The notes: generated from the sequence alone by a model not told the origin. A stretch of DNA of 43,342 bases from Thermoplasmata archaeon (GCA_021790425.1 JAJYEA010000012.1:1-43342); one strand, 5' to 3'; shown: positions 1-43,342, numbered from the stretch's first letter. Translations and numbers: made by a program.

Positions 1-390
1 ACCGGCCTCTGGGGGGAGCTCGCCAGCTGGTCGGCCCACGTCCGGGGAGTGGCCGGAGTGGTCATCGACGGGGCCGCCCGGGACATCGACTCGATCCTGG
101 ACCTCGGCCTCCCGCTCTTCTCGCGGCACATCGCCTCCGACGCGGGCGAGCCGAAGGGGCACGGGGAGATCGGCGTGGAGATCACGTGCGGTGGTCAACA
201 CGTCCGTCCGGGGGACTGGATCGTGGGGGATGCGAGCGGCGTGGTCGTCGTGCCCCGCGAACGGGCTCAGGAGATCGCCAACCGGGCCCTGGACGTGCTG
301 GAGCACGAGAACCGTGTCCGGGAGGAGATCAAGCGCGGGAGCACCCTCTCCAAGGTGCAGCAACTCGAGCGCTGGGAGCGGGTCGGTTGA
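1..390 (+). CDS. RraA-family protein, C-terminal part (5' end outside window)
   Basis: The reading frame is open from base 1 to the TGA at 388-390, so the N-terminus is cut by the window edge. The visible 129 residues match the second half of the RraA / 4-hydroxy-4-methyl-2-oxoglutarate aldolase / demethylmenaquinone-methyltransferase-like fold: a GVVIDGAARD motif (the Arg-Asp pair binds substrate and metal in the aldolases), then a GG..V.PGD..VGD..GVVVVP block and a C-terminal helix. Members act as divalent-metal aldolases, as RNase E inhibitors in bacteria, or, in archaea, as a domain fused to hexulose-6-phosphate synthase. Whether a fused N-terminal domain exists here cannot be seen, so the substrate is open. 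The family call is firm; the function is not. Confidence 0.85.
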   Translation, partial: TGLWGELASWSAHVRGVAGVVIDGAARDIDSILDLGLPLFSRHIASDAGEPKGHGEIGVEITCGGQHVRPGDWIVGDASGVVVVPRERAQEIANRALDVLEHENRVREEIKRGSTLSKVQQLERWERVG

Positions 391-442
391 GGCGGACCCC
401 CGCGCAGCGCTTTTCTCCTTACGGTGCTCGGAACGCCGGAAC

Positions 443-517
443 GCTCCTGTAGTCTAGTCCGGCCAAGGATAGCGGGCCTTCGACCCGCCAACGGGGGTTC
501 AAATCCCCCCAGGAGCA
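443..517 (+). tRNA. tRNA-Glu (anticodon TTC)
   Basis: A full cloverleaf folds: acceptor GCTCCTG (443-449) with CAGGAGC (510-516), discriminator A517 and no encoded CCA; D-arm 452-470; anticodon stem 472-476/484-488 with loop CCTTCGA (477-483); T-stem GGGGG/CCCCC around TTCAAAT (498-504). The anticodon is 479-481, TTC. Acceptor, D-arm and T-loop closely resemble the second tRNA-Glu of the window (26518-26590), supporting glutamate identity. Oddity: the base before the anticodon (position 33) is C478, not the nearly universal U33. Confidence 0.93.
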
Positions 518-762
518 CTCCGGACTTGAACCAACTTTGGGTTGCCTCCGGATTGGTTGAAAAGGACGCCCGAAGGGGGCCGGCACCAAGGATGAGTTGC
601 CCAGACGGATGCGACGGGCGAGCCGTCTCGATACGCGGGCAACAGGATCAAACCCCGGGCAGATGGGGCAAATCGGGTCCCTTGCGCTCAGGGTGATTCC
701 ACCCCTGGTTTCACGGGGGTAGGTGGCTGCAGGCACCGAAGGGATGTGACCCAGTCCCCCTT

Positions 763-785
763 CGACAGGTCATTAAGGTCTGTCG
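763..785 (+). promoter_or_regulatory. Promoter of the NmrA-like gene: TATA-like box inside a 6-bp inverted repeat
   Basis: The TATA-like CATTAAGG (771-778) lies about 25 bases before the ATG at 800, the archaeal leaderless spacing. It is flanked by CGACAG (763-768) and its exact reverse complement CTGTCG (780-785), so a dimeric regulator bound there would cover the TATA box. No regulator is identified. Confidence 0.5.
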
Positions 786-799
786 CACTTGCTGGGGTC

Positions 800-1678
800 A
801 TGCGAGACTCCCACTCTAGTGATACGGGGCCAGTGCTGACCGTCGGATCGACCGGAGACTTGGGCGGCCGAGTCCTGCGCGAGCTCCTGACGAGGGGGAA
901 GACCGTTCGAGCCCTCGTACGCCCTGGCAGTGATATCTCCCGGTTCCCAAAGGACCGTGTCGAGGTAGTCCGGGGCGACCTGCTCGACCCCTCCTCCCTC
1001 GAGCCCGCCATGAAGGGGGTCTCGGCCGTGGTCACGACCGCAATCGGGTACTCCCACCGAAGGGAGACCGACTCGCTCAAGGTCGACACCGAGGGGAACC
1101 GCAACCTGATCGACTCGGCCAAGAGGATGGGTGTCCCGCGGTTCGTGCTACTGTCCATCCTCACCTGCGATCAAGCGAAGGACGTTCCGCACTTCTGGGC
1201 GAAGAAGCTGGCCGAGGACCGGCTTCAAGAACTGGGAGTCCCGTACGTTGCGCTGCGACCCGGGGCGTTCCTCGGGGGCCCTTGGGTGAAGGCCGCCCTG
1301 GAACAAGGTCAGGTGATGGCCATGACGCCCGCCGGTGTTCCGGTCACGTACATCGCGCCCGATGAAGTGGCCCGGGCGGTCGCGCTCGCCGTGGACGCTC
1401 CGCGGGCGCTGGGCCTGAAGGTGGACCTCGGGAGCGATCGCGCTCTTTCGGGCCCCGAGCTCATCGAGCTGCTGTCCACGCTGATGAACAAGCCGCTGCG
1501 GCCCGCCCAGATGCAGGGCCGCGGAGGCGATGCGGACATGGTGGCCATGTTCCGATACTTCCAAACCGGCAAGTATGTGGCGGACACGCGCCAACAGCAG
1601 GAGCTCTTCGGCCCGGTCCCCAAGATCGAGGATGAGGCAAGGAAGATGCTAGCCGAGTTCGGCCTGTTGCCACCCTAA
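800..1678 (+). CDS. NmrA-like / atypical short-chain dehydrogenase family NAD(P)-binding protein
   Basis: An N-terminal Rossmann nucleotide-binding strand-loop-helix reads LTVGSTGDLGGRVLREL, the GxxGxxG-like motif of the NmrA/HSCARG and NAD(P)H-binding group. Further family features are RGDLLDPSSLEPAMKGV (acidic residue and strand after the second Rossmann unit), the VDTEGNRNLIDSAKRMGVPRFVLLS block and a LRPGAFLGG segment. Such proteins act as NADPH sensors, quinone or isoflavone-type reductases, or UDP-sugar-epimerase-like enzymes; there is no Ser-Tyr-Lys triad to fix a reaction. I prefer the ATG at 800, which sits one TATA spacing from the box at 771-778; a GTG at 746 would add 18 residues with no family similarity. 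Stop TAA at 1676-1678. It stands alone downstream of the tRNA. Confidence 0.8.
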   Translation: MRDSHSSDTGPVLTVGSTGDLGGRVLRELLTRGKTVRALVRPGSDISRFPKDRVEVVRGDLLDPSSLEPAMKGVSAVVTTAIGYSHRRETDSLKVDTEGNRNLIDSAKRMGVPRFVLLSILTCDQAKDVPHFWAKKLAEDRLQELGVPYVALRPGAFLGGPWVKAALEQGQVMAMTPAGVPVTYIAPDEVARAVALAVDAPRALGLKVDLGSDRALSGPELIELLSTLMNKPLRPAQMQGRGGDADMVAMFRYFQTGKYVADTRQQQELFGPVPKIEDEARKMLAEFGLLPP

Positions 1679-1933
1679 GCCAGCCAGGAATTGGGGAAGG
1701 GGGACCCCCTGCTCATCACCCCGCCCTGGCCCCGGGAAGATCACCGTAGCCCCCGAGCTGGTCGTGACCGCGAGGAAGGCTACCCCCTAGCGCGATCGAC
1801 AGAACTCCTCCCTCATTGACGCTACGGGGGCGGAAGGATCGGGTGGGTTGCAAGCGCGGAGGGGGGATCCGTGGCACTCTTCCGCAGGGTTGACATGTAT
1901 TGGTGCCTTGGTAGAAACCCCAAGAGGGAACTC

Positions 1934-2146
1934 ATGAACGAAGGCACGAGATGCCCGGGTTGTGGAGAAAACATGGACCCCGGAAGCCTTGGAGTGTTGT
2001 CTCACGTCGCGGGTGCGCTCTGGTACAAGCGACGTACCCTCCTTGCCACGGGAGGCCAGACCGTCGTGAGCGCACCCCTGGGTGGGATGATCTATCTCGA
2101 CGGGGCACGGTGCGAGCGCTGCCGGTTGATGCTACTCAGGTACTGA
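1934..2146 (+). CDS. Small zinc-ribbon protein (DUF6487-like)
   Basis: The 70-residue product has an N-terminal CPGC and a C-terminal CERC, a four-cysteine zinc site, separated by a segment with ALWYKRR, as in DUF6487-type proteins (CPxCGxxMxxG, then W, then RCxxC near the end). The start is placed at ATG 1934, directly before the first zinc knuckle and 4 bases after a purine-rich GAGGGAA; an upstream GTG at 1871 would add a tail without family similarity. Function unknown. The gene is isolated between non-coding stretches. Confidence 0.65.
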   Translation: MNEGTRCPGCGENMDPGSLGVLSHVAGALWYKRRTLLATGGQTVVSAPLGGMIYLDGARCERCRLMLLRY

Positions 2147-2288
2147 CGAACCAAGCTGGATTAGAGACCCTGCCACCCGGGTTCTGCTGCGCGAACTGGT
2201 GTGCTTTGCGCGCACAAGGGCAACCCGTGCGGTCCGGGTCACTGAGGGCGTGTGTGCCTTCGGTGGCAGGCTGGAAGAACGGTCATCC

Positions 2289-2960
2289 TTACGGAGGGGG
2301 TGGTGACCAGTCGCTTTGCGAGTATGCGATGGCGGAAGAGATTTCTCCTCCTGCAAGACCACCCATGGCCAAGACGAATTCTCCCCCGTATAGACCATGA
2401 TCCTTGAGATAGTAGCTCGCGGCTTCGGTGGAAAAGTTCGTGGCCGGGGTCGATGCGCAGGTACCCTGCGATGAGGCGTTCTGCGAGTTGGGGTAGCACC
2501 AAACATAGCCTTGGCTGGGCTGGCCATCGGTCAGGTTCTGCCATTGCTGCGAAGTGTAGATGTAAAGGTATCCCGTACAGACCCTGCCCCCGCACTCTGA
2601 GAACGTGACCGAACCGTTCACTGCGGGCATGGGTATGGGTGGACAGTTGTTTCCGCTCCCCACCTCGACAGAGAATCCATAGTAGTCGCCGACGACGTTA
2701 GCGCTCTCTTGGAGGGGTCCGCTGGTCAGAAGCGAAGGACAGGGATGCCAGCTAGTTGGCTGACTCTCCCACCAGAGGAATGAGGCGAAGACGACTATCG
2801 CTACGACCGCCACAACAGGGGGGCCCTTCCGAATCTTCCTCGTCCTTGGGTTAGGAACGAGCCACCATTGGGCAGCACCCCTTCCCGAGGATTCACCCAG
2901 TCCTCGGTTGTGGCTCCGGACTTCGTCCCAATCGTCCAGCACCCCCCCTCCTGCATTCAC
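2289..2960 (-). CDS. Membrane-anchored extracytoplasmic protein of unknown function
   Basis: The 223-residue product has a charged N-terminus of about 45 residues (basic RTRKIRK just before the membrane), one hydrophobic helix (about 48-64, VVAVVAIVVFASFLWW), then a Cys-, Asn-, Ser- and Tyr-rich outer domain with several N-x-S/T sequons (NGS, NLT, NAS, NFS), and a Pro-rich end. This suits a cell-surface protein anchored with its C-terminus outside. It starts with GTG at 2958-2960; a TATA-like TTCTTAAC at about 2976-2983 lies some 20 bases before it. The layout resembles the neighbouring gene 3318-3860 (short-spaced Cys, Ser/Thr-rich outer domain), which may be a distant paralogue. No family recognised. 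Confidence 0.65.
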   Translation of the reverse strand: MNAGGGVLDDWDEVRSHNRGLGESSGRGAAQWWLVPNPRTRKIRKGPPVVAVVAIVVFASFLWWESQPTSWHPCPSLLTSGPLQESANVVGDYYGFSVEVGSGNNCPPIPMPAVNGSVTFSECGGRVCTGYLYIYTSQQWQNLTDGQPSQGYVWCYPNSQNASSQGTCASTPATNFSTEAASYYLKDHGLYGGEFVLAMGGLAGGEISSAIAYSQSDWSPPPP

Positions 2961-3317
2961 AATCGTGTCCGGGAGTTAAGAACATTTCCGCGCACCGGCT
3001 TGGGGGGTGATGGTTGGTCCCTTGATCGAACCCCCTCCATGTCCTCGAAGCGAACACCCATGGAGAATCGCGCCGAGCTGCGAGGTTCTTGGTCGGGTGG
3101 GCGTCATGGCCGGTGGGACGTAGGGGTAGCCGGGGTTCTTTGGCGTGCGAGCATCGCCTGAGATCCCGCAAGAACGACTAGGTCCCAGGAGCATTCGGTC
3201 CAAGTTCCTCGGCTGTGCCCACCCCGGCTACGTCAGCGCGTTGGAACCCTCGAGCTCCCTACGGTCGGGGACCCCCCGCCGGGACCGATACCCGCGGGCG
3301 GGGGGAAGGGGCCGGAC
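2961..3317. other. Intergenic stretch without a supported gene
   Basis: Between two minus-strand surface-protein genes. Short frames on both strands are present but have no recognisable motif. The only signal I see is the TATA-like element near 2980 for the 2289-2960 gene. Confidence 0.5.
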
Positions 3318-3860
3318 CTACTTCGACGGTGGCGTACCGGTCGGGGGCGTTGGGGCTGGCGCGGTAGGCTTCCGCATCACGATCCCTGCGAGCACCACGA
3401 TGACCCCCAGCACGAGCAAGGGCAGTCCTACGAGCGGCTGCGTGCTCTTGGTGGTCGCCTGGGCGGAGGAGCCGTGTATGGACGTGAAGTAGAGCAGTAG
3501 GTACTCGCCGCTCGAGGCGGAGAACGTCCCGGGGGCCCCGCTCGTGCCCGTCTGGGAGGCGGTGAAGGTGCAGTCGGGCGGAAGCACGGGTTGGCCGGAG
3601 GTGAAGGTCTCATTCGTCGTGCAGAGGTAGAGGAAGAAGGTGCCCGTGCCGTTGCTCGTCCACGAGACCACGAGCTGGATCGGCATCAGCTCGGTCTTGA
3701 CCTGGCACTCGATAGGTGGAGGGCCCCCCGCGGGGAAGTTGGGCAGGTAGTTGTCCCCCACCGATCCGCTGCAGACCGATTGCGGGAACAGGGGATACTC
3801 GAGGACGACGGCGCCTATGATCGCCAACACCAACCCTACGGCAAGGACTCCCGAACGCAC
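3318..3860 (-). CDS. Two-helix membrane protein with Cys-containing outer domain, unknown function
   Basis: Of 180 residues, 4-22 form an N-terminal hydrophobic helix (GVLAVGLVLAIIGAVVL), followed by an outer domain of about 115 residues with conserved-looking Cys pairs (SVCSGS, IECQ, YLCTT, PDCTF) and NGT/NET sequons. A second hydrophobic helix (about 143-163, VGLPLLVLGVIVVLAGIVM) precedes a short basic, Pro-rich cytoplasmic tail. The arrangement suggests an extracytoplasmic sandwich domain held by a C-terminal anchor. The start is GTG at 3858-3860. It faces the pdaD gene across a short divergent region. Not assignable to a named family. Confidence 0.7.
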   Translation of the reverse strand: MRSGVLAVGLVLAIIGAVVLEYPLFPQSVCSGSVGDNYLPNFPAGGPPPIECQVKTELMPIQLVVSWTSNGTGTFFLYLCTTNETFTSGQPVLPPDCTFTASQTGTSGAPGTFSASSGEYLLLYFTSIHGSSAQATTKSTQPLVGLPLLVLGVIVVLAGIVMRKPTAPAPTPPTGTPPSK

Positions 3861-3952
3861 CTTGGACCACCACTATTGGAAGAGAGTTCGTCCTTCATCT
3901 ATGTTACGGTGGCTCTCGCGAGGTGCGTCCGCGTGCGTTTCGGTGGGGGCAT

Positions 3953-3959
3953 CTTTAAA
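3953..3959 (+). promoter_or_regulatory. TATA box of pdaD
   Basis: CTTTAAA centred at 3956; adding 26 bases predicts transcription from about 3982, at the GTG at 3983. This is the reason for choosing that start. Confidence 0.65.
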
Positions 3960-3982
3960 GAGATGTGGTATATGCCCCGCTC

Positions 3983-4483
3983 GTGCCCACTGCGAAGCGC
4001 ACCGATGAGGTCTCCCTGGTGCCCATCCCGACCCGGTTCTTTGTCACGAGTGGCCGCGCAATCAACAAGACGAGCGAGCTCAATGCGTTCGATCTTGCGT
4101 TGCTGAAGGCCGGCATCGGAGAGCAGAACCTCGTCAGCGTCTCGAGCATCCTTCCCGACGGGGTGCGACAGGTGGAACGCCGCCCCCTCCCGATGGGGGC
4201 CATCGTGCACTGCGTCCTCGCCCGCCATGGGGGCGGCGAGGGAGAGGTCATCAGCGCCGGCATCGCGTACGGGTTCCGGGAGGATGGACGCGGCGGGTAC
4301 GTCGCCGAGGGTCACCTGCACGGCACGCAGAAGGCGCTCAAGGAATTCCTCCGCTGGCGTATGGAGGAGATCGCTCACTTCCGTGGCGTCGAGCTCAAGA
4401 AGATCAACTACCGCACGGAGGAGCTCCAGATCCCCATGGACCACTACGGGGTCTGCATCGCCGCGTGCGTCTTCCTGAAGTAG
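3983..4483 (+). CDS. pdaD: Pyruvoyl-dependent arginine decarboxylase
   Basis: This enzyme decarboxylates arginine to agmatine, the first step of archaeal polyamine synthesis (agmatine is also needed for tRNA-Ile modification), using a pyruvoyl group made by self-cleavage. The sequence shows PTRFF.TSG, then LNAFDLALLKAGIGEQNL, then VSVSSILP: the Ser-Ser pair (54/55 from this start) is the known cleavage site giving beta and alpha chains. LPMGAIV and the later GEVISAGIAYGF also match the family. Length (166 residues) is typical. An in-frame GTG at 3965 would add six residues, but the TATA box at 3953-3959 fits a leaderless GTG at 3983. It stands alone, divergent from a surface-protein gene. Confidence 0.93.
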   Translation: MPTAKRTDEVSLVPIPTRFFVTSGRAINKTSELNAFDLALLKAGIGEQNLVSVSSILPDGVRQVERRPLPMGAIVHCVLARHGGGEGEVISAGIAYGFREDGRGGYVAEGHLHGTQKALKEFLRWRMEEIAHFRGVELKKINYRTEELQIPMDHYGVCIAACVFLK

Positions 4484-4511
4484 GTTCCGACCGGACCAGC
4501 GACCGCGCGCG

Positions 4512-5462
4512 TTAGAGCGCTCGGGCCATCGTATAGGTGTCCAAGACCTTCTCGAACCCGTTCGATTCCAGGGCGGGAACCGTGGGGGCCAGGTAGTCGG
4601 GCACGGGCGCCACGATCTCCCTCGTCGACGACCGCGCCAACCAGTCGAGCGCCGACAGGGTCAGACCGTACACCTCCGAGGGCGGGATCCCGGCGCTGAG
4701 GGCGGGTAGGAAGAGGAATCCAGGGTCCCCCGCGCCCGAACGGTAGGCGCGTGCATAGCCTCGGGTCCCTCCGCCATCCCCGGCGATCCAGGTGGCGTTC
4801 TCGGACCATTGGGGAAGGGACGTCAGCTCCGTTCCCGAGAGGCACCCCCGCGGGGGAGGTAGGACCCGGCGGAGTTTCTCGGGGGTGTTGGCGGTGCACC
4901 AGGCCGTTGCCGCCTTCAGCTCCTCGCGGGTCGTCACCGGACGGACCGTCCCGGGGATGGCGGAGCGTGGTCCCGGCCCCGATGTCTTCCGGCGATACCA
5001 CCCCACCGTCTGGAGGATCTGGTAACCGCGGGCCCGATAGAGGCGGTAGGCCGATGCGTTCTCGCATTCGACGTCCAGCACGGCCCACGGCCGGTGCCGA
5101 CGCCGGATGGAGTCCTCGGCGATGTCCAGAAGGCGGGTGGCGACCCCCTGCTTTCGATGCGAGGCCTCCGTGCCCACCGCGGCGACGTACCCGGACTCCC
5201 GGAGGTAGAGCACGATGGTGGTCCCGACCACCTTCCCTCCCGCCCGGGCGGCGAGGAACGTCACCGGGCTCCGATGGAGGAGCCCCAGGAACCGAAGGAA
5301 CGCGTACCCCGCCCCGCGGAAGGCCCGGTCCATCTCCCGCGGTGCCCGGACCTCCATGCCGAGGAGGTAGTCCACGGGCCCGAGGTTCCGGACGACGAAA
5401 TCGAGATAGGAGCCGCGGTCCGCGCGACGGGCCCCCCCGAACTCGATCGCGGGGGCGGGCAC
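4512..5462 (-). CDS. Tandem GNAT-fold N-acetyltransferase
   Basis: The first half (about residues 5-160) is a GNAT domain: strand GKVVGTTIVLYL, then the acetyl-CoA motif A in VGTEASHRKQGVATRLLDIAE (R/Q-x-x-G-x-A pyrophosphate loop), then VLDVECENASAYRLYRARGYQ, the usual motif B. The second half (about 180-316) looks like a degenerate GNAT repeat without a clear acetyl-CoA loop and ends in PALESNGFEKVLDTYTMAR, which resembles the last GNAT strands. Two-domain GNATs are common; the acceptor is unknown. The start is GTG at 5460-5462, four bases after the stop of the SCP2-like gene, so it is probably the last gene of an rnhB-SCP2-GNAT operon. Confidence 0.82.
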   Translation of the reverse strand: MPAPAIEFGGARRADRGSYLDFVVRNLGPVDYLLGMEVRAPREMDRAFRGAGYAFLRFLGLLHRSPVTFLAARAGGKVVGTTIVLYLRESGYVAAVGTEASHRKQGVATRLLDIAEDSIRRRHRPWAVLDVECENASAYRLYRARGYQILQTVGWYRRKTSGPGPRSAIPGTVRPVTTREELKAATAWCTANTPEKLRRVLPPPRGCLSGTELTSLPQWSENATWIAGDGGGTRGYARAYRSGAGDPGFLFLPALSAGIPPSEVYGLTLSALDWLARSSTREIVAPVPDYLAPTVPALESNGFEKVLDTYTMARAL

Positions 5463-5466
5463 GGGA

Positions 5467-5799
5467 TCAGAGGAGCCGGCGGAGGAGGATCTTGTCCTCG
5501 AGGCTCGCCTCGATGACGAGCTTGCGGGTGACGAGGGCCTTCATCGGGCCGATCTCCTTCTTGACGAGCCCGTTGAACGTCTCCCGGTCGGTGATGATCT
5601 TGACGTCCGGCTTGGTCCCGTCGGCCTTGACCGGCAGGGAGAGCTGGGAGTCCTTCAGGATGATCTGGAAGGTATCCCCGTCGGTGAGATGGAGCTCGAT
5701 GGTGCGGCGGATCTCGCGGAGCTCCTGCTTCACGGCCGGGTTCCGATGGACATGGCTGTTGAACCGGTCCACCATCGACACCAGGGTCTCTTCGATCAT
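5467..5799 (-). CDS. SCP2 sterol-carrier-like small protein
   Basis: The 110-residue product has the pattern of the SCP2-like lipid-binding fold: an N-terminal helix, IRRTIELHLTDGDTFQIILKDSQLSL (central strands), DVKIITDRETFNGLVKKEIGPMKALVTRKLVIEAS, matching the family's D..i..d.e.l..l..G...p..a...gki...G block. The role would be binding or transfer of a hydrophobic ligand; the ligand is unknown. Its ATG overlaps the rnhB stop in an ATGA, and the GNAT gene follows after four bases, so the three genes are very likely co-translated. Confidence 0.72.
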   Translation of the reverse strand: MIEETLVSMVDRFNSHVHRNPAVKQELREIRRTIELHLTDGDTFQIILKDSQLSLPVKADGTKPDVKIITDRETFNGLVKKEIGPMKALVTRKLVIEASLEDKILLRRLL

Positions 5800-6506
5800 T
5801 CCACGAAGTCCTCGAGAGGTCGGAGGCTCGGGGTTCTATTAAGGGTGTCGAACGTCTTCCACGACCGCCGGACCCAGCGGGGGATCTTCCCACCCTGCAC
5901 GAGCGCCTCGACGCAGTCCCGGGTGGTCCGGTCGGACGGGTAGCCGCTCCCGAGCGCGAGCCCGCTCTGGCGCCGGATCCGCTCGATCGCCCGGTCGCGC
6001 GTCACCTTCGCGACGATGCTGGCCGCCCCCACGAGCGGCAGGTCGCGGTCGGCCTTGTGGCGGGAGAGCACCCGGACGTTCCCGCCCTGCTCCTCGACCC
6101 GGGCCCGGAGGACGCGTCCGAAGCGCTCGGCGTCCGGGTCGCACGCGTCCACCTCGACCCGGTGTGCGCCCAGCCGGACCACCAGGCTCGCCATCAGGTC
6201 GACCTCCAGGAGGTTGAGTTTCCCCCGGTGGACGTACCGGTCGATCCGCTCAGGGGAGGCGGACGCGGTGGCCCACGACCCGTGCTGGCGGAGGAGCCCG
6301 AAGATCCGGCGGCGTTCCGACGGGGAGAGGAGCTTCGAGTCGCGGACCCCGAGCTCCACCAGCTTCCGGGCATCCGTGTCGGTGTAGTCCGGGAGGGCGA
6401 ACGCCCCGACCACCAGCGGGCCCACGAGGCTGCCGCGCCCGGCCTCGTCAAGCCCCACGTGTACCGTGGTCCGGTCGCTCACGCCGGGGGGAACTTCGGC
6501 CCCCAC
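5796..6506 (-). CDS. rnhB: Ribonuclease HII
   Basis: Cleaves the RNA strand of RNA-DNA hybrids, including single ribonucleotides in DNA. Near the start is GLDEAGRGSLVGPLVVGA, with catalytic Asp20-Glu21; Asp120 lies in VEVDACDPD; then HKAD..LPLVGAASIVAKVTRD, the diagnostic RNase HII block; and SGYPSDRTT, the substrate-recognition loop. Length (236) is normal for the archaeal enzyme. The start is a GTG at 6504-6506; a second in-frame GTG nine codons on (VSDRTTVHVG) is possible. First gene of the rnhB-SCP2-GNAT cluster and close behind the ribonucleotide reductase stop. Confidence 0.95.
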   Translation of the reverse strand: MGAEVPPGVSDRTTVHVGLDEAGRGSLVGPLVVGAFALPDYTDTDARKLVELGVRDSKLLSPSERRRIFGLLRQHGSWATASASPERIDRYVHRGKLNLLEVDLMASLVVRLGAHRVEVDACDPDAERFGRVLRARVEEQGGNVRVLSRHKADRDLPLVGAASIVAKVTRDRAIERIRRQSGLALGSGYPSDRTTRDCVEALVQGGKIPRWVRRSWKTFDTLNRTPSLRPLEDFVE

Positions 6507-6527
6507 TTTACCCTGCCGTGCCGGGGC

Positions 6528-9323
6528 CTACGAGCAGCCGCTGGTGCTCCCGCACTGCGTGCACGCGTAGCAGGTGCCCGAGCGGAGCATGATGCCTCCG
6601 CACGAGGGGCACGAGGGAGAGTCCTCGGTCTGGTCGACCACCGTGTGGCCCTCCGCGAACGCCTCCAGGGGCTTCTCCTTGAAGCTCGTGGACGCGGTCG
6701 ACGGCGGAGGGGGGCTCGGGGTGGAGTTGTTCCCCTCCTCGTGGGCGGTGAGTCCGATGGACGCGCGCTCCTCCTCGCTCAGGAACTCGAGGGCGAGCCA
6801 GCGGGCGACGTAGTCGGGGATGGACTTCGCGATGCGGATCTTCGGGTTCGTCGTCATCCCGGCGGGTTCGAAACGCATGTGGGCGAGCTTCCGCACGAGG
6901 TCCTTCAGGGGCACCCCGTGCTGGAGCGCCATGCTCATGGAGATGCCGAGGGCGTCCATGAGCCCGTTGACCGTGGAACCCTCCTTCGTGACCCGGAAGA
7001 AGATCTCTCCGGGCCGCCCGTCCGGGTAGAGCCCGACGGTCACGTAGCCGTCGTGCCCGCCCACGGAGAAGTGGTGGGTCTTCGCGGCCCGTGCATCGGG
7101 AAGGCGCTCGCGCGCCGGGTGGCGGAGCTTCGCGTCCGCGGCACGGCCCTTTCCCGTCTCGTAGGGCTGGCTCGCCTTGCAGCCGTCCCGGTAGATGGAG
7201 ACGCACTTGACGCCCTGTTTCCAGGCCTCGAGGTAGATGTTCTCGACGTCGTCCACCGTGGCCTCGTTCGGGAGGTTGATCGTCTTCGAGGCGCCTCCGG
7301 AGAGGAAGGGCTGGACGCTGGCCAGCATCTTCAGGTGGCCCGTGGGGGTGATGATCCGCTTCCCGCCGCTGTAGCCGAGCGCGGTGTCGAAGACGGCCAG
7401 GTGCTCGGGCCGGAGCCCGGGGGCTCCCTCGACCCCGCCCGTCGTCTCCACGTGCTTGACGATGGTCTCGACCGCCGCGGCGTCGTAGCCGAGCGACCGG
7501 AGGGCGTCACGCACGGCGGCATTGACCATCCGCATCGTGCCGCCGCCGACCAGGTTCTTGATCTTGACCAGCGCGAGCTCGGGCTCGAGCCCGAGGGTGT
7601 CGCATCCCATGAGGAGCCCGATCGTCCCCGTCGGGGCGATGACGGAGATCTGGGCGTTGCGGTATCCCCAGGTGTCGCCCTCCTCGACGGCGCGCGCCCA
7701 GCTCTGCTGGGCGGCCTCGGCGAGCCGGCCGATGAGGCCCTCGGCGCGCGGGAGGCGGTGGGCGGCGTCCTGGTGCTTGCGCATGACCCGGAGCATGCTC
7801 ACGCGGTTGCGCTCGAAGCCGGCGAAGGGACCGATCCGGCGCGAGATCTCCGCGCTCGTGAGGTACCCCTCCCCCGAGAGGATGGCGGTCAGGGAGCCCG
7901 CGATGGCACGGCCGTCGTCGGAATCGTAGGGGATCCCGAGCCGCATCAGGAGCGAGCCGATGTTCGCGTACCCGAGCCCCAGGGGGCGGTAGGCGTGGGA
8001 GTTGTCGGCGATGGTCTTCGTGGGGTAACTCGAGGCGTCCACGATGATCTCCATCGAGAGGATGAACGTCCGGACCGCCTTCTTGTAGAGCTCGATGTCG
8101 AAGTCGCCGCTCGGGGTCAGGAACTTGACCAGGTTGAGCGAGGCGAGGTTGCAGGCGGAGTCGTCGAGGAAGAGGTACTCCGAGCAGGGGTTGGACGCGT
8201 GGATGCGCCCCGAGTTCGGGCACGTGTGCCAGTCGTTGGTGGTGTCGTCGTACTGGACGCCGGGGTCGCCGCAGCGCCAGGCGGCCTTCGCCATGTCCCG
8301 GAAGAGCTCCCGGGCCTGGAACGTCCCGGCCACCTTCTGGGGCTCGGTGACGTAGTGGGTCATCCAGGTGGTGTCCCGCCGGACGGCCTCCATGAAGGTG
8401 TCGGGGATGCGCACCGAGTGGTTCGCGTTCTGGTAGGAGACGGACGCGTAGGCGTTGTCCGGGTCGGTCCCGTCGAAGTTCGGGTTGTAGCCCTCGCGGA
8501 TGAGGGCCGACGCCTTCTCCTCCTCCTTGACCTTGGACTGGATGAACTCTCTGATGTCGGGGTGGTCCGCGTTCAGGATGACCATCTTGGCGGCCCGCCG
8601 CGTCGTGCCGCCGCTCTTGATCACGCCGGCGAGCGCGTCGAAGGCGCGCATGAACGAGACCGGGCCGCTCGCGATCCCGCCCCCGGCGAGGTGCTCGCGG
8701 GAGGAGCGGAGGTTCGAGAAGTTGGTCCCGGTGCCGCTCCCGCCCTTGAAGAGCAGGGCCTCGCTCCGGGCGAGGTCCATGATCCCCTCCATGGAGTCCC
8801 CGAGGGACTGGATGAAGCAGGCCGAGCACTGGGGGACCTCGCGGACGCCCACGTTGAACCAGACGGGGGAGTTGTGCGAGCCGAACTGGTGGAGGATGAG
8901 CCAGGAGAGGTTCTCCTCGAGGACCTCGGACTCGTCCTCGGTGTTGAAGTAGCCCAGCCGGAGCCCCTGGACCGCCAACCAGTGGGTGACCCGGCGGATC
9001 ATCATCTCGACCGAGTTCTCCCGCTTCCCGTTGACTAGGCGGAAGTACTTGGAGGCCGCGATGTTGAGCGACATGTCGCTCCAGGTCTTGGGGGTCTTGA
9101 CCCCCTTCATCTCGAAAATGATCTGGCCGGAGGAGCTCTTGATGGAGGTGTCCCGGAACTCCCACTCGACCGTGTCGAACGCGCTCTTGCCGCGCGGAAG
9201 GATGCGCGACAGAGGGATCACCGCCTTGCGTTCCGGCATGTTCCCTACGGCGTGGTCGTGTGCTCCAATGGAGCCGGATTTACGGCGTGTAGCGGCCATA
9301 CGTGGTGAAGAGAAACCTCCCAT
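6528..9323 (-). CDS. nrdJ: Adenosylcobalamin-dependent (class II) ribonucleoside-diphosphate reductase
   Basis: Makes deoxyribonucleotides with a thiyl radical generated from vitamin B12 coenzyme. The start of the domain reads IPLSRILPRGKSAFDTVEWEF. VPQCSACFIQSLGDSMEG holds the redox cysteine; GGSGTGTNFSNLRSS binds substrate; ASNPCSEYLFLDDSACNLASLNL contains the radical Cys; APTGTIGLLMGCDT and FLSGGASKTINLPNEAT follow. A TSCPD-type domain (GEIFFRVTKEGSTVNGLMDALGI) and a C-terminal zinc ribbon with extra Cys (CPSCGG, CYACTQC, GCS) complete the class II architecture. A TATA element at 9344-9353 points to a leaderless ATG at 9323; later in-frame ATGs at 9296 and 9239 are alternatives, the last being just before the conserved region. 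Confidence 0.95.
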   Translation of the reverse strand: MGGFSSPRMAATRRKSGSIGAHDHAVGNMPERKAVIPLSRILPRGKSAFDTVEWEFRDTSIKSSSGQIIFEMKGVKTPKTWSDMSLNIAASKYFRLVNGKRENSVEMMIRRVTHWLAVQGLRLGYFNTEDESEVLEENLSWLILHQFGSHNSPVWFNVGVREVPQCSACFIQSLGDSMEGIMDLARSEALLFKGGSGTGTNFSNLRSSREHLAGGGIASGPVSFMRAFDALAGVIKSGGTTRRAAKMVILNADHPDIREFIQSKVKEEEKASALIREGYNPNFDGTDPDNAYASVSYQNANHSVRIPDTFMEAVRRDTTWMTHYVTEPQKVAGTFQARELFRDMAKAAWRCGDPGVQYDDTTNDWHTCPNSGRIHASNPCSEYLFLDDSACNLASLNLVKFLTPSGDFDIELYKKAVRTFILSMEIIVDASSYPTKTIADNSHAYRPLGLGYANIGSLLMRLGIPYDSDDGRAIAGSLTAILSGEGYLTSAEISRRIGPFAGFERNRVSMLRVMRKHQDAAHRLPRAEGLIGRLAEAAQQSWARAVEEGDTWGYRNAQISVIAPTGTIGLLMGCDTLGLEPELALVKIKNLVGGGTMRMVNAAVRDALRSLGYDAAAVETIVKHVETTGGVEGAPGLRPEHLAVFDTALGYSGGKRIITPTGHLKMLASVQPFLSGGASKTINLPNEATVDDVENIYLEAWKQGVKCVSIYRDGCKASQPYETGKGRAADAKLRHPARERLPDARAAKTHHFSVGGHDGYVTVGLYPDGRPGEIFFRVTKEGSTVNGLMDALGISMSMALQHGVPLKDLVRKLAHMRFEPAGMTTNPKIRIAKSIPDYVARWLALEFLSEEERASIGLTAHEEGNNSTPSPPPPSTASTSFKEKPLEAFAEGHTVVDQTEDSPSCPSCGGIMLRSGTCYACTQCGSTSGCS

Positions 9324-9343
9324 CCCCGTAGTAGGACCTTGGG

Positions 9344-9353
9344 TAAATAAAGG
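9344..9353 (-). promoter_or_regulatory. TATA box of nrdJ
   Basis: On the minus strand the box reads CCTTTATTTA, centred near 9348; 26 bases downstream is 9322, at the ATG at 9321-9323. It lies between the HAD gene stop and nrdJ, so nrdJ has its own promoter. Confidence 0.65.
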
Positions 9354-9367
9354 CAAGCTTTTCTGGG

Positions 9368-10066
9368 CTAGACGACGAGCCCAAAACGACGCAAAGCCTC
9401 TACCAGACCCCCCCCATTGCTAGACCTTGTCACGTACCCTGCGGCGGCCTTCGCCGGGGCCATCGCCTCGGGAAAGCTGACCCCCACGGCAGCCGCTTGG
9501 AGGAGCTCCACGTCGTTCTCCCCGTCCCCCGCGACGAGGCAGTCCTCGACCGTGAGGCCGAGGGGTTCGAGCGCCACGCGGGCGGCCGGGAGCTTGCCCG
9601 CCGTGGGCTCCATCAGGTGGATCGCGAAGCCGGTGTTCTCGACCCGTACGCCCATGCCCTCCACCAGCTTCCGCACCTCCTCGGCGTCCACGGTCGGCTC
9701 CAGCGAGACCTCGGTCTCCCTCCAACGATCGGTGAAGAGCCGCTGGACGTGGAGGTGCCGTTCCAGCACCTCCAGCGCCCGGAGCCCCGGCTCCCGGTGC
9801 CCGAGGTGGACCACCTTCTTCTCGTTGAAGTAGACGAGCCCCCCATTCTCGGCGATGATGGGGGACTTGAGTCCGAGGAAGCGGTGGAGGGCGAGCGAGA
9901 TCGGGAGGACGTTGCCCGTGGCCATCAGCACGGGGATCCCCCGGGCCTCGACCTCCATCACGGCCCGCGCGGCGTCGAAGTTGAGGCGCCGCCCGGTCGT
10001 CGTCAGGGTGCCGTCCACATCGACGATCACCCCCCGGATCGGTCTCCGTGGGAGGGGGCTGTCCAT
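9368..10066 (-). CDS. HAD-superfamily phosphatase, archaeal phosphoglycolate phosphatase type
   Basis: The nucleophile motif is VDVDGTLTTTGRRLN (Asp16 and Asp18). Motif II is in LMATGNVLP, and motif III/IV in DCLVAGDGENDVELLQAA, with the Cof-type (IIB) cap in between. The layout and the ENGGLVYF segment match archaeal phosphoglycolate phosphatases, which hydrolyse 2-phosphoglycolate; sugar-phosphate phosphatase activity is an alternative. ATG 10066 is chosen because the conserved part begins ten residues later; a longer frame from 10111 would overlap the divergent gene's promoter region. It is transcribed away from the MoxR-like gene. Confidence 0.83.
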   Translation of the reverse strand: MDSPLPRRPIRGVIVDVDGTLTTTGRRLNFDAARAVMEVEARGIPVLMATGNVLPISLALHRFLGLKSPIIAENGGLVYFNEKKVVHLGHREPGLRALEVLERHLHVQRLFTDRWRETEVSLEPTVDAEEVRKLVEGMGVRVENTGFAIHLMEPTAGKLPAARVALEPLGLTVEDCLVAGDGENDVELLQAAAVGVSFPEAMAPAKAAAGYVTRSSNGGGLVEALRRFGLVV

Positions 10067-10125
10067 GCCCGGCGGCAACCCCTCCGATGGAAAAGAGTTA
10101 TGCCTCCCCACCCCTGAGGACGCGC

Positions 10126-11625
10126 GTGTCCGACATCACCACGACCGCGGCGAAGCTGCCGGCCGATGCGCGAGCGTACGTTGCCCCCTCCACGATCTTC
10201 CGCGCCCACCTCGAGAGCCTCCTCGAGGGTCTCCGCGGCAAGGGTCTCTCCCGGGACGAGGCCCTGGCGGGGCTCTTCCCGAACACCATCCTCCCCCTCG
10301 AGACCTACGAGGACGTGGTCGCCGCGCTCTACTCGCGGGCCCACGTGCTCTTCTTCGGCCCCTCCGGGAGCGGGAAGACCAACCTGGCCAAGGACCTCTG
10401 GGACCTGTTCCCCAAGGAGACCTGGGTGGTCGACGGCTGTCCCGTGATGGACCACCCGGCGAGCCTGCTGGACGAGGCGACCCACCGCGAGAACCCCCCG
10501 TGCCCCATCTGCGTCCGCCGCTTCTCCCCGGACGGGTCCCAGGACGCCCTGGACCCGGCGGCGATGAAGGCGGAGAAGGTCCCGGTCCGGTTCACCAAGC
10601 TCCGGGAGGGGTTCGGCTTCGCTCGTCTCCAGGGGTCCTCCGAGGTCTTCCCCGACCACCTCACCGGCAACGTGAACCTCGTCAAGCTCGAGCAGATCGG
10701 CGACCCCATGAACCCCCAGGTCCTCGAGCCCGGGAAGCTCCTGCAGGCGAACCGCGGCATCCTCCTGGTCGATGAGATCGGGAAGCTCCCGCTCGGGACG
10801 CAGAACGTGCTCCTGCAGGCCCTGCAGGAGGGGATGGTGACCCCGGCGAAGACGCGGGAGAGCTTCCCCGCCCGCTTCGTGGCCATCTGCACCTCCAACC
10901 TCTCCGACCTCGACAACATCAACGACCCCCTCTCCGACCGGCTCACCTCCGTGCACGTCGAGTTCAACCGGGTGCACCGCCGGAACTACCGGATCGTGGA
11001 GATCGCCCGCCCCTCCCCACCCGCCCTCTACGTTCCCGAGATCCTCGCGGACGCCGGGGTCCGGGTCATCGAGATGTGGCGGCTCAAGATGGCCGACGAC
11101 AACCCCGACGTCGGGGAGGTCGGGAGCAACCGTACGATGATCGATATCCTGTTCCGCACCGAGGCCTACGCCCACCTCCGGGGCCACCCCATCGCGACCT
11201 ACGAGGACCTGCAGTCGGGGCTCCTCCACGGGATGCGCGGCCGTATCCGGGCGCGGAGCGGGGACTCCTTCGAGCAGAACAGCCGTCTCGTGGAGGAGTT
11301 CCTTGCGAAGAACGTGGAAGAGATGACGAAGCGCTCCTCCGTGGTGTACTGGTGCCGGTTCTTCCGGGGCCCCCTGGGCGGGAACACCAAGGACGGGGAG
11401 TCCGTGGTCTCCGAGGGCCGGCGCCTGCTCAAGGACCAGGACCTCCGCGGCCGGGTCCGGAAGGGGGAGGAGATCTTCCCCGCCTTCCAGCGCCTGGTCC
11501 GCTACGTGGGCGACCGCGGCGGCATCCCGAAGGCCATCCACCCCGTGGACGCCGCCCTCGAGTCCTTCCAGCTCCTCGACAAGTTCTCGCTCTTCACCTG
11601 CGAGGAAGGTTCCCCGGAGGAGTGA
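10126..11625 (+). CDS. MoxR / magnesium-chelatase-like AAA+ ATPase
   Basis: An AAA+ core follows an N-terminal helical segment. Walker A is FFGPSGSGKTNLAKDL, Walker B is GILLVDEIGKL, then NVLLQALQEGMVTPAKT (helix-2 insert region), sensor-1 in FVAICTSNLSD, and DPLSDRLTSVHVEF with the arginine finger. A cysteine cluster (GCPVMD, CPICVRR) sits between Walker A and B and could bind zinc, unusual for plain MoxR. With the VWA gene 56 bases downstream it forms the familiar MoxR-VWA pair, a chaperone-like ATPase with a metal-dependent adaptor that remodels or loads cofactors into target complexes. GTG 10126 has GAGGA a few bases upstream; ATG 10087 is an alternative but would nearly abut the divergent HAD gene. 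Confidence 0.85.
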   Translation: MSDITTTAAKLPADARAYVAPSTIFRAHLESLLEGLRGKGLSRDEALAGLFPNTILPLETYEDVVAALYSRAHVLFFGPSGSGKTNLAKDLWDLFPKETWVVDGCPVMDHPASLLDEATHRENPPCPICVRRFSPDGSQDALDPAAMKAEKVPVRFTKLREGFGFARLQGSSEVFPDHLTGNVNLVKLEQIGDPMNPQVLEPGKLLQANRGILLVDEIGKLPLGTQNVLLQALQEGMVTPAKTRESFPARFVAICTSNLSDLDNINDPLSDRLTSVHVEFNRVHRRNYRIVEIARPSPPALYVPEILADAGVRVIEMWRLKMADDNPDVGEVGSNRTMIDILFRTEAYAHLRGHPIATYEDLQSGLLHGMRGRIRARSGDSFEQNSRLVEEFLAKNVEEMTKRSSVVYWCRFFRGPLGGNTKDGESVVSEGRRLLKDQDLRGRVRKGEEIFPAFQRLVRYVGDRGGIPKAIHPVDAALESFQLLDKFSLFTCEEGSPEE

Positions 11626-11681
11626 CCCCCGCCCCCTCCCCCGCACGCCGCACGAGCATGGAGGCCTCGTAGCACTCCCTC

Positions 11682-13541
11682 ATGGCCGCGACGGAACGGC
11701 TGACCCTGCCCGACTGCACCCTCATCTCGGAGGAGCCCTCGGAGGACGACTTCCTCTCGCTGCTCCCGAAGTCCGAGCTCGTGCGCGCCCTCGCCGAGCG
11801 GGGGCTCGAGGGTGCCCGGGACCTCCTGCGTCGCGAGGAGGAGAAGGGCGGCATGCTCGCCCGGCGCATCGCCACCTTCCGGGAGCGGTTGCGCCGGCAG
11901 GCCGCGCGCTCCATCTCCCACCTCACCCGGGACTACGAGCGGAAGCTCGGGGAGATGGAGTCGGTCCGGGTGCGTTCGCGCAAGCTCCTCCAGGAGGAGG
12001 TGGACCGCCTGCGGGCCTCCCTCGACCGCGCCAAGCGGTTCCGCGGGGACGACCTCATGACGGACCCCGCGCTGCTCGACGCCGTCCGGTCGGCGTTGCT
12101 CGTCCCCTCGGATGCCCTGAAGGACGCCTTCGAGGACCACCGTTCGCTCTGGCAGAAGATCCGGGACTGGTTCGCCCACCTCTGGGAGGCGATCCTCGCC
12201 CTCTTCCGGGGGAAGAAGGCCCGGGAGGCCAAGGCCCAGAAAGCGAAGAAGGGCCGGCCGATGACGCTCGCCCGCCTCGCCCTGATGGGCCGCACGCTCT
12301 CCCCCGAGATGACCGGCGACCTCTTCCAGGACTTCACCCCGGCGCAGCTCCAGGCCCTGCAGGAGTCCGCGCGACGGAACCTCCAGGCCAAGGACCGGGA
12401 GCTCGACAAGCGGGGCGAGAAGGAGGAGGACGCCTACCGGCGCTCCCGGCAGGAGATGCAGGACGAGTCGGAGGCCGCCCGGCGCGCGATGGAGCGGTCC
12501 GCGGAGGAACGCGAACGCCGCGAGGTCGAGCAGCGGCTCTCCTCCGAGCTCAAGGAGCGCGGGTACGTCGCGGACAAGGAGGGGCGCCTCGCCGTGACCT
12601 ACTCCCTGGTCGAGAAGTTCGCCGGCCTCGTGCTCTCCGAGGAGGAGAAGAACCTCCCGGAGAACCTCCGCCTCTCCCTGCGCGGGATGGCCTCCACCGG
12701 CCTCTACGAGCGCGGACGCATGCGGGAGCAGATCGAGCTCTCCCGGATGGACCTTCCCGGGTCGCTCCTCGCGAGCTACCTCCGGGGGTCCCGTCACCTC
12801 CTCGAGGAGGAGTCCTTCGTCTACCGCGAGGTGCGCTCCGAGAGCCTCCACGCGGTGCTGCTCCTGGACGTCTCCGGCTCGATGGCCGAGGGGGAGAAGC
12901 TCCCCGCCGCGAAGAAGGCCCTGCTCGCCCTCTACACCGCCATCCGGCGCCGCTACCCCGACAGCATCGTGGACATCGTCGCCTTCGACAGCGACGTGCG
13001 CGCGATGGACCTGGTCGAGCTCTGGGAGGCCTCCCCGGGCTCGTTCACCAACACGGGGGAGGCCCTCCACGTGGCCCACCAGCTCCTCCGCTCCTCCCGG
13101 GCCACCCGGAAGGAGCTCTACCTCATCACCGACGGCCTCCCCGAGTCCTACACCGCGGAGGACCGGAGCGTGAAGAGCGGGAACCTGTCCGTGGCGATGG
13201 CCTACGCCGTCTCCCGGGCCCGGGAGCTCGTGACCGTCTCCTCGCTCATCAGCACCGTCGTGCTCCTCAAGTCGGACAACCCGACCTACGAACGGGCCGC
13301 GCGCGACCTCGCCCGGGTGCTCCGGGGGTCCGTGGCCGTGACCGACCCGCGCCGGCTCGCCTTCGAGCTCCTGATCCGGTTCGCCGGCCAGTCGGTCGTC
13401 GAGCAGCACGTGGTGGCCCCCGAGGAGAGCCGCGCCCCGGGACCCAAGCCCTCGATCGCCGAGACCATGGCCCGCGGGACCACCTCCAAGGACCGCCGGA
13501 GGGCCCGGCGGCAGGCCCAGGCCGGCGCCCCGCCCTCCTAG
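11682..13541 (+). CDS. VWA-domain (MIDAS) protein, MoxR partner
   Basis: A long charged, largely helical N-terminal part (about 1-370, Arg/Glu-rich, probably coiled coil at 250-300) precedes a von Willebrand A domain near 388-590. The metal-ion-dependent adhesion site is complete: DVSGS (Asp396, Ser398, Ser400), a Thr in FTNTGEAL, and Asp in LYLITDGLPES. The C-terminal tail is short and basic (KDRRRARRQAQ). The gene follows the MoxR-like ATPase on the same strand, which is the standard context. No signal peptide or membrane segment, so it should act in the cytoplasm. The target complex is not evident from the neighbours. Confidence 0.85.
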   Translation: MAATERLTLPDCTLISEEPSEDDFLSLLPKSELVRALAERGLEGARDLLRREEEKGGMLARRIATFRERLRRQAARSISHLTRDYERKLGEMESVRVRSRKLLQEEVDRLRASLDRAKRFRGDDLMTDPALLDAVRSALLVPSDALKDAFEDHRSLWQKIRDWFAHLWEAILALFRGKKAREAKAQKAKKGRPMTLARLALMGRTLSPEMTGDLFQDFTPAQLQALQESARRNLQAKDRELDKRGEKEEDAYRRSRQEMQDESEAARRAMERSAEERERREVEQRLSSELKERGYVADKEGRLAVTYSLVEKFAGLVLSEEEKNLPENLRLSLRGMASTGLYERGRMREQIELSRMDLPGSLLASYLRGSRHLLEEESFVYREVRSESLHAVLLLDVSGSMAEGEKLPAAKKALLALYTAIRRRYPDSIVDIVAFDSDVRAMDLVELWEASPGSFTNTGEALHVAHQLLRSSRATRKELYLITDGLPESYTAEDRSVKSGNLSVAMAYAVSRARELVTVSSLISTVVLLKSDNPTYERAARDLARVLRGSVAVTDPRRLAFELLIRFAGQSVVEQHVVAPEESRAPGPKPSIAETMARGTTSKDRRRARRQAQAGAPPS

Positions 13542-13578
13542 GGGGGACCCCCGGACGCCCCGCGCGGGCGAAGGTCAC

Positions 13579-13587
13579 CTTTTCAAG
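13579..13587 (+). promoter_or_regulatory. TATA-like box of the M16 operon
   Basis: CTTTTCAAG centred at 13583; 26 bases downstream is 13609, next to the ATG at 13613, so the operon mRNA is probably leaderless. The region upstream is otherwise GC-rich. Confidence 0.5.
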
Positions 13588-13612
13588 CCGCGCGGTCTCC
13601 CGGCCCCTGCCC

Positions 13613-14911
13613 ATGGAGTTGCCGCGCACCCCCACCTTCCGGACCTTCACCACGCCCGGAGGGCTCGAGGTCTTCCTCGCCCCCATCCCCGACTCTCCCG
13701 TGGTCTCTTCGTGGATGTGGTACCGCGTGGGGTCGCGGAACGAGCACCCGGGGATCACCGGCGCGGCCCACTGGCTCGAGCACATGCTCTTCAAGGGGTC
13801 GGCCCACTACGCCACCGGCGAGATCGACCGGGCCATCGTCGGGACGGGCGGGTACCTCAACGCCTTCACCGACTCCGACTTCACGGCCTACCTCTCCATC
13901 GTCCCCCGGGAGCGGGCCGAGCTCCCGATCGCGATCGAGGCGGACCGGATGACGGGCGCCACGATCCCCTCCGGCGAGCTCGACAGCGAGCGCTCGGTGG
14001 TGCTCTCGGAGCGGGAGATGAACGAGAACAACCCGGGCTTCCGGGTCGACGAGGAGCTCCACGCGCTCTCCTTCCACGTGCACCCCTACCGTTGGAACAC
14101 GCTCGGATACGCCCAGGACATCCGGTCGATGGACCGGGACAAGCTCGTCGGCTTCTACGAGCGCTACTACGGCCCCGCGAACGCCTCGCTCGTCGTGGCG
14201 GGCGGGTTCGACCCCGCCACCATGCGCTCCTTCATCGAGCGGAAGTTCCGCAAGGTGGAGCGCACGGTCCACCCGCCCGACGTGCGGGCCCACGAGCCCC
14301 CCCAGCGCTCCCGGCGCGAGGCGACGCTCCACGGGCCGGGGTCCACCCCCATCGTGAAGGTCGGATGGCACGCGCCCGAGGTCGGGAGCGATCTTGCCCC
14401 CGCCGCCATGCTCCTCGAGATGCATCTTGGCGGGGAGGCCCCGCTCTTCACTCCCGGCCACGCCTGGGAGCGCTCCCGGGAGCACCCCTCCTCCGCGCTC
14501 TACCGGTCCCTCGTCGACACCCGGCTGGCGGTCAGCGCCGGGTGCGAGTGGGGAACGACCATCCAGCCCGGTCTCTTCAGCGTCTATGCCCGGGCAGCCC
14601 CGGGGGTGTCGGCCGCGCGCCTCGAAGCGGCGCTCGAGGAGCAGGTTCGCCGGGTGACGAAGGAGCTGCTCTCCGCCGCCGAGCTGCGGGAGCTCCGCCA
14701 GCGCCTCTTGATCAACGCATCCATGCTCTGGAGCGGCACTTCCATGATCGCGTTCCGGCTCGGGTATCTCCGCTCGCTGGGAGGGCTCGCGCTCGAGCGC
14801 CGTCTCCTCTCCCGCGCGTTGGCCCTGCGCCCCGCCGACCTGCGCAAGGCGGCCCAGCAGCTCTTCGATGGCGGGTCCACCGTGGTGCGTTACCTCCCGG
14901 AGGGCTCGTGA
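13613..14911 (+). CDS. M16-family zinc metallopeptidase, catalytic subunit
   Basis: The inverted zinc motif HWLEH (His53, Glu56, His57) and the distal Glu in the SERSVVLSERE helix identify an active M16 (pitrilysin/processing-peptidase-type) subunit; YLNAFTDSDFTAYLSIVP is the next conserved block. Length (432) fits a single M16B chain that needs a partner to close the chamber. That partner is encoded two genes downstream (16230-17516). The stop overlaps the next start (GTGA at 14908-14911), so translation is coupled. Likely substrates are peptides; the cell location is cytoplasmic since no signal peptide is seen. Confidence 0.9.
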   Translation: MELPRTPTFRTFTTPGGLEVFLAPIPDSPVVSSWMWYRVGSRNEHPGITGAAHWLEHMLFKGSAHYATGEIDRAIVGTGGYLNAFTDSDFTAYLSIVPRERAELPIAIEADRMTGATIPSGELDSERSVVLSEREMNENNPGFRVDEELHALSFHVHPYRWNTLGYAQDIRSMDRDKLVGFYERYYGPANASLVVAGGFDPATMRSFIERKFRKVERTVHPPDVRAHEPPQRSRREATLHGPGSTPIVKVGWHAPEVGSDLAPAAMLLEMHLGGEAPLFTPGHAWERSREHPSSALYRSLVDTRLAVSAGCEWGTTIQPGLFSVYARAAPGVSAARLEAALEEQVRRVTKELLSAAELRELRQRLLINASMLWSGTSMIAFRLGYLRSLGGLALERRLLSRALALRPADLRKAAQQLFDGGSTVVRYLPEGS

Positions 14912-16233
14912 GCAGCCCCTCCCCCTTGCTCCTGCCGGAGGCAAGGGACCTCGCCGCCCGCCTGGCGGAGCCTCGGTGGGGACCCTACCCCCGTCCCCAC
15001 TACGATGGCTTCTCCGTCCCGAACGTGGCCGCGACCGCATTGAAGTCGCTCACGGGAGCCCCTCCCCCTTCGGGGTCCCGTCTCCCGCCCCTCGCGTCCG
15101 TCTACCCGAGAACGGAGGGCGCCCAGACCGTGGTGGTCTTCCTCGTGGACTCCTTCGGGTGGAACGTCCTTTCCGGCCTCGAGTCCCACGCGCGCACCAC
15201 CACGGAGCGGGCCGTGGCCTCGAAGGTCCTTCCCTGTGCCTGGCCCCTCACGACGGTCTTCCCGAGCACGACCTCCTCCGCGCTCCTCAGCCTCTCGACC
15301 GGGACCGCCCCGGGGACCCACGGGGTCGTGGGCTACACCGAGTACTTCCCGGCCTGGGGGACGATCCTCAACACGCTCAAGATGACCCCCTCCTGGGGAG
15401 GGCCGCGCGACCTCGCGGCCGGGCAGGGGTTCCGGCCGAGCGACCTGCTGCCGGTGCCGACGGTCTTCCGCGCGACATCCCCCACCCTCGCCCTCACCAA
15501 GGAGGAGTTCGGGGGCACGGCCTTCACGAAGGCCCTCTACGACGGGGCCCCCTTCCAGGGGTACATCTCCCTCTCCGACCTCGCGATGCACCTCGGGACC
15601 GCACTGGGCAAGCCCGCGGCGCAGCGCCCGCGGCTTATCTGGGCCTACTGGGACCTTCTCGACGCGGTCCACCACGTCCACGGCCCGACCCAGGAGCTCG
15701 CGACCCGCGAGCTCACCCACCTCTTCCTCGCCATGGCCTCGGTGGCCTCCGCGCTCACTCCCGAGCAGCGGGAGGGCGTCTCGTTCCTCGTCACCGGGGA
15801 CCATGGGCAGATCGCGGCCGACCCCGCGCGGGCGTTTCCGGTGCACGAGGACCCCGCCCTTCTCTCGCTCCTCCGGCGCCCCCCATCCGGGGAACGCCGC
15901 GCCGCCTTCCTCGAGGCCCGGGAGGGACGACGGGACGATCTGGAGCGCTACCTCCGCGCCCGGGAAACGGACGGGTGGGTGACTTTCACCGTCCGCGAGG
16001 TCATCGAGGGGGGGCTCCTGGGGCCCGGTCCGCACCATCCGGAGCTCGCCGACCGTCTCGGCGACTTCCTCGTCCTGCCCCCGCCCGGAGGCGCCTTGTA
16101 CTACCGCCCTCCGGGCCGGCGAGGACCGGAGGAGCACTTCCTTCGGGGCGCCCACGGCGGGTTGACCGTGGACGAGCTCCTGGTCCCGCTCGTCTCCACC
16201 ACGTTCGACCAGATGGCGGGGTGGGACCTGTGA
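14908..16233 (+). CDS. Alkaline-phosphatase-superfamily protein, type I phosphodiesterase / nucleotide pyrophosphatase-like
   Basis: The fold signatures are in order: metal Asp in VVFLVDSFGWNVL (Asp81); a candidate nucleophile Thr in VFPSTTSSALLSLSTGTAPGTHGV (Thr121 or Thr122, as in the family's FPTxT..SLxTG); WAYWDLLDAVHHVHG (Asp and His metal ligands); VTGDHGQI (Asp-His); and a late His in FPVHEDP. Such enzymes hydrolyse phosphodiesters, pyrophosphates or nucleotides, and some are phosphoglycerate-mutase-like, so the substrate is open. It begins at GTG 14908, inside the stop of the M16 gene, and ends in another GTGA overlap with the second M16 gene: an enzyme of a different class placed between two peptidase subunits. 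Confidence 0.83.
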   Translation: MSSPSPLLLPEARDLAARLAEPRWGPYPRPHYDGFSVPNVAATALKSLTGAPPPSGSRLPPLASVYPRTEGAQTVVVFLVDSFGWNVLSGLESHARTTTERAVASKVLPCAWPLTTVFPSTTSSALLSLSTGTAPGTHGVVGYTEYFPAWGTILNTLKMTPSWGGPRDLAAGQGFRPSDLLPVPTVFRATSPTLALTKEEFGGTAFTKALYDGAPFQGYISLSDLAMHLGTALGKPAAQRPRLIWAYWDLLDAVHHVHGPTQELATRELTHLFLAMASVASALTPEQREGVSFLVTGDHGQIAADPARAFPVHEDPALLSLLRRPPSGERRAAFLEAREGRRDDLERYLRARETDGWVTFTVREVIEGGLLGPGPHHPELADRLGDFLVLPPPGGALYYRPPGRRGPEEHFLRGAHGGLTVDELLVPLVSTTFDQMAGWDL

Positions 16234-17516
16234 GATCTCTCCTTCGCGTCGAGCGGCACGACCTCGGGGGCGGAGTGACGCTCTACACCCAGGGGGCGAT
16301 CGCCTCGTCGCGCATCACCGTGGCCTCCTGGATCTCCCCGGCAGGGTCCTCCCGCGACCCCCCCGGGAAGGAGGGCCTCGCCGCGCTCACGGGACGGCTC
16401 CTGGTCACCGGCACCCGGAAGTGGGACAAGCGGGAGCTTGCCCGGCGGCTGGACCGGATCGCCGCCACCCTCTCCGTGGACGTGTCCTGGGACGGCGTCA
16501 CCGCCGAGATCACGGGCCCCACGGTTGTCGAGCAGGAACTGCTCGACATCCTCTCGGAGGTGGTCGCCCATCCGCGGTTCGACCCGGCCGAGGTCGTCCG
16601 GATCCGTACCGCCATGGAGGAGCGCCTGGCCCGGGACGCGAGCCAGCCGAGCCACCGGGCCGAGCGGGCATTCCTCGAGACGCTCTTCCCCGAGGGCCAT
16701 CCCTACCACCGGAACCCGGGCGGGAACCGGCGCTCGGTGCGCGCGCTCCGTCCCCGGGACGTCGCGGACTTCCACCATCGCAATTACCGCACGGGCGGTT
16801 CGAAGATCGTGATCACCTCCCGCTCGGAGGAACGGGCGGTCCTGCGGGCCGTGAAGGCCCGGATGCCGCCCCTGCCGGACGGGACGACCACGCGCCCCTC
16901 CCTCCCGGGCCGCACGCCCCCGGGAGCCCCGCGCGAGATCGCGCTCCCGATCGCGGGCTCCCAGCAGGTCGAGATCCTCGTCGGGGGCATCGCCCCATCG
17001 AGGACCCACCCGGCCTTCTCTGCCCTCCGGATGGGGAACGAGGTCCTGGGGGGCCGCCCCATCCTGTCCCGCCTCTTCCAATCCGTGCGGGAACAGGAGG
17101 GTCTTGCCTACGACACGGAGAGTGACGTCACGATGCTCCCGGAAGGGGGGTTCTGGAGCGCCGCGGCCGGAACGGGTGCGAAGACCGTGCGGCGGGTCCT
17201 GGGGATCCTGCAGCGCGAGACCCGCCGCATGATGACCCAGCCGGTCTCCCCCGAGGAGCTCCACGCGATCCGGGAGAGCTTCATCGGAAGCTTCCTCCTG
17301 CACACCGACACCCCGCTCGCCGCCCACTCCTTCGCGGACGAGGTCGCGACGTACGACCTCCCGCCCGACCATTTCGAGACCTGGCCCGCGGAGCTTCGCC
17401 GTCTCACCCCCGAGGACATCCGCACCGCCATGGCCGAACATCTCGAGGGATGGGCGCGGCCCCTGGTGGTCGTCGCCGGGCCCCCCGAGGGGGTCCGGTC
17501 GATCCGCGGAGGCTAG
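16230..17516 (+). CDS. M16-family peptidase, non-catalytic partner subunit
   Basis: The 428-residue product has the M16 fold, but where the zinc motif should be it reads LAALTGRLLVTGTRKW, without HxxEH. The C-terminal half keeps the Arg/Tyr substrate-binding pair typical of non-catalytic subunits (SVREQEGLAYDTES) and the earlier HPYHRNPGG block. It should pair with the 13613-14911 product as a heterodimer, as in M16B pairs of bacteria. It starts at GTG 16230, overlapping the preceding stop. The next gene begins one base after its stop. Confidence 0.87.
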   Translation: MRSLLRVERHDLGGGVTLYTQGAIASSRITVASWISPAGSSRDPPGKEGLAALTGRLLVTGTRKWDKRELARRLDRIAATLSVDVSWDGVTAEITGPTVVEQELLDILSEVVAHPRFDPAEVVRIRTAMEERLARDASQPSHRAERAFLETLFPEGHPYHRNPGGNRRSVRALRPRDVADFHHRNYRTGGSKIVITSRSEERAVLRAVKARMPPLPDGTTTRPSLPGRTPPGAPREIALPIAGSQQVEILVGGIAPSRTHPAFSALRMGNEVLGGRPILSRLFQSVREQEGLAYDTESDVTMLPEGGFWSAAAGTGAKTVRRVLGILQRETRRMMTQPVSPEELHAIRESFIGSFLLHTDTPLAAHSFADEVATYDLPPDHFETWPAELRRLTPEDIRTAMAEHLEGWARPLVVVAGPPEGVRSIRGG

Positions 17517-17517
17517 C

Positions 17518-18774
17518 GTGCCCCCCCGCCCCCCGCCGGACAAGGCGGCCGAGGTACCCGCCCAGGACGCCCTCACGGCGCTCTTCACCGAATCGATCCG
17601 GGGGGCCGACGCCTACGCCGCCGTCATGCGCGCCGCCCGGCGCGACGGGGAGGCGCTGCGGGTCGGCAACCGGTTCCTGCGCTCGGACAAGCTCAAGGAG
17701 GTGGCCTTCGTGGCCGCCGGCAACGCGGCCGCCCCCATGGCCTCCGCCCTGGTGCGGAGCCTGGGCGACACGGTCACCCAGGGGCTCGTCATCGGTCCCG
17801 AGGCTCCGCCCGAGGGATTCCCCTTCCGGTCCCGTCTGGTCCGGGAGCCCTTCCTCCCCTCCCCGGAGGGGATGGAGGCGGCCACCGAAGCGCTGGAGCT
17901 CGCCTCGGGACTGGGCCCGGGAGACCTCTTCATCCCCCTGCTGTCCCCGGGCGCCCTCGGGATGCTCGCCCTCCCCCCCGAGGAGCTGGGGCTTGATGCC
18001 TACCGCAGCCTCGTGCAGGAGGCGGCAGAGCGGGCCCTTCCTTGGGAGTCTCTGGGGGCAATGGTCCGTGGGCTCTCCCGGACACAGGGCGGACGGTTGG
18101 CCGCGGCCGTCCGCGGGGCTCCCATAGAAGCCCTGGTCGTCGAGCGGGGCGAGGGCGGCGCCGAGGTGGGAGCGGGCCCTGCGAGCCCACCTCCCGCGGA
18201 CACGGGCGCGAAGTGTCGTCAGGCGCTCGAGTCGCTCGGACGGTGGTCCACGCTCCCTTCCCGAGTCCGGGAGGGGGTCGCGGTGCCCCCCGTGATCGAC
18301 ATGACGCTCGGCCACGCCCCCCACACGGTGGTCGTGGGCGGCCCGGCCGACGCCCTCGATGCCGCCGGTGTCGAGTCCGCGACCCGTCGCCACCGCCCGA
18401 AGCTGGTGGCGCTCCACGATCCCTCGGGACCCGAGGGGGCCGCCCGGCACCTGCTCGACGCGCTCGAGGTCGAGATCCGCAAGCCCTCCGACCGCAACTC
18501 CCGCGGGGTGGCCGTCTTCTCGGGGCTGAGCTTGGGCTCCGTGGAGGGTCGCGAGACCTCCGCGCTTCTCCGCGACTTCCTGGTGGCGGGGCAGAAGCAC
18601 GTGACGCGGCGGGAGGTCTCCCTGGGGGTAATTTACACAGGGGGGTCGATCCGACCCGGGATCGCGCAGGCGACGGGGACCGCGGGCGCCCACCAGGGGC
18701 CCGACCTTGCCAAGATGAAGGGCGGGTTCACGGATGTCGGTATGCTGGGAGTTGCTTGGTACTCACTAGAGTAA
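17518..18774 (+). CDS. Glycerate 2-kinase-like protein (DUF4147/MOFRL type), probably inactive
   Basis: Overall similarity to archaeal glycerate 2-kinases is visible: VAFVAAGNAAAPMASALV aligns with the kinase's GAGKAAAAMA, FIPLLSPGALGMLALP with LISGGGSALL.P, MVRGLSRTQGGRLAAAV with VRKHLS.IKGGRLA, and VAVFSGLSLGSV with the GGETTV strand. But the key residues are changed: the Lys after the first Gly loop is Asn, the Ser/Gly-rich phosphate loop is lost, and no GRNQE or TDGxDG stretch is found. I infer a pseudo-enzyme or an altered activity. It starts with GTG one base after the M16 stop, so it belongs to the same operon. The reading frame is intact, so it is not a pseudogene. Confidence 0.68.
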   Translation: MPPRPPPDKAAEVPAQDALTALFTESIRGADAYAAVMRAARRDGEALRVGNRFLRSDKLKEVAFVAAGNAAAPMASALVRSLGDTVTQGLVIGPEAPPEGFPFRSRLVREPFLPSPEGMEAATEALELASGLGPGDLFIPLLSPGALGMLALPPEELGLDAYRSLVQEAAERALPWESLGAMVRGLSRTQGGRLAAAVRGAPIEALVVERGEGGAEVGAGPASPPPADTGAKCRQALESLGRWSTLPSRVREGVAVPPVIDMTLGHAPHTVVVGGPADALDAAGVESATRRHRPKLVALHDPSGPEGAARHLLDALEVEIRKPSDRNSRGVAVFSGLSLGSVEGRETSALLRDFLVAGQKHVTRREVSLGVIYTGGSIRPGIAQATGTAGAHQGPDLAKMKGGFTDVGMLGVAWYSLE

Positions 18775-18803
18775 GCCTCCCCGTATTCCGGAAAAAGACC
18801 CTC

Positions 18804-18825
18804 CTTTATAGGGGTCGTATTTATA
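18804..18825 (+). promoter_or_regulatory. Two TATA-like boxes before the KaiC-like gene
   Basis: CTTTATA (18804-18810) and TATTTATA (18818-18825) lie 37 and 22 bases (centres) before the ATG at 18844. Either could serve; the second would give a leaderless message starting near the ATG at 18844. Confidence 0.5.
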
Positions 18826-18843
18826 GTCTCGGGTGGCCTAGTC

Positions 18844-21027
18844 ATGCATGCGCATTCCATGGCCGAAGCTACGGGGCATCCCCCGGTCCACGGTGAGTCC
18901 CGGGAGGAACCGAAGCGCGATCATGCGCTCCGGGTCCTCGCCGAGAAGCTTTCGGTCTCCCCCGAGGTAGCGGGGAAGCTCTATTCCTCCGGTCTCAAGA
19001 CCGCGGATGCCGTGCATTCCGCCCCGACGGAGGCGTTGACCGCCGCCGGCCTCTCCGAGGAGGACATCGCCCGGGTCCACTCCCAAGTGGAATTCGATGC
19101 CGCCTCCCCAGATGCCCGTCTCGAGCAGTGGCTGGAGACGAAGGTACGAACGAGCCGGAAGGGCGCCTCGCATCGCAAGGGACGTGCCCGGACGACGGAG
19201 TCGGACGAGCTGTTCCAGCGATGGGTCGCTGGTGACGATTCCGCCTTCGCCCCCTGGCTGCAGCCTGAAAAGCCCGCTCACCCGGAGACGCCCGCTACGA
19301 CTTCCGAGCCGGCTCCCGCTCCCGCGGAGACACCTCCATCGCCGGCTTCGCCCACCGCTCCCGGCGAACCCGCCGCGGAAGCTCCCAAGGCGCCCGAGCC
19401 CACTTCAGAACCTGCCCCCGTTGCACCCCCGGCGGCGCCTGCGGAAGGGGTCGCTCCTCCCGAAGCGCCGGCGGTGGCTCTTCCCGGGGAGGAGTCCGAG
19501 CGGAAGCTGGCGGGTTGGGTCGACGGCCTGAGCAACCGGATCGGGGCGCCGGGCACCGACATGGAGGCGCTCCTGAAGGAGGGCCGCCAGTTGGCGCAGG
19601 AGTACCAGGCGCTCATCCGTCGCAACCGGGAGATGGACGAGGAGCTCTCCCACGTCAAGAAGGGGTCGGTGGCGGTCATCAAGTTCGTTCGCAGCAAGGA
19701 GGCGCGTCTCCGGGAGGAGGCGATCGCCGCCAAGGAGGAGGAGATGCAGGGCCTCCGCGCCCGCATCGCCGATCTCGAGTCCTCCTCGCCGTCCGGGGGC
19801 GCCAAGCCGGAGGGTCCCGCCGAAGGGAAGGGATCGTGGAGCTCCGACAAGACCTCGCCCGCCGCGCTCGCCCCGATGGTCGAGGCGCTCAAGTCGAAGG
19901 AGCGTCTCCTCAAGGCCCGCGAGGAGGAGCTTACCGCGAAGCTCGACGAGGTCAGGGTCCGGTCCGAGGAGTTCGAGCGCAAGAAGGCCCCCCTCGCGAT
20001 GCGGGAGGAGCAGATCGTCAAGTGGGAGGAGGAGGTGAAGCTCCGCGAGGCGGAGCTCAAGTCGAAGATCCTCAAGTACGAGGCCGACCAGAAGGCGCTC
20101 CAGGACCCCGAGATCCTAGAGAAGCTGAAGCACCTCGCCGACCTCGACGGGGAGATCGCCCACCGGGAGTCGGAGGTCAAGGCCCGGGAGGAGTTCCTCA
20201 CCCGGAAGCTCGAGGAGCTGCAGGGGAAGGAGAAGGAGGTGGTCGATGCCGAGATCGCCCACGCCGAGGACGAGATCAAGGTGGAGCGCACCTCGGAGCG
20301 CGCCCGGACGGGCGTCGCGCGGCTGGACGACCTCCTCTACGGCGGGCTCCCGCTCGGATGCAACGTCCTCATCAACGGGGGCAAGCACACCGGGAAGGAG
20401 GTCCTCGCCAAGTTCCTCGCGGCCGAGGGGCTGAAGAAGGGGGTGCCCGTCCTCTGGGTCCTCACCGACACCGACCCCGCGATGGTCCGCGAGGAGATGT
20501 CGCTCATCCTCAAGACCTACGACGAGTACGAGCGGCGCGGCCTCGTCCGCTACATCGATCTGTACTCGCTCACCCTCGGGACCGCGAAGCCGGAGCCGAA
20601 CGTCATGCTCATCCAGATCCAGGACGCGACCGCCCTCGCGGAGCTCTCCAAGGCGGTCGATGCCGTGAGCGCGGACTTCCTCAAGATCTCCCGCTACTAC
20701 CGGCTCGTCTTCCAGTCCCTCTCCACCGTGACCGCCTACCTCGACACCCGGCAGACCCTCGCCTTCCTCCAGGCCTTCACCGGCCGCCGGCTCCGCGAGA
20801 AGGTGGTGGCCTACTACCTGCTCGAGACCGGGATGCACGAGGAGGGGGACATCGAGATGCTCGAGCACGTGATGTCGGGCTCGTTCAACATGAAGGTGGA
20901 GTCCCTGAAGACCTTCCTCTCGGTCAAGGGAGTGGTCGACGAAGTGCAGTCCCGCGCCTGGGTGAACTACAACTTCACCCGCAGCGTCTTCTCGATGGGT
21001 TCGTTCTCGCTCGACCACATCCGGTAG
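18844..21027 (+). CDS. Helix-hairpin-helix / coiled-coil protein with a C-terminal KaiC-like (RecA-fold) pseudo-ATPase domain
   Basis: Order of parts in 727 residues: a helix-hairpin-helix-like segment (about 25-75, VLAEKLSVSPEVAGKLYSSG.KTADAV..A), a basic patch, a long Pro/Ala/Glu linker (about 135-215), a long coiled coil (about 235-485), and a KaiC/RAD55-like domain (about 490-727, TGVARLDDLLYGGLPLGCNVL). The domain's Walker A reads GGKHTGKE (512-519), with Glu instead of Thr/Ser, and the Walker B strand reads LVFQSLST, with Gln624 where KaiC has Asp. It probably binds or senses rather than hydrolyses nucleotide. The layout suggests a DNA- or filament-associated scaffold; this is inference. 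ATG 18859 is an alternative start. Confidence 0.75.
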   Translation: MHAHSMAEATGHPPVHGESREEPKRDHALRVLAEKLSVSPEVAGKLYSSGLKTADAVHSAPTEALTAAGLSEEDIARVHSQVEFDAASPDARLEQWLETKVRTSRKGASHRKGRARTTESDELFQRWVAGDDSAFAPWLQPEKPAHPETPATTSEPAPAPAETPPSPASPTAPGEPAAEAPKAPEPTSEPAPVAPPAAPAEGVAPPEAPAVALPGEESERKLAGWVDGLSNRIGAPGTDMEALLKEGRQLAQEYQALIRRNREMDEELSHVKKGSVAVIKFVRSKEARLREEAIAAKEEEMQGLRARIADLESSSPSGGAKPEGPAEGKGSWSSDKTSPAALAPMVEALKSKERLLKAREEELTAKLDEVRVRSEEFERKKAPLAMREEQIVKWEEEVKLREAELKSKILKYEADQKALQDPEILEKLKHLADLDGEIAHRESEVKAREEFLTRKLEELQGKEKEVVDAEIAHAEDEIKVERTSERARTGVARLDDLLYGGLPLGCNVLINGGKHTGKEVLAKFLAAEGLKKGVPVLWVLTDTDPAMVREEMSLILKTYDEYERRGLVRYIDLYSLTLGTAKPEPNVMLIQIQDATALAELSKAVDAVSADFLKISRYYRLVFQSLSTVTAYLDTRQTLAFLQAFTGRRLREKVVAYYLLETGMHEEGDIEMLEHVMSGSFNMKVESLKTFLSVKGVVDEVQSRAWVNYNFTRSVFSMGSFSLDHIR

Positions 21028-21142
21028 ACGGGCATGGGGGGCCGTTGGGCCCCGGGTCACCATGAAGATCCCTCGGCGTGGCTCCGCTCCGGTGGCACGG
21101 CGGAAGATGCCCACAGGAGGCTCGCCGGTCTTGGTACGGTGG

Positions 21143-21149
21143 TTATATA
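21143..21149 (+). promoter_or_regulatory. TATA box of the SRP RNA gene
   Basis: TTATATA centred at 21146; 26 bases downstream is 21172, at the predicted 5' end of the SRP RNA. Confidence 0.75.
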
Positions 21150-21173
21150 GTACCGGCGGGTTCCACCTTTCGC

Positions 21174-21447
21174 CAGGCTAGACCGGGGGGTTAGGCGTCC
21201 CCTTGTACACCAAAATCGTCTTCAGTGGGGGTGACAGTTCGGAGCGACACCACGCGGTGAGAATTGCCCATCCTACATCCGATGACCATCCCGTCCCACC
21301 GGGCCGGATGCATCGCGACGGGTTTCCGGAGGGAAGCCCTAGCGGTTATCCATCGCGGGAACCAGGCGAGGTCCTGACGGGAGCAGCCCTACCGTGACAG
21401 ACCGGCGCTGGTGGGGAAGCGGGACTGAGGGTCGGGGTGGGGCTACA
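21174..21447 (+). ncRNA. ffs: Signal recognition particle 7S RNA
   Basis: The 5' part (CTAGACCGGGGGGTTAGGCG then TCCCC) is the archaeal 7S RNA start, including the Alu-domain loops. Helix 8, the SRP54 site, is at 21369-21388: AGGTCC, tetraloop TGAC (21375-21378), GGGAGCAGCC, the same layout as the bacterial AGGUCC-GGAA-GGAAGCAGCC. The 3' end (GGTCGGGGTGGGGCTA) can pair with the 5' TAGACC, closing helix 1. About 274 bases, slightly short for an archaeal SRP RNA. The tetraloop is of the rarer URRC class rather than GNAR. A T-rich stretch (21448-21454) follows. Ends are good to a few bases. Confidence 0.9.
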
Positions 21448-21499
21448 GTTCTTATCGCGGGGCGGCCATCCGGACGCGCCTGGTACCGACCTGTCCGTG

Positions 21500-22435
21500 T
21501 CACGCCGTAGGAGAGCGGGAGGAGCGCGCGCGGAGCCGCTCCTCCTCCATCGCCTCCCAGATCGCGGGGTCGAGGTATCGTAGCTTCTGGAACGTGTTGC
21601 CCACGAGCCATTCGCCCCCGTCGAGGGCGACCACCTGGCCGGTGATGTAGGAGGAGGTGTCGCTCACGAGGAAGGTGGCGAGGTCGCAGAGCTCCTCGTG
21701 GGTCCCGAAGCGTCCGAGGGGGATGCTCGAGGCCGCCTCGTCCTCGAAGGATGCGGTGGGCATGAGCCGCTCCCACGCCCCGGGGGTCGGGATCGGTCCG
21801 GGGGCGATCGCGTTCAGACGGATCCCGTGCTTCGCCCACTCCACCGCGAGCGAGCGCGTGAGCGCGAGGACGCCCGCCTTCGCCACGGCCGAGGGGATCA
21901 CGTGGGCCGCCCCGGTCCACGCGTAGGTGGTCACGATGCTCAGCACCACGCCTGGCTGATGCGCCTCGATCCAACGCCGACCCGCGGCCTGGGTCACGTA
22001 GAAACTTCCGTTGAGTACGGTGCCGACAACGCTCTGGAAGGCGTTGGGGCTGAGTTGTTCGGTCCGGGCCATGAAGTTCCCGGCCGCATTGTTCACCACG
22101 ATGTCGAGGCCCCCGAGCACGCGGTAAGCCTCATCGACCAGCGCCCGGTCCTGCTCCGGGTCCTTCACGTCGGTGACCTTCCAATGGGCCTCCCCTCCCT
22201 CCTTTCGGATGGCTTCGCAGGTGGCCACGAGGTTCTCTTCCTTACGCGAGGCGATGAGGACGCGGGCTCCGAGCGAGCAGAACCGGCGTGCCATGCTCCG
22301 ACCCAGTCCCGTCCCACCTCCCGTGATGAGGACCCGCTTGCCCTGCAACAGGCCGGGGGAGAAGCGCCGGCTTCCGACCACGCCGTCGAGCGGCTCCACT
22401 ACGTCCGTCCGCTGCGTTGGAGAGTTGGGGCTCAT
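21500..22435 (-). CDS. Short-chain dehydrogenase, 2,4-dienoyl-CoA reductase-like
   Basis: The Rossmann start is VLITGGGTGLGRSMA (GxxxGxG), followed by NNAAGNF and the catalytic region SIVTTYAWTGAAHVIPSAVAKAGVLALTRSLAVEW. Where classical SDRs have YxxxK this has SAVAK, the arrangement of 2,4-dienoyl-CoA reductases, whose catalytic Tyr lies earlier (a Tyr is present in TTYAW). RLNAIAPGPIPTPGAW and GQVVALDGGEWL also match that subgroup. The role would be NADPH-dependent reduction of dienoyl-CoA in fatty-acid breakdown, or another acyl-CoA or alcohol substrate. ATG start at 22433-22435; a TATA-like TTTTACG near 22468-22474 (minus strand) gives a very short leader. It stands alone, convergent with the SRP RNA gene. 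Confidence 0.82.
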   Translation of the reverse strand: MSPNSPTQRTDVVEPLDGVVGSRRFSPGLLQGKRVLITGGGTGLGRSMARRFCSLGARVLIASRKEENLVATCEAIRKEGGEAHWKVTDVKDPEQDRALVDEAYRVLGGLDIVVNNAAGNFMARTEQLSPNAFQSVVGTVLNGSFYVTQAAGRRWIEAHQPGVVLSIVTTYAWTGAAHVIPSAVAKAGVLALTRSLAVEWAKHGIRLNAIAPGPIPTPGAWERLMPTASFEDEAASSIPLGRFGTHEELCDLATFLVSDTSSYITGQVVALDGGEWLVGNTFQKLRYLDPAIWEAMEEERLRARSSRSPTA

Positions 22436-22695
22436 CGAGGTCCGGGACCGAGGAGCCGTTCGAACGTAAAAGGCTTGGGAGGTTCGGAGTTCTATGGACC
22501 CGAACTCTAGAGGGTCCTTCCCCGAAATCTGGGGTCTTCGGGATCTACCCTGACCACGATTGAGAGCACTGCTGGTTCAAGCGGGTCGGGAACCCGCGGG
22601 TTACGCAGGTGGATCTATGCCCCACCGGCCAGCTCCCGGCAGGGTGGGGACAAACGTCGACCACCTCCCTCCTTGGCGATAGGTGGTTGACACAA

Positions 22696-22720
22696 GGCTT
22701 ATATTAACACCACATGTTAA
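22696..22720 (+). promoter_or_regulatory. Promoter and inverted-repeat operator of the DUF7718/HTH pair
   Basis: A TATA box (GGCTTATATTAA, 22696-22707) is overlapped by a perfect inverted repeat: TTAACA (22704-22709) and TGTTAA (22715-22720) with a 5-base spacer, ending three bases before the ATG at 22724. The position suits autorepression by the wHTH protein of the operon. Confidence 0.68.
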
Positions 22721-22723
22721 GTT

Positions 22724-23032
22724 ATGACGAGGAGAAGCCGGATCACCATGCCGCTGACTGAGGAAGACCGGATCGAGATCCCGATCGAGAAGGAAGGAGG
22801 GAAGGTGACGGACTTCGTGGTGAACTACGTGGCGACCATCTCGGGCAGAGACTACTCTGTTGTCCGCTACGACACCAATCATGGCTTCCCCCACAAGGGC
22901 ACCTTGCGCCGAGATGGTACTTTGGAACGTAAGGAGAAGTTGCCGATGATCGATCTGCACTGGCTCACCGACCGCGCGATCGACGAACTCAAGGAGAACT
23001 GGCGGACCTACCGCCGGAGGTTCGTGAGATGA
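22724..23032 (+). CDS. DUF7718-like small protein, candidate toxin
   Basis: The 102-residue protein has a VVRYDTNHGFPHKGTL motif (RYDxxHG..H) and an ENWRTYRRRF C-terminus, the pattern I associate with DUF7718/TumE-like proteins that often stand before a winged-helix protein in archaea. The biochemical function is not established; the toxin role is inferred from the pairing. ATG 22724 fits the TATA spacing; ATG 22748 is possible. The stop overlaps the next start (ATGA at 23029-23032). Confidence 0.65.
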   Translation: MTRRSRITMPLTEEDRIEIPIEKEGGKVTDFVVNYVATISGRDYSVVRYDTNHGFPHKGTLRRDGTLERKEKLPMIDLHWLTDRAIDELKENWRTYRRRFVR

Positions 23033-23424
23033 GGGAGGTAAGGGAGGGTGCGGCGGGGCGGCGCCTCGAGCAGGTCCGCCAGTTCATGCACAGGGTCATC
23101 GGCCGGCCGGAGCTCATGGATTCCTTCCCCGAGGAGGTGTACGTCCCGCTGGACACGGACGTGGCATCGCTCTTCGCGCCAGCCCGCCTGGAACTCCTCC
23201 GTGGCATATCCGAAGGGCCGAGAACGGTGAGCGACTTGGCACGCTCGGCCCGAAGGAAGGTGCCAGCGGTTTCCCGCGATCTCCGGCTCTTGGAAAAGCA
23301 CGGGCTGATTCGATTCCGGGTGGAGGGCAGGAGGAAGTACGCCGAGCTGATCCGGCACTTCGTGGTCCTCCCACTGGATGTGATGTCCGGGCAAAAGGAC
23401 AAACGCAGGACCCCGGCACCGTAG
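23029..23424 (+). CDS. Winged-helix transcriptional regulator (ArsR / HVO_A0114-like), candidate antitoxin
   Basis: The core of the 131-residue product is a winged helix: FAPARLELLRGISEGPRTVSDLARSARRKVPAVSRDLRLLEKHGLIRFRVEGRRKYAEL, with the recognition helix at about 82-95 and the wing in the Arg/Lys-rich hairpin. It resembles the HVO_A0114 group of putative DNA-binding antitoxins. Translation is coupled to the DUF7718-like gene. The TTAACA/TGTTAA palindrome in front of the operon is the obvious candidate binding site. Confidence 0.75.
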   Translation: MREVREGAAGRRLEQVRQFMHRVIGRPELMDSFPEEVYVPLDTDVASLFAPARLELLRGISEGPRTVSDLARSARRKVPAVSRDLRLLEKHGLIRFRVEGRRKYAELIRHFVVLPLDVMSGQKDKRRTPAP

Positions 23425-23621
23425 TCCGGTCCTTGCCGCCCGAACCCACCCTTGGCGGTATCCGTCCTATCCTCCCCAGTCGACAGGGGCGTCTTCATGC
23501 CGATTGTATGGTCAGGTCCACTGGGGCCCGAGGGTTCCGGAGGGATGGGACCTGCTCCTTGGGCCTGCGGGTGGAGATGCGCGGGTGTCCTCACGACCCC
23601 GGGGGGCACCCAACAACAAGA

Positions 23622-24008
23622 CTACTTCCGCTTCGAAGGTTCCGCGGGCGCATCGCGGTCGAAGTGCGGCATCCCCTCGGGAAGCACCAAAGAGAACTCG
23701 ACCAGGCCCTGTACCTTGCCGTCGGACTTCCAAGGAGTCTGGTAGATGAGCTTCCTCTGTCCCTTCTTCGTAATGGTGTAGACATTGGGCTTGCCGGAGG
23801 CGAGGATCTCCTTGAGCTTCTGTTGCGACTCCGGAGTGTGGCACTCGAGCATGTTCTTGCCGATGAGCCCCTTCCCCCCTTCTTGGGCGAAGGTCTCCGC
23901 GGCCCTCGCGTTGACGTAGAGGATCGTGAAGTCCTTCGAGCATGCCGTGATCGCAAAGGGAAGCTCTTCGGGCCACTCTGCGGGGAGGGCGACGGTAGGG
24001 GGGGTCAT
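23622..24008 (-). CDS. Single PAS-domain protein
   Basis: The 128 residues are almost entirely one PAS domain: LPFAITACSKDFTILYVNARAAETF (first strands), GKGLIGKNMLECHTPESQQKLKEIL (helix and FG region), then VYTITKKGQRKLIYQTPWKSDGKVQGLVEFSL (last strands). No output domain, so it likely works as a sensor or adaptor for a partner. ATG 24008 is chosen because residues from the longer frame (24116) show no similarity; the product then begins about 15 residues before the PAS core. The gene is isolated. Confidence 0.75.
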   Translation of the reverse strand: MTPPTVALPAEWPEELPFAITACSKDFTILYVNARAAETFAQEGGKGLIGKNMLECHTPESQQKLKEILASGKPNVYTITKKGQRKLIYQTPWKSDGKVQGLVEFSLVLPEGMPHFDRDAPAEPSKRK

Positions 24009-24324
24009 GACATGGCCCACTACCGTCGGAACTTGAAGGCTGGCCCACCCCCATCTCGTCTGCGGGCGGCCCATCTCCATTAGGGTGGTCCCCGCGATGG
24101 GCGCTAGGGACCCCACAGGTCACAACTCGAATTTCCCGTCCGGTTCCTTCTCTGGTCCCACCACTCCCCGGCTCGGCGGCTGGCGGTCCTGCCTGCGTGC
24201 TAGTCCGGATTCGCAGACGGTCGGATGCACACCCCGACATCGTGGAGACCTCCTCATGGAGGCAGGCCAATCGTTGGGAGTGATCTCTCTCGAGGAAGGG
24301 GCGTTCCACCCAGTTGATATTTGG
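24009..24324. other. Intergenic stretch, nothing recognised
   Basis: Between two minus-strand genes. I looked for a tRNA or small gene and found no cloverleaf, no TATA box with a following start, and no recognisable protein motif. Confidence 0.5.
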
Positions 24325-24861
24325 TCAGCGGACGCTGACGCGGGTCCCCAACAGCGTGGGCAACCACATCATCTGCGGCGGGGGCCGCTCCAGCTGCCAG
24401 TAGACGGCGATGATCTCGCCCAGATGGTGCGCCTGCTCGAAGGTGGTCTGGAAGATGGCATCCTCCAGGGTGTACTTGCCTGGCATCCAGGGTGCCTTTA
24501 CCCGACGCTGGAGGGCGCGCTCATCCACTCCGGAAAGGAAACGATCGACCTCGGTCCAGACCCGGCGACGGTAGCGGGCGAGGTCGGACCAGGAGTTGAT
24601 GGACTCCTTCCGTCGGGAGGGGTCCTCGAACACGTCCCAACGGCCCTGCGCGATCGCCACGAACCATGCCTCGTGGACGTTCAGGATGTGGACCAGGGTG
24701 TCCTTGATGGAAAGATGGCCGATCCCGTGGTCCTTCGTGGCCGGTTCCCACCCCAGGCGCTGGGCGGAGCGCTCGAACGTCTCGAACACCTTCTGATCGT
24801 ACCGCATCAACCGTCGGACGGTCGCAACCTTCGAGGACGGAGGGGACGCTTTCGTCGCCAT
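24325..24861 (-). CDS. DinB-like four-helix metal-binding protein
   Basis: The helices carry the His pattern of the DinB/YfiT superfamily: HGIGHLSIKDTLVHILNVHEAWFVAI (first metal His region) and FEQAHHLGEIIAVYWQLE (the C-terminal HxxxE-like helix with His-His). W and L positions agree with the fold. Members bind Zn or Ni and include thiol-dependent transferases; most are of unknown role. 178 residues is normal. ATG start at 24859-24861. No operon partner. Confidence 0.75.
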   Translation of the reverse strand: MATKASPPSSKVATVRRLMRYDQKVFETFERSAQRLGWEPATKDHGIGHLSIKDTLVHILNVHEAWFVAIAQGRWDVFEDPSRRKESINSWSDLARYRRRVWTEVDRFLSGVDERALQRRVKAPWMPGKYTLEDAIFQTTFEQAHHLGEIIAVYWQLERPPPQMMWLPTLLGTRVSVR

Positions 24862-25031
24862 GTCCAGGCGAGGTCGCGAGCAGTGATAATCCTGCCTCTC
24901 CGATACGGGAGCTTCCGCGCGGTGACCGGGCCACGCGACGCGAGCCTACCGTAATCGCGGACGAAACTTGAGAAACCGGCCGTTCTCAGCGGAAAACCGG
25001 GGGGTCACCTATCCTTCCACTCGATGGTAGT

Positions 25032-25092
25032 CTTTAAAAGCGTCCGACGACATCTATTGTCTGACGAAAAGAGCCCAAACGTCCGACAACAT
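25032..25092 (+). promoter_or_regulatory. Promoter of the RHH-FtsZ operon with three copies of GTCyGACrA
   Basis: A TATA box (CTTTAAAA, 25032-25039) is followed by GTCCGACGACAT (25042-25053), GTCTGACGAAA (25059-25069) and GTCCGACAACAT (25081-25092), the last running into the ATG at 25091. Transcription would start near 25062, between copies, so a bound protein could block it. The RHH protein encoded immediately downstream is the likely binder. Confidence 0.68.
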
Positions 25093-25426
25093 GGGAGAGA
25101 TCTCCGAACGCGTGACCGTCCGTATCCCGCAGGAGCTGCTCGAGAAGCTCAAGGTCATCCAGCTGGCGGAGGGTCAACCGACGATCTCGGACACGATCCG
25201 TGAAGGGCTGATCCGTTACATCGAGCTCAAGCTCGCACCGGCCAACATCAAGAAGATCGTCGTGGACATCTCGAAGCAGGACAACACCCAGCTCGAGGCT
25301 CTGGTCCAGGACGGGAGCTCCGTCTCGATCGACGACGCCATTCGCTCCGCAGTACGCGAGTACGTGCGCTCCAAGCTCTACGGCTCCCGGGAAATCCAGG
25401 AAGAGACCAACTCCACGGCCACCTAG
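25091..25426 (+). CDS. Tandem ribbon-helix-helix DNA-binding protein, CdrS-like
   Basis: The 111-residue product contains two RHH units: RVTVRIPQELLEKLKVIQLAEGQPTISDTIREGLIRYIELKL (about 7-48) and KIVVDISKQDNTQLEALVQDGSSVSIDDAIRSAVREYVRSKL (about 55-97), each a short strand followed by two helices. Two units in one chain resemble the archaeal CdrS type, an RHH regulator of cell division described in haloarchaea, where it is encoded next to ftsZ2. Here an FtsZ-family gene follows after 14 bases, which supports that role. Three repeats precede it and are good candidates for its own operator. Confidence 0.8.
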   Translation: MGEISERVTVRIPQELLEKLKVIQLAEGQPTISDTIREGLIRYIELKLAPANIKKIVVDISKQDNTQLEALVQDGSSVSIDDAIRSAVREYVRSKLYGSREIQEETNSTAT

Positions 25427-25440
25427 GGGCAGCTCCGCGC

Positions 25441-26451
25441 ATGGCCACAACCGAGGAGGCGCTGAGACGGTGGGTAGAGCGTCCCCGGGCCCTCCTCGTC
25501 GGACTGGGGGGCGCGGGAACGGAGACCGTGAGCGACATCGAGGGCCCGGGACTCCCGGAGGCCATCGAGGCCCTGGCCATCAACACCGATGGCCACCACC
25601 TCTACTCGCAGAACGTCTCCCAGAAGCTCCTCTTGGGGGAGATGGAGTTACACGGCCGTGGCAGCGGGGGGGATCGGGCGGCGGTCGCGAATCTCCTCGC
25701 GAAAGAGAAGGACCGGCTCGTCTCGGTCTTCCGTCCCTACCATCTCGTGTTCCTCTTCGCCGGACTGGGGGGAGGGACCGGAAGCGCCCTGCTCCCCTTC
25801 TGCACGGCGGCCTGCCGGGAGGCAGGGGCCCTTCCGATCCCCGTGGCCATGCTTCCCTTCGAGGTGGAGCTGGAGTCCAATCCCACCCGCCGGGAGAATG
25901 CGCAGGCCACGCTGCGGGAGATGATCGCCGCCGGGGGCTTCTTCGTCGTGCTCTCCAACGAGAAGCTCCGTCGGTTCGAGTCCCAGCCGATCAAGAGCGT
26001 CTTCCAGATGCGGAGCACGTACCTCCGCCAACTCACCCTGAGCCTGATGGACATGATCGAGCACCCTTCCGAGATCAACGTGGACCTCGCACTCGTCCGC
26101 CGCCTCATCGAGGAGGCGGGGCTCTCCACGCTGATGGTGGCCCAGGGGCACATGGGCGATCCGGAGGCGCTGCTCCACCAAGCCGTCCAGGAGAGCTTCC
26201 TGGACTTCGAGATCAACGAGCCCGGCCCGGTCCTTCTCCACGTGGAGGGCGGCTCGAACCTCTCGCTCCGCACCCACCACCGGATCCTGGAGACCTTCCG
26301 GGCCGGCCTGAAGCACCCCCGCCACTTCGTCTTCGGGACGCGCATCATGAACAACCCCTCCGACGGTGTGAGAGTGACGGTCATCGTCGGGAAGCTGAAG
26401 GCCGCGACGGTCACGCGGCTGGTCCAGTCGAGCGGGGCTCGCCAGGGGTGA
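25441..26451 (+). CDS. FtsZ-family (tubulin/FtsZ GTPase) protein with an altered T7 loop
   Basis: The N-terminal Rossmann part is LLVGLGGAGTETVSDI, then AINTDGHHL. The tubulin signature is AGLGGGTGSALLPF (Gly108-Ser115). SNPTRRENA agrees with the FtsZ region after the signature. The catalytic T7 loop, NxDxxD in FtsZ, reads NVDLAL (213-218): Asn and the first Asp are kept, but the second Asp, needed for GTP hydrolysis on the neighbouring subunit, is Leu. At 336 residues it is shorter than typical FtsZ and lacks an obvious C-terminal tail peptide. GTP binding and perhaps stable filaments are expected; the hydrolysis defect is inference. It is co-transcribed with the CdrS-like gene. Confidence 0.83.
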   Translation: MATTEEALRRWVERPRALLVGLGGAGTETVSDIEGPGLPEAIEALAINTDGHHLYSQNVSQKLLLGEMELHGRGSGGDRAAVANLLAKEKDRLVSVFRPYHLVFLFAGLGGGTGSALLPFCTAACREAGALPIPVAMLPFEVELESNPTRRENAQATLREMIAAGGFFVVLSNEKLRRFESQPIKSVFQMRSTYLRQLTLSLMDMIEHPSEINVDLALVRRLIEEAGLSTLMVAQGHMGDPEALLHQAVQESFLDFEINEPGPVLLHVEGGSNLSLRTHHRILETFRAGLKHPRHFVFGTRIMNNPSDGVRVTVIVGKLKAATVTRLVQSSGARQG

Positions 26452-26470
26452 GGGGCTTCCGCGCGCCAGA

Positions 26471-26477
26471 TTAAATA
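26471..26477 (+). promoter_or_regulatory. TATA box of tRNA-Glu(CTC)
   Basis: TTAAATA lies 41-47 bases before the mature tRNA 5' end, suitable for a short 5' leader processed by RNase P. Confidence 0.6.
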
Positions 26478-26517
26478 GCCTCGTGGGTCTCGCCGGGGCT
26501 CGCAGGCCGAACCGAGT

Positions 26518-26590
26518 GCTCCCGTAGTCTAGTGGTCAAGGATAGAGGCCTCTCGAGCCTCTGACGCGGGTTCAAATCCCGCCGGGAGCA
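26518..26590 (+). tRNA. tRNA-Glu (anticodon CTC)
   Basis: Acceptor GCTCCCG (26518-26524) pairs with CGGGAGC (26583-26589), discriminator A26590, no CCA. D-arm 26527-26543; anticodon stem GAGGC/GCCTC around CTCTCGA (26550-26556), anticodon 26552-26554 CTC with normal U33; T-stem GCGGG/CCCGC around TTCAAAT. Its 3' end is the likely integration target: the last 22 bases plus two flanking bases recur at 28090-28113. Confidence 0.95.
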
Positions 26591-26592
26591 TG
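26569..26592 (+). repeat. att-like core, copy 1 (tRNA-Glu 3' end)
   Basis: GGTTCAAATCCCGCCGGGAG then CATG: T-arm, acceptor strand, discriminator and two following bases. It matches 28090-28113 with one mismatch, and its 26576-26591 part matches 43206-43221 with one mismatch. Confidence 0.75.
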
Positions 26593-26764
26593 ATAAATCT
26601 TATGTCATTTTCGCATGGATTTGAACCAACATCGGTGAGAAACTCGAGGATTCTAAGCGTTGGTACTTGCACGCCCTCTCGAGTACGGGGAAAACGGGTG
26701 GGTAACAATCTATTGGGGTTGGAACAGCACGGGGGGATTTCACCCACAAAGAAGGGATCAGTGG

Positions 26765-27202
26765 CTATGGGTGCTCTGAACTCGCTTGGCTGGAGGAACC
26801 TGCTGACGGTCCAGAAAGACGCCTTCCTTGGTTGATAACCATCACTCCCAGAATCAATCCAGTGACCGTCCCAGCTAGGAAGAAACCGATAAACGAAGTG
26901 ACTAGGCCCGACACCGCTACGAGGAGGATGACGAGCCCAGAGAGAATGCCGGGCTTCGGGCGGTAGGTGGCAACCACGCCGAGCCCCATCAACACGAGCG
27001 GATCAAGAATGCCGACTACCCCCAGACCTTCGAGCGTTCCTCCCCTCAACCCGAACACAACAGCGTTTCCAGCGAAGCCGAGGTAGGCTTGAAACAACCC
27101 TCCAGACATGAGAAAGAAACTGGCCAGATAGGTTAGTATCCCGATTCGACCCGGACGAAGATTCGTGTCAGACTGCAATTGTAGGCTGATGACCGAAGCC
27201 AT
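26765..27202 (-). CDS. Small polytopic membrane protein, unknown function
   Basis: About 145 residues with four hydrophobic segments: IGILTYLASFFLMSGGLFQAYLGF, GVVGILDPLVLMGLGVVATY, ILSGLVILLVAVSGLVTSFIGFF and AGTVTGLILGVMVI, with short loops and a polar Ser-rich C-terminal tail. This resembles DUF6114-type four-helix proteins, without a known role. The ATG at 27200-27202 is chosen since a TATA-like GGTAAAGAT lies about 31 bases upstream; a frame from 27226 is longer by eight residues. It sits just inside the island next to the tRNA. Confidence 0.65.
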   Translation of the reverse strand: MASVISLQLQSDTNLRPGRIGILTYLASFFLMSGGLFQAYLGFAGNAVVFGLRGGTLEGLGVVGILDPLVLMGLGVVATYRPKPGILSGLVILLVAVSGLVTSFIGFFLAGTVTGLILGVMVINQGRRLSGPSAGSSSQASSEHP

Positions 27203-27522
27203 TGAATAGTTGGCAGAGAGCACCAACTATCTTTACCTATCCACTCCACATTACCTGACCTCTCTTGACCAGGCGGGAAACGCCTGATATGTTTCAGCAC
27301 GGAGTTCAAGCGAGAACGCTGACGTTTTGGTCCTGATCAGAAACCATCCTTAACCCCGAGGCGGGCCCCCTGGGGAGCCGCCTCGCACTGCCAGGGTTTC
27401 GATCGATAGGGATTTCTGGTCGGTGGGGGGGAGGGGTGACAGGGGCCCCTCTCGTTGTGGGCCGTGCATGAGACCCTGGATGAGCTGCGGGGCCACAGTA
27501 GCTTTGTGAGAGGCCATCGGAA

Positions 27523-27549
27523 AGGCTTAAGGCAATTGTAGCAATTGTC
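27523..27549 (+). promoter_or_regulatory. Promoter and tandem operator of the RelE-type toxin-antitoxin pair
   Basis: TATA-like GGCTTAAGG (27524-27532) is followed at once by two 9-base direct repeats, GCAATTGTA (27532-27540) and GCAATTGTC (27541-27549), each holding the palindrome CAATTG. The antitoxin ATG is at 27559. This is the usual layout for autorepression by the antitoxin. Confidence 0.65.
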
Positions 27550-27558
27550 CATGTTGCC

Positions 27559-27774
27559 ATGGCCGGTGACGTGACTACCATCACGATCCCATCAGAGGTG
27601 CTCCGCCGCCTCAAGCTCTACAAGACCGGGGGAAGAACCTACAGCGAAGTGTTGGAGGAGTTCATGGATGCGGTTCCCCCGAAGGCATTTCTTGAGTGGG
27701 CAGAGCGCGAGCTTCAGAAGCCAACCGTCCCCTATCTTGAATTTCGCAAGACGGCCCTTTCCAAGAGCCGATAG
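27559..27774 (+). CDS. Antitoxin, RHH/VapB-like
   Basis: The 71-residue protein has the N-terminal TTITIPSEVLRRLKLYKTGGRTYSEVLEEFM, a strand-helix-helix DNA-binding element, and a charged C-terminal arm (WAERELQKPTVPYLEFRK) that would wrap the toxin. The antitoxin role rests on this and on the RelE-like gene that starts immediately after its stop. Two CAATTG-containing repeats upstream are its likely operator. Confidence 0.78.
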   Translation: MAGDVTTITIPSEVLRRLKLYKTGGRTYSEVLEEFMDAVPPKAFLEWAERELQKPTVPYLEFRKTALSKSR

Positions 27775-28050
27775 ATGGTTCTCGTCACCCTAACTTCTGA
27801 GGGGCAAACATCCTTCCGAAAGCTCCCTCCTTCAGTGCGTGAGGGCTACGATCAGCTCCTGATGCAATTCATAGAGGCTCGGAGGCTCACCCTGCCCGGG
27901 GAATGGAACTGCCACCAACTTGAAGGTGGGCGGCAGCTCTGGACCTTGAAGTTGGGCCCCTATCGTGGTATCTTCCGATGGGATGGCTTTGAGGCAAGGT
28001 TCGTGCGGTTCGGCCATTTCACCACGGTCTACACTCGGCTTCCAAAGTAG
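27775..28050 (+). CDS. RelE/ParE-family toxin
   Basis: The 91 residues show the RelE/ParE fold pattern: FRKLPPSVREGYDQLL (N-terminal helices), WNCHQLEGGRQLWTLKLGPYRGIFRWDG (the LWtLK.GpYR strand pair typical of the family) and FVRFGHFTTVYTRL (the last strand with GHxxxVY). RelE members cut mRNA in the ribosomal A site; ParE members inhibit gyrase. The GH..VY ending favours RelE-like, but this is not certain. The gene begins with no gap after the antitoxin, so the two are co-translated. Confidence 0.83.
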   Translation: MVLVTLTSEGQTSFRKLPPSVREGYDQLLMQFIEARRLTLPGEWNCHQLEGGRQLWTLKLGPYRGIFRWDGFEARFVRFGHFTTVYTRLPK

Positions 28051-28075
28051 GAGAGTCTGCGCGGGGACCGCTGGG

Positions 28076-28113
28076 TTTGAACCAAGGTTGGTTCAAATAC
28101 CGCCGGGAGCATG
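28076..28113 (+). repeat. att-like site, copy 2, with a 10-bp palindrome
   Basis: TTTGAACCAA (28076-28085) and its exact reverse complement TTGGTTCAAA (28088-28097) flank GG; the right arm runs into the tRNA-like core ending at 28113. The core 28090-28113 is 23/24 identical to 26569-26592. It lies directly after the toxin gene. Confidence 0.75.
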
Positions 28114-28503
28114 GCCACTGGTCTAAGCATTCACTGTACCGGTCCCCATCGGAGAAGTGGGCGGTCGAGGCGAAGCCCCTTCCAGCGCAATTCCCACGTG
28201 AAGGACTTCGATGCAGGCGGCTAACCGAGCGCTTGACCTGGGTTATCAGAAGCCCACTGAAGAAGCGATCCGCAACCGCGGGCACATCTGCGTCATCATG
28301 AAGGAAGTTGTCAGCTGGTTCTGCTTGGTGTCCCGCGAGAGAGTCCCGGTGAAAGCGAGTTGTAATCAATCATTACTCTGCAGGTGGGGTGTGTGAGGCC
28401 CTTGCCATTTCCCATGTGCATCTTGACGTGGGGCGGGAGTGAATCAAGACTGCAGACCGCCTTAGAGACGCTTCTTTAAACTCCAGTCGCTCTCCCTTCG
28501 GTG
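28114..28503. other. Non-coding stretch before the hsd operon
   Basis: 390 bases between the att-like copy and hsdM. Short frames exist on both strands, none with a recognisable motif; a decayed gene remnant is possible. The right end holds the hsd promoter. Confidence 0.5.
28473..28480 (+). promoter_or_regulatory. TATA box of the hsd operon
   Basis: TCTTTAAA centred at 28477; 26 bases on is 28503, at the hsdM ATG (28504), predicting a leaderless operon mRNA. Confidence 0.68.
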
Positions 28504-30069
28504 ATGGCTCGGAGGGAGGGGGAAGGGCGGGGGGAGTCCAATGGGACCGGAAGCGCCAACCTCGGCTTCGAGCGGACCATGTGGGCCGCTGCCGACAAGC
28601 TTCGGGGCTCGATGGACGCCGCCGAATACAAGCATGTTGTCCTCGGCCTGGTGTTCTTGAAGTACATCTCGGATGCCTTCCAGGAGCACCAAGTGAGCCT
28701 CGCCAAGAGCTACCCCGACGAGGCCGAGGACCGGGACTCCTACTCCGCCGAGGGTGTGTTCTGGGTCCCGAAGGAGGCGAGGTGGTCCCACCTCCAAGCC
28801 AACGCCAAGCAGCCAACCATCGGGAAACTTGTCGATGACGCAATGGATGCCATCGAGCGGGAGAACCCGACGCTGAAGGGGGTTCTTCCCAAGGACTACG
28901 CCCGTGCTTCCCTCGACAAGCAAAGGCTCGGCGAAATCATTGACTTGGTCGGAACCATCGGGCTGGGGGACAAGGAGAACCGCTCGAAGGACATCCTGGG
29001 GCGGGTCTACGAGTACTTCCTAGGCCAGTTCGCCTCTGCCGAGGGGAAGAAGGGCGGAGAATTTTACACCCCACGCTGCGTCGTCCGCCTTCTGGTCGAG
29101 ATGATCGAGCCGTTCAAGGGCCGGGTCTACGACCCGTGTTGCGGCTCAAGCGGGATGTTCGTCCAGAGCGAGGAGTTCATCAAGGAGCATGGCGGCAAGC
29201 TCGGGGACATCTCCATCTACGGTCAGGAGTCCAACCCGACCACTTGGAAGCTTGCCAAGATGAACCTGGCCATCCGGGGGATCGAGGCGAACCTGGGAAC
29301 GCACAATGCGGACACGTTTCGGAACGACCTCCACAAGGACATGAAGGCCGACTTCATCCTGGCGAACCCCCCGTTCAACATGAGCGACTGGGGCGGGGAG
29401 GGACTCAACGACGACGTGCGGTGGAAGTACGGGGTCCCTCCTCCCCGGAACGCCAACTACGCCTGGATCGAGCACATGATCCACCACCTTGCGCCCGGCG
29501 GGATTGCCGGGTTCGTGATGGCCAATGGTTCTATGTCATCACAGTCGAGTGGTGAGGGGGAGATTAGGAAGGCGCTCGTCCAAGCCGACCTTGTTGACTG
29601 TATGATCGCACTTCCAGGGCAGCTGTTCTACGGCTCGATGATCCCTGCCTGTCTCTGGTTCCTAGCACGGGACAAGGGGAACGGAAAGCTTAGGGACAGA
29701 CGCAAGCGAATCCTCTTCATCGACGCCCGCAAGATGGGGAACCTCATTGACAGAAGACACCGCGAACTTTCTGACGAGGAGATATCGAGAATCTCAACGA
29801 CGTTTCACGCTTGGCGAGGAAAGGAGGAAACGTCAAAATACGAGGACGCCGCCGGTTTTTGCAAGTCCGTGACGCTCGAAGATGTCGAGGCGCACGGATT
29901 CGTGTTAACGCCTGGGAGGTATGTCGGCTCCGAAGAAGAAGAGAACAATGGAGAACCGTTCCAGGACAGGATGGCGCGGCTGACTGAAACGCTTGAGAAA
30001 GATTTTGCAGAGTCCGCGCGACTCGGTGAGCAGATTAGAGCGAATCTTCGGTCCTTAGGAAAAGGCTGA
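28504..30069 (+). CDS. hsdM: Type I restriction-modification DNA methyltransferase subunit
   Basis: N6-adenine methyltransferase subunit of a type I system. The N-terminal HsdM helical domain ([32 protein letters not shown]) is followed by the SAM-binding motif [11 protein letters not shown] (about 210-219) after [17 protein letters not shown], and the catalytic NPPF (288-291). Length (521) is normal. The ATG is at 28504; a GTG just before it is in frame. HsdS starts one base after the stop. Base composition is intermediate between core and the later island genes. Confidence 0.96.
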
Positions 30070-30070
30070 C

Positions 30071-31405
30071 GTGTCAGGCAACACGGGCAGGCATCAACAG
30101 CAGATGGGCAGATACGAGTGGGCTCGCTACGAACTTGGGACCCTCACGGCAGTCCCAATTCGAAGCGGTACTTACGTTCCAAAGAGCCAGCGAGGGAGAG
30201 GCTCGAAACTAGTCAACATGGGTGAGTTGTTCGCGAACCCCAGACTCTTTGATATCGAGATGGAACGCGTCCCCATCTCCGAAACGGACAGATTGCGTTT
30301 TGAGCTCCAAGAAGGAGATTTGTTATTTGCACGCCGTTCCATGATTGGGACGGGCGCAAGTCAGTGCTCCATCGTGCGTGCGCTCGAGCATGGCTCGGTG
30401 TTCGACTCTTCGCTGATCCGGGTCCGTGTTAACTGCTCACTTCTCGACCCGCAATTCCTGTACTATTTCTTCTGGTCTCCCGAAGGTAGAGCGGAGGTAG
30501 ACTCTATTGGTCGACACGGCCCGATTTCTGGAATTACGGGGAGGGACCTTGCAACACTTCCAATCCCCGTGCCCGTCATTGAAGAACAGCGTGCCATCGC
30601 GCGCATTCTCGGCACCCTCGACGACAAGATCGAGCTCAACCACCGAGTAAACCAGGCGCTGGAAGACCTCTGCAGCATCCTGTTCAAATTCTGGTTCGTG
30701 GACTTTGGACCCGTCCGTGCGAAAGCTGAGGGACGCTGGAGGAAGGGCAAGAGTCTGTTAGGGATGCCTGCCGACATGTGGGACCTCTGGCCGAGCGAGT
30801 TCCAGCAGTCTGAGATTGGTGAAGTGCCGAAAGGATGGTCGGTAGAAGGCCTGTCAGGAATTGGGCATTTTCAGAATGGGCTTGCGTGCCAACGCTTTCC
30901 CCCACAGGATGGCAGGGCTCTTCCAGTCCTCAAGATTTCCGAACTTCGCTCCGGTACACTTAGAGGGGCGGATGTGGCCTCTGCTGATGTTCCGAAGGAC
31001 TACGTCACCACGGATGGAGACCTGATCTTCTCATGGTCGGGAAGCCTCGAAGTGAAGTTCTGGTACGGAGGCAAGGCTGTTCTGAACCAACATCTCTTCA
31101 AGGTTACTTCGGAAGCGTATCCATTGTGGTTCTGCCACGGTTGGTTGCTTGAGCGCCTCGAGGAGTTCCGGGCGATAGCGGAAGACAAGGCGACGACCAT
31201 GGGGCATATCCAGAGACGGCATCTCGATGAAGCATTGGTCGTTGTGCCCCCGAGAGTTGTCCTCACAGCGGCTAGCGTTGTCCTCACTCCATTGAGGGAA
31301 CTAATCTTAGCTGGGGAACTTGAGAGTCGAACACTTACTGACTTGCGAGACACCCTCCTCCCCAAGCTCCTTTCAGGGGAAGTTCGAGTCAAGGTGGACG
31401 CATGA
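30071..31405 (+). CDS. hsdS: Type I restriction-modification specificity subunit
   Basis: Two target-recognition domains separated by conserved helical spacers: the first (about 15-170) ends in [41 protein letters not shown], the classical HsdS spacer; the second (about 240-400) ends in LVVVPPRVV and the helix [33 protein letters not shown]. The two domains would each read half of a split target sequence, which cannot be deduced. The GTG start is at 30071, one base after hsdM; the stop overlaps hsdR (ATGA). The domains look unlike each other, as expected for an asymmetric target. Confidence 0.94.
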
Positions 31406-34400
31406 CCGAAAACCCCTCGCCTGCCTTCCGTGAGGACACCGTGGAGCAAGCGACCCTCGGCTATTTCCGTGACCTGGGCTACGACACCAAGTTCGGCCCC
31501 GACATTGCACCAGATGGCGGGTTCAAGGAACGAGGGAACTGGAACGATGTCGTCTTGGCTGGAAGGCTTCGGGCCGCTATTGACCGCCTCAACCCCCACC
31601 TCACAGAAGATGCCAAAGGGGATGCCTTCCGGAAGGTTCTCCGCTCCGAGAGCCCCAGCCTGGTTGTAACCAACCGCCGCTTCCACGACTTCCTCGCAAG
31701 TGGGGTAGACGTTGAGACTCGTAGAGATGGGGGTCGCATCGCCGGGGACAAGGCCTGGCTGGCCGACTACGACCATCCCGAGAACAACGATTGGCTAGTC
31801 GTGAACCAGCTAGCCGTGATTGAGAACGGGCACAGCCGAAGACCCGACATTGTCGTCTACCTCAACGGGCTCCCCATAGCCGTCTTTGAACTCAAGAACC
31901 CCGCCGATGAGGATGCTACAATCTGGACAGCATATGCTCAACTCCAGACCTACCAAGCCGAGATCCCCTCCCTCTTCCACCCCAACGAGTTGCTGGTGGT
32001 CTCTGATGGGGTCGAGGCGAGGCTTGGTTGTCTGACCTCAAGCCGGGAGCGGTTCATGCCCTGGCGAACCATTGACGGCAAGGAGGTACCCCCCAAGGGC
32101 ACGCTTGAGTTGGAAACTCTCATCCGGGGGGTGTTCGAGAAGGTACGACTCCTCGACCTCCTACGCAACTTCGTGGTGTTCGAGGACGATGGCGGGGCCA
32201 TCTCGAAGAAGGTCGCAGCCTACCACCAGTTTCGTGCGGTGAACCGGGCGGTCGAGGCCACCGTCAAGGCCGCCTCGATGAAGGGTGACAAGAGGGTGGG
32301 GGTGGTCTGGCACACCCAAGGTTCCGGTAAGAGCCTCACCATGACGTTCTACGCCTCCAAGATCGCCCGCCATCCCCCCCTTGCGAACCCTACCCTCGTA
32401 GTCCTGACAGACCGCAACGACCTTGACGGGCAACTTTTCGGCAAGTTCTCGGTCTGCCATTCCCTTCTACGCCAGACTCCCGTTCAGGCCGAGGGTCGTG
32501 ATGACCTGAAGCGACGTCTCAAGATAGCGTCCGGTGGGATCGTGTTCACCACGATTCAGAAGTTCTTGCCTGAGAAGGGCGAGAAGTACCCCCTCCTCAC
32601 TGATCGGAGGAATGTCATCGTCATTGCAGACGAAGCCCACCGGAGTCAATACGATTTCATCGATGGGTTTGCCCGGCACATGAGGGAGGCACTTCCCAAC
32701 GCCTCCTTTCTCGGGTTCACAGGTACCCCCATCGAGAAGGCGGACCGCAACACACGGGCGGTCTTCGGAGACTACATAGACATCTACGACATGCACAGGG
32801 CCGCCGAGGACGGTGCCACCGTCACGATCTACTACGAGGGACGACTCGCCCGGCTGGAACTCAAGAAGGCGGAGGTCCCCCGGATCGACCCCCAGTTTGA
32901 CGATGTCACAGAGGGAGAGGAGGAAGAAACAAAGGAGGACCTCAAGCACAAGTGGGCGCAACTGGAGGCGATGGTCGGAACCCCACACCGTCTGCGCCTC
33001 CTCGCCAAGGACATAGTGGACCACTTCGAAAACCGCTTAGAGTCGCTGGATGGCAAGGCGATGGTGGTCTGTATGAGCCGCCGTATCTGCGTCGCCCTCT
33101 TCAACGAGATCCGGAGGTTGCGGCCCGAGTGGACTGACCCGGACGATACCAAGGGGTCGCTGAAGGTGGTGATGACTGGATCAGCTCACGACCCACTTGA
33201 GTGGCAAGGGCACATCCACAACAAGCAACACAGGGAGGCGCTCGCCACCCGCTTCCGCGACCCCACGGACCCGTTCAAGCTGGTCATCGTCCGGGACATG
33301 TGGCTGACCGGCTTTGACGCTCCGTCTCTGCACACGATGTATGTCGACAAGCCGATGCGGGGACATGGCCTGATGCAGACCATTGCCAGGGTCAACCGAG
33401 TCTTCAAGGACAAGCCTGGGGGCCTCATTGTCGACTACCTGGGGATAGCCGATGAACTCCGGCGAGCACTGGCGGAGTACTCCGACAAAGACAAGATGAT
33501 GGCCGGGGTGCCAGTCGAGGAGGCGGTCCGTCTCATGCAGAAGCACTACGAGATCGTGCGGGACATGTACTACGGTTTCGACTGGAAGCCCTTCTTCTCG
33601 GGAACCCCCCATGAGAGAGTCGCGGTCATCCCTAGAGCCATGCAGCATGTCATTGGGCTGGAAGACGGGGAGAAACGGTATCTCAAGGCGGTCACCGACC
33701 TCTCGAAGGCCTTTGCCTTGTCGGTACCTGATGAGAGGGCTCTGGCGATCCGAGACGATGTGGGCTTCTTTCAGGCCGTCCGGGCGGCCTTGGCCAAGGC
33801 TACAGTCGAAGGGCGCAAGACCCCAGAGGAGCTTGACAGCGCCGTCCGCCAGATCGTGTCGAGGGCTGTGGTCTCTGACGATGTCGTCGACATCTTCACT
33901 GCGGCGGGGCTCAAGAAGCCCGAACTCTCGATCTTCTCGGACGAGTTCCTAGATGAGGTCCAACGCCTGCCGTACCGGAACCTTGCCTTGGAGGTTCTCC
34001 GAAAGCTGCTCAATGACGAGACCAAGGCCTGGTCACAGCGCAACCTGGTCCTGGGACGGAAGTTCTCCGAGATGCTGGAGCAGACGATCCGGAAGTACCA
34101 GAACCGAACCATGGACGCAGCCGAGGTGATCTCTTCGCTGGTTGCCCTCGCAAAGGACATGAAGGCGGCCAGGGAGCGGGGCGCCAAACTTGGACTATCT
34201 CAAGAGGAAGAGGCGTTCTACGACGCCCTCATCTCCGCTGACGCTTCCGCATTGGGGGTGTTGGGTGACGAGACATTGCGGGACATCGCCAAGCAGCTGG
34301 TCGAGACCGTGCGCAAGAACGTGAGCATCGACTGGACAGTGAAGGAGACCGTACGAGCGAAGCTTCGGGTAATGGTCAAGCGAGTGCTGAAGGACCGAGG

Positions 34401-34479
34401 GTATCCCCCTTCAAAGAGGGAAGAGGCGATACAGACTGTGCTCCAGCAGGCAGAGCTATTATGTGCGGACTGGTCGTGA
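31402..34479 (+). CDS. hsdR: Type I restriction endonuclease subunit
   Basis: Motor and nuclease subunit. The N-terminal PD-(D/E)xK nuclease is intact: [20 protein letters not shown], with Asp149, Glu163 and Lys165. The SF2 helicase core follows: Walker A QGSGKS (Gly307-Ser311), DEAHRSQ (410-416), FTGTPIE, and in the second RecA domain [12 protein letters not shown] and [10 protein letters not shown]-terminal helical part binds the methylase core. Length (1025) is normal and all catalytic motifs are present, so the system should be functional. Its ATG overlaps the hsdS stop; the next gene starts 36 bases after its stop. Confidence 0.96.
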
Positions 34480-34515
34480 CCAACTTCACGAGAAGCTAAG
34501 CCTCATGTAGGGAGT

Positions 34516-37500
34516 ATGGACAGAGATCAAGCGCTCAAGAAGTTCGTCAACGAACACCTAGTCGAACTCTCTGACCAGGCAGCCACAAAGGAAGTTGTCA
34601 AGCGGATGAGGCAACAGTTCTTTCAACGTTTCAGTCTCACTTCAACAGAACGGTTCTCAAATGGCGAAGTTGCAGAGTCTTTGGCTACGACGGTAGCCAA
34701 GGTCCGACGCTCCAAACCGGCCCTGGAAGTGACGACACTGTTGCTGTCGATACCATTCATCAAGGAGGAACTGGGGGAGCAAAACGTCAGTGAGATAGTC
34801 TCTGCTGCACGAACTGGAGAGGCTCCCCAACTTACAGTCGAGGATCTCAGCAAGATAGGCAGGGAGGGCTATCTTGAGGGGCTTGAACAGAAGTTTCGAG
34901 ACAGGGCTCAGGCGGCAGCAGAAGCCCAACTGGAAGAGGAGAAGACCAAACTCAATGAGACCCTCGCGCTACTCAAGCAGCAGCAAGAAACTCTGAATCA
35001 TGCCGTTTCACAACTGGAGTCCGTGCCTCCTGACGCAGACTTAGAGTTGCTCGTTGGCCAGGAGCCAAGCGAGTCAGCGGCGACTGAGGCCCCTGTCTGG
35101 TGGAAGGAATTGGGTTTGGAGTCCGATCCATTTTCCTCCAACAGAGGCCTGTCCGACATCCCTGAGGCGAAGTATGATGACGTTGTCGTGAGAACCCCCT
35201 TTGTTCAGTCGTATGTTAACAAGATCGAGAAGTATCCAGAGTCTTTCCTAGGAAAGACCGTTGTTGTCCTGGGCGAATTTGGCTCAGGTAAGACCACGCT
35301 GTTTCAGTTGATGGCTTCCAAGGCCGTGACCAGAGGTCTCCTTCCCATCATCACATCTCTGCATCCTGACGTTTCAGTTTCCAGACTCACTACCCAACTC
35401 ATCGGGCAACTGCAGGAAGCACTGATACAGGCTTTTCCCCACTTGGCCAACGGTGCGTACACTGAAGGTGCGGAAGGGACGGACGACATCGGGCGAGCAC
35501 TACATGCGTTGACAGAGATCATACGACGCACACCGACAACCAGGGGCTTTCTCTTGTTTGTAGATGGACTGCACAAGACCGAAGCCTACCTGAAACAGAG
35601 CATCGAGTTCCTGTCTCAGCTGCAAACTCTTCAGGAGCGTTTTGAACTCAGAACCCTGCGCTTGGGGATCCTGGTTGCCGGATCTCCGAGATGGGAGACT
35701 GAGCTCAAGGCAAATCCCTCACTATCCGGGAGTTTCTACTCGATAGACTCGATCCCTCCCATTTCAGAAGATCAAGCAGTCGAATCTGTCATCCGCAGAG
35801 TACGCTCCTTCACCCCCGCAGGTGGATCTCCACCAACAATAGCTAGGGTGCCCCTGCGGACTGCCTACCAGGTACTTGCGCAGCGTCTCCTCTACCCGCC
35901 CACATTCAGGCACTACCTTGATCATGTAAGGGACCGTTTCGTCGCCCGTGACTACTCTACTCTTGGAGTCTCGATCAAATTGCATGTTGAGACGGTAAAG
36001 AGAGTGCGCACCCTTGTTGGACAGACGTCACTTGGGAAGAGCCATGCATTCTTGATAGACAAGACGCAACATGGACCTCGCCTGCTAGCTGGGCTTAGAC
36101 GCGTCTTGCCAGAGATATGCGAAAGGAAGGGGATCTCGGATCTCGATCCCTTCGTAAGCACATACAAGGGCGTCTTTGTGCTGCTGATGCGTCAGGGGTG
36201 GATCGTGAAACGGTTCGACACAAAGAGCGGGACGTTGGCATGGCATCTCTCGACACCAGTAGTTGAGTTTCTACAGTCTTTGGAGACACCTCCGAATAGG
36301 GTCCTGCCATCCGAGGCGCTTGAGGCATTGTTCACAGAGGTGAAGGAGATTGCGCCGGGCGAAGCAGAATCGATCTATGAACCGATCATTAGGCAAATGG
36401 AGGCCATGGTGGCTGCCTGGCGTGCTGGCTTGCCGGAGGTCGCTGACCTTGTCACGAAGGCGATGCAGGAGGTCAAGAAGATCGACGCCAAGTGCCGTCT
36501 GGAGGAAGGGGCATCCTCCGCAGATATCAGCGAGGAAGTGCGCACCTCGTTTTCAAATGTCGTCCGTGCCATCAACCTGGTCGTGACAGGGTCGGATGCT
36601 GCTGGCTCATCAGCCTTGGAGACGTTCCGAGGGTTATGGTGCGCACCCGAAAACTTTGGCAGCATGGTTCAGACATCCCAACGGGCAACGGCTTTCGATC
36701 CTTCAAAGTCAGAGACTTTCGGGGCCCTCTTGAATCATGCGCAGGCGCTTAGCGACCTCTGTGAACTTCTGTCTAGTGTCGTCCGAGGAGAGGGAGTTTG
36801 CAGGCTGACAGGCCGGACGCTCTCAGCAGTGGAGTTTGAAAGGTTTCACGCCGCCCGGACTTTGTTCCTGAGTCAACAGTACCAGTCCTCTCTGGACAAG
36901 GTCTGCGACCTTGTGGAGGGGAAGATAAGGGACACAATCCATGTGGCTTTGAGATGCAAAGTCGGTAGCCGGTTGAATTCATTGATCCCTCCCGATATCA
37001 GGGAACGGTTGAAGGACCCAGCCCGGGGCCACCCGAGGGCCAAGAGAGGAGCTGACCGCAACTTCCTTTATGACGTGAACCGAAGTGAATACGCGAAGAT
37101 ACTTCTTGGAGGAGAGACACGACGTGTCCTCTTCGATGCAATAGTTACGAATGAGGAACTGCCCAAACTGCGCAATGACCTGGAGTTGCTGTTCTCATTA
37201 GGGGATCGTGATGCGCATAGAGACAGGCCATCCTACTTCCGAGAGAAGGCAACAGAGATTGCTACCGTCCTTCAGGCGGCTCCACGTCTATGCGAAGTCA
37301 TGAATAGAACAGTCGCCCATCTTGTCGAAGGTCCGTTTGAGCTAGATAGGTCCGATGGAGGCATTACGTTCATCTACGGAAAGAAGGGTGGTGAAGACGC
37401 CGAGCATCACCTTTCATCTGAAGAGGTTCGGTCTTTGGTGAGCGAAGTGCTCGGGCGTCTTGAAGGTGGCGAGATCATGTTGCCTCCGCTGGAGCCACCC

Positions 37501-37683
37501 CTGATCGGCTTACCCTTCATGCCTGAGATCGGCTTGGGGGGAATACGGGCGTGCAGGATCCAAGAACTGTTGACAATTGACAAGGTCCAAAATGCCTTCG
37601 GCTACAGGGTGGCACTGTCCGAGAAAGGTCAGGACAGGCTGAAGAATCTGAGGAAGAAGGCTGGAGAAGACCAGGCGGGTTGA
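34516..37683 (+). CDS. Large P-loop ATPase of unknown family, attached to the hsd operon (candidate defence protein)
   Basis: 1055 residues. Parts: an unknown helical N-terminus (about 1-115), a coiled coil (about 118-168, Glu/Gln/Lys-rich), and an Orc1/Cdc6- or STAND-like ATPase (about 195-470) with Walker A GEFGSGKTT (253-261), Walker B FLLFVDGLHK (Asp350, followed by Gly instead of the usual acidic residue), a LGILVAGSPRW sensor-like strand and a SIPPISEDQAVESVIRRV lid. Then a winged-helix-like segment (about 490-600) and a long helical C-terminus. Near 898-901 is DRDAHRD, reminiscent of the RNxxAH motif of HEPN-like domains but without its Arg. The start ATG is 36 bases after hsdR, same strand. 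Base composition is the lowest in the window. No named family recognised; the defence role is inferred from position. Confidence 0.8.
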   Translation: MDRDQALKKFVNEHLVELSDQAATKEVVKRMRQQFFQRFSLTSTERFSNGEVAESLATTVAKVRRSKPALEVTTLLLSIPFIKEELGEQNVSEIVSAARTGEAPQLTVEDLSKIGREGYLEGLEQKFRDRAQAAAEAQLEEEKTKLNETLALLKQQQETLNHAVSQLESVPPDADLELLVGQEPSESAATEAPVWWKELGLESDPFSSNRGLSDIPEAKYDDVVVRTPFVQSYVNKIEKYPESFLGKTVVVLGEFGSGKTTLFQLMASKAVTRGLLPIITSLHPDVSVSRLTTQLIGQLQEALIQAFPHLANGAYTEGAEGTDDIGRALHALTEIIRRTPTTRGFLLFVDGLHKTEAYLKQSIEFLSQLQTLQERFELRTLRLGILVAGSPRWETELKANPSLSGSFYSIDSIPPISEDQAVESVIRRVRSFTPAGGSPPTIARVPLRTAYQVLAQRLLYPPTFRHYLDHVRDRFVARDYSTLGVSIKLHVETVKRVRTLVGQTSLGKSHAFLIDKTQHGPRLLAGLRRVLPEICERKGISDLDPFVSTYKGVFVLLMRQGWIVKRFDTKSGTLAWHLSTPVVEFLQSLETPPNRVLPSEALEALFTEVKEIAPGEAESIYEPIIRQMEAMVAAWRAGLPEVADLVTKAMQEVKKIDAKCRLEEGASSADISEEVRTSFSNVVRAINLVVTGSDAAGSSALETFRGLWCAPENFGSMVQTSQRATAFDPSKSETFGALLNHAQALSDLCELLSSVVRGEGVCRLTGRTLSAVEFERFHAARTLFLSQQYQSSLDKVCDLVEGKIRDTIHVALRCKVGSRLNSLIPPDIRERLKDPARGHPRAKRGADRNFLYDVNRSEYAKILLGGETRRVLFDAIVTNEELPKLRNDLELLFSLGDRDAHRDRPSYFREKATEIATVLQAAPRLCEVMNRTVAHLVEGPFELDRSDGGITFIYGKKGGEDAEHHLSSEEVRSLVSEVLGRLEGGEIMLPPLEPPLIGLPFMPEIGLGGIRACRIQELLTIDKVQNAFGYRVALSEKGQDRLKNLRKKAGEDQAG

Positions 37684-38137
37684 TCTTGGACCGGTGGGCA
37701 CTTGTGATGTCCGTCCCTCCAGCCCGCATCGTCCTTGTGTCGGCAGGTTACTGATGGAGGCCGATATCACCTACGATAGGTACGAGTGAGACTCTTAAAT
37801 TGGGACTTCGGATCGAAGACTGGCGATCTCGGCGGCTATAGGGGGCGGTCCTCTAGGAAATTGCGAGCCTTCGCAATCTCCCGGAAGGGGCGGGGGATGC
37901 CTCGGATGCGACTCCGGAGTCTCGCATGGGACACCGGAGTGGGAGGGCATGCGCACTCCTCGCCAGGGAAAACGAGGGGTGTGGGCCTTCGGGGGAACGG
38001 TCCGGAGCGTAACGGAAACGGGCCTGGGGCAACGCTTGGCGCATTGATGCCCCTACGGGGCTGAGGGAGCCCCTTCTACGCCAGACGGCCACTAGAATGC
38101 GTTCCTGTTCAAATAGGGGCTTCAGTCTGGCGTCTGC
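37684..38137. other. Structured non-coding region, possible RNA or recombination site
   Basis: 454 bases without a supported gene but dense in inverted repeats: ATTGCGA/TCGCAAT around a 4-base loop (37860-37877); the 12-bp palindrome GACTCCGGAGTC at about 37909-37920; GCCCC-TAC-GGGGC (38049-38061); and ACGCCAGAC (38078-38086) with GTCTGGCGT (38125-38133). AGCCCCT (about 38068-38074) and AGGGGCT (about 38115-38121) interleave with the last pair, as in a pseudoknot. GTTCAAAT (about 38107-38114) recalls the att core. It does not fit RNase P or SRP RNA. Confidence 0.5.
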
Positions 38138-39037
38138 GTGGAGACACCCGAGTCGGAGGGAAGATTGGAGCCACCCCAAGGGAGTCCACCCTCGCCCCCT
38201 CCACGACCTCAGGTGCGGATAGTGGAGGTCGAGAGGGCAGGTGGGGTCGTCCAGCGATCTCGAAGAAGGCTTCATTCACATTCGAAACCACGGGGCTACC
38301 GTCCCCTGCTGAAGCGGGACGAAGCCACCAAACCGCTGATCGGGGAGGAGGCTGGAATGGTCTTGGAGGCGGCTGAGGGGATGGTCTGGAATCGCAGGAT
38401 AGCCGCTCAGCTAGGCGTTGACGGAGAGTACCTCGGGGGGTTCGGCATCGTCGAGGACCCGACCTTCGTCCTACGTACCGTTCAGGTCCTCCTCTTTTCA
38501 GCGATGCACATCTCTGTGCTCCCTACCCTTACGTCCAGGAACCTCGAGTCCGTGGAGGGGGAGGTGTTCCTGACGTGGCGACGCCCCAAGACGGAGAGAT
38601 GGGCGTCTGTGCGAGTTCCCGAGGAAGTGCGACCTTGGATCGCATCCTACCTCGACCTGCCGAAGCCTATGACCCCGGACGCGTATCGTGACGTGCTCGA
38701 CAAGCTCGCCGTAAGGGTCGAGGTCATGTTCGGAGTGATAATGCATCTCTCCCCTCTCCGGTTCAGGCATGGCGGGATCACGGAAGCGAAGAACGAACTC
38801 AACCTCACGGATCGGGAGGCCGCAATCGTGGCTGCGTCTACGCTGAAGACGGTTCAGGAGTACGCCTCCCTGATGGACAACCTACTGCTGGCCCGGAAGA
38901 TGAAAGACGCAGGCCAGGACCAGATGTTCGCACGGATGAAGGAGAAGAGAAGGAAGTACCGGCCCGAGAGTCGATCAAGATCCCCGCAGTACCCGTCCCC
39001 TCGGAGTAGGGACCCAGCACCGGAGCTTACGAGTTGA
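38138..39037 (+). CDS. Degenerate tyrosine-recombinase-like protein
   Basis: The C-terminal half follows the integrase pattern: VLLFSAMHISVLPTLTSRNLESVEGEVFLTWRRPKTERWASVRVPEEVRPWIASYL aligns with the Arg-I box and beta-hairpin Lys of tyrosine recombinases, HLSPLRFRHGGITEAKNEL with box II (Arg208 or Arg210, His211), and LKTVQEYASL with the nucleophile Tyr242. But the first catalytic Arg is His124, and the HxxR His is absent. The N-terminus (about 1-60) is Pro/Arg-rich with no clear core-binding domain. It may be an inactive remnant or a diverged recombinase. The start is a GTG at 38138; later starts are possible. Its place beside structured repeats inside a tRNA-bounded island supports the assignment. 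Confidence 0.6.
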   Translation: METPESEGRLEPPQGSPPSPPPRPQVRIVEVERAGGVVQRSRRRLHSHSKPRGYRPLLKRDEATKPLIGEEAGMVLEAAEGMVWNRRIAAQLGVDGEYLGGFGIVEDPTFVLRTVQVLLFSAMHISVLPTLTSRNLESVEGEVFLTWRRPKTERWASVRVPEEVRPWIASYLDLPKPMTPDAYRDVLDKLAVRVEVMFGVIMHLSPLRFRHGGITEAKNELNLTDREAAIVAASTLKTVQEYASLMDNLLLARKMKDAGQDQMFARMKEKRRKYRPESRSRSPQYPSPRSRDPAPELTS

Positions 39038-39465
39038 GCCTTCGTTGACGAAAGTTCCGTGGGGGGCTCCACCACGATAGCAGAGAATCCCAAGCTGGAA
39101 CTTCCGTCCGTACTTCTGTCCCGCACATGTCGAAGGTGTTCGCTGGGACTTCGCTGGGCCCCCGCTGGTGCATGCAATGCTTTCGTCATGCTTATGGGGA
39201 ACATCCTGAGATTCGAGGGGGTTGTGTAGGATGGGAATCGCTGTCAGGTTGGTTGTTCGACGCATCAGCTTCCCAGTTTGAGTTCGCAAATGGAGATAGC
39301 ATCGGCCTGCACGTAACCCTTCACGAATCGGCACGGCGTGAAGGGTTACGCCTGCACCTATTGGGCTTCCCACAGAGCCATGCCAGTTCGCGGGATGTCC
39401 CTTGCAGACTGCTAACTCCACAGATAGGGTCTAAGAATTGGAAAGGTCTGAGACCCGGAGTTCCC
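39038..39465. other. Non-coding stretch with a strong hairpin
   Basis: Between the recombinase-like gene and the convergent ptuB. A forward frame starting at 39127 crosses into ptuB antisense and has no known motif, so I do not call it. The main feature is the 14-bp hairpin at 39312-39350. Confidence 0.5.
39312..39350 (+). repeat. 14-bp perfect inverted repeat (hairpin)
   Basis: CGTAACCCTTCACG (39312-39325) and CGTGAAGGGTTACG (39337-39350) enclose an 11-base loop. Stem and loop bases (TTCACGAA.CGGC) resemble the hairpin at 43228-43255. No T-run follows, so it is not a simple terminator. Confidence 0.75.
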
Positions 39466-40119
39466 TCAAGGCAAGGGGATGCCATAGCGGTTGAGCACTT
39501 CGGCAGCAACCAGAGAGAAAGGGGAATCGTTTCGAGCCAACTCTTGGATTCCCCGCACCTTGAGATCGTGCAGACTCGGCTGACTCTCAGCAATCGCATC
39601 CTCGCAAAGCTGAACAAGAGTATTGATCACGCGGGCACGATCTTCTATGAGTCCAGCTCGATTGAGCTTGAGAAGGTCGATGGTGATTCTCCCTCTAGTG
39701 TTGCCGGGATGGGGATAGATGAATGGCCCTTCGGCAGTGATGAATGACGAAGGATCTTCGGAGTAGGGGTCGATTGGGGGATATGCTTCATCAAACGTGT
39801 CGCGCTTCGCTACATTGCACTGTGGACATGACCAGCCCAGGTTTGCCCACTCGAATGTTCTTTCGGGGAAGGTTGCCTTCGGACGATAATGCTCCACGTG
39901 TCCAAATGCGACAGGCTCGACACGGCCTTCGCAATACATGCACTTTCTCAGCGCATCTCGGCGAAGCGCTGCCCGGACATCTGGGTGTCCATAACGCTGA
40001 GAGACTTTCACACCGTTAACCGTGCCCCCATCAGAAAGGTCTTGCATCAGCTCATCGGTCCATGACTGGCCGTTTTCGACCAAGACATCGGGGGGGGTTC
40101 CCCTTTGAATCCGGATCAT
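39466..40119 (-). CDS. ptuB: HNH endonuclease of a Septu-like system
   Basis: The 217-residue product has an HNH core with a zinc-holding Cys set: KCMYCEG (Cys60, Cys63), then HVEHYRPK (His74, His77), then WANLGWSCPQCNVAKRD (Asn93, Cys98, Cys101, Asn102). The VEHYRPK and W.NL...C..CN layout is the one seen in PtuB nucleases of Septu anti-phage systems and in retron-linked HNH effectors. The start overlaps the stop of the ATPase gene (40116-40119), so it is translated with it. A Septu call needs the pair; each gene alone could be something else. Confidence 0.83.
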   Translation of the reverse strand: MIRIQRGTPPDVLVENGQSWTDELMQDLSDGGTVNGVKVSQRYGHPDVRAALRRDALRKCMYCEGRVEPVAFGHVEHYRPKATFPERTFEWANLGWSCPQCNVAKRDTFDEAYPPIDPYSEDPSSFITAEGPFIYPHPGNTRGRITIDLLKLNRAGLIEDRARVINTLVQLCEDAIAESQPSLHDLKVRGIQELARNDSPFSLVAAEVLNRYGIPLP

Positions 40120-41357
40120 CTGTCCTTTCCTCCCCTCTTTTGCCTTAGGAGGGCCACAGGCAACAGGTCCCCAAGGTTCGCACGGTCTAGGTCTGCCTTC
40201 AACTCGGTAATTGAAGACGGGCTGGCCCCCTCCCTCATGTACTTGGCGACAAGCTCATCGAATTTCTTCTCAACCCAGATCGGGTAAGTAGACGGGACAT
40301 CTAGTGCCTTCTGAAGCACTTCCGAAGCGGACCCCGACGTCTGGGCCAAGTCCAGTTTCTCGCTCACCACTTTCCTGTCCTCCGAGAACATCAATGCGTA
40401 GGCTTGGGCCTCAGGGACGGAACTCACCACCAAGGGGCTATGAGTCGCTACCAAGAAAGTTGCCTTTGGGAAGGCATTGAGAAGTGAGGGGAGCACTTCG
40501 CGTTGCATGCCCGGATGAAGATGATTCTCAGGCTCGTCGAGAACGACAGTAAACTCATCTTCCTTGAACGCGGCATACATATAGATTAACCAGCCCAGGG
40601 TGAGAAGTGCGCCAACTCCGCCAGAGACTGCATCCAACAAGAACGCTCCCGACTCGGTCTCCAACACAACTTCAGAATTCCTTACTGCCAGGCGCGAGAA
40701 GCCTATCTGTCTTGGTAGTATCTTTCTTAGAGTATCCTGAAAGCCCTCGAAGAGACGGCGGGCGGATGAGTCAGGGTCCACCACTGGGTTCCCATATCCG
40801 AACACAGCCAGTCCGACCAGCACTTCCTTCATGTGCTGTACGGTTGAGTGTTGGCCCCCCTGACTCAAGGCTACCTGCCTGAGGTCGTTCTCGACAAGGC
40901 TGAAAGCTTCCGATGACTGACGAGGGCGCACCGGAATCTGCTGAACTTGAGAGTAGGCGAACTCGGGACGGTCTGCAGGCAAGTACACCCCCATAATCGG
41001 TTGCTGCCCCGAGAGCTGCGGCTGGTACTGAGCCTGGCCAAGGTTGATGGGTATGCGTATGTCAGCTACCTTGCCATTCGAATACTCAAGCTGACCCGCA
41101 GAGTATGTGCCCGCCTGAGTCAAACCGGTGACGTTATCCTCCCAGAGGTTCATGGCCGTCCAGCCTCCCTTTCTCTTCTTGTCTGGAACCGCCAATGATT
41201 GATAGTTCCAGTTCAAATGTCTTCCTACGAAGCGAAGGATGGTACTCTTTCCACTTCCGTTGGCTCCCGTGAGAATCGTGAGTCGCTCATGACAAGCGAT
41301 ATCGATAGAGCGCATCTGCTGCCAGTTCTGAACCAAGACCCTGGTAATCCGAACCAT
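40116..41357 (-). CDS. ptuA: AAA/ABC-type ATPase of a Septu-like system
   Basis: 413 residues with an OLD/SMC-like ATPase layout: ILTGANGSGKSTILRFVG (Walker A, Lys37), the ABC signature-like DAVSGGVGALLTLGWLIYMYAAF, Walker B VVLDEPENHLHPGMQREVLPSL (Asp274, Glu275), then a H-loop-like ATHSPLVV. This suits PtuA, which forms a sensor/ATPase complex with the HNH PtuB. It is somewhat shorter than many PtuA proteins. Promoter at 41382-41390, with a leaderless ATG at 41357; ptuB is coupled downstream. The pair is transcribed against the recombinase-like gene. Confidence 0.85.
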   Translation of the reverse strand: MVRITRVLVQNWQQMRSIDIACHERLTILTGANGSGKSTILRFVGRHLNWNYQSLAVPDKKRKGGWTAMNLWEDNVTGLTQAGTYSAGQLEYSNGKVADIRIPINLGQAQYQPQLSGQQPIMGVYLPADRPEFAYSQVQQIPVRPRQSSEAFSLVENDLRQVALSQGGQHSTVQHMKEVLVGLAVFGYGNPVVDPDSSARRLFEGFQDTLRKILPRQIGFSRLAVRNSEVVLETESGAFLLDAVSGGVGALLTLGWLIYMYAAFKEDEFTVVLDEPENHLHPGMQREVLPSLLNAFPKATFLVATHSPLVVSSVPEAQAYALMFSEDRKVVSEKLDLAQTSGSASEVLQKALDVPSTYPIWVEKKFDELVAKYMREGASPSSITELKADLDRANLGDLLPVALLRQKRGGKDR

Positions 41358-41381
41358 TGCGAAGGGAGGACTGGAGGAACT

Positions 41382-41390
41382 CAGTTAAGC
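41382..41390 (-). promoter_or_regulatory. TATA box of the ptuAB pair
   Basis: On the minus strand the box reads GGCTTAACT, centred at about 41386; 26 bases on is 41360, next to the ptuA ATG at 41355-41357. Confidence 0.6.
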
Positions 41391-41478
41391 CTTCCCGCTT
41401 GTGCCATCCTGTAGAATCCCACCTGATGAAGCAGGCCTCTACCGAGCAACGGTAGGGTTGTGCCGGTATGAGAACCCT

Positions 41479-41784
41479 TCACACGGCTGTCTTCTGCCGT
41501 ACCTGTTTCAAGAATGCCCTCCAGATTGTCTCCTTGTCCAAGTCCTCCAATTTGGTCGAGCAATGAATCGACTGGCTCAGCCGCTCCGATGCCGTTGTGA
41601 ACAACATTGGGTCCAAGTCCCCTATGATCTTCGCCAAGCTCTCTTCGAAACCATCTGACTGGACGACTGAGGCATCGGGCATGTTGGCGATCAACTCTTC
41701 AATGATGGCAAGGAGATAGTCCACCTTTCTTGCAGCGACGACAAGCGTCGGAGGGTGCACCCCCTGGTTCAGCTCATCTGTCAT
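41479..41784 (-). CDS. Small protein of unknown function (island)
   Basis: 101 residues, mostly helical by appearance (VDYLLAIIEELIANM, LAKIIGDLDPMLF, ERLSQSIHCSTKLEDLDKETIWRAFLKQV); no domain recognised and no membrane segment. Its start overlaps the stop of the upstream small gene by 11 bases, supporting a two-gene operon. Since it lies upstream of ptuA on the same strand, it could belong to the same defence cassette, but the 120-base gap and separate ptuA promoter weigh against it. Confidence 0.5.
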   Translation of the reverse strand: MTDELNQGVHPPTLVVAARKVDYLLAIIEELIANMPDASVVQSDGFEESLAKIIGDLDPMLFTTASERLSQSIHCSTKLEDLDKETIWRAFLKQVRQKTAV

Positions 41785-42268
41785 CGCTCACCCTCCAGCC
41801 ACGCATGCCCCCGCTCGCTCCCTCTGCGACAGAATGAAACACTCTGGCACCCACTATCCGAGCAAGGTTCTCGTTGACACCGGTTGTTCTGGAAATCGTC
41901 TCGCTGAAGGCCGTGGAGAGTATCTCGGATCGTGCAACCTCCCCCTCGCTGCCGGTCCCTGCTCTGTGTCGTTGGTACGACTCACGAACCTCCTTGGCCA
42001 CTTGTGCTACCTTGACCGCCTTGTTGAGGGCGGTGATTGCGGGGCAAGCAACATGCGCAGCAGCACAACTGGCTCCAACCGCCGCGCTCCTGAGAAGTGA
42101 GAACCCATAGTCCCTCAAGAATCGTTCCAGCGGACTTCTCACTCGATCTACACGATGGAGAGGTTGGTAGGGTGGTCGATACGGATGCCTTCCGCCACGG
42201 CCTGCCGGGAATCTCCGACCATACTTGCTCGTCCTCCAATGTGGTCGCTGGTGCCATCCACGTCTCAT
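41774..42268 (-). CDS. Small protein with a Gly/Ala-rich helix, unknown function (island)
   Basis: Up to 164 residues. The first 45 residues are Arg/Pro/His-rich and may not be translated; a later GTG start (at VRSPLERFLRDYGF) is plausible. The middle has a moderately hydrophobic segment (LLRSAAVGASCAAAHVACPAITAL) which could be one membrane helix, and the rest is polar and helical. No family recognised. It overlaps the next small gene by 11 bases. The N-terminal extent is uncertain. Confidence 0.45.
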   Translation of the reverse strand: MRRGWHQRPHWRTSKYGRRFPAGRGGRHPYRPPYQPLHRVDRVRSPLERFLRDYGFSLLRSAAVGASCAAAHVACPAITALNKAVKVAQVAKEVRESYQRHRAGTGSEGEVARSEILSTAFSETISRTTGVNENLARIVGARVFHSVAEGASGGMRGWRVSDDR

Positions 42269-42497
42269 GGTGACGTCTCAAGAGAAGCCGACTCGTCAAT
42301 CACGCGGTTGACCTCGAATCCTTGTTCGATAGGACCACTGTTGCGCATAAGAGCTAGCCATCGTCACTCCTCGGGGGAACTCACAAGGAGAAGGTTCAAG
42401 AGTCAAGACCTGCTTGGAAGAAATGATCCTTATCCTGCCTCTCTTCTCGGCGTAGCCACAGCGAAGGTTGAAATAACTCGGATCCCAAGTTCATGGC

Positions 42498-42878
42498 ATG
42501 TCTAAGCACCGCAAGGGACGAAAGGGGGAAGCTGCAGTAAGTGACCGACGCTTTGGTGAGAACATTGACACGCTTGTCGTGAAAGCCCGACCTCGTGGGG
42601 AGCGGGAACAGCTCACGCTTACCGAGGCCAGGACCGTCCAACGGCTGAAACAGGAGAATGTGATTCAAGCCGTGACGATCCGGGATGATGGGGTGATCGA
42701 CTTGGAATCCAGAGACGAATACCTAGCTTGCCTAATACCTCTTGAGGACACCATCCGTGCAGCATGGCCAAGTGCAACGCTGACGTGGAGAATCCAGAGG
42801 GCCACAAGAGAAGGGTTGGCATCACTCTTTGGAGAGGACTGCCCACGGTGGATACTGTCTGTAAAGAGGTCTAGCTAA
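42498..42878 (+). CDS. Small basic protein of unknown function (island)
   Basis: 126 residues, starting with a Lys/Arg-rich tail (SKHRKGRKGEAAVSDRR), then polar mixed segments with no recognised motif. The start ATG at 42498 is preceded by another ATG in a different frame five bases earlier. Its stop overlaps the stop of the convergent gene by four bases, typical of compact mobile DNA. I see nothing that assigns a role. Confidence 0.5.
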   Translation: MSKHRKGRKGEAAVSDRRFGENIDTLVVKARPRGEREQLTLTEARTVQRLKQENVIQAVTIRDDGVIDLESRDEYLACLIPLEDTIRAAWPSATLTWRIQRATREGLASLFGEDCPRWILSVKRSS

Positions 42879-43180
42879 GGGGACGTACGGTGGTGTGGGG
42901 GTCGCCTGCTGGTGGTGACCTTGAGAGAGACCCCAAACAGCTGGAGCTTACTTCCCTTGCCTCGGGAAACCACCAGGTCGGGACCTATCCGACCGGGCCG
43001 GGAGACCCGGAACCCTGCCTCCCTTAGCGCTCGGGCGAGCAGCCGTTCCAGCGACGGGCCCAACGAGGCTTGCGATCGAGAGTAGTAGTTCCGGTCACTC
43101 CTCATGAGCAACTGAAGGATGGGCACCCCTATCAGTTGACGGAGGGGTTGCCTGAGGTCTAGAAATGGCGTTTTAAGCAT
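42875..43180 (-). CDS. Small protein with a PD-(D/E)xK-like C-terminus (island edge)
   Basis: 101 residues from ATG 43180. The C-terminal part, RLLARALREAGFRVSRPGRIGPDLVVSRGKGSKLQLFGVSLKVT, has the helix-strand-strand order and PD...SLK spacing of restriction-endonuclease-like (PD-(D/E)xK) folds, with Ser where the Glu/Gln is expected. This could be a nuclease or Holliday-junction-resolvase-like remnant, or a chance likeness. The start lies four bases inside the right att-like site, so the promoter would sit in the repeat. Weak evidence only. Confidence 0.42.
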   Translation of the reverse strand: MLKTPFLDLRQPLRQLIGVPILQLLMRSDRNYYSRSQASLGPSLERLLARALREAGFRVSRPGRIGPDLVVSRGKGSKLQLFGVSLKVTTSRRPPHHRTSP

Positions 43181-43184
43181 GGTA

Positions 43185-43221
43185 TTTGAACCCGTTTGGG
43201 TATGCATCCCGCCGGGGGCAT
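43185..43221 (+). repeat. att-like site, copy 3 (right end of the island)
   Basis: The same 37-base layout as 28076-28112: TTTGAACC at the left, a GGGT/TGGGT-like middle, and ATCCCGCCGGGGGCAT at the right (43206-43221), one mismatch from the tRNA end at 26576-26591. The left arm also reads as GGGTTCAAATACC on the minus strand. Confidence 0.6.
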
Positions 43222-43227
43222 AGTGAG

Positions 43228-43255
43228 CTTTCACGAACCGGCCTCACGGTGAAAG
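43228..43255 (+). repeat. Hairpin related to the one at 39312-39350
   Basis: CTTTCAC (43228-43234) and GTGAAAG (43249-43255) with a 14-base loop. The stretch TTCACGAACCGGC resembles TTCACGAATCGGC in the first hairpin. Confidence 0.6.
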
Positions 43256-43342
43256 GATAGGTTCGCCTACCTATCAACTCTGCGACCACTCGCTCGGGTC
43301 AAGGAACCGGGGGCTCCGGGGTTCCCTCCCTCATCCGTAGCG

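Follow-up and report, generated by a model that had tools for sequence, protein, structure and literature searches.

An AAA+ ATPase with a predicted C-terminal HEPN domain is encoded next to the type I restriction genes of a Thermoplasmata archaeon

Results

An ATPase gene follows hsdR in a low-GC defence island

The stretch of DNA analysed here (the window) comprises 43,342 nucleotides from a Thermoplasmata archaeon and carries all three genes of a type I restriction operon on one strand, in the order hsdM, hsdS, hsdR (Table 1). After a gap of 36 bases, the same strand continues with a reading frame of 1,055 stop-free codons, for which the random expectation is approximately 1e-20 at the frame's own base composition. 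A relative from a different class of the phylum shows 40% identity to the encoded protein over the whole length. An earlier note, made from the sequence alone, had described a 1055-residue STAND- or Orc/Cdc6-like ATPase at this distance behind hsdR, with a coiled coil and a Walker A motif at residues 253–261. Each of these elements was recovered: the hsd genes by PADLOC, the ATPase by Pfam (AAA_16 and AAA_22) and by Foldseek (Apaf-1 and ORC2), the Walker A motif at the residues given and the coiled coil by prediction.

The ATPase gene is located within a mobile, low-GC defence island. Between about 27 kb and the contig end, GC content is approximately 55–60%, with one 1-kb bin at 61%, compared with approximately 60–73% in the backbone upstream. 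The likely attachment site is a tRNA-Glu(CTC) gene, immediately preceded by a gene for a CetZ/FtsZ-like tubulin (25441–26451, +). The note's proposal of an island bounded by tRNA repeats was only partly right: the tRNA-Glu 3' end is repeated at 96% identity, but both of these clear repeats lie upstream of hsdM, and the sole right-hand candidate (43199–43222, near the contig end) is 75% identical to the tRNA-Glu 3' end. Another genome of the same genus holds a different insert at its CetZ/tRNA-Glu(CTC) site, an AbiEi/AbiEii-type gene pair (L049, 13149–15100, −). Together with the low GC content, this different insert supports the island itself, and it marks the site as a hotspot at which defence cargo integrates. 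The island in the window also contains a complete Septu system, with adjacent PtuA and PtuB genes downstream of the ATPase gene on the opposite strand.

Two further features of the region were recorded. Two small adjoining genes between the tRNA-Glu repeats (27559–28050, +; 71 and 91 amino acids) have the look of a toxin–antitoxin pair; the only match is a weak one of the first to VAPB_antitox. Downstream of the ATPase gene, the C-terminal third of a 299-residue open reading frame (38138–39037, +) resembles a degenerate tyrosine recombinase by eye; this frame was rejected as an integrase, as it matched no Pfam family and was not similar to the integrase found beside one of the homologues (L034, below).

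Table 1. Features of the window, in order of position
Feature	Coordinates	Strand	Evidence or remark
tRNA-Glu(CTC), likely attachment site	26517..26591	+	
att-like repeat	28090..28113	+	96% copy of tRNA-Glu 3' end (26569-26592)
hsdM, type I methyltransferase	28501..30069	+	PADLOC MTase_I, E 2e-231
hsdS, type I specificity subunit	30071..31405	+	PADLOC Specificity_I, E 2.9e-85
hsdR, type I restriction subunit	31402..34479	+	PADLOC REase_I, 1112.6 bits; TIGR00348, E 8e-186
AAA+ ATPase–predicted HEPN protein gene	34516..37683	+	1055 aa, ATG start, no internal stop
N-terminal all-helical domain, residues 1-100	34516..34815	+	AF2 pLDDT ~74-90; conserved in family; no known match
Predicted coiled coil, residues 119-168	34870..35019	+	
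Predicted AAA+ (STAND/ORC-type) ATPase domain, residues 195-431	35098..35808	+	Pfam, Foldseek, motifs
Walker A GEFGSGKTT, residues 253-261	35272..35298	+	
Possible winged-helix segment after ATPase lid, residues 521-590	36076..36285	+	helix-helix-strand-strand-helix in AF2 model, low to moderate confidence
Predicted Swt1-type HEPN domain, residues 797-937	36904..37326	+	hhalign to 12 Swt1-HEPN domains
HEPN Ex3R, E801-x3-R805	36916..36930	+	invariant in 7 homologues; aligns with E..LR of Swt1-HEPN
R856 and Y859	37081..37092	+	invariant, particular to family; R856 a candidate substitute for lost HEPN arginine
Predicted HEPN active-site loop, D897-R-D-A-H901-R-D903	37204..37224	+	His invariant
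C-terminal segment, possible winged helix, residues 942-1055	37339..37680	+	low-confidence AF2 model
Septu PtuB (HNH nuclease), same island	39466..40119	-	PADLOC PtuB, E 5.7e-62
Septu PtuA (ATPase), same island	40116..41357	-	PADLOC PtuA, E 1.2e-137

The ATPase domain resembles STAND and ORC proteins

The protein is predicted to contain an AAA+ ATPase of the STAND/ORC kind, with Walker A, Walker B and lid in a matching fold, as judged from a full-length model that is weak overall (pLDDT 58, pTM 0.34). Pfam matched AAA_16 (2.7e-8) and AAA_22 (1.5e-5) on the window protein, and AAA_22 was matched in seven of the eight family members described below. The conserved motifs include a lead-in (WW..GL..[DN]P[FY]), Walker B (hhhhDGLHK, residues 346–354), a sensor 1 region (AG...W, 388–393) and an invariant R428. 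Foldseek searches with the full-length model returned Apaf-1 (6.6e-6) and archaeal ORC2 (1.3e-4), together with Cdc6 and NLR resistosome proteins (Sr35). Whole-protein searches of Pfam, PADLOC, NCBIfam, PHROGs and PDB sequences gave matches to the P-loop/ATPase region only.

The C terminus is a predicted Swt1-type HEPN domain

The otherwise unassigned C terminus was compared with HEPN domains by aligning a profile of the family to a profile of 12 Swt1-type HEPN domains collected from the same phylum. hhalign produced a co-linear match of approximately 110 columns that extends up to the active-site loop (probability 94.5%, E 7.8e-8, score 51.6), whereas none of 26 controls (15 column shuffles, 10 block shuffles and the reversal) scored above 16.8. 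Regions outside the domain scored 15.2 or less, and a slice limited to the final portion of the domain reached 27.8. The match stood at 89% when L033 was left out and at 15% when both DpnI-linked members were, still over approximately 107 columns. One family member also matches Pfam HEPN_Swt1 (PF18731) at E 0.019. A model of the C terminus (pLDDT 75, pTM 0.64) gave no significant Foldseek match (best E 1.8; the HEPN toxins 5yep and 6m6w at E 3.0–4.4); therefore, it is the profile comparison that identifies the C terminus as a predicted HEPN domain of the Swt1 type. In the model, the motif sits at the end of one helix and before the last long helix, matching the HEPN description (PMC3710099).

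Seven homologues, which fall to 14% identity to the window copy over the domain, share R781, E801, R805, G817, N849, R856, Y859 and H901 without exception. This family and Swt1-HEPN have invariant E, R and H columns in common, and both the Ex3[KR] acidic motif and the whole-domain profile homology of Swt1-like HEPN domains are present. A DRDAHRD stretch that had been noticed earlier near residues 898–901 spans 897–903 and corresponds to the predicted active-site loop. The Rx4-6H motif is absent, as six of the seven sequences have G, D or S where its arginine (H-5) would stand (the window copy, with G896, and five of the six others); the polar residue that follows is D in six of seven. Because of this replacement, the domain may be non-catalytic. 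HEPN families without that arginine but with other conserved basic residues have been described (PMC3710099), and Arg856 might take the place of the lost residue. With the canonical arginine missing, RNase activity is something that we infer for the window protein.

The family is rare and its DNase partner changes between loci

Relatives are few: five true members were found among 390 genomes drawn from the phylum and six among 400 genomes of the class, two draws that overlap, and the distinct copies number eight with the window included (window, L006/L017, L007, L008, L016/L018, L032, L033 and L034). The gene was not found in the four same-genus genomes searched, and two more genomes hold decayed C-terminal remnants (L035, which has stop codons within the match, and L036, for which the match in the class search covers only 26 residues). 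The family is thus small, rare and patchy in Thermoplasmatota, with a distribution that is decaying and associated with integrases or tRNAs. Tblastn searches of 72,556 plasmids and 50,697 phages detected no relative. Single-protein pattern scans of genome contigs and viral contigs returned nothing; an alignment-based pattern had L017 and L018 among the matches listed for genome contigs and no match in viral contigs. Bacterial chromosomes were covered by short-pattern scans only. The matches L014, L015, L026, L027, L030, L031 and L040 were set aside because they cover the ATPase profile incompletely, for the most part at the P-loop; L014 and L015, the two that were translated, are HerA-like and Rad50-like by eye, respectively.

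A restriction-type nuclease is present beside four of the seven non-window copies, and the partner differs from locus to locus: DpnI twice, an EVE + type II endonuclease, an HSDR_N-type protein and, in the window, HsdR. The earlier note had named homologues mostly in non-defence contexts as a finding that would refute its reading; the outcome favoured the note, as the relatives lie in restriction contexts, not housekeeping ones. In L033, DpnI lies 129 bases upstream of the ATPase gene on the same strand, with Dam-type and other methylases nearby; in L032, it lies 2.3 kb upstream. These two loci belong to different taxonomic families, and their DpnI proteins and their ATPases are each approximately 47% identical, so the linkage is either old or has moved repeatedly as a unit. 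Two such adjacencies are unlikely to have arisen by chance because just 37 of the 400 genomes from the class carry DpnI (~0.35% × 0.6%, or ~2e-5, for both). NucS_C-like nuclease genes also occur near both of these homologues (L032 4654–5433, +; L033 16626–17855, +). For L033 and contig C85 of genome G416, three distinct matches to DpnI stand on a single contig, and two of these are partial, which suggests repeated DpnI insertion or decay.

The remaining loci vary further. In L016, the EVE + REase_II gene is 515 bases upstream of the ATPase gene, followed by a HEPN_RiboL-PSP gene and a NucS/PD-(D/E)XK-like nuclease; these genes stand in a row upstream of the homologue (3347–6089, −) and could form a multi-gene restriction cluster. 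A comparison with this RiboL-PSP HEPN neighbour gave nothing. The L007 copy is missing the first ~420 residues and has a DUF1828 gene (PADLOC PDC-M24B) upstream and the HSDR_N_2 protein downstream. The L034 homologue sits beside a tyrosine integrase that follows a tRNA-Leu, at a locus that ends at the contig edge. No recognisable restriction enzyme was found among the neighbour genes of L006 and L008.

Discussion

The earlier note knew of no described accessory gene with this layout. At the level of general design this does not hold, as ATPase–HEPN proteins tied to restriction are a known kind, represented by PrrC and DUF499-HEPN; what stands is that this specific family matched none of those searched. 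PrrC, the partner of EcoprrI, is restrained by the restriction enzyme and released once a phage blocks that enzyme (PMC3710099, PMC3874165, PMC12839542). In common with the window protein, PrrC joins an NTPase at the N terminus to a HEPN domain at the C terminus in one chain, and its gene accompanies a type I hsd operon (PMC3710099, PMC3874165). However, the NTPase of PrrC is of the ABC class, whereas that of the window protein finds its best families in AAA_16 and AAA_22 (AAA+/STAND-ORC) and does not have ABC character. The window protein also differs in its Swt1-like HEPN domain with the canonical arginine lost, in the position of its gene after hsdR and in having relatives that pair with DpnI and other DNases. 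DUF499 proteins with an Abi2/SWT1 HEPN domain, from systems related to Type-1 BREX, share the fusion of a STAND/ORC AAA+ to a Swt1-family HEPN domain in a restriction context (PMC3710099, PMC12839542), but there the HEPN domain lies at the N terminus and a dedicated MTase and helicase act as partners, whereas here it is C-terminal and the family pairs with HsdMSR, DpnI and other enzymes. The DUF499 profile had no match to the window protein up to E 10, nor was it among the families shown for the eight members, and regions 1–420 of the window protein had no HEPN match. The window protein most plausibly functions as these proteins do, but because its NTPase is not ABC, DUF499 is not matched and the HEPN domain is C-terminal, it is neither PrrC nor DUF499-HEPN.

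Other systems share parts of the architecture. BrxC/BrxD of BREX (DUF6079, PF10923) also have an ORC/Cdc6-type ATPase followed by winged helices, and PF10923 was weakly matched in three members (best 6.7e-4), but on the window protein it reached 14.2 bits against a cut-off of 22.2, in the P-loop region only. Neither PglZ nor PglX was recognised among the island genes scanned, and BrxC is without the HEPN domain predicted here. RloC combines an ATPase, a coiled coil and a C-terminal HEPN nuclease, but its ATPase is of the ABC/Rad50 type and it has no restriction linkage (PMC3710099). Avs and other STAND defence proteins are similar by fold match in their STAND-like ATPase sensor; unlike them, the window protein has no PADLOC match, carries its HEPN-like domain at the C terminus and is linked to restriction genes. 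No described family with the order AAA+ then C-terminal HEPN, an altered motif and exchangeable partners was matched among the families searched. In kind, the window protein is a known arrangement, an ATPase–HEPN protein linked to restriction; it is assembled from different components, and its DNase partners can be exchanged.

Because the rare relatives adjoin quite different DNA-cutting enzymes, the protein is probably a back-up defence. By analogy with PrrC, we lean towards a sensor–effector that acts as a second line released when restriction fails, a reading that we hold tentatively and at a little short of even confidence. In an uninfected cell, the protein would be kept inactive through contact with the partner restriction complex, or as an ADP-bound monomer. 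Inhibition or overrunning of restriction, or the sensing of persistent foreign DNA, would act as the trigger; an ATP-driven rearrangement or oligomerisation would then expose the HEPN domain, which would cut RNA and so stop growth or virus production. We infer every element of this scheme, namely the restraint by the partner, the trigger, the RNase activity and its target, and the defence role, and the role of anti-viral effector has the same standing.

The main rival, possible though in our view doubtful, is that the HEPN domain is dead and serves for nucleic acid or protein binding while the ATPase helps a DNase. The protein would then be an accessory restriction motor or matchmaker whose AAA+ domain assembles on DNA, as do McrB, TnsC and BrxC, and recruits or stimulates the nuclease. 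The loss of the canonical arginine, the ORC/Cdc6-type ATPase with its winged-helix-like segments and the fact that every identified partner is a DNase are all consistent with such a role, and there are precedents in known non-catalytic HEPN domains and in the DUF499-HEPN AAA+, proposed as a DNA-looping subunit (PMC3710099). However, seven divergent homologues all retain His901, Glu801, Arg805 and Arg856, which exceeds what a dead domain would need, and both HsdMSR and DpnI are already complete restriction enzymes that require no extra ATPase.

It is unlikely that the protein is instead an independent STAND-type defence, which would sense a viral component, arrest growth through the HEPN domain and share islands with restriction genes because defence genes cluster. 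The fold matches to Apaf-1 and Sr35 would suit this, as would the two homologues without a restriction neighbour and the presence of Septu in the same island, unlinked to the ATPase. Such independence is difficult to reconcile with the same-strand order directly after the nuclease, both in the window and in L033, or with a DpnI linkage that is kept across two taxonomic families at 47% protein identity, and the Avs-type models of PADLOC had no match. An Orc/Cdc6-like replication or maintenance factor of an integrative element is very improbable: the structural similarity to ORC/Cdc6 and the integrase at L034 point that way, but a HEPN domain is predicted, the partners belong to restriction and not to replication, an integrase was identified at only one of eight loci, no relative occurred in the plasmids or phages searched, and distribution and domain content together led us to reject an Orc/Cdc6 housekeeping role.

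Returning to the PrrC-like sensor–effector, a broader formulation is conceivable, although we regard it as speculative. The family could represent undescribed archaeal "restriction guards", in which one AAA+–HEPN protein is coupled to unrelated DNases (HsdR, DpnI and EVE-type) and provides an RNA- or translation-directed second layer when DNA cutting fails, with Arg856 replacing the lost motif arginine in a rearranged HEPN active site. Little is known of archaeal defence other than CRISPR and restriction (PMC12988326). If the proposal is correct, the PrrC concept, in which a restriction enzyme is guarded by a suicide or arrest effector, would extend to archaea, there with an ATPase of another type. 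A single guard family would then be seen to switch between type I restriction and the methyl-directed (DpnI) form, which would suggest a general interface or a shared signal. The altered HEPN active site also offers a direct way of testing how far catalytic residues can shift within this superfamily.
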